The notes below the pieces were generated by a model, which did not search any database, was not told the origin of the DNA, and saw only the letters and a program-made list of their open reading frames with translations. A stretch of 64,000 nt of DNA. Source: Trametes villosa. Lineage: Eukaryota > Basidiomycota > Agaricomycetes > Polyporales > Polyporaceae. Below are positions 1-64,000 of the stretch, one piece after another. The position numbers were made by a program, and so were the translations under genes. The stretch's first letter is position 1. Each line of letters starts with the position of its first letter. The stretch spans positions 221,624 to 285,623 of the forward strand of contig PUDQ02000036.1 in the NCBI GenBank assembly GCA_002964805.2, in the 5' to 3' direction.

Positions 1-113
1 AGCCGCCATCTCTCATGGGCCGCCACAAGATGCTGCAGCCAGAATGGAAACAACTTCGCACTTACCGCCCACAGCGGCGGACGGTGTACGCGAGAGACGG
101 GTTCACAAGCTTT

Positions 114-1464
114 ATGCCGGCGTGTGCTGCAACCTGCGCGTCGTCTGCAGAATCCAAGTCCGATTGCTCCAGGTACGTTACCTCTCTCTGCGATCCAACG
201 CTCGTGCCCATCTTGCTCGCCATCCTAGGTGCGATGATGCTCCTACATTAGCCTTCACACGAGATTGCACGCGAATCGTTAACGTACACTCACACGTCTC
301 TCAGCGACGACGTCTTCTGCCTTTGTACTCGTGGGAGCTTTGTGGAAGACTCGCTCGAGTGCGCAGCGAGGGAATGCTCGGCGACGGATGCGAACGCAGC
401 GGTGACCGTTGTTGATAAAACATGTAGGGAGGCTCTTGGAGCGCAGCACCAGAGTACGTCCACGAACGAGTAGAGATTATGCGCGACGCTAAGTTACGTC
501 ATCAGTCCCCAGTGGCTCCGAGTCTGACGGGGGGTCCGCCAGTCAAACGTCAGCGCCTTCGAAGTCTCAGAGTGCCGCTTCCGATACCCATGCGCCCACT
601 GCCACATCTCCACCCGCTACCGCTGTAGCACCTTCCTCTCCCTCAAGTACCCCTCCCAAGAGCAGTGATGACGATACCTCCTCAGTAACGTCTTCACATG
701 GCACCGCTTCCTTCACCGCGTCTACGAGCGATACCGCCATCTCTACCCTCTCTTCCACACTGGCGTTGTCCGGGGACCCATCACCTTCTCGCACCCAGTC
801 TTCGGATACACCCTCCTCACAATCTACGTCTCCGCCTTCATCTGCCAGCCCAACACCCGGTATCGGTACGCCAGCAAACCAGCAAGGAACCCACTCGAAC
901 CGTCTCGTCATCGCCCTTGCTTCCGTCCTCGCGCTCCTTGCTCTCATCGCCGCAGCACTCGCATACTTCCTATGGAGAAGGCGGAAACGTCGAGCCCTGC
1001 GCTCTTCAACGCTGGGGCCCGAAGTGGCCGACAAGGACGATGGGGGCGAACTTGATACAACGCCAGCTTCCGGCGGCAGGGTCCCACTTGCCGATGCTTC
1101 ACTTGCTCCTCTCCCTTCACAAGACGCCGTGGCACATGAGGACGCACCGCGAACAAGAATCCTCTCAGACGCGTTGTCAAGTACCGCGGTCGACGGCAGC
1201 GTACGCACCTCCGTCTTACCCTCGGATCGGGATCCACCCGGGGCAGAACGTCCACTCGCAACCTCCAGCAGCCGACACAGTACCGTCGAACCCAAACGCT
1301 ATGACGACACAATTCCAAGAGAGCCTATCTCACACGTCCAGCAAGAGCTCTCACAGCGGCTTCCGGGAACCGCTTTTCAGCATAGTCGGCTGGCGCCTCG
1401 CGAACCCTGGGACGATGTCGACGAAGAAGAGCCTCCGCCATACGAGCCCAGGGAGCGGGAGTAA
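114..1464 (+). CDS. TMR1: CFEM-domain single-pass membrane protein with C-terminal PPxY (subfamily A)
   Basis: Proposed exons are 114-172, 305-453 and 506-1464 (388 codons). The introns are GT-AG and the phases fit. The first two exons give eight CFEM cysteines: PAC-x3-C, a third before the first splice, then FCLC, and three more. A Ser/Thr/Pro-rich stalk follows, then a membrane helix at about 901-975 followed by WRRRKRR, and an acidic tail ending EEPPPYEPRERE. CFEM domains are fungal extracellular eight-Cys modules, some of which bind haem; PPxY motifs bind WW domains. The 5' end is unsure. ATG 114 places the CFEM at the very N-terminus with no signal peptide. An in-frame ATG at 15 would add 33 residues, and the true start could lie left of the window. 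A paralogue-like leader is visible in another frame just upstream. Ligand binding is inferred, not shown. Confidence 0.7.
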
Positions 1465-2393
1465 TAGTTCCGCATGGCGTCGGACTTTGACGTACGTTGT
1501 CGGTTCGCGATCCTTCTTCCTTGCGCTCAGCCGTCCTCGTTTTCGTAGGAGTGATACTGCGCCATGATGATCGTGTACGAGCAGTTGGCAGAATGGAATG
1601 AAGATTTCGCCGCATTGCGGGTGCAGCGTTCTCATGACATGCCCCCCTTTGTGCTGTTCTTCGCATGCTGGCGAGCCCTGGTTCAGACTTCAGGTCGTCC
1701 GGCAACCTTCTTAGCGCCGCGACAACCGTGAAGAGATATTCGCGGACTACCTGTATGTATTTCTCATGTCTCACTCTGTGTGGCGTCGTTCTGAAAGACA
1801 CAATCGTCCTGTAGCGAGAAATGTGCATCGCGGATCGAGGGAGAGCGCGATAACAACGTTTGTTCGCAAACGGCGTTGCCGCTGACGCCAACTTCTATCA
1901 CGCGCGTGTGCCTACGTCAGCTCCCAACGTTCTCTTGGTTGACAGATAGCTGATTTTGGCTTGAGAAACAGAGAGCGTAAGGGCTGTGTTCAAGCTGTCT
2001 GTACGCCTAGCCTGTTCTTGAGTACTGTCAAGTATGATTCACGGGAGTGTTCCTCTCAACAACATTACTGGTGACTAATGGCGCGCGATTCTTCGCAACC
2101 ACCACCTCGACGCCACTTTAGGGACATCCATGTGCGGAGTCGCCGATTCAAGGTACGCATGTGATGTATCAGCGTCGAGGCGTACTTCGCGCTGACGAGC
2201 CTTGGTAGCAAAGAATTCGCAATCTATTCTCGCTTGCGGCCCTGCTACGATCGAGATTGGAACCCGTTCAGAGGAACGGGATACATATACATCCCCCCAC
2301 CGTCGGCGGCCTAGTGCGTGTCTCTCTCCCTACGCTTCGCTCCAATCCTTGTCTACGAGAAGGGTCGCTTCTACAACCTTGCGTAGCCACACC
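1465..2393. other. Intergenic stretch between TMR1 and TMR2
   Basis: Holds the 3' flank of TMR1 and the promoter region of TMR2. Open frames here are short and show no domain I recognise. An alternative upstream start for TMR2 in the same frame (2202) exists, but it lacks a signal peptide and paralogue support. Confidence 0.5.
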
Positions 2394-3984
2394 ATGAGCT
2401 TTGACCCGTCCACAACCGGGCAAAACACTCGTGACCACTCGGAAACATTGCCGCCAGCAATCGCAAGAGACCTTCTACTGAACGGACTGCCACCGTGCGC
2501 CTGGTTTTGCGCCGAAGAGGCCCAATCCTCGTCGGAGTGTGCTAGGTTCGTGACTCTCGTTGTTCACCGGAGCCCACTATGGATGCACGGCTGCTGCTGT
2601 TCTCGCACCGTTCATTTGTGGTCTGCTCTGATGCGGTCTAAACACCCGTACTCACTGGTTGCTGCACTTCTAGGGACGATGATATATGTCTCTGCACCAG
2701 CCGCGAACTCGTGAGCGACACACGTGAATGTCTGCTCACCGCCGAGGAGTCGGACCCAGAGTCGGCATGCTCTCCAAGCGACAGAAGCACTGCCATAGAC
2801 TATCTGAAACAACAGTGCTCCGAAGTCCTGGAAGTCCCGACGTCGACGCCCAGTAGCGGTAAGTTGTCTTAACTGGATGCCCGTCCGTTTAGGATAGTGA
2901 CCTATTTCTCCGGGCTATAGATCCCATCAGTTCGACTCTGGGGACGAGCGACCTGGGAGGACCACTACCTACAGCCGGCGACCCGCCAGTGGCACCCCCG
3001 GTCACGTCTTCGCACAATCCGACTAGTACCTCGGTGCACACCTCTTCGCCCATTGCTAGTCGAGAGAGCATCCAACAAACTACCACGCCCTCACCCAGGC
3101 CGTCGTCCCTTTCCACCCCCGTGCCATCCCTCAAATTTCCGGGCGAGACTCAGTCTTCCGCCGGCGCTCCGTCTAGCATACCAGCCCTCTCGAAGTCTAC
3201 AGCATCGCTCACACCATCTGCGTTCGCCGGTATCTCCACCTCCTTCTCTACAACCACTCCCGGAAATGCCACGCCTTTGCAGAGTGCGCCTCCGAGTGCT
3301 GGTACCTCCACGTTCGACGGCAAGTCAGGGGGGCCGTCGAAGAGTCTCATCATTGTCCTATCGTCGCTTCTCACACTTTTTGTCCTCGTCGCATCCGCGC
3401 TTGGATACTTCCTCTGGAAGAGACGGCTCGGAAAACGTCGGGCTCGGGGGGGCCACCCAAACCTGGGAAGCAAGGAGTCCATTCGCCCCGAATCCGCGGC
3501 TCCGGAGCCCGACGAGAACGTGCAGGGAAGGACGTCTGAGCTGGATACGTCCGTTGTCACTGCTAGCGACGGACCCGTTATTGCTCCCGGTGCTCTTCCC
3601 CCATCCGACGACGAGACACCTCGGGCGCCCCCGCATCAACCCTCTTGTGCCACCTGCTATTGCGGAACGCCGAGCGCCCAGTTTCGAGCGGACAAGCACT
3701 TTTCCAGCAGTACATTCTCCTCAATCGGCTCTCGCCGTGGTCCCGGGCTACCTAGCTCGCCCGGCCTGGACGCTGTTGAGGAGAAATCACAGGAGAACGG
3801 GTCCTCGACTGAGTCGCAGTCCCCTGCTCCCGACGTCCCAGACCCGATGCCGGAATGCTCTCCTTCGAGTGTTAGGGGCTCCCAGATAGATCTCGAGTAT
3901 GCCGCTCCGGGAGCAGATGTTGAACTCTGGGAGGACAGCCGCGGCGAAGAGCCACCGCCGTACGAGCCGCGAGCGCAGGCATGA
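2394..3984 (+). CDS. TMR2: CFEM-domain single-pass membrane protein with C-terminal PPxY (subfamily A)
   Basis: Exons are 2394-2545, 2674-2858 and 2921-3984 (466 codons), with splice phases identical to TMR1. The start is supported by TMR11, whose N-terminus aligns (M-x-x-E/D-P-S-T ... H-S). About 35 residues without a hydrophobic leader precede a complete CFEM: LPPC-x3-C, a third Cys, ICLC, then three more. A Ser/Thr/Pro-rich stalk leads to a membrane helix near 3340-3414 ending FLWKRR. The roughly 190-residue cytoplasmic tail includes a small Cys cluster (SCATCYC, near 3640-3660) and ends EEPPPYEPRAQA. The absence of a signal peptide implies either insertion by the internal helix with the N-terminus outside, or a missed upstream exon. 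The function is probably surface sensing or binding, by family analogy only. Confidence 0.75.
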
Positions 3985-4971
3985 TGGACTCTCCTCGTGT
4001 AGAAGTTGAGGCGCCTTCCTACCGCACTACTCAGGCTTTCCCGCTATACGACTGTTTCCATCCCTTCCTTGTAGATGTACATTGCTGAATCCAGGAGCGT
4101 AGACTGCTACGGCCATTGGGCGGATATCGGTGTTGGGCACGGACGACGACGATAATCATTTCCTCAAGATGTCGCTCAGGATCTTCGAGTTTACTATGTA
4201 GCTGCCTCTACTATATGAACTCTAGCCTAATCAAGGTGTGTAGGGTCGTTCAGAAAGTGGGAGGTAAGGCAGCTTCCACTGATAACCGTTCGAATGGCGG
4301 TTGAACGATAGAAATACCTGGCACCGCGGCTGGGTGAACCCAGGGACCCCAGAAACCAGTAGTACGGGTACATCCAGCTGCGCCTGACGGTGAATGTCTT
4401 CCCTCGTACTACCTCCCACTAGGTCGCAGCCGTTACGACTACCAGCTGATCGCTTTCTCGGACACTTTGTGGCTCTGCGATCTGCCCGGAAAGCCCCGCG
4501 AGAGGCGCATGGAATCAAGGAGTGGCAGACGCCATCCGTCTCACTGGCAGATACATCGGATGCAGAGCGGGAACCACAGGCCTACTTCCATTAGCAGCGC
4601 CAACGGGAGTTCTGCGGGAGTCCCGGTCATCCGTTATTTCAGGAACAGGGCATCTTGAAAGAAGAGATGAGATGCACTACGTGATTGGCACGGTAAGTAC
4701 CACACTGCGCTCGTTCTGAGGCGAGGTTCTGACGGGACTGTAGCAGCAAGATGTCAAAATCTGCCTGGAACTTTGACAGTTCATCGCGCATGGAGCTGTG
4801 CATGCACCGCCCCTCAGTTGGGGACACTTTCAGGTGGGCCTCTCTCGAAGAATGCTGTATATAACTTCTCTCTGGGCTCTAGCTCTCCTCTGCCCACGAT
4901 TCAGGATCCGTATCTCGAACGCCTCTTGCCAGAGCGCCTTTCACAGTCCTTCCTCGGTCACATACCTCACA
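3985..4971. other. Gene-poor stretch between TMR2 and CFG1
   Basis: Only short overlapping frames occur. None shows a CFEM pattern, membrane helix or other recognisable domain, and there is no usable evidence for a broken gene. The right end carries the promoter of CFG1. Confidence 0.4.
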
Positions 4972-6008
4972 ATGCTCGCTCTGTGGGTTTCCATTGCTGT
5001 TGCTGCGGCCTTCACAAGTGTCAGGGCCGACGATACGACGACTTCAGGCGCCTCGCTCCCGACAGGAATATCCGGTATACCCGTGGGGATCCCTCTCTGC
5101 GCTGTACCATGTGTGTCGGAAGCGGCGTCCCGAACTGGGTGCGGGGACTCGTGAGTAGCTGTCTCGCTATACGTCGAGGTCGGAGAATACCTACAACTAA
5201 AGTTCCTCTAGATTCACGGATCTTTCGTGTATCTGCAATAGCCCATCCTTCTTCCAGCCCGCTCTCGATTGCGTCAAACAAGCATGCCCTCAGTCGGACG
5301 GTGTAACGGCACTGCAAGCTTTCGAGCAGGAGTGCAAGGACTCCGCACTGCCCTCAGGTAAGATTTGATCCTAACTGTTGGAGTCGTCCATCTATCATGC
5401 CACACCACCTACTTCCTTCCCTGCATACATCTACATCTTCTTCGATTCATCATGATTGCGCCGCCCCGTCTGCCCTTTGACAACTAAACCTTGCCTGAGC
5501 GCGCTGACATGCCAATGTCCACACAGCCTCCTTGGTGCCTACCGCTCAGTCGACCGGGTTCTTCAGCAACGTTACTGCGACACTCTCCTCGTCCGTCTCC
5601 GCCACCGCGTCGCACTCCGATTCCGCCGAGGCCACGTCATCCACGTCCTCCAAACATGAGCATTCCACGTCGTCTGGCGCGATCTCTTCGACTTCCGTCC
5701 AGGGCTTCTCGGTGACAGCCGTGATCGTCTCGAGCTCAGCGACCGCAACTGTCGGCTCGCTCACAACGACCATCCAGCCCACAAGCGACAGTTCATCCGC
5801 ATCAGGCTCCGACGGTGGCAGCTCTGTCACAGCCCCCCCAGCCCCCGGACCGTCGTCCCTCGCCGGTAACAGTACGGGCGCTGGCGCGGGGCCAGCGCAC
5901 AACGCTGCGAGAGCTTCCGTAGCTGGGCCGAACATGGGCGTTGAGGGAATGGCGAGAGTTTTCCCTGCGGTTCTTTGCATCGTCTTTGGGGCGGCGTTTG
6001 CGCTTTGA
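4972..6008 (+). CDS. CFG1: secreted CFEM protein, probably GPI-anchored
   Basis: Exons are 4972-5150, 5212-5357 and 5527-6008 (268 codons). Unlike the TMR genes it has a normal signal peptide (MLALWVSIAVAAAF then TSVRA). The CFEM shows all eight cysteines: IPLC-x3-C, a third before the splice, SCIC preceded by Asp, then C-x5-C and a final Cys. The rest is a Ser/Thr-rich stalk ending in a hydrophobic C-terminus (AVLCIVFGAAFAL) with small residues before it, as expected for a GPI-attachment signal. There is no Arg-rich stop-transfer and no PPxY. This is the conventional fungal CFEM layout, associated in other fungi with haem uptake, adhesion or cell-wall roles. Which of these applies cannot be read from the sequence. 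Its three-exon CFEM layout matches the TMR genes, so all may share an ancestor. Confidence 0.88.
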
Positions 6009-6294
6009 TTAGGATTTTACTGAAGCATCCTGGAGTTCTGTTCGCGTCGTGGTGTCTCGATATTTCTTGCCGGTTCTCTCAGATGTTTCCAATATATATA
6101 TATGTACTCCTGAACGTGGGGGTGAACTGCGTACAGTGCCGTTGTACTCGAACAGTAGCTATTTCGGTTGGTGTCCACTGCTCGTATCGAGACCGTTGGA
6201 AAACTACACCAGTCACTGACACGCGCTGAGGCAACAGCATTCCGTCACCGTACCCACGCGTATGCTAAATCATCGGCTGCGCAACAATATGCAC

Positions 6295-7561
6295 TTACTT
6301 ATTGAGCCCGAAAGGTCGGAGCGCCTCCCCGGTAGAATTCCTCATACTGTATGGCGGTAAGGACTCGGAGACTCCGGGAGACTCATCCCTAGGCTCCTGA
6401 CGAGAGGTGCTGGCGATGAAGGCGAGTAGCCGTTGTCCCATCGTCCATGGAAGCGTCATGGTGACGCGTTCGCCAGAAGTCGCCTCAACCCGGAGTGCGA
6501 GGCCCGGCTCGTGTGGAGAGTTCTCCGGGAAGCCTCGGCCGGGTAGCGAAGCGTGTCTTCTCGGCGTGAGCGTTGGTACGGGAGGGGCTTCTCCGGCGAC
6601 GGAGTAAGCCGCAACATGGCTCAAGCTGGGATCGTCGGGAGCGGAAGTGGTCGTATACTCGGAGTGACCTAGGAGACTCCTTCCCAGTGTCGGCGATACG
6701 CTGGCGCGCCTCGACAAAAACTCCCGAGTACGCGGAGAGACGACCAAGCCGCCTTTGAGCACCGCCTCGGTCGTCGGATATGGATATACATCCGGCTGTG
6801 TGTGCGTAGCAGGCGCCGTGTCGAGCAAGGAGCACCGACGTCGCCTCCTCCACAGAACGAGGATCGCGGCAAGAAGAGCGAGGGAAAGTGTAATGGGAAG
6901 AGCGATGTATAGTGCGGTCAATGCCTCCGTGCGTCCTGAGCTAGAAGAGGATGGCGACGGTGGGAGAGACAATGGGGGACTCGGGGAGATGAAGGGCGGA
7001 CTCGTGGATGCGCCCATTGGGGAGGAACTCGAAGGAGTGGAGAGAGCCGATACTCCCGAGGACGGAGGGTTAGATATCACGGACGAGCGCATCCCGGCGA
7101 GCGAGCTGGTAAAAGTCTTAGGTGCAGTGCTGTCCCCTGGATTGCTCGCAGTGCCAGTTCCAGTGCCTGTACTCGTGGGAGTGGAACTGAGGCCGCTAGC
7201 TGACACCAGCGAAGCAGTACTCAGTCAGCGTGATGATATTGGAGACGAGTCGATGCCAAAGAGCAACATACTAGTCGATGTCCCGCATCGCTCCTCCTCT
7301 GCATTGGCAAGATTCTCGAAACCGTCCGGCGTGCATACGCTTCTTAGACAGTCAATTATGCGGTTGAAGGCGTTTTCTTCGCACGAGCAGTCGAAGGCAC
7401 TGGAAGGCGATTTGAGTTCGTGCGTCAGTGATGGGGCATGAGCGGAAAGGAAAGACTACTTACAAAGAGGCTTCTATGTTCTCCGAACAGATTGCGGGCG
7501 TGATTACGATATTGTCGTTGGTGCCTACGCAGAACACTTCGCATTGTGCTGGTTGTGACAT
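6295..7561 (-). CDS. TMR3: CFEM-domain membrane protein with LPPY tail (subfamily B)
   Basis: Minus-strand exons are 7561-7464, 7399-7272 and 7199-6295 (376 codons). It begins MSQPAQC, so the first CFEM cysteine is residue 7 and no signal peptide precedes it; TMR4 and TMR9 start the same way. Eight CFEM cysteines are present (QC, FC, IC, then DCSC, DC, VC, RC). A Ser/Thr/Pro stalk leads to a helix around 6850-6920 ending LVLWRRRRR. The tail carries the array's intracellular box (TMTLPWTMGQRLLAFIA) and then ESLPPYS, an LPxY WW-ligand. The stop codon lies in a strong splice-donor sequence (TAA followed by GTAAGT reading), so an alternative C-terminus is possible. It converges on CFG1, with under 300 bases between them. 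Confidence 0.78.
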
Positions 7562-8642
7562 AGAGAGTAGTAGAGTCGAGGTGGAGCTTGTTTTAAACAA
7601 GCGCGAGTGTCGACGACGTCGAATAGGTCCTCTACCAGGAACTGAGTAGAGGAGTGCAGAGAGTCGAGGACGGCGAGAGCCTCCAGAAGGCGGGAGAATA
7701 TACTCCATCAAATAAGCTGCCAGAGAGTAAGCGAGGTACGTCGTCAGGTCATGAAACACTGCGAACGATATAAGTCAGTCGAAAGATTATCAAAGTAAAG
7801 TCGCCCGCTAGCCAGCGTCCCGGTGGAGGATCTTAGCGATACCGGATGTACAACACAGCTCCGTCGCGCGAGGCGGTGCGTATAAGGCTCGAGACTCGGC
7901 CGATCTACTCTTCGGAAGACATGTTACTCAAGTAACTTCATGCGGTTCGTGAGGTGGTCGACATTCGGCAGTGAACTTACGAAGATTCCTATTTTACTAG
8001 TAACGCCATCCGTCATAAGACTACGGCTCCCTCTTTCGCAACGCATTCACTAGAGTGAGTTGATCCCCAATGGACGATAGTCTCATAGGGCTGATAGGCT
8101 AGCGAACAACTGTTGGGACTCGAGAGCGTGTGCCCTAGAAGCCTGTGTCGCGGCGGTGCGACACTGCGTGATGGTCGTCTTCCGTAATAGGGCGTGCGAC
8201 GCGATCTTCAGCCTACTTGAAGGTGTGATTAACACCAATACTGGGCGTCGAGCATGGGGAGGCAGTCAGATTGTGTTGGTAGTGAAGTTCTTGCTGCGAG
8301 CCTCCGTGCTGCGCGCGATGAGACTTTGGTGGTGCACTGCGTGGCGGTGAGCGTCTGTTTTCGTCATCATGATCATCGCTGCATGTTGCAACCTTTTGAA
8401 ACAAGCCTCAAAGTTCGCGGTTCCCTACCTGGTAATCTTGATAAATCGTGCGCTACGACGGAGGAGAATAAACGCAGGTGAACTCTGTGCTCTCTGGAGA
8501 CCGGACACAACAAGTATACCCTATCGTCCTCATATCATCAGCCTAACACTGGTGTCTCGTTCACTCGACTAGTACTAGTCATCGCTACAATACCGCTTCG
8601 TCCGTCCGTACGCTGCCTTGCCTACTGGTACACCCGTGGTAA
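7562..8642. other. Spacer between TMR3 and TMR4
   Basis: Contains the TMR3 promoter side and the 3' flank of TMR4. In-frame extensions upstream of the TMR3 ATG exist up to 7759, but they encode Arg-rich sequence unlike a leader and are not supported by TMR4 or TMR9. No other gene is visible. Confidence 0.45.
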
Positions 8643-9917
8643 TCATTCCGCCCAGAAGGTCGATACGCGGTTTTGCTGGTGGTCCTCGTACTCGTATGGC
8701 GGCAGCGTCTCCGAACCGTCGGCGTAGTGATCCCTACCCTCCGGGCGGGGGCTAGTTGCGAGAAAGGCGAGCAGCCGTTCGCCGAGCGTCCACGGAAGCA
8801 TCATTGTAACGCGCTCGCCGTGAATCGCCTCGACTCGAAGCGCGCCTTCCGTAGGCTCGCCCGTGGATAGGCTCGCCTCGGGAGACGAGGTGTGACGCTC
8901 TGGAGGCTCTGGGAGAGCTGGATTGTCGCCTCTAGAGTGAAAAGCAATGTGGCCATGATCGTCTGGAGTGGGAGTGGTAGTGTCTTCGGGGTTCTCCAGG
9001 ATAGCGCCCTCCGGTATTGGCGGTACACGTCTCGGATGGACATCCCGCGTACTCGGAGGGGCATCTAAGTCGCGTTTGACCACCGAGTCTGATACGTCCG
9101 GGAGATTATCGGGTGGGTGTGTAGGTGGAGTCCCCGTCATTGCTCGGAGAACGTGACGGCGCCGCCTTCTACTCATGAGGAACGCGAGTCCCGTAATGAG
9201 CAAAATCGAGAGCGTGACAGGGAGCGCGACCACGAGGGCCATGCCTCCTGAGTGTGCCGGCGAGCTGGAGATGGGCGGCATCGATGACACTGGTGTCGAG
9301 CTCGAAGAGGTGAGGGGAGACGTTGAGAATGTCATCGCGATCGACAACCCAGCGGTAGCTAAAGGAGCTGTGCTCGAGTTCGATGAGAGCACTGTCGATG
9401 TAGATGAAGAATTGTCGGCTGTGGAGGAGGGCGTTGCAGCGACCGAGTTGGCGGAAGTCCCAGACGGCCGCCCTATCTCGGGCAACGTAACTGTGACAAT
9501 GTGCGTGTAGGTGTAGCTTTGTGTCACTGTGGTTCGAATTAAGGGTGAGGATATTCAGTGGTTTTCTTGAGGAACCCGAGCGGCGGATACACGCATTCAG
9601 AAGCTCACCTGTTACAAGTAAGCCGCATTGGTCGAATATAGAGACCAGAAGGTTGCCGAAGTCCTCCTGCGTACATACATCGCTCAAACAGCGCACGATG
9701 TTGGGGAAGATATTATCGTAGCATGGGCAGTTGATACCGCTGAAAACAGATATGTACCGTATGAGTGAGTGCGTGTTCAGTACCTAGGGTACGGATAAAA
9801 GTAAGCAAAAACTGCCTACAATGAGCCAACATCTATGTTAGAACAAGTGGAAGGCGTTGCGGTGAATTGATATCCGGAGTTTTCGCAATATATGTGGCAC
9901 TGTGGCGATTGCGACAT
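8643..9917 (-). CDS. TMR4: CFEM-domain membrane protein with LPPY tail (subfamily B)
   Basis: Exons are 9917-9820, 9739-9609 and 9526-8643 (370 codons). Exon 1 is 98 nt, exactly as in TMR3, and ends in the same phase. It starts MSQSPQC, so again the CFEM is at the extreme N-terminus. Cysteines run QC, YC, TC, then NCPC, RC, VC and QC. A Thr/Ser-rich stalk follows, then a helix near 9165-9243 with a block of Arg residues (MSRRRRRH) and a Pro-rich tail. The tail holds the box TMMLPWTLGERLLAFLA and, near the end, SETLPPYEYEDH. The bases just before the ATG (CTCTCCAG) resemble a splice acceptor, leaving room for a missed leader exon. The role is presumably that of its paralogues. Confidence 0.78.
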
Positions 9918-10680
9918 CTGGAGAGCTGACTTTGCTCGGCTATCCTTAGACGAGTATTAGTCGCGAGGACGCGGAATAAACGTCTTTTCAAGAACCTACA
10001 GGAAGAGCAGGGGGAAGACTGGAGTTCGACGACAGAACCGAGCAGACCGACGCGTGAGGCTTTGCTTTACAAAGCTCTTTGGAGGCAACCGGCGTACGCG
10101 GTCAAAGCATCGGATTCTATCAGCAATATAAGACGGGAACAAAATAATCAGTGTTGCTTGAAGTTACCTAGTACCTGGCGAGCGACCACCCAAATTTAAA
10201 GCTACGCTGAGTCGCTCGAGCAAGACGTGTAGCACCCGCGGTTCACTCGCCTGATTCTTCGCAGGATTAATTGGACGAGTCCATGCGACCTGTGAGATGG
10301 TTGTCAGTCCGAGCAGTACCGGATCCTAGACCACACGTACGACGTCTGCGACCTCTTCGAAAGTCCATGGTCCGTCTTCGCATCTTCCGTTCCCATCCCC
10401 GAGCTGTGGTGCGCATGCAGCCATTGAAGATCAACATTTACTAGAGAAACTGCGCTGGCTATGGGCAGTTGCGAGAGTAGGTTACTCCGAGATGCAAATC
10501 TTTCTCTCCGGTCCTGCCTCTCGCGCCCCATAAGTTGTTTCCTCGGGAGTACAAATATTGTCGCTATATAAGTTAGAACTCTATCAATGATTCCTTCCGC
10601 CCAACGTCTCTCCACACCTCTTATCGCCCGTGACTGTGGAGACACAGCCAACGCGCAGCGCGCCGAGCCCTGCCGAAGAG
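9918..10680. other. Spacer between TMR4 and TMR5
   Basis: No supported gene. It covers the TMR4 promoter side and the 3' flank of TMR5; the longest frame (10304-10684, minus) has no recognisable domain. Confidence 0.4.
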
Positions 10681-11931
10681 TCATGCAGGCGATTCGTATG
10701 CGGGTAGCGTCTCGGAGTCGCGGGTATCGACCGAGGTTGCATCTTCTCCCGCCCGTCGTGGCGGCGGGCCCGCGATCATAGCCAGTACACGCTGCGCCAC
10801 CTCCGGTGAGAGCGCGAGGCGGACGAGCCCGTCTCCACGCATGCCCATCTCCGGATCAGGTGCACGCGTAGGTAGAGTCGCAAGCGGCGGAGTCGTGTTC
10901 TGGCCGACGCGGTCACTGGGAGTCGAGAGGCGTGGTAGACGTTCAGAAAGCGGAGATATGAAGCCAGGAGGAGAAGAGTGTCGGAGAGTACATTGGGGAG
11001 TGTCAGCGCCCTCGCCCTCCGCGAGGAGTGAGTGTAAGGAACGAAATGTCGAAGCGCTTCCGTCCTGCGCCTCCGTGCTGGCCGCCAAGAGAGACGATGA
11101 CGCGGGAGCACGTCGCCCTTGGGCGGAGTCGAGGATAAGGATATCGGAAGCATGGGATACAGGACGCGTGGTCGCAGGCGATCCGTGGCTCGGAGTTAGC
11201 GTTTCCGGCGTGCGGCCCTGCGGCAGCAGAGGGACGACGCTTTCGCGCGCACGGGCGCGCCGTCGACGCATCCAGAGCAGCAGGATTATCCCCGCGACCG
11301 CGACACTGATGACAGTGGAGGAGATAGCGCCCGCAAGGACTGCCGTCCGTGAATGACGTCCATTGGAAGCTTGAGAGGTCGTAGCCTTGGGAGCCATAGC
11401 GGATGGGGAGAGACTAGATGCCGATAGTGATATGGAAGCGCCGCTGTCCGATGCGAGATATGGCGTTGCAGCAGAACTGAACAGGTCCGCTCGCGATGAG
11501 GTGACCGCATTCGTTACAGACGTGGAAGCAGTCGCTGCGCTCTCAGCGGCCCGACTCGAACTCGCAGGAAGCGCGGTTGGTCGGGTTGAGGGCGGTTGGG
11601 TTGAGGTGGGATCCAAAGACCAACCGGGGGCTGCGGTCGAGGATGCGGGTGGTGTGCTCGTCACAGTATCCGACAGGGAAGTGCTCACACCTGTGCTCCC
11701 TGGATCTATGGGCGTCTGGTCGGGAGGCGTACTATCCCATGCATCAGCATCCGTCGGGGACGTGGATGCGGTTTGGTGGCGAATCACAGTAGTCTCCGGG
11801 GCACAATCCAGAGGAAAGGGACACAAGGGGACTGCTCCTCCTCCGCCTCCGTCTTCGGCCAGGACGCCCACTGTGACGCATCCCGCAGCTCCGGGGAAAC
11901 ATCGTGTTCGAAGCGCGCTTCGCTGGGGCAT
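10681..11931 (-). CDS. TMR5: single-pass membrane protein with LPAY tail (subfamily C)
   Basis: One coding exon of 416 codons from ATG 11931; a spliced 5' leader is likely (donor near 12057, acceptor near 11983). The head is short with few cysteines (MPQRSALRTRCFPGAAGC), so it is not a CFEM. A long Ser/Thr/Pro stalk, a helix near 11262-11345 (AGIILLLWMRRRRARARE) and a disordered tail follow. The tail shares blocks with TMR6-8: PLLPQ...TPE after the helix, then SSLLAASTEAQDGSAST, the box VRLALSPEVAQRVLAMIA, and the terminal SETLPAYESPA. The conserved tail beside a variable head suggests selection on the cytoplasmic side. The ligand and pathway are unknown; the LPxY end is the only functional clue. 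Confidence 0.72.
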   Translation of the reverse strand: MPQRSALRTRCFPGAAGCVTVGVLAEDGGGGGAVPLCPFPLDCAPETTVIRHQTASTSPTDADAWDSTPPDQTPIDPGSTGVSTSLSDTVTSTPPASSTAAPGWSLDPTSTQPPSTRPTALPASSSRAAESAATASTSVTNAVTSSRADLFSSAATPYLASDSGASISLSASSLSPSAMAPKATTSQASNGRHSRTAVLAGAISSTVISVAVAGIILLLWMRRRRARARESVVPLLPQGRTPETLTPSHGSPATTRPVSHASDILILDSAQGRRAPASSSLLAASTEAQDGSASTFRSLHSLLAEGEGADTPQCTLRHSSPPGFISPLSERLPRLSTPSDRVGQNTTPPLATLPTRAPDPEMGMRGDGLVRLALSPEVAQRVLAMIAGPPPRRAGEDATSVDTRDSETLPAYESPA

Positions 11932-12057
11932 GGTCGTTTGAGCCGTCGCTTGTCTGGCTGAACGGTAGTCAATCTTCACCCAAACTGTATAAAGGGTGAG
12001 TACATGAAGTGATTATCCGTACAAATTGTACCGTGACGTGCAGAGATCAGACTTACG

Positions 12058-12840
12058 AGCGACTTGGGAGGCGTTAAGCTGGTCTGGGCTCTTCTGGGAA
12101 GTGGACAGCGGGCGCGTTATGTATGCTGTCTACCCATAGGCCATGGATGTGCAGATACCTCTCCGGGAATGTTCCCCTATGCACCATTGCATGAAATTGA
12201 ATGGGCATCTCAGTAGTGTGATATAATCTTGATGTCGAACACCGCATGCGAAAGCTCGAGTGCGGCGCGTCCGGGCGGCCGCGAGCAGGGTTAGGCACGG
12301 TCTGCTATCGGCATCCCAGTTGAGAAGAGCTTCTTCACCGCCGTTCGTACCAGGATTGATGAGTAAAGCAGCATCATGAGCCGTGCAAACTCACTTGAGC
12401 GATGTAGAGGTCGAGGTACCGTTTCCTCACTTTCACTGGCGTTGTGGAGTGAAGAGAGCCACGTGGGCCGGCGTCTAAATTTCTTGCCCCGCTCTCGGAT
12501 CCGGAGCTGTGAGTGAGGCGCGGGTTGCACTAGGTCAACTTGTTGCAAGTACTGTACTCCTTCGCGCCTTCTATCTCAATCCAGGGCTTCGTAATCCATG
12601 GCAGGCCATAACGGAAGATGAACTCCGCGGAATCCCTGGCTATCCATACAATATACAGACCTCCCGGAGTATGAGAACGAAAAACCCAGGGAGGTCCCGA
12701 CGTACGGCAGCATCTCATCACGATGTCCAGCCTCACAACTCACGGACACGGAATGAGTGATCAGCTCGACAACGACCACATGGCCGTAAGTGTCCAAGTT
12801 TGTTCTGCCTAGTATGATCATCACCGGGATCTCAGACCTT
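12058..12840 (-). repeat. Degenerate conserved block upstream of TMR5 (copy 1)
   Basis: Compared by eye with the stretches upstream of TMR6, TMR7 and TMR8, this one shares anchors in the same order. They are a leader element near 12125-12145, a block around 12230, one around 12459-12476 (CCACGTGGGCCGGCGTCT), and one around 12706-12725 ending in a run of GCATCTCATC. Translated on the minus strand, the pieces give short similar peptides (RRRPTW-LSS here, RRPATWEL in copy 4), but stop codons break them. It looks like the relic of 5' exons or of a partner gene duplicated with each cassette. Confidence 0.5.
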
Positions 12841-13367
12841 TGTAGGACGAATTGCGCGCGTACTCAGTACTTGGCACGACCTTCCTCACTCGTTCAAGTT
12901 CTCGCTATCGCTCTCCGTTCCCCTCGTCCTTGCCGTTATACTTCGGGGATAATGCATGTACCTTCTTTCTAAGCGGGAAGCGGCTACAGTGGCGACTACC
13001 GGAAGACATCCCAACACCTCACTGTAACCTTCGAGGACTCGCCCAAAATTGGCAACACCAGCAGTACCACGAACTTAACCTCACGGCTGCAGGCACCGTG
13101 GCCAACGCCGCGCCTTCCCGCAACTCCGACCGGGGCTCATACCACTATAGGTGTACCACGAGTACGTGTCATTTTGCGCTCTTTCTGCTACGCTTCGGTC
13201 CATGATATTACAGGCTAGGCTCGCCGTTCCGCTTGTAGATCATATCTCTGAGAAGGGAGTGTTTGCGATACGTATCTAGTGCCGTTTACATAAATACACT
13301 CATACATTGCGACTTCTACCTTGACGCACCTCGTAAACCCTTTGATGCCCGTACTTCCAGGAGTCCA
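12841..13367. other. Spacer right of copy 1 of the upstream block
   Basis: No coding feature I can support. The 3' flank of TMR6 lies at the right end. Confidence 0.4.
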
Positions 13368-14681
13368 TCAAACGCGCGGTTCGTATGCAGGAGGAGGCTC
13401 CGAATCGTGAGTGTTAACCGATTCCGTGTCTGTGTCCTCCCATCGCGGCGATGCAGCTGCCATGCTCGAGAGTACGCGTTGCGCTAGGCGCCGCGGAAGG
13501 GCGAAGTGAACAAGCTCTTGACGTACATCGATCTCCAGGACAGGTTCAATTACGGATGCGGCCGCGGTCTCCGGGAGCATGCGCGCACCAGAGTACTCAT
13601 TGGAGGGCGCTGGCGGGCCTTCAGAGAGCGGCAGTGTGGAATAATGGACGGGAGGTTCACGATTCGTCGGTTTCGTAGGAGGCGAGGTTGAAGAAGAAAC
13701 CATGGAGGCGGTTCCGCTCTGGGCTCCGGTGCTACTTGACAAGAGGGACGGCCCACGCACACGTCTCTCGGAAGCAGGGTCGCTGACGAGAGTGTGGGAG
13801 GAGTTGAACGTGAGTTGTGGGGTCGCGGGGGATATGTCATTTGGCGTCGGGGTGTCCTCGGTGCCGTTACGCGGAAGTGGAGGAGCGATACTCTTATGGG
13901 CGTGGGCCCGCCGCATCCGGAGACGCAGGAGGGCGGCCACGCCCGCGATGCCCACGACGACCGAGAGAATGGCGCCCGCAAGGATCGTCGCCGGCAGATG
14001 GTGTTCATGGGAGGATTGGGAGGTCGTCGCTTCGGGCGCCATAGGGGAGGAGATACTGGACAGTGTTTGTGATGCGGAAGCCCTACCATCCGATGCGGAG
14101 TGTGATGGCAGGGAGGCACTGGCATATGATACAGAGCGCAATGTCGTAGCCGAGCCGAGCGAGTCCAATCCGGATGGAGTGAACTCGTTGAATCCAAACG
14201 TAGGGTTGCTAGTGGACGGTTCAGAAGGCTGGGATGGAGTCCAGGTACTAGTACTCCTGGACAGGATGGGAGGCAGAGTCGGAGGTCCGGGTGGTAGGGT
14301 CTGTGAGCTCGGCAGAGACGTGCTTATGGCTGAACTCCGAGGGTCGGTAGTCGTCAACGGCGGAGAGACCGACGTGATATCCGATGGATGGACAACTGTT
14401 ATCACAGTAGTATGGACGGTCTGAGCAACTGTCGTATGGACAGTTGCAATTGCTGTACTGACAGTCGCAATTGCTGTACTGACAGTCACTATGACTGTTT
14501 CTGTCGCATGGATGATGGGGAGTATATGGAAGGAGAAATGGGAGGCCGCGTCTGTTGTCCTATCGGAAGGATCCCTACGGAGGGCGGGTCCGGATGAGTC
14601 GCGAGGGGGTATGAGGGTATACAGAGTGCGATGCCTCGTGAAACGGTCCCTTGAGTTGTTCCTCGCATGGTTGAAATGCAT
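13368..14681 (-). CDS. TMR6: single-pass membrane protein with PPAY tail (subfamily C)
   Basis: Taken from ATG 14681 (437 codons). The frame stays open to about 14726, and an ATG in another frame at 14766 gives a head (MLSKIDRPCSIRL) that also resembles its paralogues, so the 5' end is uncertain or shifted. The head lacks CFEM cysteines. The stalk carries a Val/Thr-rich run containing two copies of a 21-base repeat. A helix lies near 13905-13985 (VAALLRLRMRRAHAHK). The tail holds SLLSSSTGAQSGTAS, the box VHFALPRRLAQRVLSSMA and the terminal SEPPPAYEPRV. It is a tandem copy of TMR5, TMR7 and TMR8. Confidence 0.65.
   Translation of the reverse strand: MHFNHARNNSRDRFTRHRTLYTLIPPRDSSGPALRRDPSDRTTDAASHFSFHILPIIHATETVIVTVSTAIATVSTAIATVHTTVAQTVHTTVITVVHPSDITSVSPPLTTTDPRSSAISTSLPSSQTLPPGPPTLPPILSRSTSTWTPSQPSEPSTSNPTFGFNEFTPSGLDSLGSATTLRSVSYASASLPSHSASDGRASASQTLSSISSPMAPEATTSQSSHEHHLPATILAGAILSVVVGIAGVAALLRLRMRRAHAHKSIAPPLPRNGTEDTPTPNDISPATPQLTFNSSHTLVSDPASERRVRGPSLLSSSTGAQSGTASMVSSSTSPPTKPTNREPPVHYSTLPLSEGPPAPSNEYSGARMLPETAAASVIEPVLEIDVRQELVHFALPRRLAQRVLSSMAAASPRWEDTDTESVNTHDSEPPPAYEPRV
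14430..14485 (-). repeat. 21-base tandem repeat in the TMR6 stalk
   Basis: Two near-perfect units of 21 bases (reading GCAATTGCTGTACTGACAGTC-like on the plus strand, with one T/C difference) encode TAIATVS twice. Shorter related units lie on either side. A minisatellite of this kind would let stalk length vary by seven residues. Confidence 0.7.
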
Positions 14682-14829
14682 ATGGTCGAATGGCGGTGTG
14701 CAGCCTAATAGAGCATGGGCGATCAATTTTGCTCAACATTAGGATGTGCCGTATCGTCGGATGCATGCAAAAGACTCACCTGCGACTAGGAGTGGCCTCG
14801 ACAGTGTACTCAAGGCTCCTCCCGAAAGC

Positions 14830-15560
14830 GAGCGGCGGCCAATTCTGCGCATGTTATGTATGCTGTTCGCCCGTAAATTGTAGTTCTGTTGGTATCTCTC
14901 GATGGATGTCGGCGCTAGCACCATCCGGTGATATCGAAAGGATGCCTCGGCAGCTTGATGAAATCTTAATGTTGAACGCTGCACGTCAACGAGCGCATTG
15001 TCCTCGGGCCTACGCTAGTGCGACACGGTGGTAGGGCCTGTCAGCTAAGCTCTTGAGAAACACTGGTCGCCTTTCCGCCGTCTGTATCAAGAAGAGTTTG
15101 TTGATCAGAATCACGAACTCTAGATATTCAAAGGAGCGACAAGGTATACATCTACCTTTCCAAGCTTCAGGGAGATGTAATGCCAGGCTAGAAGCCGACA
15201 TCGCGATGTGGCGGAGACGACGCTTCCGAGCTTGAATCCATCCTCGCAAGATGGCGGATGGACAGGGCGCGTGACCGCCGACACCGCCCCGTAGGCGAGG
15301 ACCTGTAACTCTATCCATGATGGCAGACGTTCCGCTCTGCTAGAACTCTGCCTGCACGTTCGGTGGCGTTATGGAGGTGTAGACCCTGAGTGCAAAGTGG
15401 AGACCATGTGGGCCCGCGTTTGCCTGTATCGCTACCGCAGCACATCGCAACTTTGAGCTTGGGTGCAACTTGAATGAATTCCTACATGCTGTAAGGCACT
15501 TCGCGAGTACGTTCCATTGCACTCTTGGGCTCTCCTCGTCGCGTTCTCCTCTTAGACTCC
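14830..15560 (-). repeat. Degenerate conserved block upstream of TMR6 (copy 2)
   Basis: Matches copy 1 at the leader element (near 14848-14870), the block near 14970, and the 15404-15421 anchor (CCATGTGGGCCCGCGTTT). It is the most diverged copy. Between the anchors a short intron-like segment is visible (GTAGATGT to GATACAG on the minus strand, about 15150 to 15080). I could not assemble an open reading frame across it. Confidence 0.45.
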
Positions 15561-15712
15561 CCTGTTTGTCCTCATATAATATCCCTGGAAAGGAGGCGTG
15601 AGAGTCTGTCGCCGTCTTTACTCATTTCGCCTTGACGCACCTCGAAAACCTTCACTCATGCCAACACTCCTCGAGACCTCAAACGCGCGACTCCCTCAGC
15701 TTCATCAGCAGG

Positions 15713-16972
15713 TTATGCGGGCGGCTCGTATGCAGGGAGAGGCTCCGAATGATGGGTATCGACCGATACTGCGTCCGCGTCAGTTCGTCGCGGCGTCGCC
15801 CCCGCCATGATGGCTAATACGTGTTGCGCCAGGCCCGGTGGGAGCGCCAGGTGTACGAGACCGTCTCCGTGTTCTACGTCCGTCCCCGGGAAGGGTCCGG
15901 TTGCCGGTGGAGCAGCGGAATTAAGGAGTGTGCCTGCTCTGGCATACTCGTCCGAGAGCGCCGACGGATTTGCAGAGGGCGGTGGTGTGTGACAAGGGAG
16001 CGAAGCGTCCGGACAATCACCGGGAGAAGGGGCACCGTCCTTAGGTACGGCCGAAGGCGAGGATGGGCAGGAGATCGTGGAAGCACTTCCTTCCTGCGCT
16101 TCCATACTACTTTCTAAGAGAGACGTTTCGCACCCGCGTCCATCGGAAGCGGCGTCGCTGGCGAGGGTGGGGGAGGAACGAGACGCGAGGAGCGGAGTTG
16201 GGGGAGATCTGTGACTGGGCGTCGCCGCGCCCGTAGTGCGTTCCTGCGGAAGCAGAGGGGCGGCGCTCTTACGAGCACGGGCGCGCCGACGGCGCGTCCA
16301 GAAGCGCAGAAAAATCACCGCTGGCAGGATGCTCACGATGACGGCGGAGATGGTGCCCCCAAGAATTGACGTCAATTGCTGGTGCCCGCGGGGGGCTTGA
16401 GAGGCCGGAGCTCTGGACGGGACAACGGATGAGGTGGTACTTGACGGTGCTTGCTGTAGAGAAGTGCTAGGATCCGACGCGGAGTGCAACGTCAGGGAAG
16501 CGCTGCCATCTAACCCGGTGTGCGCTGCCGCAGCCGGACTGAGTGAATCCGCTCCGGATGGAGTGAATGTGTTAATTTCGAATGTCGCAGTAGTACGGGT
16601 GCTGTGATGTCGCCTAGGAGAGGCAGAAGAAGCGAGTGACGGGATCTTCGTTGGGACCAGGGTAGCTCCCGGGGACCGGGTAGTAGTCATATTTGAAGGT
16701 TCAGGTGCAGGAGTCAGGGGATTCGATGGGGACCTAGTCGTGCTCGAGCTTTCTGCATCTGTGGGAGTCGGGTGGTCGGACATGGTATCCGACGTACTGG
16801 ACGCCGTTGCCGAGGAAGATTCAGGTGGAAAGCCGGTCGCACTAGGAGTAGGTGGATTCAAAGCGGTTGTAGGGTTGCACGCGACCCAATCAGTGGACCC
16901 GTGAATCTCTATGGGACATAGCAATCTGGGTGTGTTTCGCTGGGGATTGGGATTCCGAGTTGTTCCATGCAT
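15713..16972 (-). CDS. TMR7: single-pass membrane protein with LPAY tail (subfamily C)
   Basis: Single coding exon from ATG 16972 (419 codons); the frame stays open upstream to at least 17161 but without an ATG. The head (MHGTTRNPNPQRNTPRLLCP...) has two cysteines and aligns loosely with TMR8 rather than with any CFEM. A Ser/Thr/Pro stalk leads to a helix near 16290-16370 (IFLRFWTRRRRARARK). The tail follows the subfamily pattern: PLLPQERT, SLLESSMEAQEGSAST, VHLALPPGLAQHVLAIMA and the terminal SEPLPAYEPPA. A TATA-like box at 17161-17170 and a leader shared with TMR8 support transcription from there, probably with an intron in the leader. Confidence 0.72.
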   Translation of the reverse strand: MHGTTRNPNPQRNTPRLLCPIEIHGSTDWVACNPTTALNPPTPSATGFPPESSSATASSTSDTMSDHPTPTDAESSSTTRSPSNPLTPAPEPSNMTTTRSPGATLVPTKIPSLASSASPRRHHSTRTTATFEINTFTPSGADSLSPAAAAHTGLDGSASLTLHSASDPSTSLQQAPSSTTSSVVPSRAPASQAPRGHQQLTSILGGTISAVIVSILPAVIFLRFWTRRRRARARKSAAPLLPQERTTGAATPSHRSPPTPLLASRSSPTLASDAASDGRGCETSLLESSMEAQEGSASTISCPSSPSAVPKDGAPSPGDCPDASLPCHTPPPSANPSALSDEYARAGTLLNSAAPPATGPFPGTDVEHGDGLVHLALPPGLAQHVLAIMAGATPRRTDADAVSVDTHHSEPLPAYEPPA

Positions 16973-17099
16973 GGGCACGACGTGCTTGATTAAGCAGCAG
17001 TCACTTGTGTCTAGTGCTGCTGTCAGGTGGTCAGACAGACGAAGCCCTCGGACAGCTGTATCGCAAGATACGGCCGGAAAACGACTCACCAGAGAGAAC

Positions 17100-17960
17100 G
17101 GGTACGTCCTTTGCCTGGTCCTGACTCTTCTCGATGGCGAGCAGCGACTGCCGCTGCGCACTTTATATATGCCCTTCGCTCGAAGACTGCTGTCCCCAGC
17201 ACCATATCAACATGATATCTCTGTAGTTTGATGGAATCTCGATGTTGAACAATGGACATTAACGCGCGCCTCGCCCCGACGATGGACGAAGACGATGGTT
17301 GGGCGCGTTACGAAGGGTCCTGACAAATAGCTCCTTGCGGCGCCCACTACAGGAACTCTGTGAGTAGCTATCATAAGCCCTAGATTCCTGATTGATAAGT
17401 CAGAAGAAAACAAATACCTGTTTGAACGTCGGAGAGATGTTCATTTTATGGACCAAGAGCCGCTACCGCGACGCGTACGGGTAAGATAAACGTGACAGTG
17501 AGCACGCCACGCTTCATACATCCTCGCGAGAAACTCACAAAGGGCTAATCGGTGACATGAAACCGCGATGATGGTCGACGTGCGCCCTCGTCAGCATTTG
17601 GTACGGTCTTTCGCTGGCCGCCATTGTGAGCGCGCGAGCTCAACAGCTCCCACGTGGACGGGCGTCTGCTTTCATGTCCAACGAATCTTGAAGCTGTCCG
17701 ACTCCTTCGCACCTTCTGTACCCATGAATACTGCATGCGCGCATCGTGAACCAGCTGAAAAAAAGATGAGAATCTCTCCAGGATGCGCATAAAGGTTGTC
17801 CAAGCTATAAGGCGGAAACCTCCGAGGCGGCATCGGGTCTTATCCGTAGTACGGCCGGCGCATCTCATCGCAATATTCACTGGTACCATGCGACTGACCA
17901 CTGGCGTTCACCGCGCGACCAGCTGGACAACGACCATATGGGTGCAATTACGTGTTTATT
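17100..17960 (-). repeat. Degenerate conserved block upstream of TMR7 (copy 3)
   Basis: Contains the TATA-like box (17161-17170), the block near 17238, the anchor at 17649-17667 and the GCATCTCATC anchor near 17860. On the minus strand the anchor region reads SRRPSTWEL, almost identical to copy 4 (SRRPATWEL). The surrounding frames are interrupted. Confidence 0.5.
17161..17170 (-). promoter_or_regulatory. TATA-like box of TMR7
   Basis: ATATATAAAG on the minus strand about 190 bases upstream of the TMR7 start. The 70 bases after it are nearly the same as those after the corresponding box of TMR8. Confidence 0.55.
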
Positions 17961-18078
17961 GCCATCTCCATGGATACCACCTATCGCAAAACCTGCGTTT
18001 GCGCCTCTCAGAACTCGCATACTGGCCATAATTCCACGGGCACGCCTCGCGCGCTCCTCGTTCAGCTCCACCGGTGTC

Positions 18079-19334
18079 CTATGCGCGCGGCTCGTACGCA
18101 GGGAGAGGCTCCGAGCCGCCAGTAGCGACCGAGGATGCGTCTGCGTCCGTCCGCCGCGGCGATTGGCCTATGAGTATAGCCAAAACGCGTTGCGCCAGGT
18201 CGCGCGGAAGTGCGAGGTGGACAAGGTCTTCACGTTGGTCTATGTCCGGAACGATTCCAGTTGCGGACGAGGGCGCGGGTGACGGGACGAAGCTGGCGCT
18301 GACGTGCTCCTCCAACTGAGCTGGCGAGACATCATCAGGCGGTCGTATAGGGGATGGAAGAGGAGAGGGTGGGTGATCGCCACGGGAAGCGTCGTCGTCC
18401 TTGGGTTCCGCGCGCTCCATGGGCTCCGCGAGTTCTGTGGGCTGTAAGGACGAGCCTGAGAGCGCGGCAGTACTTCCGTCGTGCGCTTCCGTGCTGCTCC
18501 CCAAAAGAGAAGGGCTGAACGCGCCTCCTTCTACAGCAGCGTCTCTGAAGCAGGGGTGTGAGGAGTTGGAAACAGGTCGCATTGGTGCGGGAGCCACCGG
18601 GCTAGAACCCGGCGTTTCCGGAGCGTAGTGGTCGTGTGGAAGCAGAGGGGTAGCACTCTGGCGGGTTCGGGCTTGCCGTCGACGTGCCCAGAGGCGTACG
18701 AGGACGATCACCGCCCCAACGCCCGCGATCGCTGAAGGAATGGCTCCAGCGAGGACTGGCGCTGGGGGCGAAGCTTTATCGGAGGGTTGGGAGCCTGTCA
18801 CCCCAGGAGACAGAGCGAACGAGAAGGGAATGGACGTAGTTTGGGACGGGAAAACGCTGCTCGTCGCGGCGGGAAGTGTTGTTGGGGTCGAACCGGGTAT
18901 ACTCCCGCCGGAAGACGTCGGGGCCGCCTGTATGCTCCAAGATGGAGAAGTTGGGGTAGATACCGGGAGTGGGATGGGGGAGCCGGATGGGGTAGGTACG
19001 GGAAGTGGGACCGAGAAGTCCGGCGCGGAGGTGTTCCTGTCTGAACTTCCTAGTGCAATGGGCGTGTCGGTGACAGAGGTACTATCCGAGGTACTTGCTA
19101 CTGTGGGCGTGTGGGGGCCAACGTGCTATCTGAGGCGCTGGCTCCCATGGTGGGCGTAAACGTGGTTGGATGGCCAGTCGCACGGTTTGTCTGTAGGTGT
19201 GTAGGAGGAGGGCACGGGTAGGTCGAGTTCGGAAACCAGATGTCGACGACATTCACAGTGACCCCTTCAGCGGGACATAGTATTCGGAACACGGGTTGTT
19301 GCGCGGTGGCTGTCTGAGAAGTCGCTTGAGCCAT
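18079..19334 (-). pseudogene. TMR8: subfamily C membrane protein gene, apparently frameshifted
   Basis: Two minus-strand frames together give a full paralogue. The head (MAQATSQTATAQQPVF..., from ATG 19334) runs to a TAG near 19098; the stalk, helix (near 18680-18760, VIVLVRLWARRRQARTR) and tail lie in another frame that is open from about 19115 down to 18079. The frames meet at a C5 run followed by ACAC. I found no splice pair there with matching phase, so a one- or two-base indel or an assembly error is likely. The tail is otherwise intact: SLLGSSTEAHDGS, VHLALPRDLAQRVLAILI and the terminal SEPLPAYEPRA. The head retains the C-P-x-E-G pattern seen in TMR5 and TMR7. Confidence 0.65.
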
Positions 19335-19429
19335 TTTGAACGCGGAGTCGCTTGTATTGACGCTGCAGTCCAATGATTAGATATTTCCAACATTATTGCC
19401 AGATACGGCGCGCAAACGACGCACCAGAG

Positions 19430-20330
19430 CTAGGCACACCCTTTGCCTAGTCCTGAATCTTCTCGGCGGTGAGCAGTGACTGCGGCTGCGCGCTTTATAT
19501 ACGTCGTTCGCCCACCAATCGTGAATGTGCCACCGGTGGTACCCCTCAGAGACCGTCGCCGACGACGCCCTTCAACGCAGATGGCCTGATACCTGGGTAG
19601 CGCGATGGTATCTTGGTGTTGAACATTGCGCGCAAACGCGCGTCCTCCGGTTCTGACGCCAGGCGAAAGACGGCGGTGGGCCTTTCAGCTAGGGGGTCGA
19701 TGAAGAGCTCGCTGCCGTCTTTGCCAAAAGAATACAGTGAGCCCCTATCAGAAGCCCCAAAATCCTATTTGAGCAGAAAAGGGGCACAGGTACCTTTTCG
19801 ACCATCTTATAGATGTTACGGCGTACTGCGTTGGCGGCGCTTCTTGCATGCTTGCAGTCAAGTAGATGAACGACGCTCTCGTACGACGGGGTCTACTTGA
19901 CGAGCATTTGCACGACACCTCGTGGTGATGGCCGTGCTGCGTTCCTAGAGCTCGGTTCGTTCTTGTATGCGTCGTGGTTGTAGAGGTGGAGTCTATGAAC
20001 ACGACGAGATGGCAGCTCCCACGTGGCCGGGCGTCTGCTTCCATTACCGCAGCACCTTGTCGCATCTTCGAACCCGCATGCGCTGCACTCCTTCCCGTCC
20101 TCCGTCTCCATCTCATGCGCCGTAGCGCACAGACCACAGCAGAAGATGAACACCTGCAAGGAAGTCCGACATGCCCATATGAACCTCCCGGACTACGAAA
20201 TCGGAAATCCCCGAGGCGCCATCGGGACTTTGACGTGCGGCAGCATCTCATTGCGATGTACTGAACACCCGCGCGACCGACTACGCCATCACCTCAACGA
20301 CAGCCATATGGCGGTAAGCATCCGACGTCA
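19430..20330 (-). repeat. Degenerate conserved block upstream of TMR8 (copy 4)
   Basis: The longest and clearest copy. It has a TATA-like box (19493-19502), the block near 19615, the anchor at 20018-20037 and the GCATCTCATT anchor near 20238-20258. On the minus strand the 20159-19960 part reads as Cys-rich (FCCGLCATAH, then ECSACG, RCCG), and a separate piece reads ERPTAVFRLASEPEDARLR. I cannot place either in a known family, and no continuous gene model results. Confidence 0.5.
19493..19502 (-). promoter_or_regulatory. TATA-like box of TMR8
   Basis: TATATAAAG on the minus strand. The following leader matches that of TMR7 almost base for base and ends at a GT donor-like site, implying a 5' UTR intron in both genes. 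Confidence 0.5.
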
Positions 20331-20464
20331 ACCCCCCTCAGTTCTTGTGATCCTCATCGCGCTTCTCCGCGCTCTTGTAGGACGGGTCGCGGACGTGATC
20401 CCCCTCCCGCCCATTCTCCTTTCCTCCCCTCTTCTCCGCACTTATAATCACCGCTCTCGCCAAC

Positions 20465-21474
20465 ATGCGGTTCTCGCTGAAGCTCAACGTCCACGCTCTC
20501 TCCGTCCTGCTGTGCGCCCTCACAGCCGCCACCGCTCGCGACATCCCGACCCCAAGCGCGGAAAAAGGTGCGGCGACTCGGACACCACCCGAGCTCCCGA
20601 CGCTCCGCGCGGCGCCGACCCCGGCGGTGACCTTCCAGGGGTCCGCCTGCGTCACGAAGTGCTTCAACAAGGCGACGGCGCAGGGCAAGTGCTCCAGCAT
20701 GTGCGTACCCCGTCTCGCTTTCGCGCGACTCCCGATGAACGCGCACCTACTTACGCGACCCGTTGCGCCCAGCGTCGACGCGCTCTGCTTCTGCGCGAAC
20801 CTCGAGCTCGCCGCGACGCTGTCCAGCTGCATCAAGAGTGACTGCCCCGACGAGGCACAAGCCGCGTTCGGGATATACACGCAGACGTGCTCCGCTGCAG
20901 CCTCCCGTACGTCCCTCTCCTCCCCCTCCCAGCCCCTCCCCCCTCTCTCTCCCCCGGCCTCGCGAATTCGAAGCTCTGGGGAAGGCGATCGTCGCCTTGG
21001 CTATCGCGATCAGCTTCCCTGTCGCGCCACATCACGCCCACGTGACCGCGTACTCACGCTCCTGTTCCGTTCGCACTGGCAGTGTTCCCGAGCGGCTTCC
21101 TCCCTACCCTCCCTCTCGGCGCCCCGCCGACTATCCCTCCGACGTCGGTGGCCGCGCCCACTCCCTCGACGGACGCTGCCTCCAAACCCGCCGTGCCTAG
21201 CTCTGCCGTCCCCGCCCCTCCGGCCACTGCCAACGGTAGCGCTAGCGCCGGCGCGTCGACCGAAGCGCCACCAGCCGCGAGCGCAACACAAGGCCAAGGC
21301 GGCGACTCCGCGAGCGTCGGCACGAAGAGCGTCACCGTCACCGTCAGCGATGCGAACCCGGACAGCACCGGCACGGCGCTCAACCCGCCTGCGCAAAACG
21401 GCGCGGGGCGTCAGGTCGGATGCGGTGCGCTCACCGTGGCTGGCGGCGTCCTCCTCGCGTTCTGGAGCATCTGA
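20465..21474 (+). CDS. CFG2: secreted CFEM protein, probably GPI-anchored
   Basis: Exons are 20465-20700, 20773-20906 and 21083-21474 (253 codons). A signal peptide (MRFSLKLNVHALSVLLCALTAATA) is followed by a short linker and a complete CFEM: SACVTKC, GKC, then an Asp ahead of LCFC, SC, DC and TC. An Ala/Ser/Thr/Pro-rich spacer leads to a hydrophobic end (CGALTVAGGVLLAFWSI) typical of GPI attachment, with no basic cytoplasmic tail. The layout is the same as CFG1. It is third-position GC-rich compared with the TMR genes beside it. Likely location is the outer face of the plasma membrane or the cell wall. Haem or iron handling is a known role of some CFEM proteins but is not demonstrated here. 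Confidence 0.88.
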
Positions 21475-22057
21475 GGGGCAAATACCGTGAGGGCGTCGGG
21501 ATCTCGACTTCTTCTGTTCTTGGGCACGTTGTCGTTCCCTACTCCCAGCGGCGAGGTCGTCTCGTCGTCTCATCGGGTGATATCTTTATTTTGCCTCCGA
21601 GTCGTGGTTGTATACCCCACGTTCTTTACTCCTGCCATTCCTTAGCTTGTACTCTACGTGTACTGCGTCCTCTTGGTCGACGCTCCAAGCGTGCCGTGTA
21701 CGAATCTATGCGAATACCCAGTCGTTATCATCGTCGCAGCGTGCAGCTCTCCGTCAATGATCCGAGTGCCCATACATGCGTACTTCAAGCACGATCCAGG
21801 TTATATGCTACCCGGCCCATCGTACACAGGTATCGCACATCGTTCTCTCACTTAACATGGCGGAGACGAAGCCTCTCACTCACACACACCGCTTCCGTGA
21901 TCACTTCAAACAAATCTCTGGTACTCGCACTGTACCGCAAAAGCTCATAAACCTATGGCAGACGAGTCGCGGTAAATCCACACGGGTATACCATACCGCA
22001 TAGGGCGCACACCCCCGACCGCATCCTCGCAGGCTCGCAACCCCGCTCATCGTCTAT
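21475..22057. other. Spacer between convergent CFG2 and TMR9
   Basis: 3' flanks of two convergent genes; no gene seen. Confidence 0.5.
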
Positions 22058-22697
22058 CTAGAACTTCCCCTCCCCAGCCTCCAGAACCTCATACCCACCC
22101 CCAGGCAACACCACCCTGCCCTGACCCACGCGGCGGCGCTTGTACGCACAAACCGACGCGACGACGCCGAAGAGCGCGAGCAGGACAGGGACGAACACGA
22201 AGGGCGACGCGAGCCCGCCTGCGCACCCCGCGTGGATCCCTCCCGCTCCGGCGCTTGCGGGGTTGGCGGCGAGGACGGTCTGCTCGGGGAGCGACCGGCG
22301 CCACACCGTGACCGCGGCGGGACTGAGCTCTGCGGTCGCGTTCGGAGCTAGGGGTGCATGCATCGTCAGCGGTGCGGGGAGATACGGGTAAAATTGGAGA
22401 GAAAGGACTGACCGACGCCAGGCCCGCAGCGGGCCACCTCCGCGGCGACGAGCGCGTCGAACTGCTGCGGCGTGCACACCGTCTGCAGGCACGTCGGGTT
22501 CACCTTCACCGGCGACTCGCTGCACTCGCAGTCCCGCGCGCTGCAAGTCCCAGTCGGTCAGCGCAGCTCTGAGGGCAAGGCCGTCGAGGACGGAGGGGCA
22601 CGCACAAGGACTCCTCGATCGTGCCGCAGGTGTCGGAGAAGACGGAGACGCGGCCGGCGTGCAGGCAGAAGAAGTCGCACTCGGCGGGGACGGACAT
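22058..22697 (-). CDS. TMR9: short CFEM membrane protein without PPxY (subfamily B)
   Basis: Exons are 22697-22606, 22540-22413 and 22347-22058 (169 codons). The start MSVPAECDFFC matches TMR3 and TMR4, and exon 2 is 128 nt as in TMR3. Eight CFEM cysteines are present (EC, FC, TC, DCEC, TC, VC, RC). The stalk is brief. The helix lies near 22140-22215 (PVLLALFGVVASVCAYKRRR), and only some twenty cytoplasmic residues follow, ending LEAGEGKF. It therefore keeps the ectodomain but lacks the intracellular box and PPxY/LPxY end of TMR3 and TMR4. It could act as a decoy or regulatory partner, or simply be a truncated relative. The splice donor of exon 2 (GTCAGT) is less usual. Confidence 0.75.
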
Positions 22698-24073
22698 GAT
22701 GTCGATGAGGGCTAGGACTGACGTCGGTCGGTCGGGGGTGATAGCCTGCGACTGGGGATCTGCAGGCACGGAAGGGGTGAGCTTCGTCGAACGGTGAATT
22801 GAGTAGCACACGGGCGGCTCACCTGCGAGATGTCGAGGACTACGCTCGTATAATGTGGAGGTCAACCTCTGGAGTCACTCGCACTTATAACCCCCTCGTC
22901 GAGCGTCCTAGCGATGATAGACCCCCGCGCGCAGTCCAAGGATCGCCATGCCATCCACCCCAAGCGCGTCCGAAGGTTCAAACCAACCGCTGATTTTCCC
23001 AACACGGCGCACCATCGTCCGTCCACCCCCCCCCTGGAGGAGGCGCGTCCGTCGATCGCGCACTGGGCCGCAACTGCCATGGGACCGGACGCTACGCGAT
23101 TTTGATTGAGCGGGTCACATTGCACTTATGGGCGCTGCTCGAGAGCGCTGGCCCTGGCGACGCGGGTGATCGTGCCTCGGGGATTGAGGCGAGTCGGGGA
23201 AGATACCGAGCTGGAACGGCCGGCGGCATCCTCGAGGCGAATGGAGGTGAGGAAGGAGGAGAAGCCTCAAGCGCCCAGGGGAGGCAGCTCGGTGTCTGCC
23301 GGCGGCAGCGTCGGCGCCACGTGGAGTGATAGACGCTCCCGCTTCCCAGCTTCCACGTCGCCTCCGGAGCTCGACCACGACACTCTCACCCACAGCAGCT
23401 CGCAGCTCTCATGGTCAGGCGCGCGGGAGTTTGTCCATTTGTCCATTTAAATACCTGAACCCCCTTAATAACCTCCTTCAAACATTTTTGTTAGGGCAGC
23501 GCGTATGTGCTCACAAAAACCGACACAGCCTTCTTGCATTCACAACCTGCGGGCAAGGTGGTGCGAATCGATCACGACGCCGAAGACCCTCATCAAACGC
23601 AGTATAGACAGTTCTTGCACAGGATGGTATACACCTGGTCTATCTCTGATGGAGGCGTCCCATACTGAGCAGCGCTGCTTCTCAACAGGGTGCGTCCTGA
23701 CAGACCTCCAGGCGGTACCTGTCATCGGGCCGATGTTCTATCAACAACATAATCTCCGGCGCAGGCCCCTGCTCCGTAGGCCTCCCTGCTCTGGGTACTT
23801 CGAAGCACCCAGGAATGCACTCGATGAGAGCCGCGGCTCACATGATAGCAGCATGCTCGCATCCGGGTCTCCTGCTGGGACCGCGCAGGCGAACATATTC
23901 TATCCGCTGCGCAGATGGGTGACAGCGAAGGCGGCGCGCTGATGGGACACACGACACACGTTGATCCCTATCACTCCGCTCTAGCTTCTCACTCCCGCCC
24001 GCCCGTCTCCTCAAGCTCACTCTCTCGAGCCTCGCAAGGCGCGCCCGGCCGCCCTCGCTTACGCTCCCCCACC
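22698..24073. other. Spacer between divergent TMR9 and TMR10
   Basis: No recognisable gene in 1.4 kb. It presumably holds both promoters; the in-frame extension upstream of the TMR9 ATG is not supported by its paralogues. Confidence 0.45.
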
Positions 24074-25700
24074 ATGCATCCACCGTCACGCCTCTCGGCT
24101 CCGCTCGCTCTGCTGGCCTTCGCGTTCAGCCTCGGACTGCCCGCCACTCTTTCTGCGAGCACGCTGCAAAATGTGACGGTCGACGACACGGACGGGAGCC
24201 CCTCGGGCGGGTTCCGGATCGTGTACGAGCCGCCGGGCGTGTGGAGCACGGGCCAGAACTGCACGACGTGCGAGGCGCAGGTCGACCGGACGCTCGCGCG
24301 CGACGGGACCTGGCACGACGTCAGCTTCATCTCGGACAACCCGCCCCCCAGCCCGATCAGCGCGACGCTCACGTTCGACGGTGAGTTTTGTGTAACTCGT
24401 GACTTCTAGCGCGTCGGCGTGTGGGCGGTCGCTAACGCGAATGTGCTGCGGCGACACAGGCGTCGCGGTGTATGCGTACTGCATCATCACGCGCTCGTTC
24501 TCGAACCCGAACGGTAACTGGGACCTGTCGTTCCTGATCGACGGAGAGCAGGCGGGGACGTTCAAGCTCGCCCCGAACGGCGATAATACCTATCAGTATA
24601 ATGTGCCAGTGTATGCGAACACCTCACTCACGTCCGGCACGCATACGTTCACGATGGTCGTGGGGCACCCTGGGGGGCAGTCTGCGCTCGCGCTGCTGGA
24701 CTACATGATGTTCACGTACGTACTGCGTCACTTGCCCGCGCTACTCCCGATTGACTAAGGGCTCGATATTTAATACAGGCAAGAAGTCGAAACTACACCT
24801 TCCTCTGGTGGGTCCAGCGTATCGCCCGGTCCGTCGAGCGTAGCACCCGGCCCATCAGCACCCAGCCCCTCCAACTCCTCGCCCACCTCCCCATCTCCCG
24901 CAAACGACGCATCCACACACACCTCCTCTTCCTCCACAACAACCATCGCGCTCTCCGTCTCCCTCGGCGTCGCCGCCCTCCTCGCCCTCATTGCAGGCGT
25001 GTTCTTCTTCACCCGCCGCCGCTACCGCCGCCGCTACGCGCAGCCCGCAACCTCCTCCGCCTTGGATTCCAACGGCGACAAAGACGCCGGCGACCCGGGA
25101 GACCCGCCGTCCACGCCCGGCTTCCACGTCCTGCCGATCTTCCCTGCGCGTAGCGTGCACGAGTCTCAGGTGGCGCATCCATTCATCATCCCCCCGCCGC
25201 CGTCCCCACCTGCGCCCTCGCCGTCGAACGCGACGAGCTACACGTGGCTGCCCTCGGCGGGCGCGTACGTCGCGCGCAAGGGCGCCTCGCCCTCAGAGTC
25301 GCCCTCCGTGCACTCCACTGCCTCGAAATCGGCGACGCGCATGGACGCGGAGCTCCCGCCGATCCCGCAGTTGCCTTCGGGGAGCGGGGGCGGCGTGTCC
25401 TCGCACGAGCCCAGCACGACCGCACTCGCTCCCGCTCCCGCTCCCGCACCAGCTTGGGCCTCGGCGCGGACTACGCAGCGGTACGTGCAAAACGACGAGA
25501 CGCTGTCTCCAGCTAGTCTCTCCCCGGCCTCGGCCTCGGCGTTGGGGAGCTGGAAGGCGCGGCCAGCGGAGGTCGCGCCCCCCGTGTCCCCAGGGGCGAG
25601 TCTAAGTCAGGCGGGAGGAGGGGCGGGGCTGCCGTCCGTGGGGAGTGAGTTCGGGGCGGAAGACGAGGGGCCGCCGCCGTATGCGCCGCGAGCTTCGTGA
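24074..25700 (+). CDS. TMR10: secreted-ectodomain membrane protein with PPPY tail
   Basis: Exons are 24074-24380, 24460-24715 and 24779-25700 (494 codons). A clear signal peptide (MHPPSRLSAPLALLAFAFSLGLPATLS) is followed by about 180 residues of all-beta-looking ectodomain with the signature VDDTDGSP ... FRIVYEP and CTTC ... DGTWHD. This layout recurs in agaricomycete membrane proteins of unknown function and resembles galactose-binding-like folds. A Ser/Pro stalk, a helix near 24947-25015 (ALLALIAGVFFFTRRRYRRRY) and a long Pro-rich tail ending EDEGPPPYAPRAS follow. It shares no ectodomain similarity with the CFEM genes, but it has the same topology and the same terminal motif. That suggests a common intracellular partner, such as a WW-domain ligase or arrestin adaptor (inference). 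Confidence 0.85.
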
Positions 25701-25955
25701 GGAGCGTTTGTTTTTCTCGGTCACTTTATGCATTTGTCTATCTAATGATGGGAGGAGGGAGTCATTATGTACCGTAGCCCGCCTCGGAATATACACTCGT
25801 TTTACAACCCCTCTGCGTGTTGATTGCGAGTACGCCTTCAAATCAATGGACTCACTCGAGCGGGGAGATTTCATTAGTAACACTAAGTCAGCACACCCAC
25901 ACATCCTAGCTCCTAGCCCCTATATAATACATCCAACACTTCCAATGTCGTACGT

Positions 25956-28008
25956 TTAAACCGGCACCGCCGTGATATACCCCCACATCAGCGGCGAGTC
26001 GCTCTTTGCAACAGCAACGACGCGCCAGCCCGCGGCGCGCGCGAGCGCGGCGAGCTCGCGCAGCGTGCGCTCGCACGAGTTCAGCATCGTCATCATCTGC
26101 CCGCCGGCCGTCAGCGTCAGCGTCAGTCTCATCGATCGGGAGCATCGTATGCGGGCACGGAGATGTAAAGGCAGGGGAGGGAAAGGAAGGGGAGGGGGAG
26201 GAGGGGGGACGTAGCACTCACGATCATGTCGCTCGAGGACGCATAGGGGAAGAGAAGGGGATGACGGACGGCGAGCGTGTTCGGGGGCTCGACGATCTTG
26301 ATGTCGGAGGCGTCTGAGTCGGCCTCAGGAGCGGGTTCGGGGCACGCGAGTGGGAGGATGATCTCGTGTAGAATCAGCTTCGTGTCCGGGCCCGCCGCCG
26401 CGCGGAGGCGCGTCAGAATCCTACAACCAGCCCAAATCAGCCACACTTTCCCTATGAACGCGGTGCAAGGATAGAGCAGAACGCACCTGACGCAGTCCTC
26501 GTCCGTCTGGTTGTGCATGACGCGCGCGACGATGTACGCCGCGGGGTGCTCGACCACGCCTCCGCTCACGCCCGGGACGCTCAGCGCCGCGGGCTGCGGC
26601 TCGAAGAAGTCCTGGCCCTGGAAGGTGACGCGGCCCGCGTCGAACAGCTCTTGGTGCTTCGTTCCCCACACCTACATATATGCGCACCGTCCGTCAGAGG
26701 GGATGAGGTGAAGGAGAGAGGGAGAGAGGAGGGAAGGGTGCGAACCTTGCGCGCGATGGCGGCGGTCTGCGGGCGGTCCTGCACGATGAGCCGGAGGTGC
26801 GGGTGCGCCGCCGCGAGGCGGACCGCGACGGACCCGACCCCGCCGCCCACATCCACGACAACCGAGCCCTCCGGCAGCTTGTCCCACGCAAACACTACCC
26901 CCCACCATCAATACAACCCTCATTAACCAACGCCCAAACGCAACGCACCAGCCCTGTCCCCAATACTCAGCCGGCCCTCGGTCGCGGCCCCGAATCCCAT
27001 CGCGCGCCCGACGAGCGCGATCTTCGGCGCGTTCTCCGGCAGCTCGAGGAACGCGTAGTGCGAGAGCTCCGTCTTGAACGCGTACTGGAACGCGCTGGGC
27101 GGCTTGGCGGCCGTGTCTTTCGAGGGGAGGAGCCATTCGTGGATCGAGGGGATCGTCTTGAACTGCTCGCCCGCGCTGGAGGGTAGGTGTCGTCAGCGAT
27201 CGGGAGGGAGGGAGAAGGGGGGAGAGGGGATACGGTACGCCATGGCGATGAAGGCAGCGACGCAGTTCGTGTCGTCGTACTTCTTGCTCGGCCTGGGTGG
27301 ACGTTAGGAGCGTTTCTCAACGTAATCGCCAGGAAACGTACACGTTCTTCAGTTCTTCCAACGTCTTTCCCGTGTCTATGACGCTCGACAGACGGTTGAG
27401 CACGAACACGTCCGGCTCGACCTCGCGGACGAAGTGGTACGTCGCGAGAAGGCGCAAAACATGGCCTGAAAAGAGCGGTCAGCTCCGACTCAAGGTCGAC
27501 ACGGGGAAAAGACTTACTGATTTTGACGGGATCGCTGTGCGCGACGTCGGATCGTGCGGCTGCCTCTTTGCCAAGAACGACCTCGTCAATGCGGCGCGCA
27601 ATCCCGTTTGCGTGCAGCCCCGCTGAGCCGGCCCCGCGCAAGATCTCGACGGTGTGGCTCGCTTCGAGGAACGCGAGGGCGGCGGTGAGCTGGGGCTACA
27701 ATGGAGTATCAGTGCCTCGTACACAATATGAACACGTTGGAGTTACACACATAAAAGAGAGCCTGGGCGACCGCCAAGTTCGGATTGATGACAGAAGCCG
27801 CGAGGCGGTTGCACGCCGCCGTGATGAGTGCAGACGCGTTGGACACCGCTGGGTCCGAGGTCAAGGCATCCGCCGCAGCTTGCTCAGGCTGGGACGGGAT
27901 GTCGAGAGAGGGGTATTTGAGGCCATGTTGGGTGTAGACGCGGTCGATGTCGTCGAGAGCAGCGCCAATGGTGGCATGAAGCTCTCTGAGGGACGCGATG
28001 GAGCTCAT
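25956..28008 (-). CDS. O-methyltransferase, SAM-dependent (plant/fungal COMT-like)
   Basis: Multi-exon gene from ATG 28008 (MSSIASLRELHATIG) to a stop at 25956-25958. The N-terminal part is the helical dimerisation region of this family (FLEASHTVEILRGAGSAG ... RRIDEVVL, then HVLRLLATYHFV-REVEPDVFVLNRLS). The Rossmann part begins with VVVDVGGGVGS, SAM-binding motif I, near 26860, followed by LIVQDRP. Later exons give ARVMHNQTDEDC and LILHEIILP, the region carrying the catalytic His in relatives, and the C-terminus WGYITAVPV. I count eight or nine exons with short introns and did not fix every junction. Such enzymes methylate phenolic hydroxyls in fungal secondary metabolism or lignin-derived phenols. 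No biosynthetic cluster surrounds it. Confidence 0.85.
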
Positions 28009-29783
28009 GGCGAAGTACTAGGCGTTCCAGTTGAGAGGGGTGTATGCGGTTGCTGGTGAATGCGCACAACACCCTGTGCGCACTTATATTGCCCCTACAT
28101 GCCGTTCCTGCCGGTTGGCCAACGTAAGACGTCCATGTAGCATACACCCTCGAACTACGGGGACGAGCAGAGCCTGTGATTCCAGTCAGTCGTGTTCGTG
28201 GCCGCAGTACGACGCGGTGCGAACAACCACTCCACTCACACGTAGAGCGTGGAGTCGCCGCATGCCGAGGCTTCGACGTGTTCCCGGCTTGTGCTTCTCC
28301 TGTGGCCCTCGAGAGTGCTGTGATGGAGGGAGCCTGGTTCGTGGACATTTACAGAGACGCGGCCGCGGGCGTGCGCCTGCGCCTGCGCGTCCGATGCCGT
28401 CGCATCTACCAATCAGATTAGATCTGAGCTGGACTTCCTTGCGCGCCAGCGAGCCGTCCGCGACTCACCGTACTCGTCCTCAGCTCGCTCTTCTACTCAC
28501 CCGCCACGTAGCTATCCATGTGTGCTCTTCAAGAGCACGTCATGATATTAAAGCTCAGGAAATGCTAACGGAACACCCTCTACTCTGAAAGAGCCCGGAC
28601 CGCTGATCAGTTGCGCTGATGCTGCAACCCACCGTCCGTCTACGTCTACACTGACAATACTTCGACAGTAAGAGCGTGGAATCGACCGGCTCACGCGGCT
28701 CGGGGCCAGACCGCCTCATTACGAGCTTATCGACAGAAGGAAGGAACCCCATGGTCCGCACCTGAGGCACGGCGCCCCGGGGACTCCACCCTAGTATTCC
28801 TTCCGGAGGTGGATACTGGCGAACATAGGGAGATAGTCCGGGGAACTATCAACGATGCGCCTGGGCACGTCGACCTCGGGGAGATGATCGTGAGGAAGAG
28901 CCGCCACCATACGGGTCACGGACGTAGAAGTGATACCCCCGCTGCGTTTCGGATGGTGATGTACGTCAACTACTGTTCTTACTGCTGCTTCTAAGTTGTG
29001 CTCACCCACACCCGTACGTGCAGGAATGTAGAGCGATGTTCGTAGCTGACGACATCAGGACCAGATGCGGAGAAAGACGTACTCTTCCATCTCTGTGCTT
29101 TCTGGCAGTGACGGCCCTTCGCAGTGAGGCAGCGTGAGCGGAGAGGTCCTGTAGCGGTCCAAAGAGCAACGAATACGTTATCCCCAGTGAGTCCTTCACG
29201 ATCTCGAGTCCTGTCCTATATTCGCCGAAGATACAAACTCACACGACGCTTTTTGCTCTCCAGTTTGATAGTGGCATCCCTCCCCGCGCGAGAGCGCACC
29301 GAGAAGTGGCTGTTATATGGCGTTGCGGCTGACAACCACTCAGAGTATCGTAGGCAACGGTCAGTACCGCTCGACGGTGGCTATAGCAGATAGTTGATAT
29401 TCAACTGATATTCGCCTGATTCACACAGGCCTTGTGAAGAGTGCTCAATATCAGTACTTGAACTTCGTGTTCTCGGGCCTCCATCCGCATACAGCGCAGT
29501 CAGTTTACGAAAATAGGGTGCATACGACGCCTCGATTGCTCGCCGGATGGCCTGCCATCGAGGAGGTGCCACATCAGTATTCCGGTTGCATCTCGCCGGT
29601 ACGTCCGCTCCGTATCAACTTCGCCTTCGTTTACGCTCTAACACCATCTCGTGACATAGCTCAAGATGCAGTATTTATACGTCTCATTCGCCTGCTATGC
29701 GAGGGGTACACTATTTTCCTCAACGTCTCGCTCTCATTCCCTTCACATTCTGGGGCGAATTTGCTTGTTGACCTCCTTCCGAC
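28009..29783. other. Gene-poor stretch between the methyltransferase and TMR11
   Basis: About 1.8 kb with only short frames and no domain, helix or CFEM pattern on either strand. It presumably includes both promoters. Confidence 0.4.
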
Positions 29784-31670
29784 ATGCGCTCTGAGCCGTC
29801 GACAAATGTGCGTGCATTTGAACGCCACTCAGGAGGGCAGCCGGGGGCAGGTGCCCGATTCAGCTCCTCAAGCGGTTTACCGGCGCGCCACTTCCGTCGC
29901 GTCAGACGGGCTCGCGTCCCATCCATATACACCAGGTTCGTCTCAGTCACTCGTCGCTCTGTATACTCAAACGCCGTGGCTGGGACCATGCGGCAAATGT
30001 CTCCTACTCCTCCGCCGACAATCATGCTGATACCGGCTTTGTTCACAGGGGCGACTCGGATGGATCCCGATTCCCTAACGAGGTCGAGTGCGTAACGTCG
30101 ACGTGCGCCTTAAGCAAAAATGAGTCAGAGCCAGACGTCGTCCAACAAGCCAGCTCCACAAAACGATCGACAACAAACAACAATGGAGGCAACGGCGGCA
30201 ACGGAGGCGTCGGTGGGAAAGGTGGAAACGGTGGCGACGCAGTCGGCAGTGGAAAAGGCGGCAACGGTGGCAACGGAGGGGACGCCGACGACGGCGGTAT
30301 CGGAGGAAACGGAGGCAACGGAGGTACCAGCGACGAAGGCACGGGAGGAAACGGCGGGAATGGTGGAAACGCGCTAAACGGAGGCATAGGAGGTAATGGC
30401 GGGAACGGAGGGGACGGACTGAACGGCGGTACTGGGGGTAACGGCGGAAATGGCGGCAACGCAGGTGTATCACAGACAGTGAACGTTCCCGGTGCGTTTG
30501 CTGAGCACGCAGCTCTCGTACGACGCTGACCTATCTTATACAGGCACTACTGTCACTCAAGTGTTGAGTCCCCCGACGAGCCAGCCTATCACCACACACA
30601 ACCTCCCCGCTCCCACCGTAACTCGTACTCGGTTACCCACTTCTGGCTTGGACGGGAGTCCGGGAACCGTGGGTCGAGCCACAACGTGGATCACACTGTC
30701 CTTCACAGTCTCCGCCCCAACAGCCACGATCACTCAGCCCGTACCCATCTCCGCCATACCAAGCCCATCCGGACTCAACACCTCTTCCGAGCTCGCCAGA
30801 TCTTCCGGCGAGAGTGCCACATCAACGCCGAGTGCCGCTCCACCCACCAACGGCAGACCTGGAGAGCCGTCGAAACTCCTTCTCATCCTGCTTCTCTTCC
30901 TGCTCGCTCTCTTCGCTTTCGCCGCCTTGGTTCTCGGGTGCATCTTGCGCGAGAGACGAAGGCGTCGAGCGCGCGAAGAGCGCTCCCAGAGAGAAGATAG
31001 CCAGTCATCTCAGACCACTACGTTGGTCTCCGAGTGCGAAGAGGGTACGAAGTGCGGCCCACCGGACGGAGACGCACCGAGTCCGCGCGACGAACGCGCA
31101 ACTCTTGACTGCCTACCCTCCCTACCTGTTCTCCGCCAGCTTCAAAGCGAACGGCCTCAGCCTCTCTCGGACCAGTCCACCACGGACATCACTCCCCAGG
31201 AAACCGCCAGTACCGACGATCTGCCTATCTGGCGTCTTTCGACCTGCTCGTCGCGACGAACCTCTCAGTCTTCCGCAGGGCCTTACGACCCTACCAGCGT
31301 CTGTGCAGTGGTAGACGAGAAACACGGTGCAGTGGAGGACCCGCCCATGCCCAGCGGATCGTCCGCTCGCAGCGAGACGCGAGAGCTCACCGAGGAAGGT
31401 CTGCCTTATCTCCCAGTTGAAGCGAACCAGGAGGAGCTTGGTCCCCCAGAGGCAAGCCCGCACGGTCAATGGGAGGCCAGTAGCGAGGAGTCGGAGTTGC
31501 CTCCGCCGTACGAGCCCCGGACGCGAGAGAACCCGCGGTTCGCCACTCGACCTCTCGGACACTCGCAAAGCATCAATTCCCGCTTCTTGAAGCGCATGCG
31601 TGCCCGGCTCGCTGCCGCGCCTACCTCTGCAAGGTCGGGGAATCCCCCACGCGAGTACATCTCGCAGTGA
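29784..31670 (+). CDS. TMR11: subfamily A membrane protein with decayed CFEM and Gly/Asn repeat
   Basis: Exons are 29784-29935, 30049-30491 and 30544-31670 (573 codons); splice phases equal those of TMR1 and TMR2, and the exon 1 donor (CAGGTTCGT) matches TMR2 (TAGGTTCGT). The N-terminus aligns with TMR2. At the first CFEM cysteines the protein has Arg codons (GLPARHFRR...RARV), the CxC pair is missing, and only ECVTSTC remains, so two of eight cysteines survive. A Gly/Asn-rich stretch with GGNGGNGG units then occupies 30184-30472. After the stalk, a helix near 30877-30950 ends [10 protein letters not shown]. The tail carries ELPPPYEP followed by a basic extension of about 50 residues that TMR1 and TMR2 lack. 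A disulphide-stabilised CFEM fold is unlikely here. Confidence 0.75.
30184..30472 (+). repeat. Gly/Asn-rich coding repeat in TMR11
   Basis: A purine-biased run of GGN GGN AAC codons yields about 95 residues of GGNGGNGG separated by short variable inserts (DAVGSGK, DADDGGI, TSDEGT, ALNGGI). It looks like an expanded trinucleotide-based microsatellite kept in frame. It resembles the Gly/Asn repeats of mycobacterial PE_PGRS proteins in composition only. Confidence 0.85.
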
Positions 31671-33825
31671 TACCCTTTCGATTCTGGCGCGATGTCCGCG
31701 TTTCACGTACGCACTCCTTTTTCGTTGTCCTCGGACCATAGGTTTCCTTCGCTCGTGTGCCTCCGCACATCGCCATACCCACACTCACTTTCATTCCCAT
31801 TCATATACCTTCGTCGCTCCTTCTTCGTGAACTTCGAAGCAGAACGCTAAGCGCCTTATTCCATACAGTATACCTTGTCCTGGTCCATTTATCATTGGCC
31901 TTCCTGCGCCTGTCACTTCTCGTATGGCGTATATTGCTTGGACGTTTTGCGTGCGATAGCGAACGCGTTCGTAGGTGTACCGTGTCTGTACGCGCACACT
32001 CCGTCTTCAGCCTCGCGCAAACATTCCGTACTAAAATTTTAAATGGCAGCTTACAACGAGATACTGTACGGGGACACGAACTACGCTACCCATCCTCGCC
32101 GAACACTCGAAGCGCCACGGTAACATCTCGGCGAATGTTTGCCCGCCGAGCTCGCGGTGATCGTGGATGGTTGATTTCGGGGGTGCGACTGGGGCCGGGC
32201 AGCGAGTAACGCCTGCTTGGACTGTTCACGGGGTCAGACGACGACGAGCCGCGCAGGTGCGCGAGGGCACTTGGAGACGGGCAGGGCAGGGCGATGTCGA
32301 TGTCGATTATATGGATACGAATACGGAGCCTAGCCTCCCCGCTGATGTGTAAGCGATCCCGAGAGAGGTAGGAGCTGCCGCTGGCGGTGTGCACCTCGTC
32401 CGGATGTGTTCTTTTACAGGGCTGGAGTGTTGTGGCGCAGGCGAACGTCTATAACGTTGATTACCCCGGGGTGCGGCTACGAGCAGCGAGACGATAGCTA
32501 CGGTGAAGTGGCTATACTTACACGTGCTCTGTTGTGGGTGTTACGGCTTGCTCGCAGTACCGCGGCGCTCGGCGAGGTGGGCGATTCGCGCATAAGGGTG
32601 TATACCAGTCATGATCGCCAGCAACCCGATTGCACACACCGCAGTTAGAGGCCGAGGTAGTACGAGGTGAAATCCCACAGCTATGGGAAGATGGCACCAG
32701 ATAGTAGCCGAGAGCATCAGGGAGTCACTCGCAAGGGCAGTTCGAAGTCTAGCAAAAGTGCAAGAGAAGAAAAGCCTGTGGACTCTTCAGCCACACCAGT
32801 CAAAGTCGACCCGCCCGCTACGCGCGAGCATCCTGCGGTATAGCAATCGTATCAGCTTTTTTGTGCAGACTCACACTCGCCGTACCTGCCTGAAGTCCTG
32901 AGTACTTACGTGGAAAGGATAGGGCCAGTCGGCTTGTAAGACGACCGGTCGACGTGGTCGTCGTGGTGCTGGTGCAAAATGCACAGGCGCTTGAGACTGA
33001 GCTGACCGGCGCGGCCCGGACGCCAAGTTCCGAGTTACCCCGGACGGCATGGGCGCTCAATATTCTCGGTGGTTTCTCTGAGTCGTCCACCACAACGCTC
33101 GACACGTCCTCACGCAAAGCAAATGTTTGGAACTTACTGTTTCACGCGATCTGCAGGTACAGGCTGCAACACGTACACGAAGCGTTGTGCACGAACTAGG
33201 CTTTCTTGAAGTTTTCGATACTTCGCCTAATACGCACTCGGAGTGCGACGGACTACAAGCCAGGCCTCGGCCCTCCAACGTACGTCCAGATACTTCCGAT
33301 GAATGACCTAAGCGTTTCCATAGCTTTCATCAGATATACGTAGAAATTATGATGAGCCTGCGCCGCGAGTCTCTGCGGTTCAAAGCCTCTCAAGACCCCT
33401 CCCTCGTAAGTAATGTCTGTATCGGGTTTCACCGCCATGACGCGCGATGTACATTAGATCCGAGTCCCCGCTCATGCGGATTCGAATGACCTAGTGTACG
33501 TTACTGGATATTCTGCGCTCAGAGGAGACTGATTTCATCAGTGCAGATCTATTTCTTGACCTCACTTCTCACTCGTCGAAACCGCCGCCCGAATACTATC
33601 TATCAGAAGGTTCCTGTGCGCCGTGTTGGTGTGTACTCTAGGGAAACGAAACCGCACAGGCAGGTCGACCCAAACATATCATCATCCCGTGTCCTGAAGG
33701 AGGCGCGCTCTTTTTATCCGATAATCGCGTCGTGATGTAGTGAGCAGGCGCAACATATATCTCCTGTATGTCGCTTGTAATTCCCCATTCAGGAACTCTC
33801 CGCTCGTGTATTACCCTGCCTCCAG
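31671..33825. other. Gene-poor stretch between TMR11 and the first DUF6535 gene
   Basis: About 2.2 kb without a recognisable gene. A short open frame from ATG 32691 (about 50 residues, Ser/Lys-rich) and a Thr-rich minus frame near 32818-33117 are the only items of note; neither has supporting homology. Confidence 0.4.
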
Positions 33826-36286
33826 ATGCCTGAACCCAGCTTTGGACGGTTACTTTCCGCCAACGCACCATCCCGAACGAGCCATGGTGCAGACAGTTCT
33901 GCTTCTCCAGGCCCAACGACGCCTTCAGCCAATGCAAACGGTGTCAACGAACCTGTGAGTGTCGTATTGGACTCATCCTTCCGAGTCTGACGCACGAGCA
34001 TAGCAGTGCGGTTCTCCTTGCGACACGACGGGGGAACGTCCCGATATCCCCTCAGGAATAGACTACTTGGTATGGCGCGTACACTGATATCTGGTGCTGA
34101 TGATTCACTTTGGCCCGGGTCGCCTGTTTTCAGAAGATGTACAACGAGCGCGACCAAGTGTACACATCGGAAGAGAAATCGCAGGCCTGGTCCGATGCGG
34201 CAGCTATGGTGCAGATCTACAGCGACGACTTGGTCGCGCGGTGGAACAAGGAGATCGATACCTATCTCGTCTTTGTGCGTATCCAATCCTTTCATAGGCT
34301 TGTCATCGTGCTCAACAAGTGGTATACAGGCAGGTCTATTCTCCGCCATCCTGACCGCGTTCAACGTGCAGTCGTACCTCCTACTCCAACCAGCCGCGCC
34401 TGACCCGTCTACCGCGCTTCTCCGCCGCATATCTGAGCAGCTCGGCAGCTTCACGCTTGGCCCATCCTTCATCAACTCAACCACGCCTCCGAATCCGAGT
34501 GGTGTCGTCGGTGACGCCGCTACACCACCCGTCTCGCGCTCCGCGGTATGGCTCAACGCGCTCTGGTTTTCTGGGCTCATCCTTAGCCTCGCCTCTGCGT
34601 TTGTCGGTATCCTGGTCAAGCAATGGCTCAACGAGTACACGGCCGGCGTATCAGGCACCTCGCGGCCTGCCGCCCGCCTGCGCCAACACCGGCTGAACAA
34701 CCTCAATATCTGGCGCGTCGAGAGGATCGTCGGAGCTATCCCAGTGCTGCTCCAGCTTGCGCTCGCATCATTCCTCGCGGGGATCATCCTTCTCCTGTGG
34801 ACGCTGCACACTACCGTCGCAGCGATCTCTTCGGCACTTGTTGGCGTTCTTGTCATCTTCACTGCTGCGACGACGCTTCTCCCGCTCGTCGACAGTACTT
34901 GTGTATACCTCTCACCCCAGGTGCGCGGACTCGCTTATATCTGGAGACCGCATCGCGCGATCTACTGGGCTTGCAGGCTACCGCTCGCCCCGCGCTGCGT
35001 ATGTCAGACTGTTCATCTCAGATGGGCGACGCTCCCGACCCTCGGCAATCTGCCCTCCTCCTTCCAATCCGCAGTCTCAACGCACATCAGACGCCCGGCG
35101 CACGCCATAATGAAATGGTTGGCCAATAGCCGCGCCAAACATACTCCTACGCAGACATGGCGAGGACGCGAAAGATCGACCATCTGGACGCTCAGACACG
35201 AGCTCGACAGACAGATTCTCTCCGAGGCATACAGTGCCACTCTCCATCCCGACGCCATCTCTGCCGCGACAGTGTGTCTCATGGACCTCCCCGGAAAAGA
35301 AGTTGCCCTCTACTTCCGGCAGCTTCACAGCTCCGCAATGGAGCATTTCGGCGTAGCGGAGGATCTGGCGTACGAGCGCGACCCCTTCGGATGGCGGAAC
35401 CAGCACCGGTCTCTGTGGATACATGTCCTGCTCTGCGCGCTCGCCGAGCCGGATGCTGCTCTGTCGAAGGCGGAAATGATTGCGCTGTGCGTCCACCTGG
35501 ACAACGCGGTCTGGCACCCTACTATCCGGACGACGGAGGTAGAATGGGCGGTCCTGACCTTCTGGTCGTTTATGGACTGCCTCGACGACCAGCGGACCCG
35601 TGAGCTGCTACCCTACAACGAAGACCAGCTCTCTAGGACAGCGGCACGCTTGATACACGACATCAACACCTTTGAGCTACCCACGGACGGCGCCATCGCA
35701 CTGTGGGGTGAGTACACATTAGCCACTACGCGCGATATGTGCCACACTCATTAGCCTGTTATCAGACGTGAACCACTCCTATCGGCACGTTCGCCTCAGC
35801 GGCGAGCGCCTTAGAGGGGCTTCTGCTGCCTGCACAGACTCCGCGTATAGGAGGTATCTGCATAGCCTCGTCTGGTTCTTGCAGCCCGCCCAACACGTCT
35901 TAACGAATAAACCCGTCCCTTCCGAAGATCAGCCCCTGCAAACCGCGCGCACGTACGCACGGGATGCTCTCGCCGAGCTGGGCCGTACTCTGGCGCGAAT
36001 GGCCGCCACGGAGACGACGCAATGGTACCAGGGCGACGAGGTCGGAGATGCTGACGGACTCATGGACGTCATGCAGCGCATCTCCGGGCATGTATCGCGT
36101 CTCGCGACGCTGCAATGCGTGCCAGACGACCTCATCCAAGAGCTTCACCGCATCACAGTTCTCCCAGTGAGGACGGCCCCTGCCCGAGACAACCGTCGCC
36201 CCAACCGCAGTCCAGGGGAGAACCATTGCCGCGAGTTCGCAATACTGCTCAAGGGCGCCGTCTCGTCTTTGGAAATACCGCCTTGA
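33826..36286 (+). CDS. DUF6535-domain membrane protein, copy 1
   Basis: Exons are 33826-33954, 34004-34069, 34134-34274, 34330-35707 and 35766-36286 (744 codons). The signature of this agaricomycete family is present: YSDDLVARWNKEIDTYLVF, then AGLFSAILTAFNVQSY across the third intron, WLNALWFSGLILSLASAFVG and WLNEYTAGVSGTSRPAARLR. Four hydrophobic segments follow this order (near 34330, 34540, 34740 and 34840), so it is a polytopic membrane protein with a long soluble C-terminal part. The function of DUF6535 is not known. The family is often found as local duplicates, as here. An unspliced exon 4 of 1378 nt is identical in length to that of copy 2. Confidence 0.85.
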
Positions 36287-36765
36287 TCAGGCGCAAGGTT
36301 CGTGTTCCTTTCGCATGCATATTTGTAGATGTGCGACGCTGACATCGTCTCAATAGGATACATCGGAGGCCAGCAAGACTTCCTCAGTAAGCTAACGCGA
36401 TCGAGAGACTCGCTATATTCGGAAGTACGGACAACGGATTCGCCGATAATAAGTTCGTGCCTGCCAGAGCCTCAGTTGCTCTCTGTCGCAATAGCTTGGT
36501 TGTCGCATTGTCAGCTTTCTGCTCACAGAGTGCCGGTATCACCGTACCAGAGGCGTCACGTACAAGCTTGCGTTCCCTCGAGCTCACGATGACGCACACT
36601 GGATGAGCCGTCCTCGGCCGTGTGCGCCTGAAAGCAGCAAGACACCGTGAGACGCATCCGGGGTCAATAATCGATCTCAGCATCCGATAACCTCCCTCGA
36701 GCTTTGCGGTCTTCGCTCCTACTCCAAAACTTACACCAACTCTCCTTCCACGCCATCTCCTCTCA
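36287..36765. other. Spacer between the DUF6535 copies
   Basis: 3' flank of copy 1 and promoter of copy 2. Nothing else seen. Confidence 0.5.
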
Positions 36766-39233
36766 ATGCCTGAACCACGCAAGAGAAAGACCCGGCCGGC
36801 TAACGCGCGCCGACGTGATGAATTGGTAAGTACTGTCTGCACTCCGTCTCATTCAGGATTCTGCCGACCAACGCAATCAGACAATGCCGCTTCAAGTACG
36901 GGAAATATTGAAGAAGCGACCTACGATCCCGAAAGGAGTAAATGTCTCGGTGCGTCGCATGCACGTCCGAGCGGTATAGCGAGCGGCGATTAGATATGCA
37001 ATCTACATGCTTTTCTCCGTCGGCAGAAAGCGTACGAGAGTCGTGAACAGGCCCACACGCAGGCTGAGAAAGCGAAGGCCTGGGAGGATGCGGCGGGAAT
37101 GGCGAAAACCTACAGCGATGAGATGATAGCCCGGTGGAACAAGGAGATTGACACTTACCTCGTCTTCGTACGTACTCGCTTTGCTACCATGAGACTGTGG
37201 CACCGCTGATGATGAAATGGCAAACAGGCAGGCCTGTTCTCCGCGATACTCACTGCGTTCAACGTACAATCATATGTTCTACTTCAACCGACGGCGCCGG
37301 ATCCATCTATTGTCTATCTCGACCGAATCTCTCAGCAGCTCGGAAGCTTCACGCTCAGCTCATCGTTCGTCAACTCAACAGTGCCATCAAGCTCGAGTAG
37401 CATCGTCGGGACCACTCTGCCACCCGTCCCACGATGGGCCGTATGGCTCAATGCCCTGTGGTTCTCGGGGCTAGTACTGAGCCTCACCTCGGCATCCGTC
37501 GGTATCATGGTGAAGCAATGGCTTAACGAGTATACCAGAGGCGTTTACGGCACTTCTCGGCCTGCCGCACGCGTGCGCCAGCACCGGCTGATGAACCTCC
37601 GGAGATGGCATGTTGAAGAAATCGTAGGAGCGCTACCCATGTTGCTCCAGGTCGCCCTCCTCTGCTTCCTCGCGGGGCTCCTCGTCCTTTTGTGGACCCT
37701 GCATGGTACCGTCGCTGCGATTGCATCGGTGCTTGTCGGGCTGCTCGTTGCCTTTACCGCCGTCACTGTCACCCTCCCACTATTTGACGACACCTGCGCG
37801 TACCTCTCTCCCCAGGCGCGCGCACTTGAATTTATCTGGCGGCCTGGTCACGCAATCTACTGGGCATCGAGGGTACCCTCCGTCCTTCAGAGCCGCTTGC
37901 GGCTATTCCGACATCCTATTAGGAGCGCCCTGACCCGAGTCTTGAGACGCCTCCCCTCCGTCCTTCGATCGGCCTTCCAAACATATGTCCGGCGACTAGC
38001 ACAAGGGCTACAGAAATGGTTCGCTCACAATTGCTCCTCTTACGTCCCCCGACAGACGTGGCAGGGTCGCGAGTGGACAGCGATCACGTCGATCAGAGGC
38101 TATCTGGACACACACATCCTCCTCGAGGCATACTGCTCTACTCTCCACCCTGATGCTGTCTCTACTGCCAGCGTATGTCTCATGGACCTCAACCGTCAAG
38201 ATGTGATTATCTACTTTCAACGGCTTCGCGATTCCGTTGTGCGGCATTTTGGCGATACCAAGTACTCCGAAGTCTTTGGACCCTCGAACCGGCATCAGCT
38301 TCTGTGGATGCATGTTCTTCTGTGTGCTGTCTCACAACCCGATAACGCCTTATCCAGCGAAGAGACGAGAGACTTGCAGCGCACTCTGTCTCACGCAGTC
38401 CGTGTTCCCAGTGCTACAAATGCTGAGGCGGAATGGGCGCTTCTAACGCTTTGGTCTTTGCTCCGCCACCTCGACGATGCGAGCGATGGCAGCCTGAAGA
38501 CCGGCCTGTACGACTATCCTGTGAAAGAAGCAGTACGCAAAACAATAGGATACCTGATTCAAGATCATCTTGCAGGACGGTCAGCCTCGACCACGATGAC
38601 TCGAGGTGTGTAGAAACACCCCACGTCCTCACAGGTGCAGGTCCTAACGAAAGATCACTGTTACAAGTCGTCCACCAATCATACGCATTTGTTCGCCAAT
38701 GTCGCTCACGCCTTACCGAGCCATTAGCCCCTGGGTACATCGAAGCGCGCAAGAGGTACATGAGAAGCGTCCGCTGGTTCCTCGTATGAGCCGATCGAGT
38801 CTTGGTTGACTCGGCGTCTCCCTCCGATGACCCGACCTCGGTGGACCTAAAGTGGCTCTTTGCGTACGCACGGGACGTCCTCTGCGAATGGGGGACTACG
38901 CTCTACGATATACTCATGGAACATCGGGCAGATCGCCTCCAGATGACTTTCGGCGTGGCAGGGACCGACGACCTCGAATACCCCATGAAATACCTCGCAC
39001 AAGATGCTTCTACCGCCTTGCTGCAACATCTCCCCAGCGACCTCCTATATGCCCTAATGGCGCATCCCTCTGATAGCACGGGCGGCGAACGGCGCCGTAG
39101 CCCTATAGACAACCGAGAAGCTCTCACGAGCTTCCATCTACTGTGGTTCTGTATACTGTCAAAGAAAGGCTGGCCCGACCCGGGACCCGAAACAGGGTTC
39201 GTACAGCTACTTTTTCTGCATATTTACTCGTAA
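36766..39233 (+). pseudogene. DUF6535-domain membrane protein, copy 2, with premature stop
   Basis: Exons are 36766-36825, 36857-36949, 37027-37167, 37228-38605 and 38635 onward. Exons 3 and 4 have the same lengths as in copy 1 (141 and 1378 nt), and the core motifs are intact (AGLFSAILTAFNVQSY, WLNALWFSGLVLSL, WLNEYTRGVYGTSRPAAR). In exon 5 the conserved segment RSVRWFLV is followed by an in-frame TGA at 38787-38789. The same frame then continues with recognisable C-terminal sequence (WLFAYARDVLCEWGTTLYDIL) to a stop at 39233. The encoded product would be about 608 instead of about 756 residues. It may still be a working short form, since all membrane segments precede the stop. The exon 5 acceptor has two in-phase AG choices six bases apart (38635 or 38641). 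Confidence 0.75.
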
Positions 39234-40105
39234 CATTGACGCGTGAGCTGTACCTTCAGAGACATCTTCACCATGGCAAAATCTTACCATGACGGGAAGA
39301 AAACTCCTGCTTTCCCCGATACTGCCGTCGGGTCGTCATCCACCAGCACCCCTTCTCGGTCATGGAACCAGTCTTTGGACCCAGCATATGCCAGCCCGAA
39401 CCATCCAAATGCAGTACCGCGAAGCACACCTTTCTAGGAAGATACGTCTCTTCACGCATACCTCTCCACTCCCGCTGCGCCTCGCTACTCCCTGTCCATG
39501 CACATCCCCTAGCGCTCCCGTAGCATACCCTGTCCCAAAGCCGCCGCCAATACGCAGCCCTAACCGGGCCGTAACTCATTGCTACGTTCTAAGAGACGGC
39601 AGGTCGACTTTCACAGGGAGCCACACGATCGCGTGCGCGAGCAGGCGGAAGGAAGACGGAGGACTCGACTCCACGCTCGCCTCGCAGGGATTTCGTTCTC
39701 TGACTCTTCTCATCATGCACGTTTTTCCCCTTCTGTCTTCTTCTCTTTACTACGTTTTGGCCACCGAAACCCCTTGCGTCCTTTCGACTACCGCGATACG
39801 TATCTATCCGATTCCAATGTGACTGCACCGGTTCACCCTATACATCTTGTACTGGCTCCTATGACTGTACATACGTTGCGCCGTGCTTACATTCTACTCC
39901 TGGCACTCCTTAGCCCCTAGAGTTCGGCAGTGGTAACAATGCCTGGCGAACGTTATGGGATTCCTCTACACGCCAAGGCACGCGTACTGCTAGTTCCAGG
40001 AACGTTTTGCGATGTACATTTTCCGAATTCCGCGTCTCACGATGACTCACTATATGTGTATACACGAGGTTCCGGGATCGTCATACCTACATCAGCCCAG
40101 GATAT
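39234..40105. other. Spacer between DUF6535 copy 2 and the monooxygenase
   Basis: No supported gene on either strand. Confidence 0.45.
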
Positions 40106-41991
40106 TCATGCCGCCACCGCAACGAGCGTCCCCTGAGGCCCGCCGCCCAGCTTGCTTAGCTTATCTTCTTCCTCCGCCTCGCGCGCCGCCCACACATTCG
40201 CGACCTGCTCCTATCGTCAACAAACTACACATACTCCCTGAGCAGGAAAGCGCCACTCACATTGTACCCATAGATTAAGCCACGCCCCTCTGCCTGTTGC
40301 CAATTACGCTCCGTCGTCTGCGCGACGTATTCGTCCTCCCCGATGTCTGGCGTCTCCGCCTTGATGTCCGCAACGTTGCTCGCGAACGTATCGAGCACGC
40401 CATACTGCGCCACAAGGGTTACCGTGAGCACGACGTTGGCAAGCGGCGGAATGAGGGGTAGCAAGCAGGGGACGTACGAGATCCTTGTATCGCGGCGCCC
40501 GCACGGAGTCAAACAGCTCCAGCGCGTAGCCAAGGTCGCGGTTCCGCCTACGCGCGAAGTCGATCGCGGACTTGAGCGCGTACGCGTCCTCAAACGCAAA
40601 TGCTGCGCCGGAGCCTGCACAGTTGGTCGGTCAGGTATTCATTCGTCCATTGCGGATCAGTATGTGCTAACCAAAGGCCCCAGAGAGTGCTGAGAGACGC
40701 GTCAGTGAAGATGGAGCGCCCTGAGCAATAGAAGGGGCTCACGATGCGACGCATCCCCGATCAGGGCGATACGGCCGTTATGAATGACCGACTCCAGCCG
40801 CGGCCCGCCGAACATCGCGAACTCGAGCCACGAGTCCGGCGCATCGATCACTTTCCGTAGCAACGGGCAATAGTTCTACGCTCCCTTGACCATCAGCGTC
40901 TCCCCAATGCATCGGCAATACAACGAACATACCTGGTAATGCGGCACGACCTGCTCCTTCGGAACCGTCTGCCCCCAATTGACCTTATTCCCGTGCTCCT
41001 CGGACTCAATCGCGCGGGTCGCGATCTCGAACAACCCGTTATCGAGCGGGTTCGTGTATATGTGCGTGTCGCGCGTATGCCAGAACGCGGACGCGGGCGG
41101 GATCTCGGGCAGCAGGTGCGCGACCTTCTCCTGTGGGATGAGCACGCGGTACGCGACCTTGCCCGTGTACTTGAGCTTGTGCTCCGGGAACGCGTATTGG
41201 CGCACGACCTGCAACCGCGCTCGGAAGGTTAGGTTCTGAATCAGAACGTACCTGTATGCAGGAAATCACGCACCGAGCGGATTCCGTCAGCGCCGATGAC
41301 GAGGTCGAACGGTCCGGCCTGCGTTCCGTCTGCAAACTCGAGTGTAACCCCGTCTGCGCCCTCCCGAATTTCAGTGAGCTTCTTGGAGAGCTGTACGAGC
41401 CCAGGGGGGACCTGGCTGAGAAGCGCGTTCTGGAGCTTGTACCGCTCGACGCGCACGGCCGGAGGCTTGTCCGGATCACCTACAGTATAGTCAGAATGCG
41501 GGCACTGGGCTCAGTTCCGAGGTAAGGGACGAGCGTACCATTGTGATAACGGCGGGCGAGGAGCTCTCCAGTCCTCCCGTTCCTGTGAAACGCCGTCGTA
41601 CGGTGGATCGTAGCACGCCACGTGAACTATACTCACCGATGCTCGACTAGCAGTTTCCCTTCAACAATCCGCTGCCCATACTGCTCCAATTGATCGGCGG
41701 CGCCCAGGTCCTGCAATAACCTCCAGGTATTCTCGTTCAAGCTGATTCCCTGCCCAGCGGTTTATCAGCACACACTTCTCGCATAGGACTCGAAAGAACA
41801 GCATGAGAACGAGGACTCACCGCGCCGACCTCGCGGAGCTCGCGCGCCTGATCAAACACGCTCAGCTGGACTTCGTTCCCCAGCCGCCTGAGCTGTATCG
41901 CAGCGGCGAGCCCGCCCGGGCCGGCGCCCACGATCGCAATCCGCAGGGGCTCTAGCTTGGGCTTGGAGTCGGACGCGAGGGATACAGTCAT
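40106..41991 (-). CDS. FAD-dependent aromatic monooxygenase (salicylate-hydroxylase-like)
   Basis: Multi-exon gene from ATG 41991 (MTVSLASDSKPK) to a stop at 40106-40108. The first exon has the dinucleotide-binding GxGxxG (IAIVGAGPGGLAAAIQLRRLG). A central exon carries the family's DG motif region (DLVIGADGIRSVRDFL), and a later one the second FAD motif (GRIALIGDASH). The last exon ends GGGPQGTLVAVAA. Eight or more short introns interrupt it. This is the group A flavoprotein monooxygenase layout, which uses NAD(P)H and oxygen to hydroxylate phenolic acids such as salicylate. The exact substrate cannot be inferred. No signal peptide is present, so it should be cytosolic. It is divergent from the neighbouring F-box gene with about 650 bases between them. 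Confidence 0.87.
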
Positions 41992-42636
41992 GATGTGTCG
42001 GTGTTGGTGCGATGGATCTGCGTACTGGAAGTATGAGCCCAACTACGACCTTATACAAAGGTTCGCAGTTCGATGTATCGGCCAGACCGTAGACGAATAC
42101 CGCGCTGATCAGGCGCGCTGCCGACGCCATATCGCGCTACATGGCGCCATAGATACACTGTATTAATGCGATTTGTTAGCTGAGAAATACCGTTAACGTG
42201 AGAGGACTGTCCCTCACTAAGCTATAGCGTATCTTCGTGTGTCGGATGAGCATAGCAGATGTACTGTGGATGCTGCCATGGTGGATCGAGCGAAAGAGGT
42301 GGGGGCGAAGTTACTGCTTTGCGCGTCTACATCCCGGCGTTTGCCGAGGTGTTCAGTAGCGCACGCGAGGTACCGGCGTCCGCTTTCCTTCGTACCACGA
42401 CATATAACGCGTACAAGAAGGACAGGCTGCTACGCTGAATGCTTACCCCGATTTTTGACCAAGTGTCTGACTGAAGGACTGATCCTGAAACGCGCAATCT
42501 CCTCAAGTACTCGCCCCACGGTCGAGACGCACCTCTGTCCTCGGTACGACTTGCTAAGTCATCTCTTGTCCGCAGCTACCTTGCTCTCCCTGCTTGGCTT
42601 GTATACTAGTCTGAGGACAATTTATATCCACTGTTG
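41992..42636. other. Divergent promoter region, monooxygenase and F-box gene 1
   Basis: Only short frames. It lies between two divergently transcribed genes. Confidence 0.5.
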
Positions 42637-44589
42637 ATGTACGGACAGGTCAGTATCACTCGTGTCAAGCAATCATCCTCAAAACCCGTTCGATCCAATC
42701 TAATCACATTTGAATAGGCGTATCCGACGGGCAGTAGCCTCGCCGCGAGCGTGCCGCCAGAAATTCTGCTCCAGATCTTCACGGAAAGCACACCACAACT
42801 GTACAAGTACGACCCCTCGATTATACAAGGGCCTAACTCTTCCTGGCTCCGCAAAGCCCTGCGCACGAAGAAGTCGCTTCCCCTCGTGTGCCGCGCGTGG
42901 CATGCGCCCGCGACGGAGATTCTCTACTCCGATGTCGTCCTCCGCCGCTCGGGACAAATCATTGCTCTCGCGGACACTCTGCGCACGTGCGTCGCGTCCT
43001 CGCTCTCTGAGAGCCTCACTGAGTACCGTTAATATAGTACCGCCCCAGGGACCCAGGAGCAGGGCGGATCCGCGGAACGGGACCTCGCGCCGTTGATCAG
43101 GCGCATACGGATGGACAATCTGGTCGTCCTCTCTCCGCACTCGGACGCCATCCAAGTTGACTTCGCCTACATCCTGGACCAGGCTGTACGGCTCGCGGCT
43201 TTCGAGTATCGTCCACATCCCGCATTCCCCGTCCATGACGACATCGAGCAACAGTCGTGGAACCGTGTCGAACGATTCAACCCTGGATGGATGTTCCGGT
43301 GCGCACATCTCGCTCGCGGCGACGCGCCGGAACCGCCGAACCCGGTCGCGGACGCGTTCCACGCGCGGCTGCGCTCTCCCGCGATGCGCGAGCTCGACCT
43401 GATGTCGACGGAGGAGATTCATCGTATCTGGGAGTGCAGCGAGGCGATCATCCACATCCACGACATCCTCCGCTCCGCGGCGGATAACCTCGTCACACTC
43501 AAACTAGGTATTCTTTCCATCGGCCGGTACGGCACACTCGTGGAGAGATACTCCTCGCCGCTCGTATTTACGGCTCTAGAAGAGCTCTGGTGGGGATATG
43601 AGGACATGATCATGATGGAGTATGTGCTCAAGGCGTGGGTCTTACCTCGCCTAGCGCGCCTCACGTTGCTCGCCTGTCCGCTCTTGTGGCCAGAGGCTCT
43701 GCTCAAGGTCCACGGTAGATCGCTCAAGTATCTTCACATGTATCCTGGCCGGGTGGACGAGTCGCCCGACCGAATCATGCAGCCCTTCGAAGCCTCCACG
43801 CTCGTCAGGCAATGTCCCATACTTCAGCACCTCATTCTTCCCGCCCCACCAGCTCAGCTCCTCTCTCTACAACACCCGTCTCTCTGCTACCTCGACGTTT
43901 GGTCGTCGACGACGCAGTGGATCCGGTTCGACAAGGGGCGGACTCCCGACGAGAACGTACGCGCAGCGATACTTGACGAGACGCAGTGTTCGCTCCCTGC
44001 GCTCCGCGCCGTCCGCGTGCTCCTCGCACCCGGTCCACAGCCCACTACCGTGACCATGCCGTACCATCTGCCAGCGGGGAGACATCCAGGCTGGCCAGTT
44101 GTATGCCATCCAGAGGCGCTCCTCTCGGGAAGCACAGGGGCAAGGAATGCATGCTACCGCGTCTTCTCGAGCTCCTGGGCGTTGCAGCTATCATGGGGCG
44201 TTGTGTCGCTCAGCCACCAGCGGTTCCTGCAGCAACACATACTCCCTGGGGGGAGGAAAGAAGACCACGACGCGGAAACGCAGGCGGGGCCAGCCGACGC
44301 GCCGGACGAGCTGGGACCTGACCCGGAGATGCTGCGCGCTATCTTGGAGGAACAAGGCCTCGAGTACAGCGACGCCGTCGCGGAGGCGGACTACGTGCCC
44401 CAACAGGACGAGTCTGCGTCCGAATCCGAGTCTGACATGGAGCTGTGCGATCCGGAAGAGCTGGCAGGACTCTCTCAGCCGAACCGCCGCGATGATGATG
44501 GTCGCGCTCCGCAGATAGATCGAGCGGTGGTGCTGGAGGGATTCCGGCGGGGCCTTCTTGCGGGGATGGTGTCCGATTCCGACGAGTAA
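42637..44589 (+). CDS. F-box protein 1 (paralogue of F-box protein 3)
   Basis: Exons are 42637-42648, 42718-42986 and 43038-44589 (610 codons). The first exon encodes only MYGQ. The F-box follows at about residues 14-60 (VPPEILLQIFTES ... SLPLVCRAWHAPATEILYSDVVL). The rest is a leucine-rich-like fold (MRELDLMS, LVTLKLGILSIG, LEELWWG, LARLTLLACPLL, LKYLHMYPG, LQHLILPAPP) and an acidic Ser/Glu/Asp tail. F-box proteins bring substrates to SCF (Skp1-cullin-F-box) ubiquitin ligases; the substrate is unknown. Exon 2 has the same length (269 nt) as in F-box protein 3 on the opposite strand, and the short first exon is conserved, so the two arose by duplication and inversion. A remnant of a third copy lies beside the retrotransposon. 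Confidence 0.87.
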
Positions 44590-44974
44590 GCCTTTCCTCA
44601 TGAAAGGGGTGCGCTGTTGATATCCTAACCCTTTGCACAGAGAGGAGTAGCGCTACGCGGCGAGTGGCCTGAGACATATGTTCGCACATGGAGCGCTGCA
44701 TTCCGCGAAGATGTGGCGGGCGTTGCGTACCGGAGAGTCCTCGTGCCCAGGCTGATGTACACTATTCCCATAGTCATCCCGGCTGTCCGACATCTCATAC
44801 GCCCCTCCTCCGGTGTGCTTGAACCGATTTAAGTTCTACCCATTCTGCAGACCTACCCGCCGAGCAACACAGGCATTACGACTCGACTTGCTTCGGAAAT
44901 GATGGTACAATACATCATAACCGTAACCGATCTCAACAGCACACAAGTACAGGACTTCGAGCAGGATCGGACTA
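44590..44974. other. Spacer between convergent F-box genes 1 and 2
   Basis: Converging 3' ends; no feature seen. Confidence 0.5.
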
Positions 44975-46477
44975 CTACACATGATCCGTAGTAGAGGGCG
45001 CATTTAATAGTACATAGGACGTACGCGCAGAGGACAACCCACACGTAGCGCAAGGCGGCTTCATTACCGGCCACGGCCCCATACGACAGAAGTAGAACCT
45101 AACGCCAAACGTCTGGGTCGTTTCCTCCCGCGGCCATATCTGGTCGACCACCCGCCGTGCGGCCGCGCTCGAGAATCTATACTTCACGAAGGCGCTACAC
45201 TCCGTCATTATCGCCCACGGCGGAATCTCCGAGTTGTCCGAGGAACGAGGAGCATTGCGGCAAGCACACCACTCTTCCAGTCCCGTAGGAAGTTCCTTTA
45301 CGAGCGCGTAGGGGGCTTCCAGGGGGTAAGGAGTATGTGTGTTTCGGCCCAGAAGCTCGTCTGCGTCGTTGCCATCCGTGCTAGCCCTATGGGCGCCGAC
45401 ACGCGTGTGGAAGAGGCTCAGCCTGAATATCCACGCCTTGTCGATGTACGTGTCAGCGGCGGCCTCAAGCAGTGCATCCACCTGCTCCCGCGAGACCCCG
45501 TCGTTGTCGCGCAGCTCGATGCTGATCTCGTGTCGGACCCGAGGCGCCATGTCGAGTTGTATGCCCTGGAAGAACCGTGCTATCGCTGTGGGAAACGGGG
45601 TCGGCGCAGCAGTCGCCTTTATGTCGTCGTGGTATGACTGCAGAGAATCCAGCATCGAGCCGTAGTGCGTCACGTCCGAAGGTTGTTCCCCCTGCGGAAG
45701 GTCGTCGGCTTGCGCGCTGTTCATCCGCTGCTCCTCTTCGTGGTACCGCTTCAACTGGAACAGGATCTCGTTGCCACGCCCCACGCGCCGACGTCGTTCT
45801 TGTGGTGCAGGGCCGTTCGCCGGTGCTTGGTCCCTCGGAAGCCACCAGTCGGGGTTCCAGTACCCGAAGCATGCAACCTCCTTCACGCGCGCGACGCGAA
45901 TACCCTCCAACGACTCGGCGGCCTGCGGCACACCGAAGATGCGGCACGTCGTCAAGGCGCCCGGCGGCAGGAGGAACACCCACTCGTACAGGTGCTCCTG
46001 TGGGTGCGGCGTGCAGTGCAGCACGGTCAGATGGCGGACGCGGCGGCGGAGCTCCGGACAGTGCAGGAGGGTGTGTGCGAGTGCGCGTGAGGAGCGCGAG
46101 GATGTGTGCAGGGTGACTTCGCGGTACGACGCGTGCTCCGCGTTCCGGTGCCAGTGTGTGCAGACGAGCCCGGAACGGGCGGCGTCCACGGGATCGAGGT
46201 AGGAGAATGTAGCGTACAGGATGTCGTCTTGCAGCAATGCCTGGTATGGCGATGCGCCTTGCAGTCTGAGGTCCTGCTGCGGAAGCGACAGCACTTCGGG
46301 CTGCGCTTGTCCAGGAGGAGAACCGTCGTCCTCGACACTGCTAAGCATATTGCCGTTAGACACAGTACGCCTCGAGGTTGTCGAAAATGGTACTTACACT
46401 TCTACGGTTGCACGGGCAGCAGTGTCTCGGTCAGCCGTACCGTCCGCATATCCTGAAATTGGTGGTGAAGACGACAT
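44975..46477 (-). CDS. F-box protein 2 (different subfamily)
   Basis: Exons are 46477-46398 and 46340-44975 (481 codons). The N-terminal exon reads MSSSPPISGYADGTAD. The F-box begins near residue 60 (YQALLQDDILYATFSYLDPVDAARSGLVCTHWHRNAEHASYREVTL). After LRRRVRHLTVLHC the protein shows no repeat I can name. It contains an acidic/Gln-rich middle and a Cys-containing end (PPCATCGLSSARTS). It is not a close relative of F-box proteins 1 and 3. A role in SCF ubiquitination is inferred from the F-box only. Confidence 0.8.
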
Positions 46478-47664
46478 GCTAGCACCAACCCCAGAGATGT
46501 ATGATAGAGAGCGATCCAAGTCTAGGGGTAAGCACTAAGCAGTGGTAGAGCAAAGACAAAATCCGTGCGGTGTGTGTTCGTGCGCTGGGTGAGTTAGACT
46601 GGAGGTGCTGAGTAGTCGCAGTAGTTCGCAGGGCGCAGAGCCTTGTTATACGTGCTGGCACGACTCGGAGCGTCTACACGTCTGCGCCTACGGAGGAAAT
46701 GACATGCCATTCCCAGAGCTCCTGCGTCAGTGGGGCTTTTGTTGACGTGTGCCGAGGAACGAAGAGGCGTCGGCGTACTGCTGGAATCCCGATACAAGGC
46801 AAGTTTCCACCGCCCAGACCCGCGTGTGCCCCTCTCAGCTAGCAGTGAACGCTGTAAAGGAGGTGGCGGAGTCACCGCAGCCAGACGCCTGACGCAGTAT
46901 GCGCAGTTCGCTCCTACGGTGTAAGTACTTACTCACCTGCCCTCACAGGCTATGCAGTGCGCCTCGCACATCGACCGTCTTCATGCGCCCGAGGAGCGCC
47001 CAGTTCGCACCTTCCCATCTGCCCTATGTCTCCGTATGCGGGAAAACAGTACTGGCTCGCGTGTTTGTGCCGTGCAGGTAGGCCGTGTGTCTAGTACAGC
47101 TCCTGCGAGGGAAGAGCGAACGCAGGTCAGTGAGAGATCATCGATCAGTCGGTGGAAGAACCATCATAAATTTGCACCGTACCGAATGTACGAAGGTTCG
47201 CGGCAGCTTGCAGTACAGTGTCGGTATGTTATACCATAGCACACAGGAGGACTACGCACACCTCAGTAGGTGGTTGAAGAAGGGATCGAGGCGAACCTTG
47301 TGGGCCGACTTGAACGTGGGTATAGCGGTGTATGAACCTGGAATATCGCAGATTCACGTTTTTTCAAGGCACGATTCGTAGTCCGAAAGTATGCTTGTCC
47401 AACAACGTTGAAGCGACCTAATAGGCGATAGATGGAGCCCTTCAAGCCGTCTTCACGTCCCCAATGAGCGAAACAAACAAATAGACGTGCATTGCAGTAA
47501 AGTAAAGAGTACGACAGCAGCTCCGCGCACTGCAAGAGCGGCATACAACGGCAAACCTCCTAGCTACGGAGTCCATGGATAGCAAGGCAGGACATCTGCA
47601 TCAACACGACCGCTACGAGAGTCCGTCGCATAGTCCAAAACAGACGAAAACGTCGCGCTCAGAC
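46478..47664. other. Gene-poor stretch left of the small secreted protein
   Basis: No recognisable gene in about 1.2 kb; scattered short frames only. It includes the promoter of F-box protein 2. Confidence 0.4.
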
Positions 47665-48288
47665 TCAGAGCACGAGACCCGCGCCCGCGAGCACGCCCAC
47701 GATCGCAACACCCGCCGCGCCCGCACTCGCGCCCAGGTTCAGGGGGCGCAGGCCCGCCGCCGCGTTCTGCGTGCCCGACGCGCTCGCGCTCGCCGAGGTT
47801 CCCGACGTGCCGCTCGGCGCCGCGGGGATCGAGCGCGTGGCGCTAAGGCTGCCCGAGGTCGATAGGCCGGAGAGCGTGCCGCCTGGGGCGGAGATCGCGC
47901 TGGTGGCGACGGATGCGATGGAGCTCGCGACGGAACTCAGGCCGGAGATGGGGTTGATCGTCGCGGAGCCGGTGGCGAGGGGGTCCGAGACGGAGGACGC
48001 GGGGTCGGTGACGATGCCGGTGGCGCTCGTCAGTATGCTCGAGATACCGGTGGGCGCGTCGGTCGCAAGCGTGTCGGTGGCGAGGGTGTCGGTCGCGGTC
48101 GCGATGCCGGTATCGGTCGCAAGGACACCGGTGTCTATGTGCGAGTCAGCATGCAGGTGGAAGGGTAGCGGGGATAGAGGGGACGTACCGGTGGCGACTG
48201 CGGTGTCCGTGTCAGCTTGGGGGAGTGCGCAGACGGTGGTCGTCGCGAGGACGAGGGAGAGGACGACGAGCTTCGTGTTCGCGAGCAT
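47665..48288 (-). CDS. Small secreted Ser/Thr-rich protein, probably GPI-anchored
   Basis: A signal peptide (MLANTKLVVLSLVLATTTVCA, from ATG 48288) is followed by ALPQADTDT, Thr/Asp- and Ser-rich repeats (ATDT units, then SSVAS-type runs) and a hydrophobic C-terminus (GAAGVAIVGVLAGAGLVL) of GPI type. The whole frame is open for 207 codons. It also contains a likely 57-base in-frame intron (GTACGT donor after VAT, acceptor CACATAG near 48137) whose removal joins VAT to DTGVL without a shift. There are no cysteines in the mature part and no known domain. A cell-wall or surface structural role is inferred from composition. Confidence 0.78.
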   Translation of the reverse strand: MLANTKLVVLSLVLATTTVCALPQADTDTAVATGTSPLSPLPFHLHADSHIDTGVLATDTGIATATDTLATDTLATDAPTGISSILTSATGIVTDPASSVSDPLATGSATINPISGLSSVASSIASVATSAISAPGGTLSGLSTSGSLSATRSIPAAPSGTSGTSASASASGTQNAAAGLRPLNLGASAGAAGVAIVGVLAGAGLVL

Positions 48289-48842
48289 TTTCGGATGTAA
48301 GGAGAGCGAAGCGGACGTTGAGGGAGTGTGCAGATAGATGGGTGGGAGGCTCCGAGGAGGGAAAGTGCGGAACCCCTTTCAAGGCCGCTAGTTTATATAC
48401 GCAGCAGTTTTGGCGGCCGCAGCGGAGGCCCAGCAACGGGGTGCCTTCGCCCAGCGTGCACCTCCACCGAGACACAAAGGCCCTGCTGCGCAGCGGGCAG
48501 GGGCGCGCGCGGGACCATCGCCCGTTTGTGCCCTCGGAGCTGCGAAGCCGGGCGAGGTGGAGTCGCTTCGTTGCGTGCGCGACAAGTGGAGTGTTTGCGA
48601 TGCGCGCAGCAGTGCCCTCGTCTCGCAGGCGCGGACGCATATGAAGGAACGCGCGCGAGTGCCTGCTGATGCCCTCACTTGCGCCCGGGTGAGGAGCAGC
48701 TCACCATCTTCGCGTTCTCAGGCGTGCTGTGATACGCCCCGTCAAAGCAGACAAGCGAGGTGGAGGAGGTTGGATGGGCACCAAACGTCACTGCACAGCT
48801 CCTGCGGGCAGCGATGCCCAGCGCCCGTGATTTTCTGGGTCA
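48289..48842. other. Spacer right of the small secreted protein
   Basis: High-GC overlapping frames but no protein feature that I trust. Confidence 0.4.
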
Positions 48843-49547
48843 ATGAACCCGGGGGACCTGTCTGGACGGAACGCCTCTCATCAGCTGTCATCCGTCGTCC
48901 TTCCGGTGCTCCTCGAGCTGTTGAGCCCGGCCGAGGTCCTTGCTTTGCGGGATTGCGGGATTTGGCTCGAGGAAAACATGAAGAGCAGAGTCAAGGTGTG
49001 GGCGCTTGCAGACGCGCGGCCGCGCGCGCAAAGGGGCCCAAATCTGATCTTATCAGATTACAACGAGTTCACACCCGGAATTCGCCGGCTCGCTGCTCCA
49101 TCTCCACAACTCCTACCGCTAACTTCACTCTCGTACTATCAGTGTAAGCACTATTGCGATCAGGGTTGGACTGCTGCAACTCACGATATGCAACCGCAGG
49201 TGTGGAAAATTGAAGTCCCCACGACGTATAACTCGATTTACGATCACTGCTCAGGCCGGGACGTGGCAGCCCTCCGCAGCTCTACCCGTAACTTGGCGCA
49301 CTCAGCAGTACTTTGCGACAAATTGGCTGTACGGCTCTCTGCTCCAGGCTGTCTGGGAGGTATACTGCGCGCCACCAACTTACGGCGCATCCTCGCCGAT
49401 GCCCAGTTTCCCGGCGTCCCAACACGGACTGGCCGCGCAGTTGTGGGCCACCTAGACCCGCTCGTCGGGTGCGTGAAGGCGGGCGATGAGTGCTGCGAGG
49501 CATTTCGATGGGATGCCTGGCTGCGGAAGCGGTGTGTGGCGCCCTAG
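48843..49547 (+). CDS. Hypothetical protein
   Basis: An open frame of 234 codons (MNPGDLSGRNASHQL...). The segment SVVLPVLLELLSPAEVLALRDC resembles the start of an F-box-like helix-turn-helix, and several Leu/Arg-rich helices follow, but I cannot assign a family. A possible intron inside (GTGTAAGC donor after SLSYYQ, near 49141) would change the second half. No signal peptide or membrane segment. It overlaps the end of a minus-strand frame (49544-49864) by a few bases. Confidence 0.35.
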   Translation: MNPGDLSGRNASHQLSSVVLPVLLELLSPAEVLALRDCGIWLEENMKSRVKVWALADARPRAQRGPNLILSDYNEFTPGIRRLAAPSPQLLPLTSLSYYQCKHYCDQGWTAATHDMQPQVWKIEVPTTYNSIYDHCSGRDVAALRSSTRNLAHSAVLCDKLAVRLSAPGCLGGILRATNLRRILADAQFPGVPTRTGRAVVGHLDPLVGCVKAGDECCEAFRWDAWLRKRCVAP

Positions 49548-50264
49548 AGCTCTACTGCCTCCTCTTCAACCGCAGTTTCCGGGCACACGTGGGCCTGGAC
49601 GCTGTGGGTAGGAGAGGATAGAGCGCTTTTGTCGGCGTTCAAACAACTCGGGCGACTCTGCGCGTGGGGCTGAACGCGCTCAGCCCCCGGTATACTACGG
49701 TATGGGGGTGGTGTAACTTCATGTTTCGCCGGGAGGTGGCTCAAAAACACAGACTTCGCCTCTGATGCTGAGGCCATCTGGAGAAACAGATGTGTGAAGA
49801 TGCAGTCTGGGTACGTGTAAATATGCCGCTGGTGTGTCCTCGGAGGCCTGCCAGTGCTGCGCAATCCCGGTGAGCAAGTGATCGAATGGTTCTCTTATTT
49901 TACAGGCCTACTGATGTGCATGCGAATTTCCTAGAGACGTCCCGGCGATTGCGAGCCAGATCGAGCAAGCGTCGACCACGATGGTGACCTTCCGAGCGGA
50001 TTACTCGGTGCGTTGCAGCACAGTGCCACTTTCAGCGCATATATCCTCCGTATATCGTGAGTATTCGATTCCGTCCCAATCTACCAGGGCGGCGCACGAC
50101 CTTACTCATCGCTCGCATTGCAGCTCCCGCTCGGCAGGCCACGCATGGTTACACACAAAGTTCCGATCACCAACAGTCTTATTCACAGAAACACGCTCAT
50201 TCAGAGGCTCGTTCTTCGACATCACTTTGACCGACACACTACTTCCTCGTCCTCTGTCGCCCGC
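49548..50264. other. Spacer with one small minus-strand frame
   Basis: Contains a 106-codon minus frame (49864-49544) that includes a TPPPYR motif but no helix or ectodomain upstream. It may be chance or a remnant. Nothing else supported. Confidence 0.3.
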
Positions 50265-50797
50265 TCAGTGGGTGATGGTGAACTTCGGGGAGATGTCCCC
50301 AGAGTCGCCGAACACTGCGCCGACCTGGTCAGCGCTACCCAGCGCACTCAACAGGGCGAATAACCACTCACAAACGACGATATAATCATCGCGGTCCACG
50401 ACGTCGGGCACGGTGACCTCGACCTTCCCATCCGTGAACGTGAATCCCCCGTTCCCCAGGGGGTGGTCTGGCATTGGGCAACGCCCGTAACTTGTAAGTA
50501 CCCTCGCCGCAGGGAACCGCACGCGTACGGGACCACAGCCGCAGCGCACTCACCCAAGTCGATGTGCTCGTCGTCGCTCCCGTCCTCGAGGAAGCCGAGG
50601 AAGAGCTGGGCGGTCTGCCCGGTCGCGTTCGCGAGGCCCGTGGTGTCCCAGGTGACGGTCTGCGTCGAGCTGACGGTCCACACGGTGCCCGCGGTGGGCG
50701 CGGTGATCGGCGCGCGGACGACGTCGGCGGGCGCGGCGCTGACCGCGGTGGCGGCGACGAGCGCGGTGAGGATGGCGGTGAACTTGGTGGAGAACAT
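50265..50797 (-). CDS. Secreted Kre9/Knh1-type N-terminal domain protein
   Basis: A signal peptide (MFSTKFTAILTALVAATAVSA, from ATG 50797) is followed by the pattern of the Kre9/Knh1-like N-terminal domain: ITAPTAGTVWTVSSTQTVTWDT, then a beta-rich segment (AQLFLGFLEDG), then GGFTFTDGKVEVTVPDVVDRDDYIVV, and finally FGDSGDISPKFTI near the C-terminus. Two introns, after about 50555 and about 50376, join these parts. At about 130-140 residues it is the domain alone, without the Ser/Thr stalk and GPI signal often seen. Members are extracellular or cell-wall proteins linked to beta-glucan assembly in yeasts; the role of short agaricomycete members is unknown. Exact splice sites are moderately certain. 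Confidence 0.75.
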
Positions 50798-52002
50798 GGT
50801 TGTGGAAAGCGGAGAAATGCGGTGGGTAGTGAGCGAGGGCTGTGAACCTGAGGTGCGCACTGATGACTCTGAGCGATGGAGCATGGCTTTTGTATGCACG
50901 CGAACGAACGCGGAAAATGAGAACAATGGTTACACACGCGATGGTTGCACACGCGACTGGGTGTCTGTGTCGCGGTCGTAGCGGTCGACGGCGGTCGACG
51001 GGAAGGTGAACGGCGGGCATGATGTGAGTACAATCCATGATCGGTCGTCGACGATGCCAGTATTGACGTGCGAATGAATGCCCAGTCTAACCGTCGGAAG
51101 GCAGGATTCGGCCTCGGCGTGAGCGCGAGCATGTCGGAATGCACGCAACGCATGGCGGCAGCAGGGATGCTCAGCAAACAGAGAAGATACCAAGCCCAGG
51201 CAGGTCGGCTGACCGGAATCAAGCGTGCCCTTGCAACGCCGCGTCCTTCTGCGGGCAGAAGTAACGGTTCAAGATATTTGTGGTCCACCCTTGAGTGTCG
51301 ATGCTGCTGTAAAACGTAAGTCCTCCTATCCCTATGCCACGCATCTCTGAACGTAACGTTAACCCACGAGCCTAGCGCAATGAACGTCTCCCCCTGATCG
51401 GAGACATGCGCGGGCGGCTTAGCAATAAGCTGCAAACCACGCATCTCGAGGCAGGCCACGCTATCCGGCCACCGAATACGTAGGCCCGGCGTGCTGACAG
51501 GAAAGAGCAGGATGCGCGTGCTACAGACGCGAGCAGCGCGGCCTCATCGTGAACCCTCTATCCCCCACGTTCGGAGTGAGAGCGGTCTCGAAAACGCTGG
51601 CAGAAGAGCTTATTGACCCCGCAGTCTACGCCGGGCTGTACAATCCGTCTCACTACAGTCACCTTCATCGATGTTGACGTACACCAAGTCATCAGTTTAC
51701 CGAGACTCGCGCCCTACATCGCGACCCCCCTATTATTTACTCGCCATCGCTTCACGAACCGTCACGAGCGGCTGCAGATTGGTAGATGAACCGCACTGCT
51801 GTCATCTCCGCACCCTGTCTTAGTTGTGTTTGGGATAGAACCGCCCCACACTCGCAAAGTACACGCCGCACTTCTGTATCTAACCCTACGAGAAGAATAC
51901 AGTACGAGGTGACCGATCGTTGACTACTCGCCGCATAGAACTACTCATCACTATGAACAGTATCAGCATAGCCACCGAACTCCCCTGGCTATGAAGGAAG
52001 AC
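50798..52002. other. Spacer between the Kre9-like gene and F-box gene 3
   Basis: A minus-strand segment near 51459-51300 (MRGLQLIAKPPAHVSDQG ... LGSWVNVTFRD) reads like a real exon but belongs to no family I know, and I could not extend it into a gene. Otherwise nothing seen. Confidence 0.35.
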
Positions 52003-53957
52003 TCACTCGTCGGAATCCGACACCACCCCTGCACGAAGGCCCCGCCGGAATCCCTCAAGCACCGTCTCGCGATCCAGTTGAGGGACGCGTTCATCGAGGG
52101 CGCCACAGCGGGCTTGAAGCAGTTCCGCCAACTCCGCCGGATCCCATGGCTCCAAGTCGGATTCGGACTCGGATTCGGACTGGTCCTCTGGCAGGACGTA
52201 GTCCGCGTCCGCAGCTGCGTCGCTGTACTCGAGGCTCTGCTCCTCCAGGACAACGCGCAGCATTTCCGGGGTCGGTCGCATCTCGTCCGGTAGGTCGACC
52301 AGCTCCACGCCCGAGATCGCTGCGTCCTCTCCATCCCCCAGCTTCAATGGATTGTCCCATGTTTGAAAGTACGGGTGCATGAGCGATATAACGCCCCACT
52401 CCAGCTGCATTGCCCACGCGCTCGAGAAGACATGGTAGCGCATAGCGTCCCTCTCCGCCGTACTCCCTGAAAGGAGCGCCGCCGGATGGCACACGATTGG
52501 CCAGCTTGGATGTCTTCCCGCGGGGAGATGGTACTCCGATGCCCCTGGAAACCGTCCGGGCGCGAGGAGCACGCGCACGCCACGCAGCGCAGGGAGTGAA
52601 CACTTCTCCTCATGAAGGAAGGATGCGCGTACGTTCTCTTCGGGAGTGCGCTTGCTGTCGAGCGGAAGGCCCGGAATCGTCGCTGACCATACGTCGAGGT
52701 AGCGAAGAGATGGATGTTGTAAAGAGAGCGGCTGAGCCGGCGGGGCGGGAAGTACGAGGTGCCGAAGTATGGGGCATTGTCTAGCGAGTGTGGAGGTTTC
52801 GAAGGGCTGCATAACGTGTTCGCGTGGGTCGTCCATTCGGCCAGGATAGAGGTGAAGATACTTGAGCAGTCGACCGTGGGCCCCGAGCAGAGCCTCTGGC
52901 AACGAGGGCGGGCATGCGAGCAGAGTGAGATGCGCCAGGCGAGGTAAAAGCCACGCCATGAGCACGTACTCCACCATGGAGCTTTCCTCAATGCTCAACC
53001 ACAGCTCCTCCAGGGCCGGGAACACGAGCCGTGAGGGAAAGTACTCATCAAGGGTGCCAAATATACTGATGCGAAGTGCCCCGAGCTTGAGAGAGACAAG
53101 GTTTTCCGCTGCGAAGCGGAGGGTGTCGTGGAGTTGGATTATGTTCCCACTGTGATCCCAGATAAAATGCACTTGATCCGTCGACATCAAGTCAAGCTCG
53201 CGCATTGTCGGAGAGCGCAGCCGCGCGCGGAAAGCGTCCGCCACCGGGTTCTGGGGCTCTGGCTCTCCCTCGAGCAGCGTGATGTCTCTGCATCCACACA
53301 TCCATGCGGGGTTGATCGCCTCGATGCAGTTCCAGGGGTGCGGCTCCGTGATATCGTCTTGAACAGGAAACGCGGGGTGCGGGTGAAACTGGAAGGCCAT
53401 GAGACGTACGGACCGGTTCAGGACGTAGGCAAGGTCTTTCTGAATGGCGAGCGAGTGCGAGGAGAGGACCACCAGAGTGTCGATCCGGATGCGCCTAATG
53501 AGCCACGCAAGGTCCCTTTCCGCGGAGCCGTCCTGATTCTTCGGGTCGTCGCTTGATGCGGTGCTATAAGAACCGAGTTGAACAAACAACTCAAGGCAGT
53601 AAGAATAAGAACGTGGCACACGTGCGCAGTGTTTCCGCGAGAGCAACAATCTGTCCTGAGCGGCGGAGGACAACGTCGGAGTAGAGCAGCTCCGTCGCCG
53701 GCGCATGCCACGCTCGGCACACGAGGGGAAGCGACTTCTTCGTGCGCAGAGTATTGAGTAGCCAAGAAGAGTTGGGGCCTTGTATGATCGAAGGGTCGTA
53801 CTCATACGACGGCGGGGTACTTTCTGCGAATATCCGTAGAAGAATCTCGGGCGGTACGCTGGCGGCGAGCCTACTGCCCGTCGAATGAACCTGTACGAAA
53901 GATATAAGTCTAGGTTCAGCGAGCTGCGGGAGCTCATGTACGTACTTCGTCCGCCAT
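52003..53957 (-). CDS. F-box protein 3 (paralogue of F-box protein 1)
   Basis: Exons are 53957-53946, 53890-53622 and 53563-52003 (613 codons). The first exon encodes MADE; exon 2 is 269 nt, the same length as in F-box protein 1, and holds the F-box (ASVPPEILLRIFAES ... SLPLVCRAWHAPATELLYSDVVL). The Leu-rich region, Trp/Pro-rich segment (HLPAGRHPSWPIVCHP) and acidic tail ending VLEGFRRGLRAGVVSDSDE all align with F-box protein 1. It presumably works as the substrate-binding part of an SCF ubiquitin ligase. It and the fragment at 54657 form a tandem pair on the minus strand, about 0.7 kb apart. Confidence 0.87.
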
Positions 53958-54656
53958 ATCTTCTTGTCACGGGAAGGGCGGAGGGGTCGAGAGGTTGCCG
54001 TACTAGTTGCGCTGGTGGCGGTTGTAGGTTGAGTTGGAAGCCGTGCTTGAGCGCATAGAGATCAAAGATCGATATGAAATGGACCGAAACAGATCATTCC
54101 GAAACTCCGCATCTGAGAATTATACCGACAATCAACACAACGTGCCTATGTGGCCTCAGGCCCCAGGGCCTGCACGAATTATTCAGGAGGGGCGATGCGC
54201 GCTGATCCACGCGCTACTGAGTGTTGCGGTAGTTGTACGGGCTTGCGCGGGTATTCAGTCGGTGGGCGAGCTGTTCTTGTTAAGTAAGTTGTGGATGGGC
54301 GGTGCGGTGGCGACGCATGAGACGAATCAGTCCAGTGCTGAGTGCGACATCATTTCAACCTTCTGACTGAATGTATACAAAAAAGTGAAACACCTGCGAT
54401 GAACATCCCATGGCAGCGCACGGTGCCGTAGCATTACTTCCCGCTCAACGGACCCCTGATTCAGATATGTGTCCTTCACAGCGGATGGTGAAACGTGCGG
54501 CGCAGCTCTTAAGAAGGAATCAGACAGTAGTTACCACAAGAACGTACAACATACCTTAGACTCGCGCGCTGCAGCGATTCCGGCCTCAATCTATCCTACA
54601 AAACATGTCAGAATGGTATCAGAAGCTAGAAGCGAACTGCTGCGAACTTACTGGCC
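53958..54656. other. Spacer upstream of F-box gene 3
   Basis: Contains the promoter of F-box gene 3 and the 3' flank of the interrupted copy. No other gene seen. Confidence 0.5.
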
Positions 54657-54733
54657 TTAGTCGGGCTGCACCCCCGCAAGCTGTCCGCGCCGGAAGCCCT
54701 CCAGCGCGGTCTGGCGATGTAAAACTCACGAAT
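54657..54733 (-). pseudogene. 3' remnant of a third F-box paralogue, cut by the retrotransposon
   Basis: On the minus strand the 77 bases next to the LTR read RQTALEGFRRGQLAGVQPD followed by a stop (TAA at 54657-54659). This aligns with the C-termini of F-box proteins 1 and 3 (RAVVLEGFRRGLLAGMV and RETVLEGFRRGLRAGVV). The coding sequence stops exactly where the LTR begins. The remainder should lie beyond the far end of the element, outside the window. Confidence 0.75.
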
Positions 54734-55005
54734 GTAGGGCACTCCTGATGCCCGCAGTCTCCAAGTACTCTGGTCCGGGCTCTATTAGGGCTCGGCGTAC
54801 TCGGGAGATGGTGGGGCAGTTGTAGAAGGCTGCCCTCACCAGACGCGCGGGCTCCGAATACCCGCGCGTCGTACGCGTCTATCTACTACATGATATCTAC
54901 GCGGTATCTTATCCTAGCGCAACTAGCGCCAGGTACTGGTTGCGACATAGCGCAACTAGCGCTATGTCCTACAAGAACCCGTAACGACCGCGGAGGGTCG
55001 TTACA
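54734..55005 (-). repeat. 3' LTR
   Basis: On the minus strand it begins TGTAACGACC next to the polypurine tract and ends CCCTACA at the F-box remnant, giving TG...CA termini and 272 bases. It begins with an inverted repeat (GTAACGACC and its complement around GCGGAG, 54981-55004) and contains a 10-base-arm hairpin (54842-54851 with 54861-54870). The five bases outside it, ACGAA at 54729-54733, are the expected half of a target-site duplication. Confidence 0.8.
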
Positions 55006-55017
55006 CTCTCCCCCTCT
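55006..55017 (-). other. Polypurine tract
   Basis: AGAGGGGGAGAG on the minus strand, immediately before the LTR. This is the position where the plus-strand primer of reverse transcription forms in LTR elements. Confidence 0.8.
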
Positions 55018-55475
55018 AGACCCGTTGTACGGGTCTACAATAGAATATTATAATAAAAGGAACGACTGCTGATATTCGCAGTCATAGCACTATATGATAC
55101 AAAGAGTTGCGCATAGTGCGTGCGCAACTCATATATACAATGAGTCAGTGAGCCAAGTAGGCTCACAGGATGGTCATAGCAGTGCAGTGGGATATATACA
55201 CGACTGCAGATAGTAGCAGTCATACCACTACACTACCATGATATGGTAGTGTTTTTGTTTTTGGGTTATTGATGCGCGCACCGTGGGGTGCGGCTATGTA
55301 CATTAGTACCGCAGCTATGGCGGACGAACCGATCAATTTTTGACGCAGATCGGTTGCGTTATGCCCGAGGAGACGATAATATCGTCTCCTACGGGGACTG
55401 CAAATATTTGCAGTCATACCGTCGTGGTATACGACGAGTGCATGACGGATGCACTCGAAGATGTTGATTAGACAC
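55018..55475 (-). other. Untranslated 3' region of the element, hairpin-rich
   Basis: No open frame. Perfect inverted repeats follow one another: arms of 9-10 bases at 55017-55037, 55104-55130 and 55368-55390, an uninterrupted 20-base palindrome at 55396-55415, an 8-base pair at 55327-55355, and several with 6-7 base arms. The transcript here would fold as a string of hairpins. Confidence 0.8.
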
Positions 55476-58043
55476 CTACGCGGTGTCGTCGTGTGGCGAT
55501 GACGGGGTGAGGGGGGAGGATCCCTGCTCACCCGTCGCGTTCTCGCTCTCGTCGTGCCTGTCGCTAGTAGCGGCAGGCGGTTGGGAAGGCCCGGCGACAG
55601 GTGCCTCCTGCACGTCCTCCATCGCGCGAGCGGGGGAGTACGGCGGAGGTGGGACTCCGTCATCGGGATGGGTACCCGCCACTACGTGTGACGGGGTCGA
55701 GGCAATGCTCGACGGTTCGGCGACCGCAGTTATGGCGGTCGCGGCGGTGGTAGTGGACGCGTCGGTCATGTCGACGTCGTCGGTGGTAACGGCAGGCGCC
55801 TCGGGCGCCTGCGGGGGTGCTGGTGCGGGTGCGGGTGCTGGTGCGGGTGCGGGCGCGGGCGCAGGTGCGGGCGCGTTGGGGGGCGGCAGTGGGCCGCCTG
55901 TGGCGACTGGTCCCAAGTCCCGCGAACTGGGCACGACTCCGACGTCGAGAGTCGAATTCGGGCCGCCATCCATTTGAGGCAGCAGCGACCGAAGGTCGCG
56001 CCCATTCCGCTCGTTGCGGCACAGTCTCGCGAGCGGTAGGAACCGCTCCGCAGCCGTCGGGGTAAGACCGCGCGCCGCAAACCAGCGCGCTAGGTGGAAC
56101 AACGTCGTGCTTGCGACGTCGTTGGGGTAGGGGCCCGGGTGGTAGCTAGTACCCACGGGGTACTGCCCCTGCTCTACCACGTAACGGTAGAGCCCCGGCA
56201 CTGAGAACAGCCAGTGGGCGAGGGTCACCCAATGCCCTCGCGGTCCCAGTGGCGTGCCGCGCGGCAGCATCGCTCGAACGGCAACGTGGTACTCCACGCT
56301 GCGCGTCGTAGGAAGCCCATTTGGCTCCCGCTCCATCCACTGAGGGATACGGCGCTCATCGACGCCATACCAAGCCTGCCACACAGCAGGCGGGTCACTG
56401 AAGCTCGGCTGGTTTGGGGCCGGCGCCGTGCGCTGGGCACGCAGCTTCAGTTTGACCTCCCGCCACTCGGCGGGCGTCCGCTTGCGCGAGAGGGTCGACG
56501 ACGGCGGCGGCAAGTGCGCCGTCGACGCGTGCTCGAGTCCAGGGGGAGTGTTTCCCCGGGAGTCGGCTCGTTGAGCCGCCGCGATCAGCGGCGGCGGCGC
56601 CTCTCGACGCCACGACGACTGTAGCTGGTTGAGACCAGCCACTCCTGTGTACTCCGAACGGGAGTTCACTTGACCAATTAGGTCGCGGATGCGGTGAGCC
56701 GCCTCACCCGTATCACGGCGAGCAGCCATGATGATGTTGTTGGCGTCCGCGACGGACACCGGCACGTAGTTGTACCAGTGCCCCGCGAGACGCGGGTCCG
56801 AGTCGGTGGGGAGGGCCAACAGGTGGTACGGCCACCCGGGGACCCTCGCCACATCCGTCGCTGGTTGCGGCGGAGGTTGCGTGCCAAACGGCGCGCCCTG
56901 ACCCGGAGCATGTGCCGGGCCAGTGTCGCGACGAGCACGACGATATCGGTTTCGAGAGACGAGTCTCTCGATCCGCCTCTCGTCGATGTCGTCGTCCTCG
57001 TCGCTCGTCGCGTTCTCCCAGTCCACCATAGGGTGGTCCCGGTCCGCGGATGTCGACGAGGTCGGCATCGCCGTCGAGTTCGACGGTCCTGCCACATTTG
57101 GCGTCGTCATCTGCGACGCTCCAGTCCTCGATGGTCCTGCCCCGCTGGGCAGCGACACGATCGGCATCAAGCTGGGCCCAGCGGACGGCGCTGAGCTCCT
57201 TGATGTCGACGCGAACGACCTATCGTTCGCAGTATCCCTCCTCCGAGGGCTGAGTTCCCTCGGGTCGCGTCGTCGTTCGTCGCGCGGAGGCGACGCCCTC
57301 CTGTGCCGAGCCCGACTGAGCTCAGCCTCCAACTGCGAGCGCACCTCATCGCGCTCGCGCTCGTACTCGTCGCGCTCCTGGCGAGCGGCCTCGCGCTCGC
57401 TCCGGTATCTGTCCCGGATCGACTTCGTCTCGTCGACGAGCTCCTTCATCTTCTGGAGCTTCGCCTCGAGCTCCGCGATCCGATCGCGGCTCCTCCCCTC
57501 CTCCACCCTCTGGTGCTCCTCGAAGTGCCGCCAGAACCGCTGCTGCAGTTCTGACTGGACGCGCGTCTGCGCGTCCCGGAACGTCGAGTCTGACGCCGCC
57601 GAGTTGTAGTGGCGGACAAAGTCCGCGCACACAGCGCAGTTGTCGCTGTGCGCGACCAACAAGTGTTGGCCCGCTACGGGCGCCCAGGTCATGCTCGAGA
57701 AGGGCATGAGGGGGATGCCACCAGTCTGTGGCATCGGCGCGCTCGAACTGGGCGCGCTCTGGAATGCAGGACCCGCTTGATGCGGGAACTGGAAGCCGCC
57801 GCCGTACGGAAACCCGTAGGCGGGCATGCCCTGCGAGAAGGCATGCGGGAACTGCTGGGGGTGGGTTACCCCCGGCATGGACGAGAATGCGGGGGCTGCC
57901 GCTTGTTGCGGCAGCAGGAACTGCGAAGGTTGGGGGAAGGGGATGTTTTGTTGTTGAGGGGCCGCAGGTTGCGACCCCTGTTGCTCCGAGGCTTGCTGCC
58001 CAGGGCTGCTGGTTTGCGTGTTGTCTTGCGGGGCGTCGTTCAT
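55476..58043 (-). CDS. ORF3 of the retrotransposon, unknown function, env position
   Basis: Intact 855-codon frame starting at ATG 58043, 248 bases after the pol stop. It has a Gln/Pro-rich N-terminus (residues 1-130), a small Cys motif (CAVCADF), and a strong coiled coil at about 185-245 (ELEAKLQKMKELVDETKS, EREAARQERDEYERERDEV). A basic Arg/Ser region (SPPRDERRRDP), a central folded part of about 250 residues (GHWYNYVPVSVADANNIIMA ... RIRDLIGQ), an Ala-Pro dipeptide repeat and a PPPPYSP motif follow. It has no signal peptide or membrane helix, so it is not an envelope protein. Coiled coil plus basic region plus a PPxY motif recall a structural or nucleic-acid-binding accessory protein. I recognise no family. 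Expression would need a separate promoter, splicing or re-initiation. Confidence 0.85.
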   Translation of the reverse strand: MNDAPQDNTQTSSPGQQASEQQGSQPAAPQQQNIPFPQPSQFLLPQQAAAPAFSSMPGVTHPQQFPHAFSQGMPAYGFPYGGGFQFPHQAGPAFQSAPSSSAPMPQTGGIPLMPFSSMTWAPVAGQHLLVAHSDNCAVCADFVRHYNSAASDSTFRDAQTRVQSELQQRFWRHFEEHQRVEEGRSRDRIAELEAKLQKMKELVDETKSIRDRYRSEREAARQERDEYERERDEVRSQLEAELSRARHRRASPPRDERRRDPRELSPRRRDTANDRSFASTSRSSAPSAGPSLMPIVSLPSGAGPSRTGASQMTTPNVAGPSNSTAMPTSSTSADRDHPMVDWENATSDEDDDIDERRIERLVSRNRYRRARRDTGPAHAPGQGAPFGTQPPPQPATDVARVPGWPYHLLALPTDSDPRLAGHWYNYVPVSVADANNIIMAARRDTGEAAHRIRDLIGQVNSRSEYTGVAGLNQLQSSWRREAPPPLIAAAQRADSRGNTPPGLEHASTAHLPPPSSTLSRKRTPAEWREVKLKLRAQRTAPAPNQPSFSDPPAVWQAWYGVDERRIPQWMEREPNGLPTTRSVEYHVAVRAMLPRGTPLGPRGHWVTLAHWLFSVPGLYRYVVEQGQYPVGTSYHPGPYPNDVASTTLFHLARWFAARGLTPTAAERFLPLARLCRNERNGRDLRSLLPQMDGGPNSTLDVGVVPSSRDLGPVATGGPLPPPNAPAPAPAPAPAPAPAPAPAPPQAPEAPAVTTDDVDMTDASTTTAATAITAVAEPSSIASTPSHVVAGTHPDDGVPPPPYSPARAMEDVQEAPVAGPSQPPAATSDRHDESENATGEQGSSPLTPSSPHDDTA
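55816..55880 (-). repeat. GC-rich hexamer repeat coding Ala-Pro in ORF3
   Basis: About ten units of GGTGCG/GGCGCG type encode an uninterrupted Ala-Pro run. It is a simple-sequence expansion likely to vary in length. Confidence 0.8.
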
Positions 58044-58290
58044 GGCGCGGGCGTCGTTGTTGGTGGTGGTGGTGAGGTGGCAGAGGTCGGTTATGACCCT
58101 GCACTCGCGAGGTCGCCGTCTTAAAGCGCCGGCGGAGTCCGAACGCGTCGGTGGCTGCCTCGCGCACGCGAGTCTGCACGTGACGTACTACTTCACGGTC
58201 ACGCGCTCTCTGCGCGTGCTCTGTCCTCCACCACGACTACTCACTCGGGTAGTCTTGACCACGAAGCGCATGTTGCGCTTCGTACATCCG

Positions 58291-61200
58291 CTAAGTCTTG
58301 GCGGATGTTTTCTTGGGCAACGCGCGCCAAGATGACACGCCCATTAGACGACAATACTCGTCTAATGCTACGAGCTCCTTACAGTGCTCGTAGGGTTCCC
58401 ATGTATGGTCCCCCATCGTCCACCGCACGTGGAACTGGCACTTATTGCCATTCCACTCGTGGCCGATAATCTCTTCCACCAACCATTCGGTGGAGTCTTC
58501 ATTGCCGAAGTCGTAATACGACTTCGCCTCACGATGCGGGAATACCGCATCGTCGTTTGGCTCATAGCGTCGTAATAGCGACGCGTGGAACCGAGGGTGT
58601 ATCCTTCGGTTCCGGAGTTCTTCTGGTAACTCCAGTACGTAATTTGACGTGCTGGGTATGCTCTCAATTATAGCATACGGTCCGATGTACTTAGGCACGA
58701 GTTTTCGTGCCCGACCCTTAGGTATCGACAAATTCTTTGTCGATAGGTATACCTTGTCCCCGACCTCAAAGTCGGGTTCGGCTTGCCTATGCTTATTCGC
58801 ATAGTGTGTCTGGCGCACTCGCGCCTCGATGATGGCATCATGCGCCATCTCCAAGTTCGCCTTGGCTCTGAGTGCGAACTCTCGCACTCCTCGAAACGGA
58901 GTATCCGTTCCGATTCCGTTCATAGAACGCGGGAGATACCCGTAGTTCAACTCGAACGGAGCGAACCCTGTGGTAGAACTTACCGCAGAGTTGATAGCGA
59001 ACTCCGCTATCGGTAGCTTCTCATACCAGTCCAACTGGTCAGGAGCTACCAGTGCACGGAGTATCTGCGACACTGAGCGTATACTACGCTCAGATAATCC
59101 ATCCGTCTGTGGATGGAACGACGTGGACATAAGCAGCTTCGCCCCCATAAGGCGATGCAGTTCCTTCCAGAACTTGGAAGTGAACTTCGAGTCTCTATCA
59201 GAGACTATGGAGTCCGGTAGCCCGTGTAGACGGACTACTTCCCTGAAGTAGACCAGCGCCAGGTCTGACGCTGTGTCGGTTGTCTTGATGGGTATAAGGT
59301 GTACCATCGAGGTCAACCGACAGACTACAATCCATATGTAGTCGTATCCGTGCGAGGGCGGAAACGGACCGAAGAAATCCATGGACATAGACGTCCATGG
59401 CACCGTAGGTATCGGTAGCGAGTGTAACAGCCCTATAGGGGGCTGTGTACTTATTTTCGTGGTGTGGCACACGCCGCACGAAATGCAGAACTTGTCTACA
59501 TCCTTGCGTAACGCGGGCCACCAAAACCACTTGCGCACGTACTCTGACGTGCGCTGAGGTCCAAGATGTCCAAGCGCGCTATGCGCTTGGTCTAACACGA
59601 GCTCCTGAAGGGCCCGTTTCCGATACAGACCACGAGGTATACACAATACCTCGTCGCCTTCACGGTTCTTGGTGTATATCACACCCTCGCGCATTACGAA
59701 TGCGCGATGCTGAGTAGGCCGTTCCAGTATTTTCTGGAACGTCGGGTCATTAACATAACCTGACTTGACGGCTTTCAGGAAGCCGTCGTCTCCTTCTACC
59801 CAGACACGCAAAGAGGGACCCGCAGATAGCGAGTCCGACAGCGTCACATTGTCGCTGTCCGGGGTTGCTGCAGTCACCGAGATAGGTGCGTGTGCAGCGT
59901 AACGAGCCGACTCTACGACTCGTTCCTCTATTGGTTCTTGCACGCGTGTAGCGTGCGCGTTATCTGTCTCTAGCTGCGCGAGTTTCCGCGCAGATCGACG
60001 CAACACTCGAGCTGCGCGTAGCTCGATGAGTCGGGAGAAGGGGAGATCATCCCCTTCAGGATCTAGCCGCAAGTCGGCGTTAACATAGTCGAAATCTTCG
60101 GCTAGTTCCTCTATGTCGTCGTGTTCGAAGTAGCGGGATAAGCAGTCCGCTACTTTGTTCAGTTTACCTGGAATATAGGTAATCGTCTTGTCGAACCTCG
60201 ACAAGAATTCGTACCACCGTATCTGACGGTGGTTAGGACGCTCGAGTCCCTCAAGGAACTCGAGAGCTCTATGGTCAGTGACTATATTGAGCTTTCGTCC
60301 TATGAGCTTGTCCTCCCACTTGAACAAGCCTTCCATGATGGCTAGAGCTTCTTGCTCGTAGGTGCGATACGCCCGTTGTGCGGACGTAAATTTCTTCGAC
60401 AGGAACCCGGCTGGCCTGCAAGTTTGCCAGTCGGGTCCTTGCCCGTATAACGCTCCGAGTCCATACACGGACGCATCACAGATCAACCAAATGGGATCTG
60501 TGGAAGCCGGATCTATCGGCTTCAGTATGGGCACCTTACACGCGAGTGCTTTGATAGACTCAAAACACTTGTCGTGCAGTGCGCGCCATACGAACGGACG
60601 GTCGTTATGGACCATGTCCGATAACGGCGATGTGTACGCCGTTACATCTGGCATAAAATGTGCCAGATAGTTTACTAGCCCGAGGAACCGCTGCACCTCG
60701 TTATACGAGCGAGGTGTTCGCCAGTTCCTGATACGGCTCATCTTGTCCGTATCGGCGTGTAGTCCCTTGTCATCTATTCGGTGACCGAGACAATCCAAGT
60801 CTTTGGAGTATAAGTCGCACTTGCTGCGGCTTAGGAAAAGCTTCGCCTCTCGAAGCTTTTCGAACACTATCCTTAAGTGTTCTTCGTGCTCCTCCTTGGA
60901 GTCCGAAAATACGAAAATGTCGTCCAAATAGACATGGACGAACCTTCCGATACAGTCACGGAATATGGCTGTCATTAGACGTTGGAATGTGGACGGGGCG
61001 TTGGTGTCGCCCTGTTGCATGACCTCGCTCACGAACGTCCCGTAAGGCGTCGCGAACGCGGTCTTCCACACGTCCTCCGCAACTATGCGGATCTGTTCGT
61101 AGGCGTCGGACAGATCAATCTTCGAGCGATACTTCGCTCGAGCAACGTCCATCCGGATCTGGTCTTGATCCGGAAACGGTGTCAGGTCGTGCACCGTGTT

Positions 61201-61836
61201 CTGGTTTCGTTGTCGCGCATCGAGTACGGTGCGCAGCTTGCCATTCTTCTTGGCAACGCACAGCAGAGGCGCTGCTTGCGTGACCGTTACCGGTCGCCAC
61301 CAGCCTGCCTTCACATAGCGATTGATTTTCGCTATGAGCTCTGGCTTCACCACGTCCGCGCAACGTGGGAGATGATAGCGATATTTCTTCGCTTCATCGA
61401 TGAGCGGAATGTGGTGATTGATCTCCCGGAACGGCGGGAGATGCTCCGGCGCAGGACGCATAATGTCCTCGGTGGCCGCATACCAGCGGTCACGAAGAGC
61501 TTTCAGCTCCTCCTCTTCCTCGTCTATGACGAACCCAGCGTGGGTTCGTCGGATCTGTTCGTCTTCCCACTGCTCCTTGGCTATCTTGTCCAAGAGCTCG
61601 TTGATGCCGTATGGGTCCTCGTACCCATACTTGTCCCTTCTAGGACCTCGCGACGAATGCATCGTCGGAATGAATTTTTCGCCAATGTTCGGCGGCGAGC
61701 TATCTTTGGCTCGCCCTTGGTGTCGTTCAGGAATCTTAACGGTTTCTACACCGTTCCCTCCCCCTCCTGACGACCCTCCGGACTTGTCGTAACGAGAGTG
61801 GGGAGGTTCCACTCTTGTGGAACTCGCTACGTTGTC
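58291..61836 (-). CDS. Pol of the chromovirus: RT, RNase H, integrase, chromodomain
   Basis: Read in the same frame as gag-pro after the UAG at 61839-61837; no ATG occurs near its start (codon 61812 is GTG). Reverse transcriptase shows KIDLSDAYEQIRI and the catalytic VHVYLDDIFVFS near 60920. The RNase H region has IWLICDASVYGLGALYGQG, FTSAQRAYRTYEQEALAI and IVTDHRALEFLEG. Integrase has a zinc-binding part (HSALGHLG, then CISCGVC) and a DD35E core (MSMDFFGPF; IVSDRDSKF; HPQTDGLSERS). The last 60 residues form a chromodomain (EWLVEEIIGHEWNGNKCQFHVRW, HTWEPYEHC), which in relatives directs integration to marked chromatin. The frame is fully intact. Confidence 0.95.
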   Translation of the reverse strand, partial: DNVASSTRVEPPHSRYDKSGGSSGGGGNGVETVKIPERHQGRAKDSSPPNIGEKFIPTMHSSRGPRRDKYGYEDPYGINELLDKIAKEQWEDEQIRRTHAGFVIDEEEEELKALRDRWYAATEDIMRPAPEHLPPFREINHHIPLIDEAKKYRYHLPRCADVVKPELIAKINRYVKAGWWRPVTVTQAAPLLCVAKKNGKLRTVLDARQRNQNTVHDLTPFPDQDQIRMDVARAKYRSKIDLSDAYEQIRIVAEDVWKTAFATPYGTFVSEVMQQGDTNAPSTFQRLMTAIFRDCIGRFVHVYLDDIFVFSDSKEEHEEHLRIVFEKLREAKLFLSRSKCDLYSKDLDCLGHRIDDKGLHADTDKMSRIRNWRTPRSYNEVQRFLGLVNYLAHFMPDVTAYTSPLSDMVHNDRPFVWRALHDKCFESIKALACKVPILKPIDPASTDPIWLICDASVYGLGALYGQGPDWQTCRPAGFLSKKFTSAQRAYRTYEQEALAIMEGLFKWEDKLIGRKLNIVTDHRALEFLEGLERPNHRQIRWYEFLSRFDKTITYIPGKLNKVADCLSRYFEHDDIEELAEDFDYVNADLRLDPEGDDLPFSRLIELRAARVLRRSARKLAQLETDNAHATRVQEPIEERVVESARYAAHAPISVTAATPDSDNVTLSDSLSAGPSLRVWVEGDDGFLKAVKSGYVNDPTFQKILERPTQHRAFVMREGVIYTKNREGDEVLCIPRGLYRKRALQELVLDQAHSALGHLGPQRTSEYVRKWFWWPALRKDVDKFCISCGVCHTTKISTQPPIGLLHSLPIPTVPWTSMSMDFFGPFPPSHGYDYIWIVVCRLTSMVHLIPIKTTDTASDLALVYFREVVRLHGLPDSIVSDRDSKFTSKFWKELHRLMGAKLLMSTSFHPQTDGLSERSIRSVSQILRALVAPDQLDWYEKLPIAEFAINSAVSSTTGFAPFELNYGYLPRSMNGIGTDTPFRGVREFALRAKANLEMAHDAIIEARVRQTHYANKHRQAEPDFEVGDKVYLSTKNLSIPKGRARKLVPKYIGPYAIIESIPSTSNYVLELPEELRNRRIHPRFHASLLRRYEPNDDAVFPHREAKSYYDFGNEDSTEWLVEEIIGHEWNGNKCQFHVRWTMGDHTWEPYEHCKELVALDEYCRLMGVSSWRALPKKTSAKT

Positions 61837-61860
61837 CTACTGCTTAGGTTTAGCAGTACC
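61800..61860 (-). promoter_or_regulatory. Candidate stop-codon readthrough signal between gag-pro and pol
   Basis: The order is CAG UAG GAC, 10 more bases, then a perfect 7-base hairpin (GTTCCAC, loop AAGA, GTGGAAC). A 5-base inverted repeat (CTGCT ... AGCAG) ends just before the UAG. A downstream structure and a G after UAG are known helpers of retroviral-type readthrough, but function here is inferred. Confidence 0.6.
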
Positions 61861-64000
61861 TTCGAATTGGAATCGAGGAACCCATTTCTTGGGTTCGGGT
61901 TTCGCAGTCGTCGAAACCTCAGGATCGAACAACGGCAAACTTTTGCCGTTGATTACTACCGTACCTGCACGGAAGTCTAGGATTACTCCATGCTTCCTGC
62001 AGAAGGTAGTTCCCAACACGACATCGTACTTATCGATGTCTACTACGTCAAAGTATTGCGTAGTATTCACAGAGCCCACCTTGAGCTCTGCTTGCGCACC
62101 ATAATTGATGCGCGTCTTGCTGCCCTTGGTTCCCAATTGCAGCCCTACAGGCTGCGCCAGATCGATACGATCTGCGCGACTCAGATACGCCAACTCTGGC
62201 GTAATCGAATCGGTCGTGCAGCCCGAGTCGAATAAGGCCAGAGCTGTGACCTTATTGATTGTAATCTCAGCGCATAGTGTGCGCTGGGCCTGGAGCGTGC
62301 GCACAGGTTGCGCCGCGGGATCGTCTATACGACGTATCTTGTTGTCGTATAACCAGGCCTGCTTGTACCCTCGCGTGGGTGCAACCGCCATGGTGTGTAA
62401 CCGAAGAGGCTCAGGTTCGGCCTCTTCCAGCGGTGCAATACGCATCGCGATGAAGTATTCATCTGCATCTCCCTCTCCAGGAGATGCGTAATGATCCTCG
62501 TCAGGATCATACTGAGATCCTTCCAGACCATAGTCTGACAACGGATATTCTCCGTTATCGTCTGGGCTATCCGCAAGAGCCTCGGGTTCAGGCTCTTGAT
62601 CCTCGGGACGAGTTGCCGTGTTGTCGTCGGCAACGTCTTGTTGTGTAGACGGCTCGTTGCCGTCGTCCGACGTGTCGTCGATGACACGCTGAGCGAACAT
62701 CCGCTGTACTGTAGCGGATTTCTTCCCGTAGTTGGGACATTTCGCGTCGCTCGCGAAGTGGCCTATTTGACCACAGGAATAGCACTTAAGAGGTGCTTTC
62801 TGAGTCTTATCAATCCGCGCAGTTGACGCGGATTGCTGCACCGCGCCAGACTGACGCGGTACCGAACCACCTCGCACGTCTGTCGAAGGGCGTTTAAAGC
62901 CAGTAGTAGCTTTAGGTGTCGTAATATTATTACTACGGGAAGCCGAAGCCGTTGGCTTCCTAAGTACATTACGCACTCCTCGTTGCGGGCGTGCCTCTAC
63001 CGTCGGCTTAGCACCGGTGTTCGGTATAGTATGTGCTCGCGAAGGTTCGCGAGCTAACTTCCGAAGCCGCATAGCGCGCGACTTCTGCTCAATATCTTGA
63101 GCCACTTGGTACAATTGTGCCAAGTCGTGTTCTTGAGGAGACATACCGTTAACAACGGTAAGTAGGTACTCGATGTCTTCGGGTAACGCCTCAATGAACT
63201 TCCTACGCAATTGGAAGGGCGTAGGCTTCTCCCACATCCTTTCGGATATGTACAGCAGCTTCTCATATAAAGCTGCAACCCCTCCGTCACTGGAGCGGTA
63301 AACTAGCGAAGCATACTGTTGCTCCGCAAGTAGGTTCAAATCCTTATGGATGAACCTACGATAGAGTGCTATAACAGTCTCCTCGAATATCCAGTCGCGC
63401 TTATCGCGCGACGGAGACTGTATAGTGTTGTAGAACCACGTAGCGGCATCACCGCTAAGTGCAGTGCCCAATATTCGGACACGGTCACGGTCCATCCTAG
63501 GACCCGTGATCCTCAACGTGTTGAAGTACTCGAGGAGGCCTCGCAGCCATACCTCGAGTGCGTCGAGATCGTCCTTCCCCTCGTATGTCTTGGGTGGCGC
63601 AAGTTTCGCCACCTTCAAGTACGCAGGGGGATCACCCTCTGGAGGTGATCCAACCATCTCATCTATCATCCGCACGAGACGGCTGATCGTTACACCATCA
63701 CGAGGCCCTACTACAGGCCCCGTGTATGCCAGCGGTTCCGTAGCTTCCGCTGGCTGCATAGGAGGTAATCCTCCGTAATATGCAGACGCTCCCATTGAAC
63801 GTCGAGGGTGTTTCCAGTCCCATAGTCCAGGCGGCCGTTCTTGACGGTACGCGGGTCCTTGGGACGCAGACATTGGCTCAGCGGGATAATCGCTGGGCGA
63901 GGATGGAATTGGCTGCGCGACATGCGCAGCCCTAGTCGACCCTTGCGGATTATCGAATGCAACGTTCCGAGTAGGAACGGCATTCTGTACATCGCCAGTT
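61837..64000 (-). CDS. Gag-protease of the chromovirus, 5' end outside the window
   Basis: The frame is open from the window edge; an internal ATG at 63873 may or may not be the start. A capsid-like Retrotrans_gag segment (YLKVAKLAPPKTYEGKDD, GDAATWFYNT, RRFIHKDLNLLAEQQY, RRKFIEALPEDI) is followed by a basic linker. A CCHC zinc knuckle (CYSCGQIGHFASDAKC, near 62788-62735) comes next, then an acidic region and a retropepsin with ALFDSGCTTDSITPELAY (near 62235). It ends AKPKQ then UAG at 61839-61837. The frame continues without further stops into pol, so the two form one polyprotein separated by a single amber codon. Confidence 0.93.
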   Translation of the reverse strand, partial: TGDVQNAVPTRNVAFDNPQGSTRAAHVAQPIPSSPSDYPAEPMSASQGPAYRQERPPGLWDWKHPRRSMGASAYYGGLPPMQPAEATEPLAYTGPVVGPRDGVTISRLVRMIDEMVGSPPEGDPPAYLKVAKLAPPKTYEGKDDLDALEVWLRGLLEYFNTLRITGPRMDRDRVRILGTALSGDAATWFYNTIQSPSRDKRDWIFEETVIALYRRFIHKDLNLLAEQQYASLVYRSSDGGVAALYEKLLYISERMWEKPTPFQLRRKFIEALPEDIEYLLTVVNGMSPQEHDLAQLYQVAQDIEQKSRAMRLRKLAREPSRAHTIPNTGAKPTVEARPQRGVRNVLRKPTASASRSNNITTPKATTGFKRPSTDVRGGSVPRQSGAVQQSASTARIDKTQKAPLKCYSCGQIGHFASDAKCPNYGKKSATVQRMFAQRVIDDTSDDGNEPSTQQDVADDNTATRPEDQEPEPEALADSPDDNGEYPLSDYGLEGSQYDPDEDHYASPGEGDADEYFIAMRIAPLEEAEPEPLRLHTMAVAPTRGYKQAWLYDNKIRRIDDPAAQPVRTLQAQRTLCAEITINKVTALALFDSGCTTDSITPELAYLSRADRIDLAQPVGLQLGTKGSKTRINYGAQAELKVGSVNTTQYFDVVDIDKYDVVLGTTFCRKHGVILDFRAGTVVINGKSLPLFDPEVSTTAKPEPKKWVPRFQFEGTAKPKQ

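Follow-up and report, generated by a model that had tools for sequence, protein, structure and literature searches.

The stretch analysed here (the window) comprises 64,000 nucleotides of Trametes villosa contig PUDQ02000036.1, and its far end is occupied by a Ty3-type LTR retrotransposon, in which reverse transcriptase (RT) and RNase H are followed by integrase and which carries LTRs (Table 1). The element overruns the window edge, where the contig ends too, and its 5′ part is absent from this copy. The outer limit of the LTR is given by homology to six loci of the same family (family A), which stops at 54718 in five of them and at 54721 in the sixth; the LTR matches in loci L037 and L026 span 173 of 173 bases. 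Counting fragments, family A occupies 29 places at 96–100% identity in the genome.

The pol C terminus looks chromodomain-like by eye and has no Pfam match at E 0.01, while PF00385 (chromodomain) is present on some relatives among the 120 listed. The ORF3 protein, judged by eye, contains coiled-coil-like and proline-rich stretches, and has two relatives, at 45% and 37% identity; a sister family (family B) carries it too, at 37%. Relatives in other species were compared as proteins, and a pol scan of viral contigs found no relative.

Table 1. Features of the element and example hairpins (window coordinates)
Feature	Position	Strand	Basis or remark
3′ LTR, 173 bp, TG...CA	54718..54890	-	homology limits in family A loci
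3′ non-coding region, hairpin-densest	54891..55475	-	54734-55475: 10 arms of at least 8 bases, mean 0.11 in dinucleotide shuffles
Example hairpin, arm 11, loop 1	55368..55390	.	
Example 20-base palindrome, arm 10, loop 0	55396..55415	.	
ORF3, 855 aa	55476..58043	-	no Pfam match at E 0.01
pol frame: RT, RNase H, integrase, Tf2-1-like SH3	58291..61836	-	in frame with gag, one TAG between
Example pol hairpin, arm 11, loop 5	60835..60861	.	
Hairpin, arm 7, loop 4, immediately 3′ of the gag stop	61806..61823	-	sequence
TAG separating gag and pol, same frame	61837..61839	-	
gag with zinc knuckle and protease-like domain	61837..63873	-	protease matches below Pfam cut-off

Repeat excess and predicted folding

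The initial annotation had reported that the element is packed with short perfect inverted repeats, and all 20 of the repeats that it quoted are present, with perfect arms of 8–11 bases. With loops of 0–15 bases, 67 perfect inverted repeats with arms of at least 8 were counted in 54734..64000, against 13 in the host DNA of positions 1–54700. The same zone holds 207 with arms of at least 6, and 161 non-overlapping hairpins (arm at least 6, loop 3–12) cover 3354 of its 9267 bases. Dinucleotide shuffles of the element gave a mean of 2.44 repeats with arms of at least 8 and a maximum of 7 in 100 shuffles, so that the earlier chance estimate of about two was right. Three host stretches are close to their own shuffles (6 versus 4.6, 4 versus 5.3 and 3 versus 3.9), in line with the earlier impression that host genes in the window are not packed in this way.

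The excess also persists over synonymous-codon shuffles, a check set beforehand, in gag (11 versus 1.1 arms of at least 8), pol (29 versus 1.2) and ORF3 (14 versus 2.5). Repeats were found throughout, as had been claimed, but not evenly: the excess peaks in the 3′ non-coding end and in pol and is lowest in ORF3, which has two arms of at least 9 where 0.8 are expected. Chance and codon bias are thus ruled out as causes by the two kinds of shuffle. One odd copy is likewise ruled out by the 29 places in the genome and by the fetched family A loci, which are repeat-rich too (about 5–7.5 arms of at least 8 per kb). The longest perfect arm in the window element is 11. For arms of at least 7, loops of 3–10 bases number 99 in the element versus 3.4 in host DNA scaled to the same length, whereas loops of 0 number 1 versus 0.7; a peak at 3–10 bases is what a folded single strand needs.

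In predictions of folding, the sense RNA of the element is 34.6% (200-nt windows) or 33.6% (350-nt windows) more stable than its dinucleotide shuffles, while the two strands of host positions 20001–30000 give 0.6% and -0.5%. Over synonymous shuffles, the predicted excess is 35% in gag, 37% in pol and 18% in ORF3, against -9.6% for another family in the genome (L029). The predicted folding extends over nearly the whole length, since 83% of the 120-nt windows (n=305) have z below -2 and 5% have z above -1, with a mean of -3.55. Most base pairs are predicted to be local (77% span at most 40 bases), and just one helix in 9.3 kb is predicted to reach 15 or more; when G-U pairs are counted, a predicted helix reaches 17. 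Ten windows have their centres within 75 bases of the start codon of gag or ORF3, and nine of them have z of -2.5 or weaker, a comparison made post hoc.

Sister family, constraint and compensation

Family B is also predicted to be folded, at 25–26% over shuffles, and has one perfect arm of 12; its hairpins are almost wholly unlike those of family A. Of 386 stem pairs in A, 191 still pair in B, against 189 expected from independent change, and this chance level rules out inheritance of the hairpins from a common ancestor of the two families. In four family B copies, 0–3 of 50 stems are intact. Other members of the Ty3 clade show less excess than A, and the repeat excess is absent at six places sampled outside the clade, which rules out a trait of all retroelements in this genome. 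Among the sampled families, the strong form of the excess lies within one Ty3 clade. The tree was built without L020, whose longest frame aligned badly, to judge from the branch lengths.

Within family A, shared synonymous variants avoid the stems and CpG decay does not: shared non-CpG third-position variants occur at 12 of 593 stem sites versus 114 of 2118 others (OR 0.36, p=0.0004), while single-copy CpG decay occurs at 18 of 593 versus 56 of 2118 (OR 1.15). The stem arms of the window copy are unchanged in 104 of 116, 82 of 95 and 89 of 115 cases in L026, L027 and L028, respectively, where random placement predicts 85.8, 66.3 and 67.6. Four compensatory double changes were seen in stems versus 0.39 expected (P about 0.0005). 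In family B, no compensation was seen, and the depletion of shared non-CpG variants is not significant (6 of 561 stem sites versus 87 of 4566 others, p=0.18). The variant counts leave out 41 sites at which the window copy has a private or minority base, all pairs in which a base is assigned to two or more partners, and alignment pieces shorter than 300 bases.

Rival causes and the purpose of folding

Three causes had been proposed in the initial annotation, and selection for genome-wide RNA folding is the best supported of them, by folding energy, constraint and compensation. A second, template switching within near-palindromes during reverse transcription, would copy arm onto arm and perfect the hairpins without any benefit. 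Such quasi-palindrome correction turns imperfect inverted repeats into perfect ones, and it would also produce what looks like compensation and act equally on both strands. Several observations fit it. Stem pairs are for the most part strictly Watson-Crick; family A shows no depletion within stems of shared variants at first and second codon positions (13 of 40, where stems make up 28% of sites); and near-perfect stems hold both transition mismatches (16 G-U and 11 A-C of 37). In stems defined from the window copy alone (arm at least 6), G-U and A-C variants are about equally frequent (12:15 shared, 32:38 single).

Against this process, no stem gain among 34 rows from seven copies altered an arm at three or more positions, as a multi-base conversion by quasi-palindrome correction might, although in two rows (L026 and L028) a single arm carries two changes while its partner is unaltered, each time converting two G-U pairs to Watson-Crick pairs. 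Stem gains consist of one to three scattered changes, and with few copies old events could escape notice. By eye, the clusters of differences in 15 copies include no arm rewritten as its partner's complement. The six places outside the clade, without any repeat excess, also argue against it, and weak folding near start codons is not predicted by a mutational process.

Strand evidence bears on this process and also on a further proposal, that hairpins are selected at the DNA level, in single-stranded cDNA or as extruded cruciforms. Of 46 segments of A, 31 are predicted to fold more strongly in the sense than in the antisense strand (p=0.003), as are 25 of 36 segments in B (p=0.0025), contrary to both proposals. 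The antisense strand is nevertheless predicted to fold strongly, at 28–30%, which together with the mostly Watson-Crick stem pairs would suit DNA hairpins; in the pol windows of family A its z (-5.64) is even stronger than that of the sense strand (-4.88), and G-U pairs are scarcer in the folded sense strand (6.5%) than in the folded antisense strand (8.5%). Sense-strand loops of family A are richer in A (0.33) than in T (0.24), as would not be expected of DNA hairpins, though family B gives 0.33 and 0.34. With shared variants of A and variants of B pooled, a choice made afterwards, G-U to A-C is 43:21 in stems and 301:314 outside (p=0.006), but shared variants of A alone give p=0.17 and single variants of A 22:22. 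First mismatches and tetraloops, as signatures of RNA loops, gave no clear signal. The strand asymmetry thus favours RNA only moderately, and for this reason template switching stays a rival, though an improbable one; selection of DNA hairpins is very unlikely. We infer the sense RNA to be the target of selection.

What the folding is for is a separate question. Selection for particle packing or nuclease protection, rather than for escape from silencing, shares the folding itself with the reading that we favour, and agrees with structure in coding and non-coding parts alike and with the local character of the predicted pairs. However, families without such structure, including Ty3-like ones, are multicopy in the same host genome, and thus folding is not generally needed for packing or protection; we consider this purpose rather unlikely. 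The third cause proposed initially, a source of small hairpin RNAs, would suit the abundance of hairpins, but with no perfect arm above 11 bases and a single predicted helix reaching 15, it is scarcely credible. Dicer substrates are longer than the duplexes of the element.

Taken together, the genomic RNA of this Ty3-type element has probably been selected to form short hairpins, with perfect arms of up to 11 bases and most loops of 3–10, over nearly its whole length, and the most likely benefit would be a shield against RNA interference. The host genome has matches to the Piwi, RdRP and RNase III families, and it is with these RNA-interference gene families in the host that we propose such a shield. 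The multicopy families that lack such structure count against the shield as well. Folding would protect the RNA from silencing that works by base pairing, through guide RNAs and RNA-dependent RNA polymerase (RdRP), and each duplex would be kept too short for Dicer. Over long times the identity of the paired bases would be irrelevant and the paired state of most of the RNA would matter, so that hairpins with the stability to keep out guide RNAs and RdRP could turn over freely pair by pair. Only tentatively do we put forward the fuller statement that one fungal Ty3 clade evolved whole-genome folding, above the published viral means consulted here, to shield its RNA passively from RNA interference.

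The initial annotation knew of no description of such an element. Searches of the literature on retrotransposons brought up none, but the same phenomenon is known in RNA viruses as genome-scale ordered RNA structure (GORS). The element is a fungal retrotransposon whose mean predicted folding lies above those viral means consulted, and its genome also contains retroelement families that are not folded. Structured and unstructured families in one fungus offer a natural comparison that opens the purpose of GORS to experiment. The fungus is not known to have interferon, and if the RNA-interference shield is real, GORS would gain a function independent of interferon. Synonymous sites of such elements should not be taken as neutral clocks.

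Comparison with known systems

GORS is described in positive-strand RNA viruses, where it has been tied to persistence and evasion of innate sensing in vertebrate hosts (PMC7642675); its mode of action is called unsettled in PMC3950689. As in the account of GORS taken from PMC7642675, the element shows an excess over shuffles along the genome, many consecutive stem-loops, pairings poorly kept between relatives and lower diversity at paired sites, the last holding at third positions of family A, not at first and second positions, and without significance in B. The element mean of 33.6% (350-nt windows) exceeds the 15% of SARS-CoV-2 and the highest value quoted for vertebrate RNA viruses, 23.4%, though the shuffling programs differ; single coronavirus regions reach 35–50% (PMC7642675). 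According to PMC3950689, which refers to work then in preparation, no GORS duplex is longer than 11 bp, a limit within which the perfect arms of family A remain, whereas the predicted G-U-containing helix of 17 and the family B arm of 12 go beyond it. The carrier differs as well, being an integrated, multicopy fungal LTR retrotransposon with a DNA stage and not a persistent positive-strand RNA virus.

Among retrotransposons, maize LTR elements hold miRNA-like hairpins, structured RNA that has been discussed in relation to small RNAs; as described in PMC10760457, these are defined by stretches of at least 21 nt, and those of Copia elements concentrate in LTRs, whereas in our element perfect arms stop at 11 and are spread throughout. 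A further comparison is with yeast Ty3 and Ty1: the element, with its gag, RT, RNase H and integrase, is of the Ty3 type, and Ty3 RNA is partly folded, with a well-folded core of about 20% of the RNA (PMC11381356). The passages of that source considered here make no claim of a whole-genome excess over shuffles for yeast Ty3 or Ty1, whereas the present element shows one.

Architecture and genomic copies of the element

The last 9.3 kb of the window belong to a Ty3-type LTR retrotransposon, of which they form the 3′ portion, and the contig ends where the window ends. A 1-kb pol piece was searched against the genome (46.7 Mb, 140 contigs) and 40 of 43 candidate places were scored: 29, fragments among them, match at 96–100% (family A, that of the window copy), 7 at 74–75% (the sister family B) and 4 at 67–73%. 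Among the 120 protein relatives listed out of 1001, those that carry a name come from Trametes, Phanerochaete and Phlebia, which makes a Trametes-like host probable.

Features of the element in the window
Feature	Position	Strand	Content
gag		minus	zinc knuckle and protease-like domain
pol		minus	RT, RNase H, integrase
ORF3	55476–58043	minus	third frame, 855 aa
3′ non-coding region		minus	part of element
LTR	54718–54890	minus	173 bp

In the window copy, the one in which the stop was read, a single TAG (61837–61839) separates gag from pol in one common frame, and a 7-bp hairpin lies nearby (61806–61823); judged from sequence, the arrangement looks like stop-codon readthrough. The pol frame is open over 1181 aa at 12 family A places, window copy counted. 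A Pfam comparison of ORF3 at E 0.01 yielded no match, and the 7991 candidates scored included two relatives, one of them in Trametes coccinea; ORF3 was also found in family B (37% identity) and weakly in three further retroelement loci of this genome, L017–L019. Low-complexity GC-rich and Ala-Pro repeats occupy 56575–56598 and 55811–55990 of ORF3.

tRNA primer sites typically begin with TGG. Since the sequence 3′ of the 5′ LTR is CTTTTTTACTCTTACC (locus L037, reverse complement 559–731; L017, 8705–8873), with no TGG at its start, the priming mode may be unusual. In L037, the LTR upstream of the family A copy L026 has the same preceding 15 bases as the 3′ LTR, which suggests tandem copies with one common LTR.

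Inverted repeats and predicted folding

The initial annotation had described more than 20 perfect inverted repeats along the element, and all 20 that it quoted are indeed present. The element has 67 repeats (arm ≥8, loop 0–15) and the 54.7-kb host part 13; dinucleotide shuffles of the element gave 2.4, and the host count is close to that of its own shuffles. The excess in the element also holds over synonymous-codon shuffles in gag (11 observed versus 1.1), pol (29 versus 1.2) and ORF3 (14 versus 2.5). For arms ≥7, with the host count scaled to element length, loops of 3–10 bases number 99 versus 3.4, and loops of 0, 1 and 2 bases 1 versus 0.7, 3 versus 1.2 and 4 versus 0.5, respectively; longer loops show a roughly twofold excess as far as 60 bases, and past 80 there is none. 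The longest perfect arm is 11.

In folding predictions over 200-nt windows, the stability of the element exceeds that of its dinucleotide shuffles by 34.6% in the sense strand (mean z −5.15, 46 windows) and by 29.8% in the antisense, compared with 25.9% and 20.8% for family B (locus L013), 5.3% and 4.1% for L019, and 0.6% and −0.5% on the two strands of host positions 20001–30000. Windows of 350 nt gave 33.6% and 28.4% for A, and 24.7% and 21.0% for B. When synonymous shuffles serve as the control, sense stability is higher by 35% for gag, 37% for pol and 18% for ORF3; another locus, L029, gave −9.6%. Among 305 windows of 120 nt (mean z −3.55), 83% have z below −2. Ten windows have their centre no more than 75 bases from the start codon of gag or ORF3, and in 9 of them z is −2.5 or weaker, a post hoc observation. 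The leader 5′ of the ORF3 start (58044–58080) is CA-rich and, unlike most of the element, has weakly folded windows nearby (z −0.1 to −1.6); the sole run of at least three consecutive weakly folded windows is 55811–55990.

Distribution and turnover among families

Fourteen places were compared over 2.9–3.5 kb pieces around RT.

Folding of RT pieces at 14 places (L0xx, individual loci of this genome)
Place	Sense excess	Repeats, arm ≥8	Stronger strand	Protein tree
A	37%	29	antisense	A/B group
B	31%	12	sense	A/B group
L034	21%	12	sense	A/B group
L018	16%	4	sense	A/B group
L019	9%	2	sense	A/B group
L017	8%	2	sense	A/B group
L033	7%	2	slightly antisense	A/B group
L020	6%	1	sense	not in tree
L032	5%	0	sense	outside
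L031	4%	1	sense	outside
L036	0.3%	0	slightly antisense	not in tree
L035	−0.7%	0	antisense	outside
L029	−4%	0	antisense	outside
L030	−7%	0	antisense	

Taken together, the folding, the repeat counts and the protein tree, in which the A/B group is recovered at 100/100, place strong folding in a single one of the sampled Ty3 clades, graded within it; its weakest members (6–9%) barely differ from L031 and L032. Since the pol sequences of L029 and L030 are almost the same, the six least-folded places represent five families. Two of these, L035, whose branch is very long, and L036, which is absent from the tree, may be retroelements of another kind. Perfect repeats underrate family B, which has 15 pol arms ≥7 against 51 in A with similar folding. 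The clade member L034 (G000:C1:4731263-4734762; 3.5 kb) exceeds L033, L017 and L019 of its own subgroup in both measures, so the trait may have been gained or lost more than once.

Families A and B, 69% identical in pol, are both folded, through different hairpins, since pairs are retained only as independent change predicts: 191 of 386 A pairs in L013, with 189 expected, and likewise in loci L010 and L012 and in three C sequences. Of 50 A stems (arm ≥7), four B copies each have 0–3 intact.

Constraint, strand and proposed function

Within family A (15 loci against the window copy), 146 third-codon variants are common to at least two copies, and 16 of them fall in stems (arm ≥6), which contain 29% of sites. 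Shared non-CpG third-position variants are depleted in stems of arm ≥7 (12/593 versus 114/2118 elsewhere, OR 0.36, p=0.0004), and single-copy non-CpG variants are intermediate (OR 0.62, p=0.06). Our internal control, single-copy CpG transitions as expected from decay of inserted copies, shows no depletion (18/593 versus 56/2118, OR 1.15). As evidence against constraint, shared first- and second-position variants are not depleted in stems (13/40). Four A pairs changed at both positions in one copy, and all still pair (0.39 expected, P ~0.0005); a further pair exists in three states, T-G, T-A and C-G, seen in the window copy, L026 and L028 (another A copy), respectively. Stems of family B are depleted of single non-CpG variants (13/561 versus 230/4566, p=0.003); the depletion of shared ones is not significant (6/561 versus 87/4566, p=0.18), CpG variants show none, and no compensation was seen.

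The sense strand is more stable than the antisense in 31 of 46 segments of A (p=0.0027) and 25 of 36 of B (p=0.0025); in the RT-piece pol windows of A the antisense is stronger (z −5.64, sense −4.88). The ratio of G-U to A-C variants in stems versus outside is 20:11 versus 79:81 for shared A variants (p=0.17), 22:22 versus 125:129 for single A variants and 23:10 versus 222:233 for B (p=0.03). Shared A and B variants together, a pooling chosen afterwards, gave 43:21 versus 301:314 (p=0.006), and everything pooled 65:43 in stems (p=0.03). The strand evidence for RNA is only moderate, because stems taken from the window copy alone showed no G-U versus A-C difference (12:15 and 32:38) and G-U pairs are fewer in sense than in antisense folds.

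Had template switching made the hairpins, one arm would have been remade to complement the other. Among 34 stem-gain rows from seven copies, many common to several copies, two (L026, L028) show two changes that are confined to a single arm and that convert two G-U pairs into Watson-Crick pairs, and one L028 row has its three changes split two to one between the arms. No row has an arm with more than two changes, and inspection by eye of the difference clusters of 15 copies revealed no arm remade in this way. The recount of stem-gain rows made template switching slightly likelier, though still an unlikely cause, and selection for near-complete folding of the genomic RNA into local hairpins, with a silencing shield as the likely benefit, slightly less likely, though still a probable one.

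These analyses show pervasive predicted folding that is strongest in one clade, uses different hairpins from family to family and is under constraint inside one family. Under such selection the genomic RNA would be paired almost everywhere through local hairpins, and the likeliest benefit would be a shield from silencing that acts by base pairing; the chief alternative is that folding helps to pack or stabilize the RNA. In the genome 11 stretches match Piwi (10 above cut-off), 19 match RdRP and 8 match RNase III, and duplexes of up to 11 are shorter than Dicer length.

Judged by title, literature searches found no description of whole-genome folding, or of genome-scale ordered RNA structure (GORS), in retrotransposons, which is weak evidence since subscription journals are poorly covered. 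GORS is known from positive-strand RNA viruses. According to one study, mean folding excess over the whole genome is 7.5–10.7% in hepatitis C virus, 15% in SARS-CoV-2 and at most 23.4% among vertebrate RNA viruses, single regions being far higher, as against 33.6–34.6% for the family A sense strand, with a different shuffling program from ours (PMC7642675). The same study describes related GORS viruses as folded through different pairings, as are families A and B (PMC7642675).
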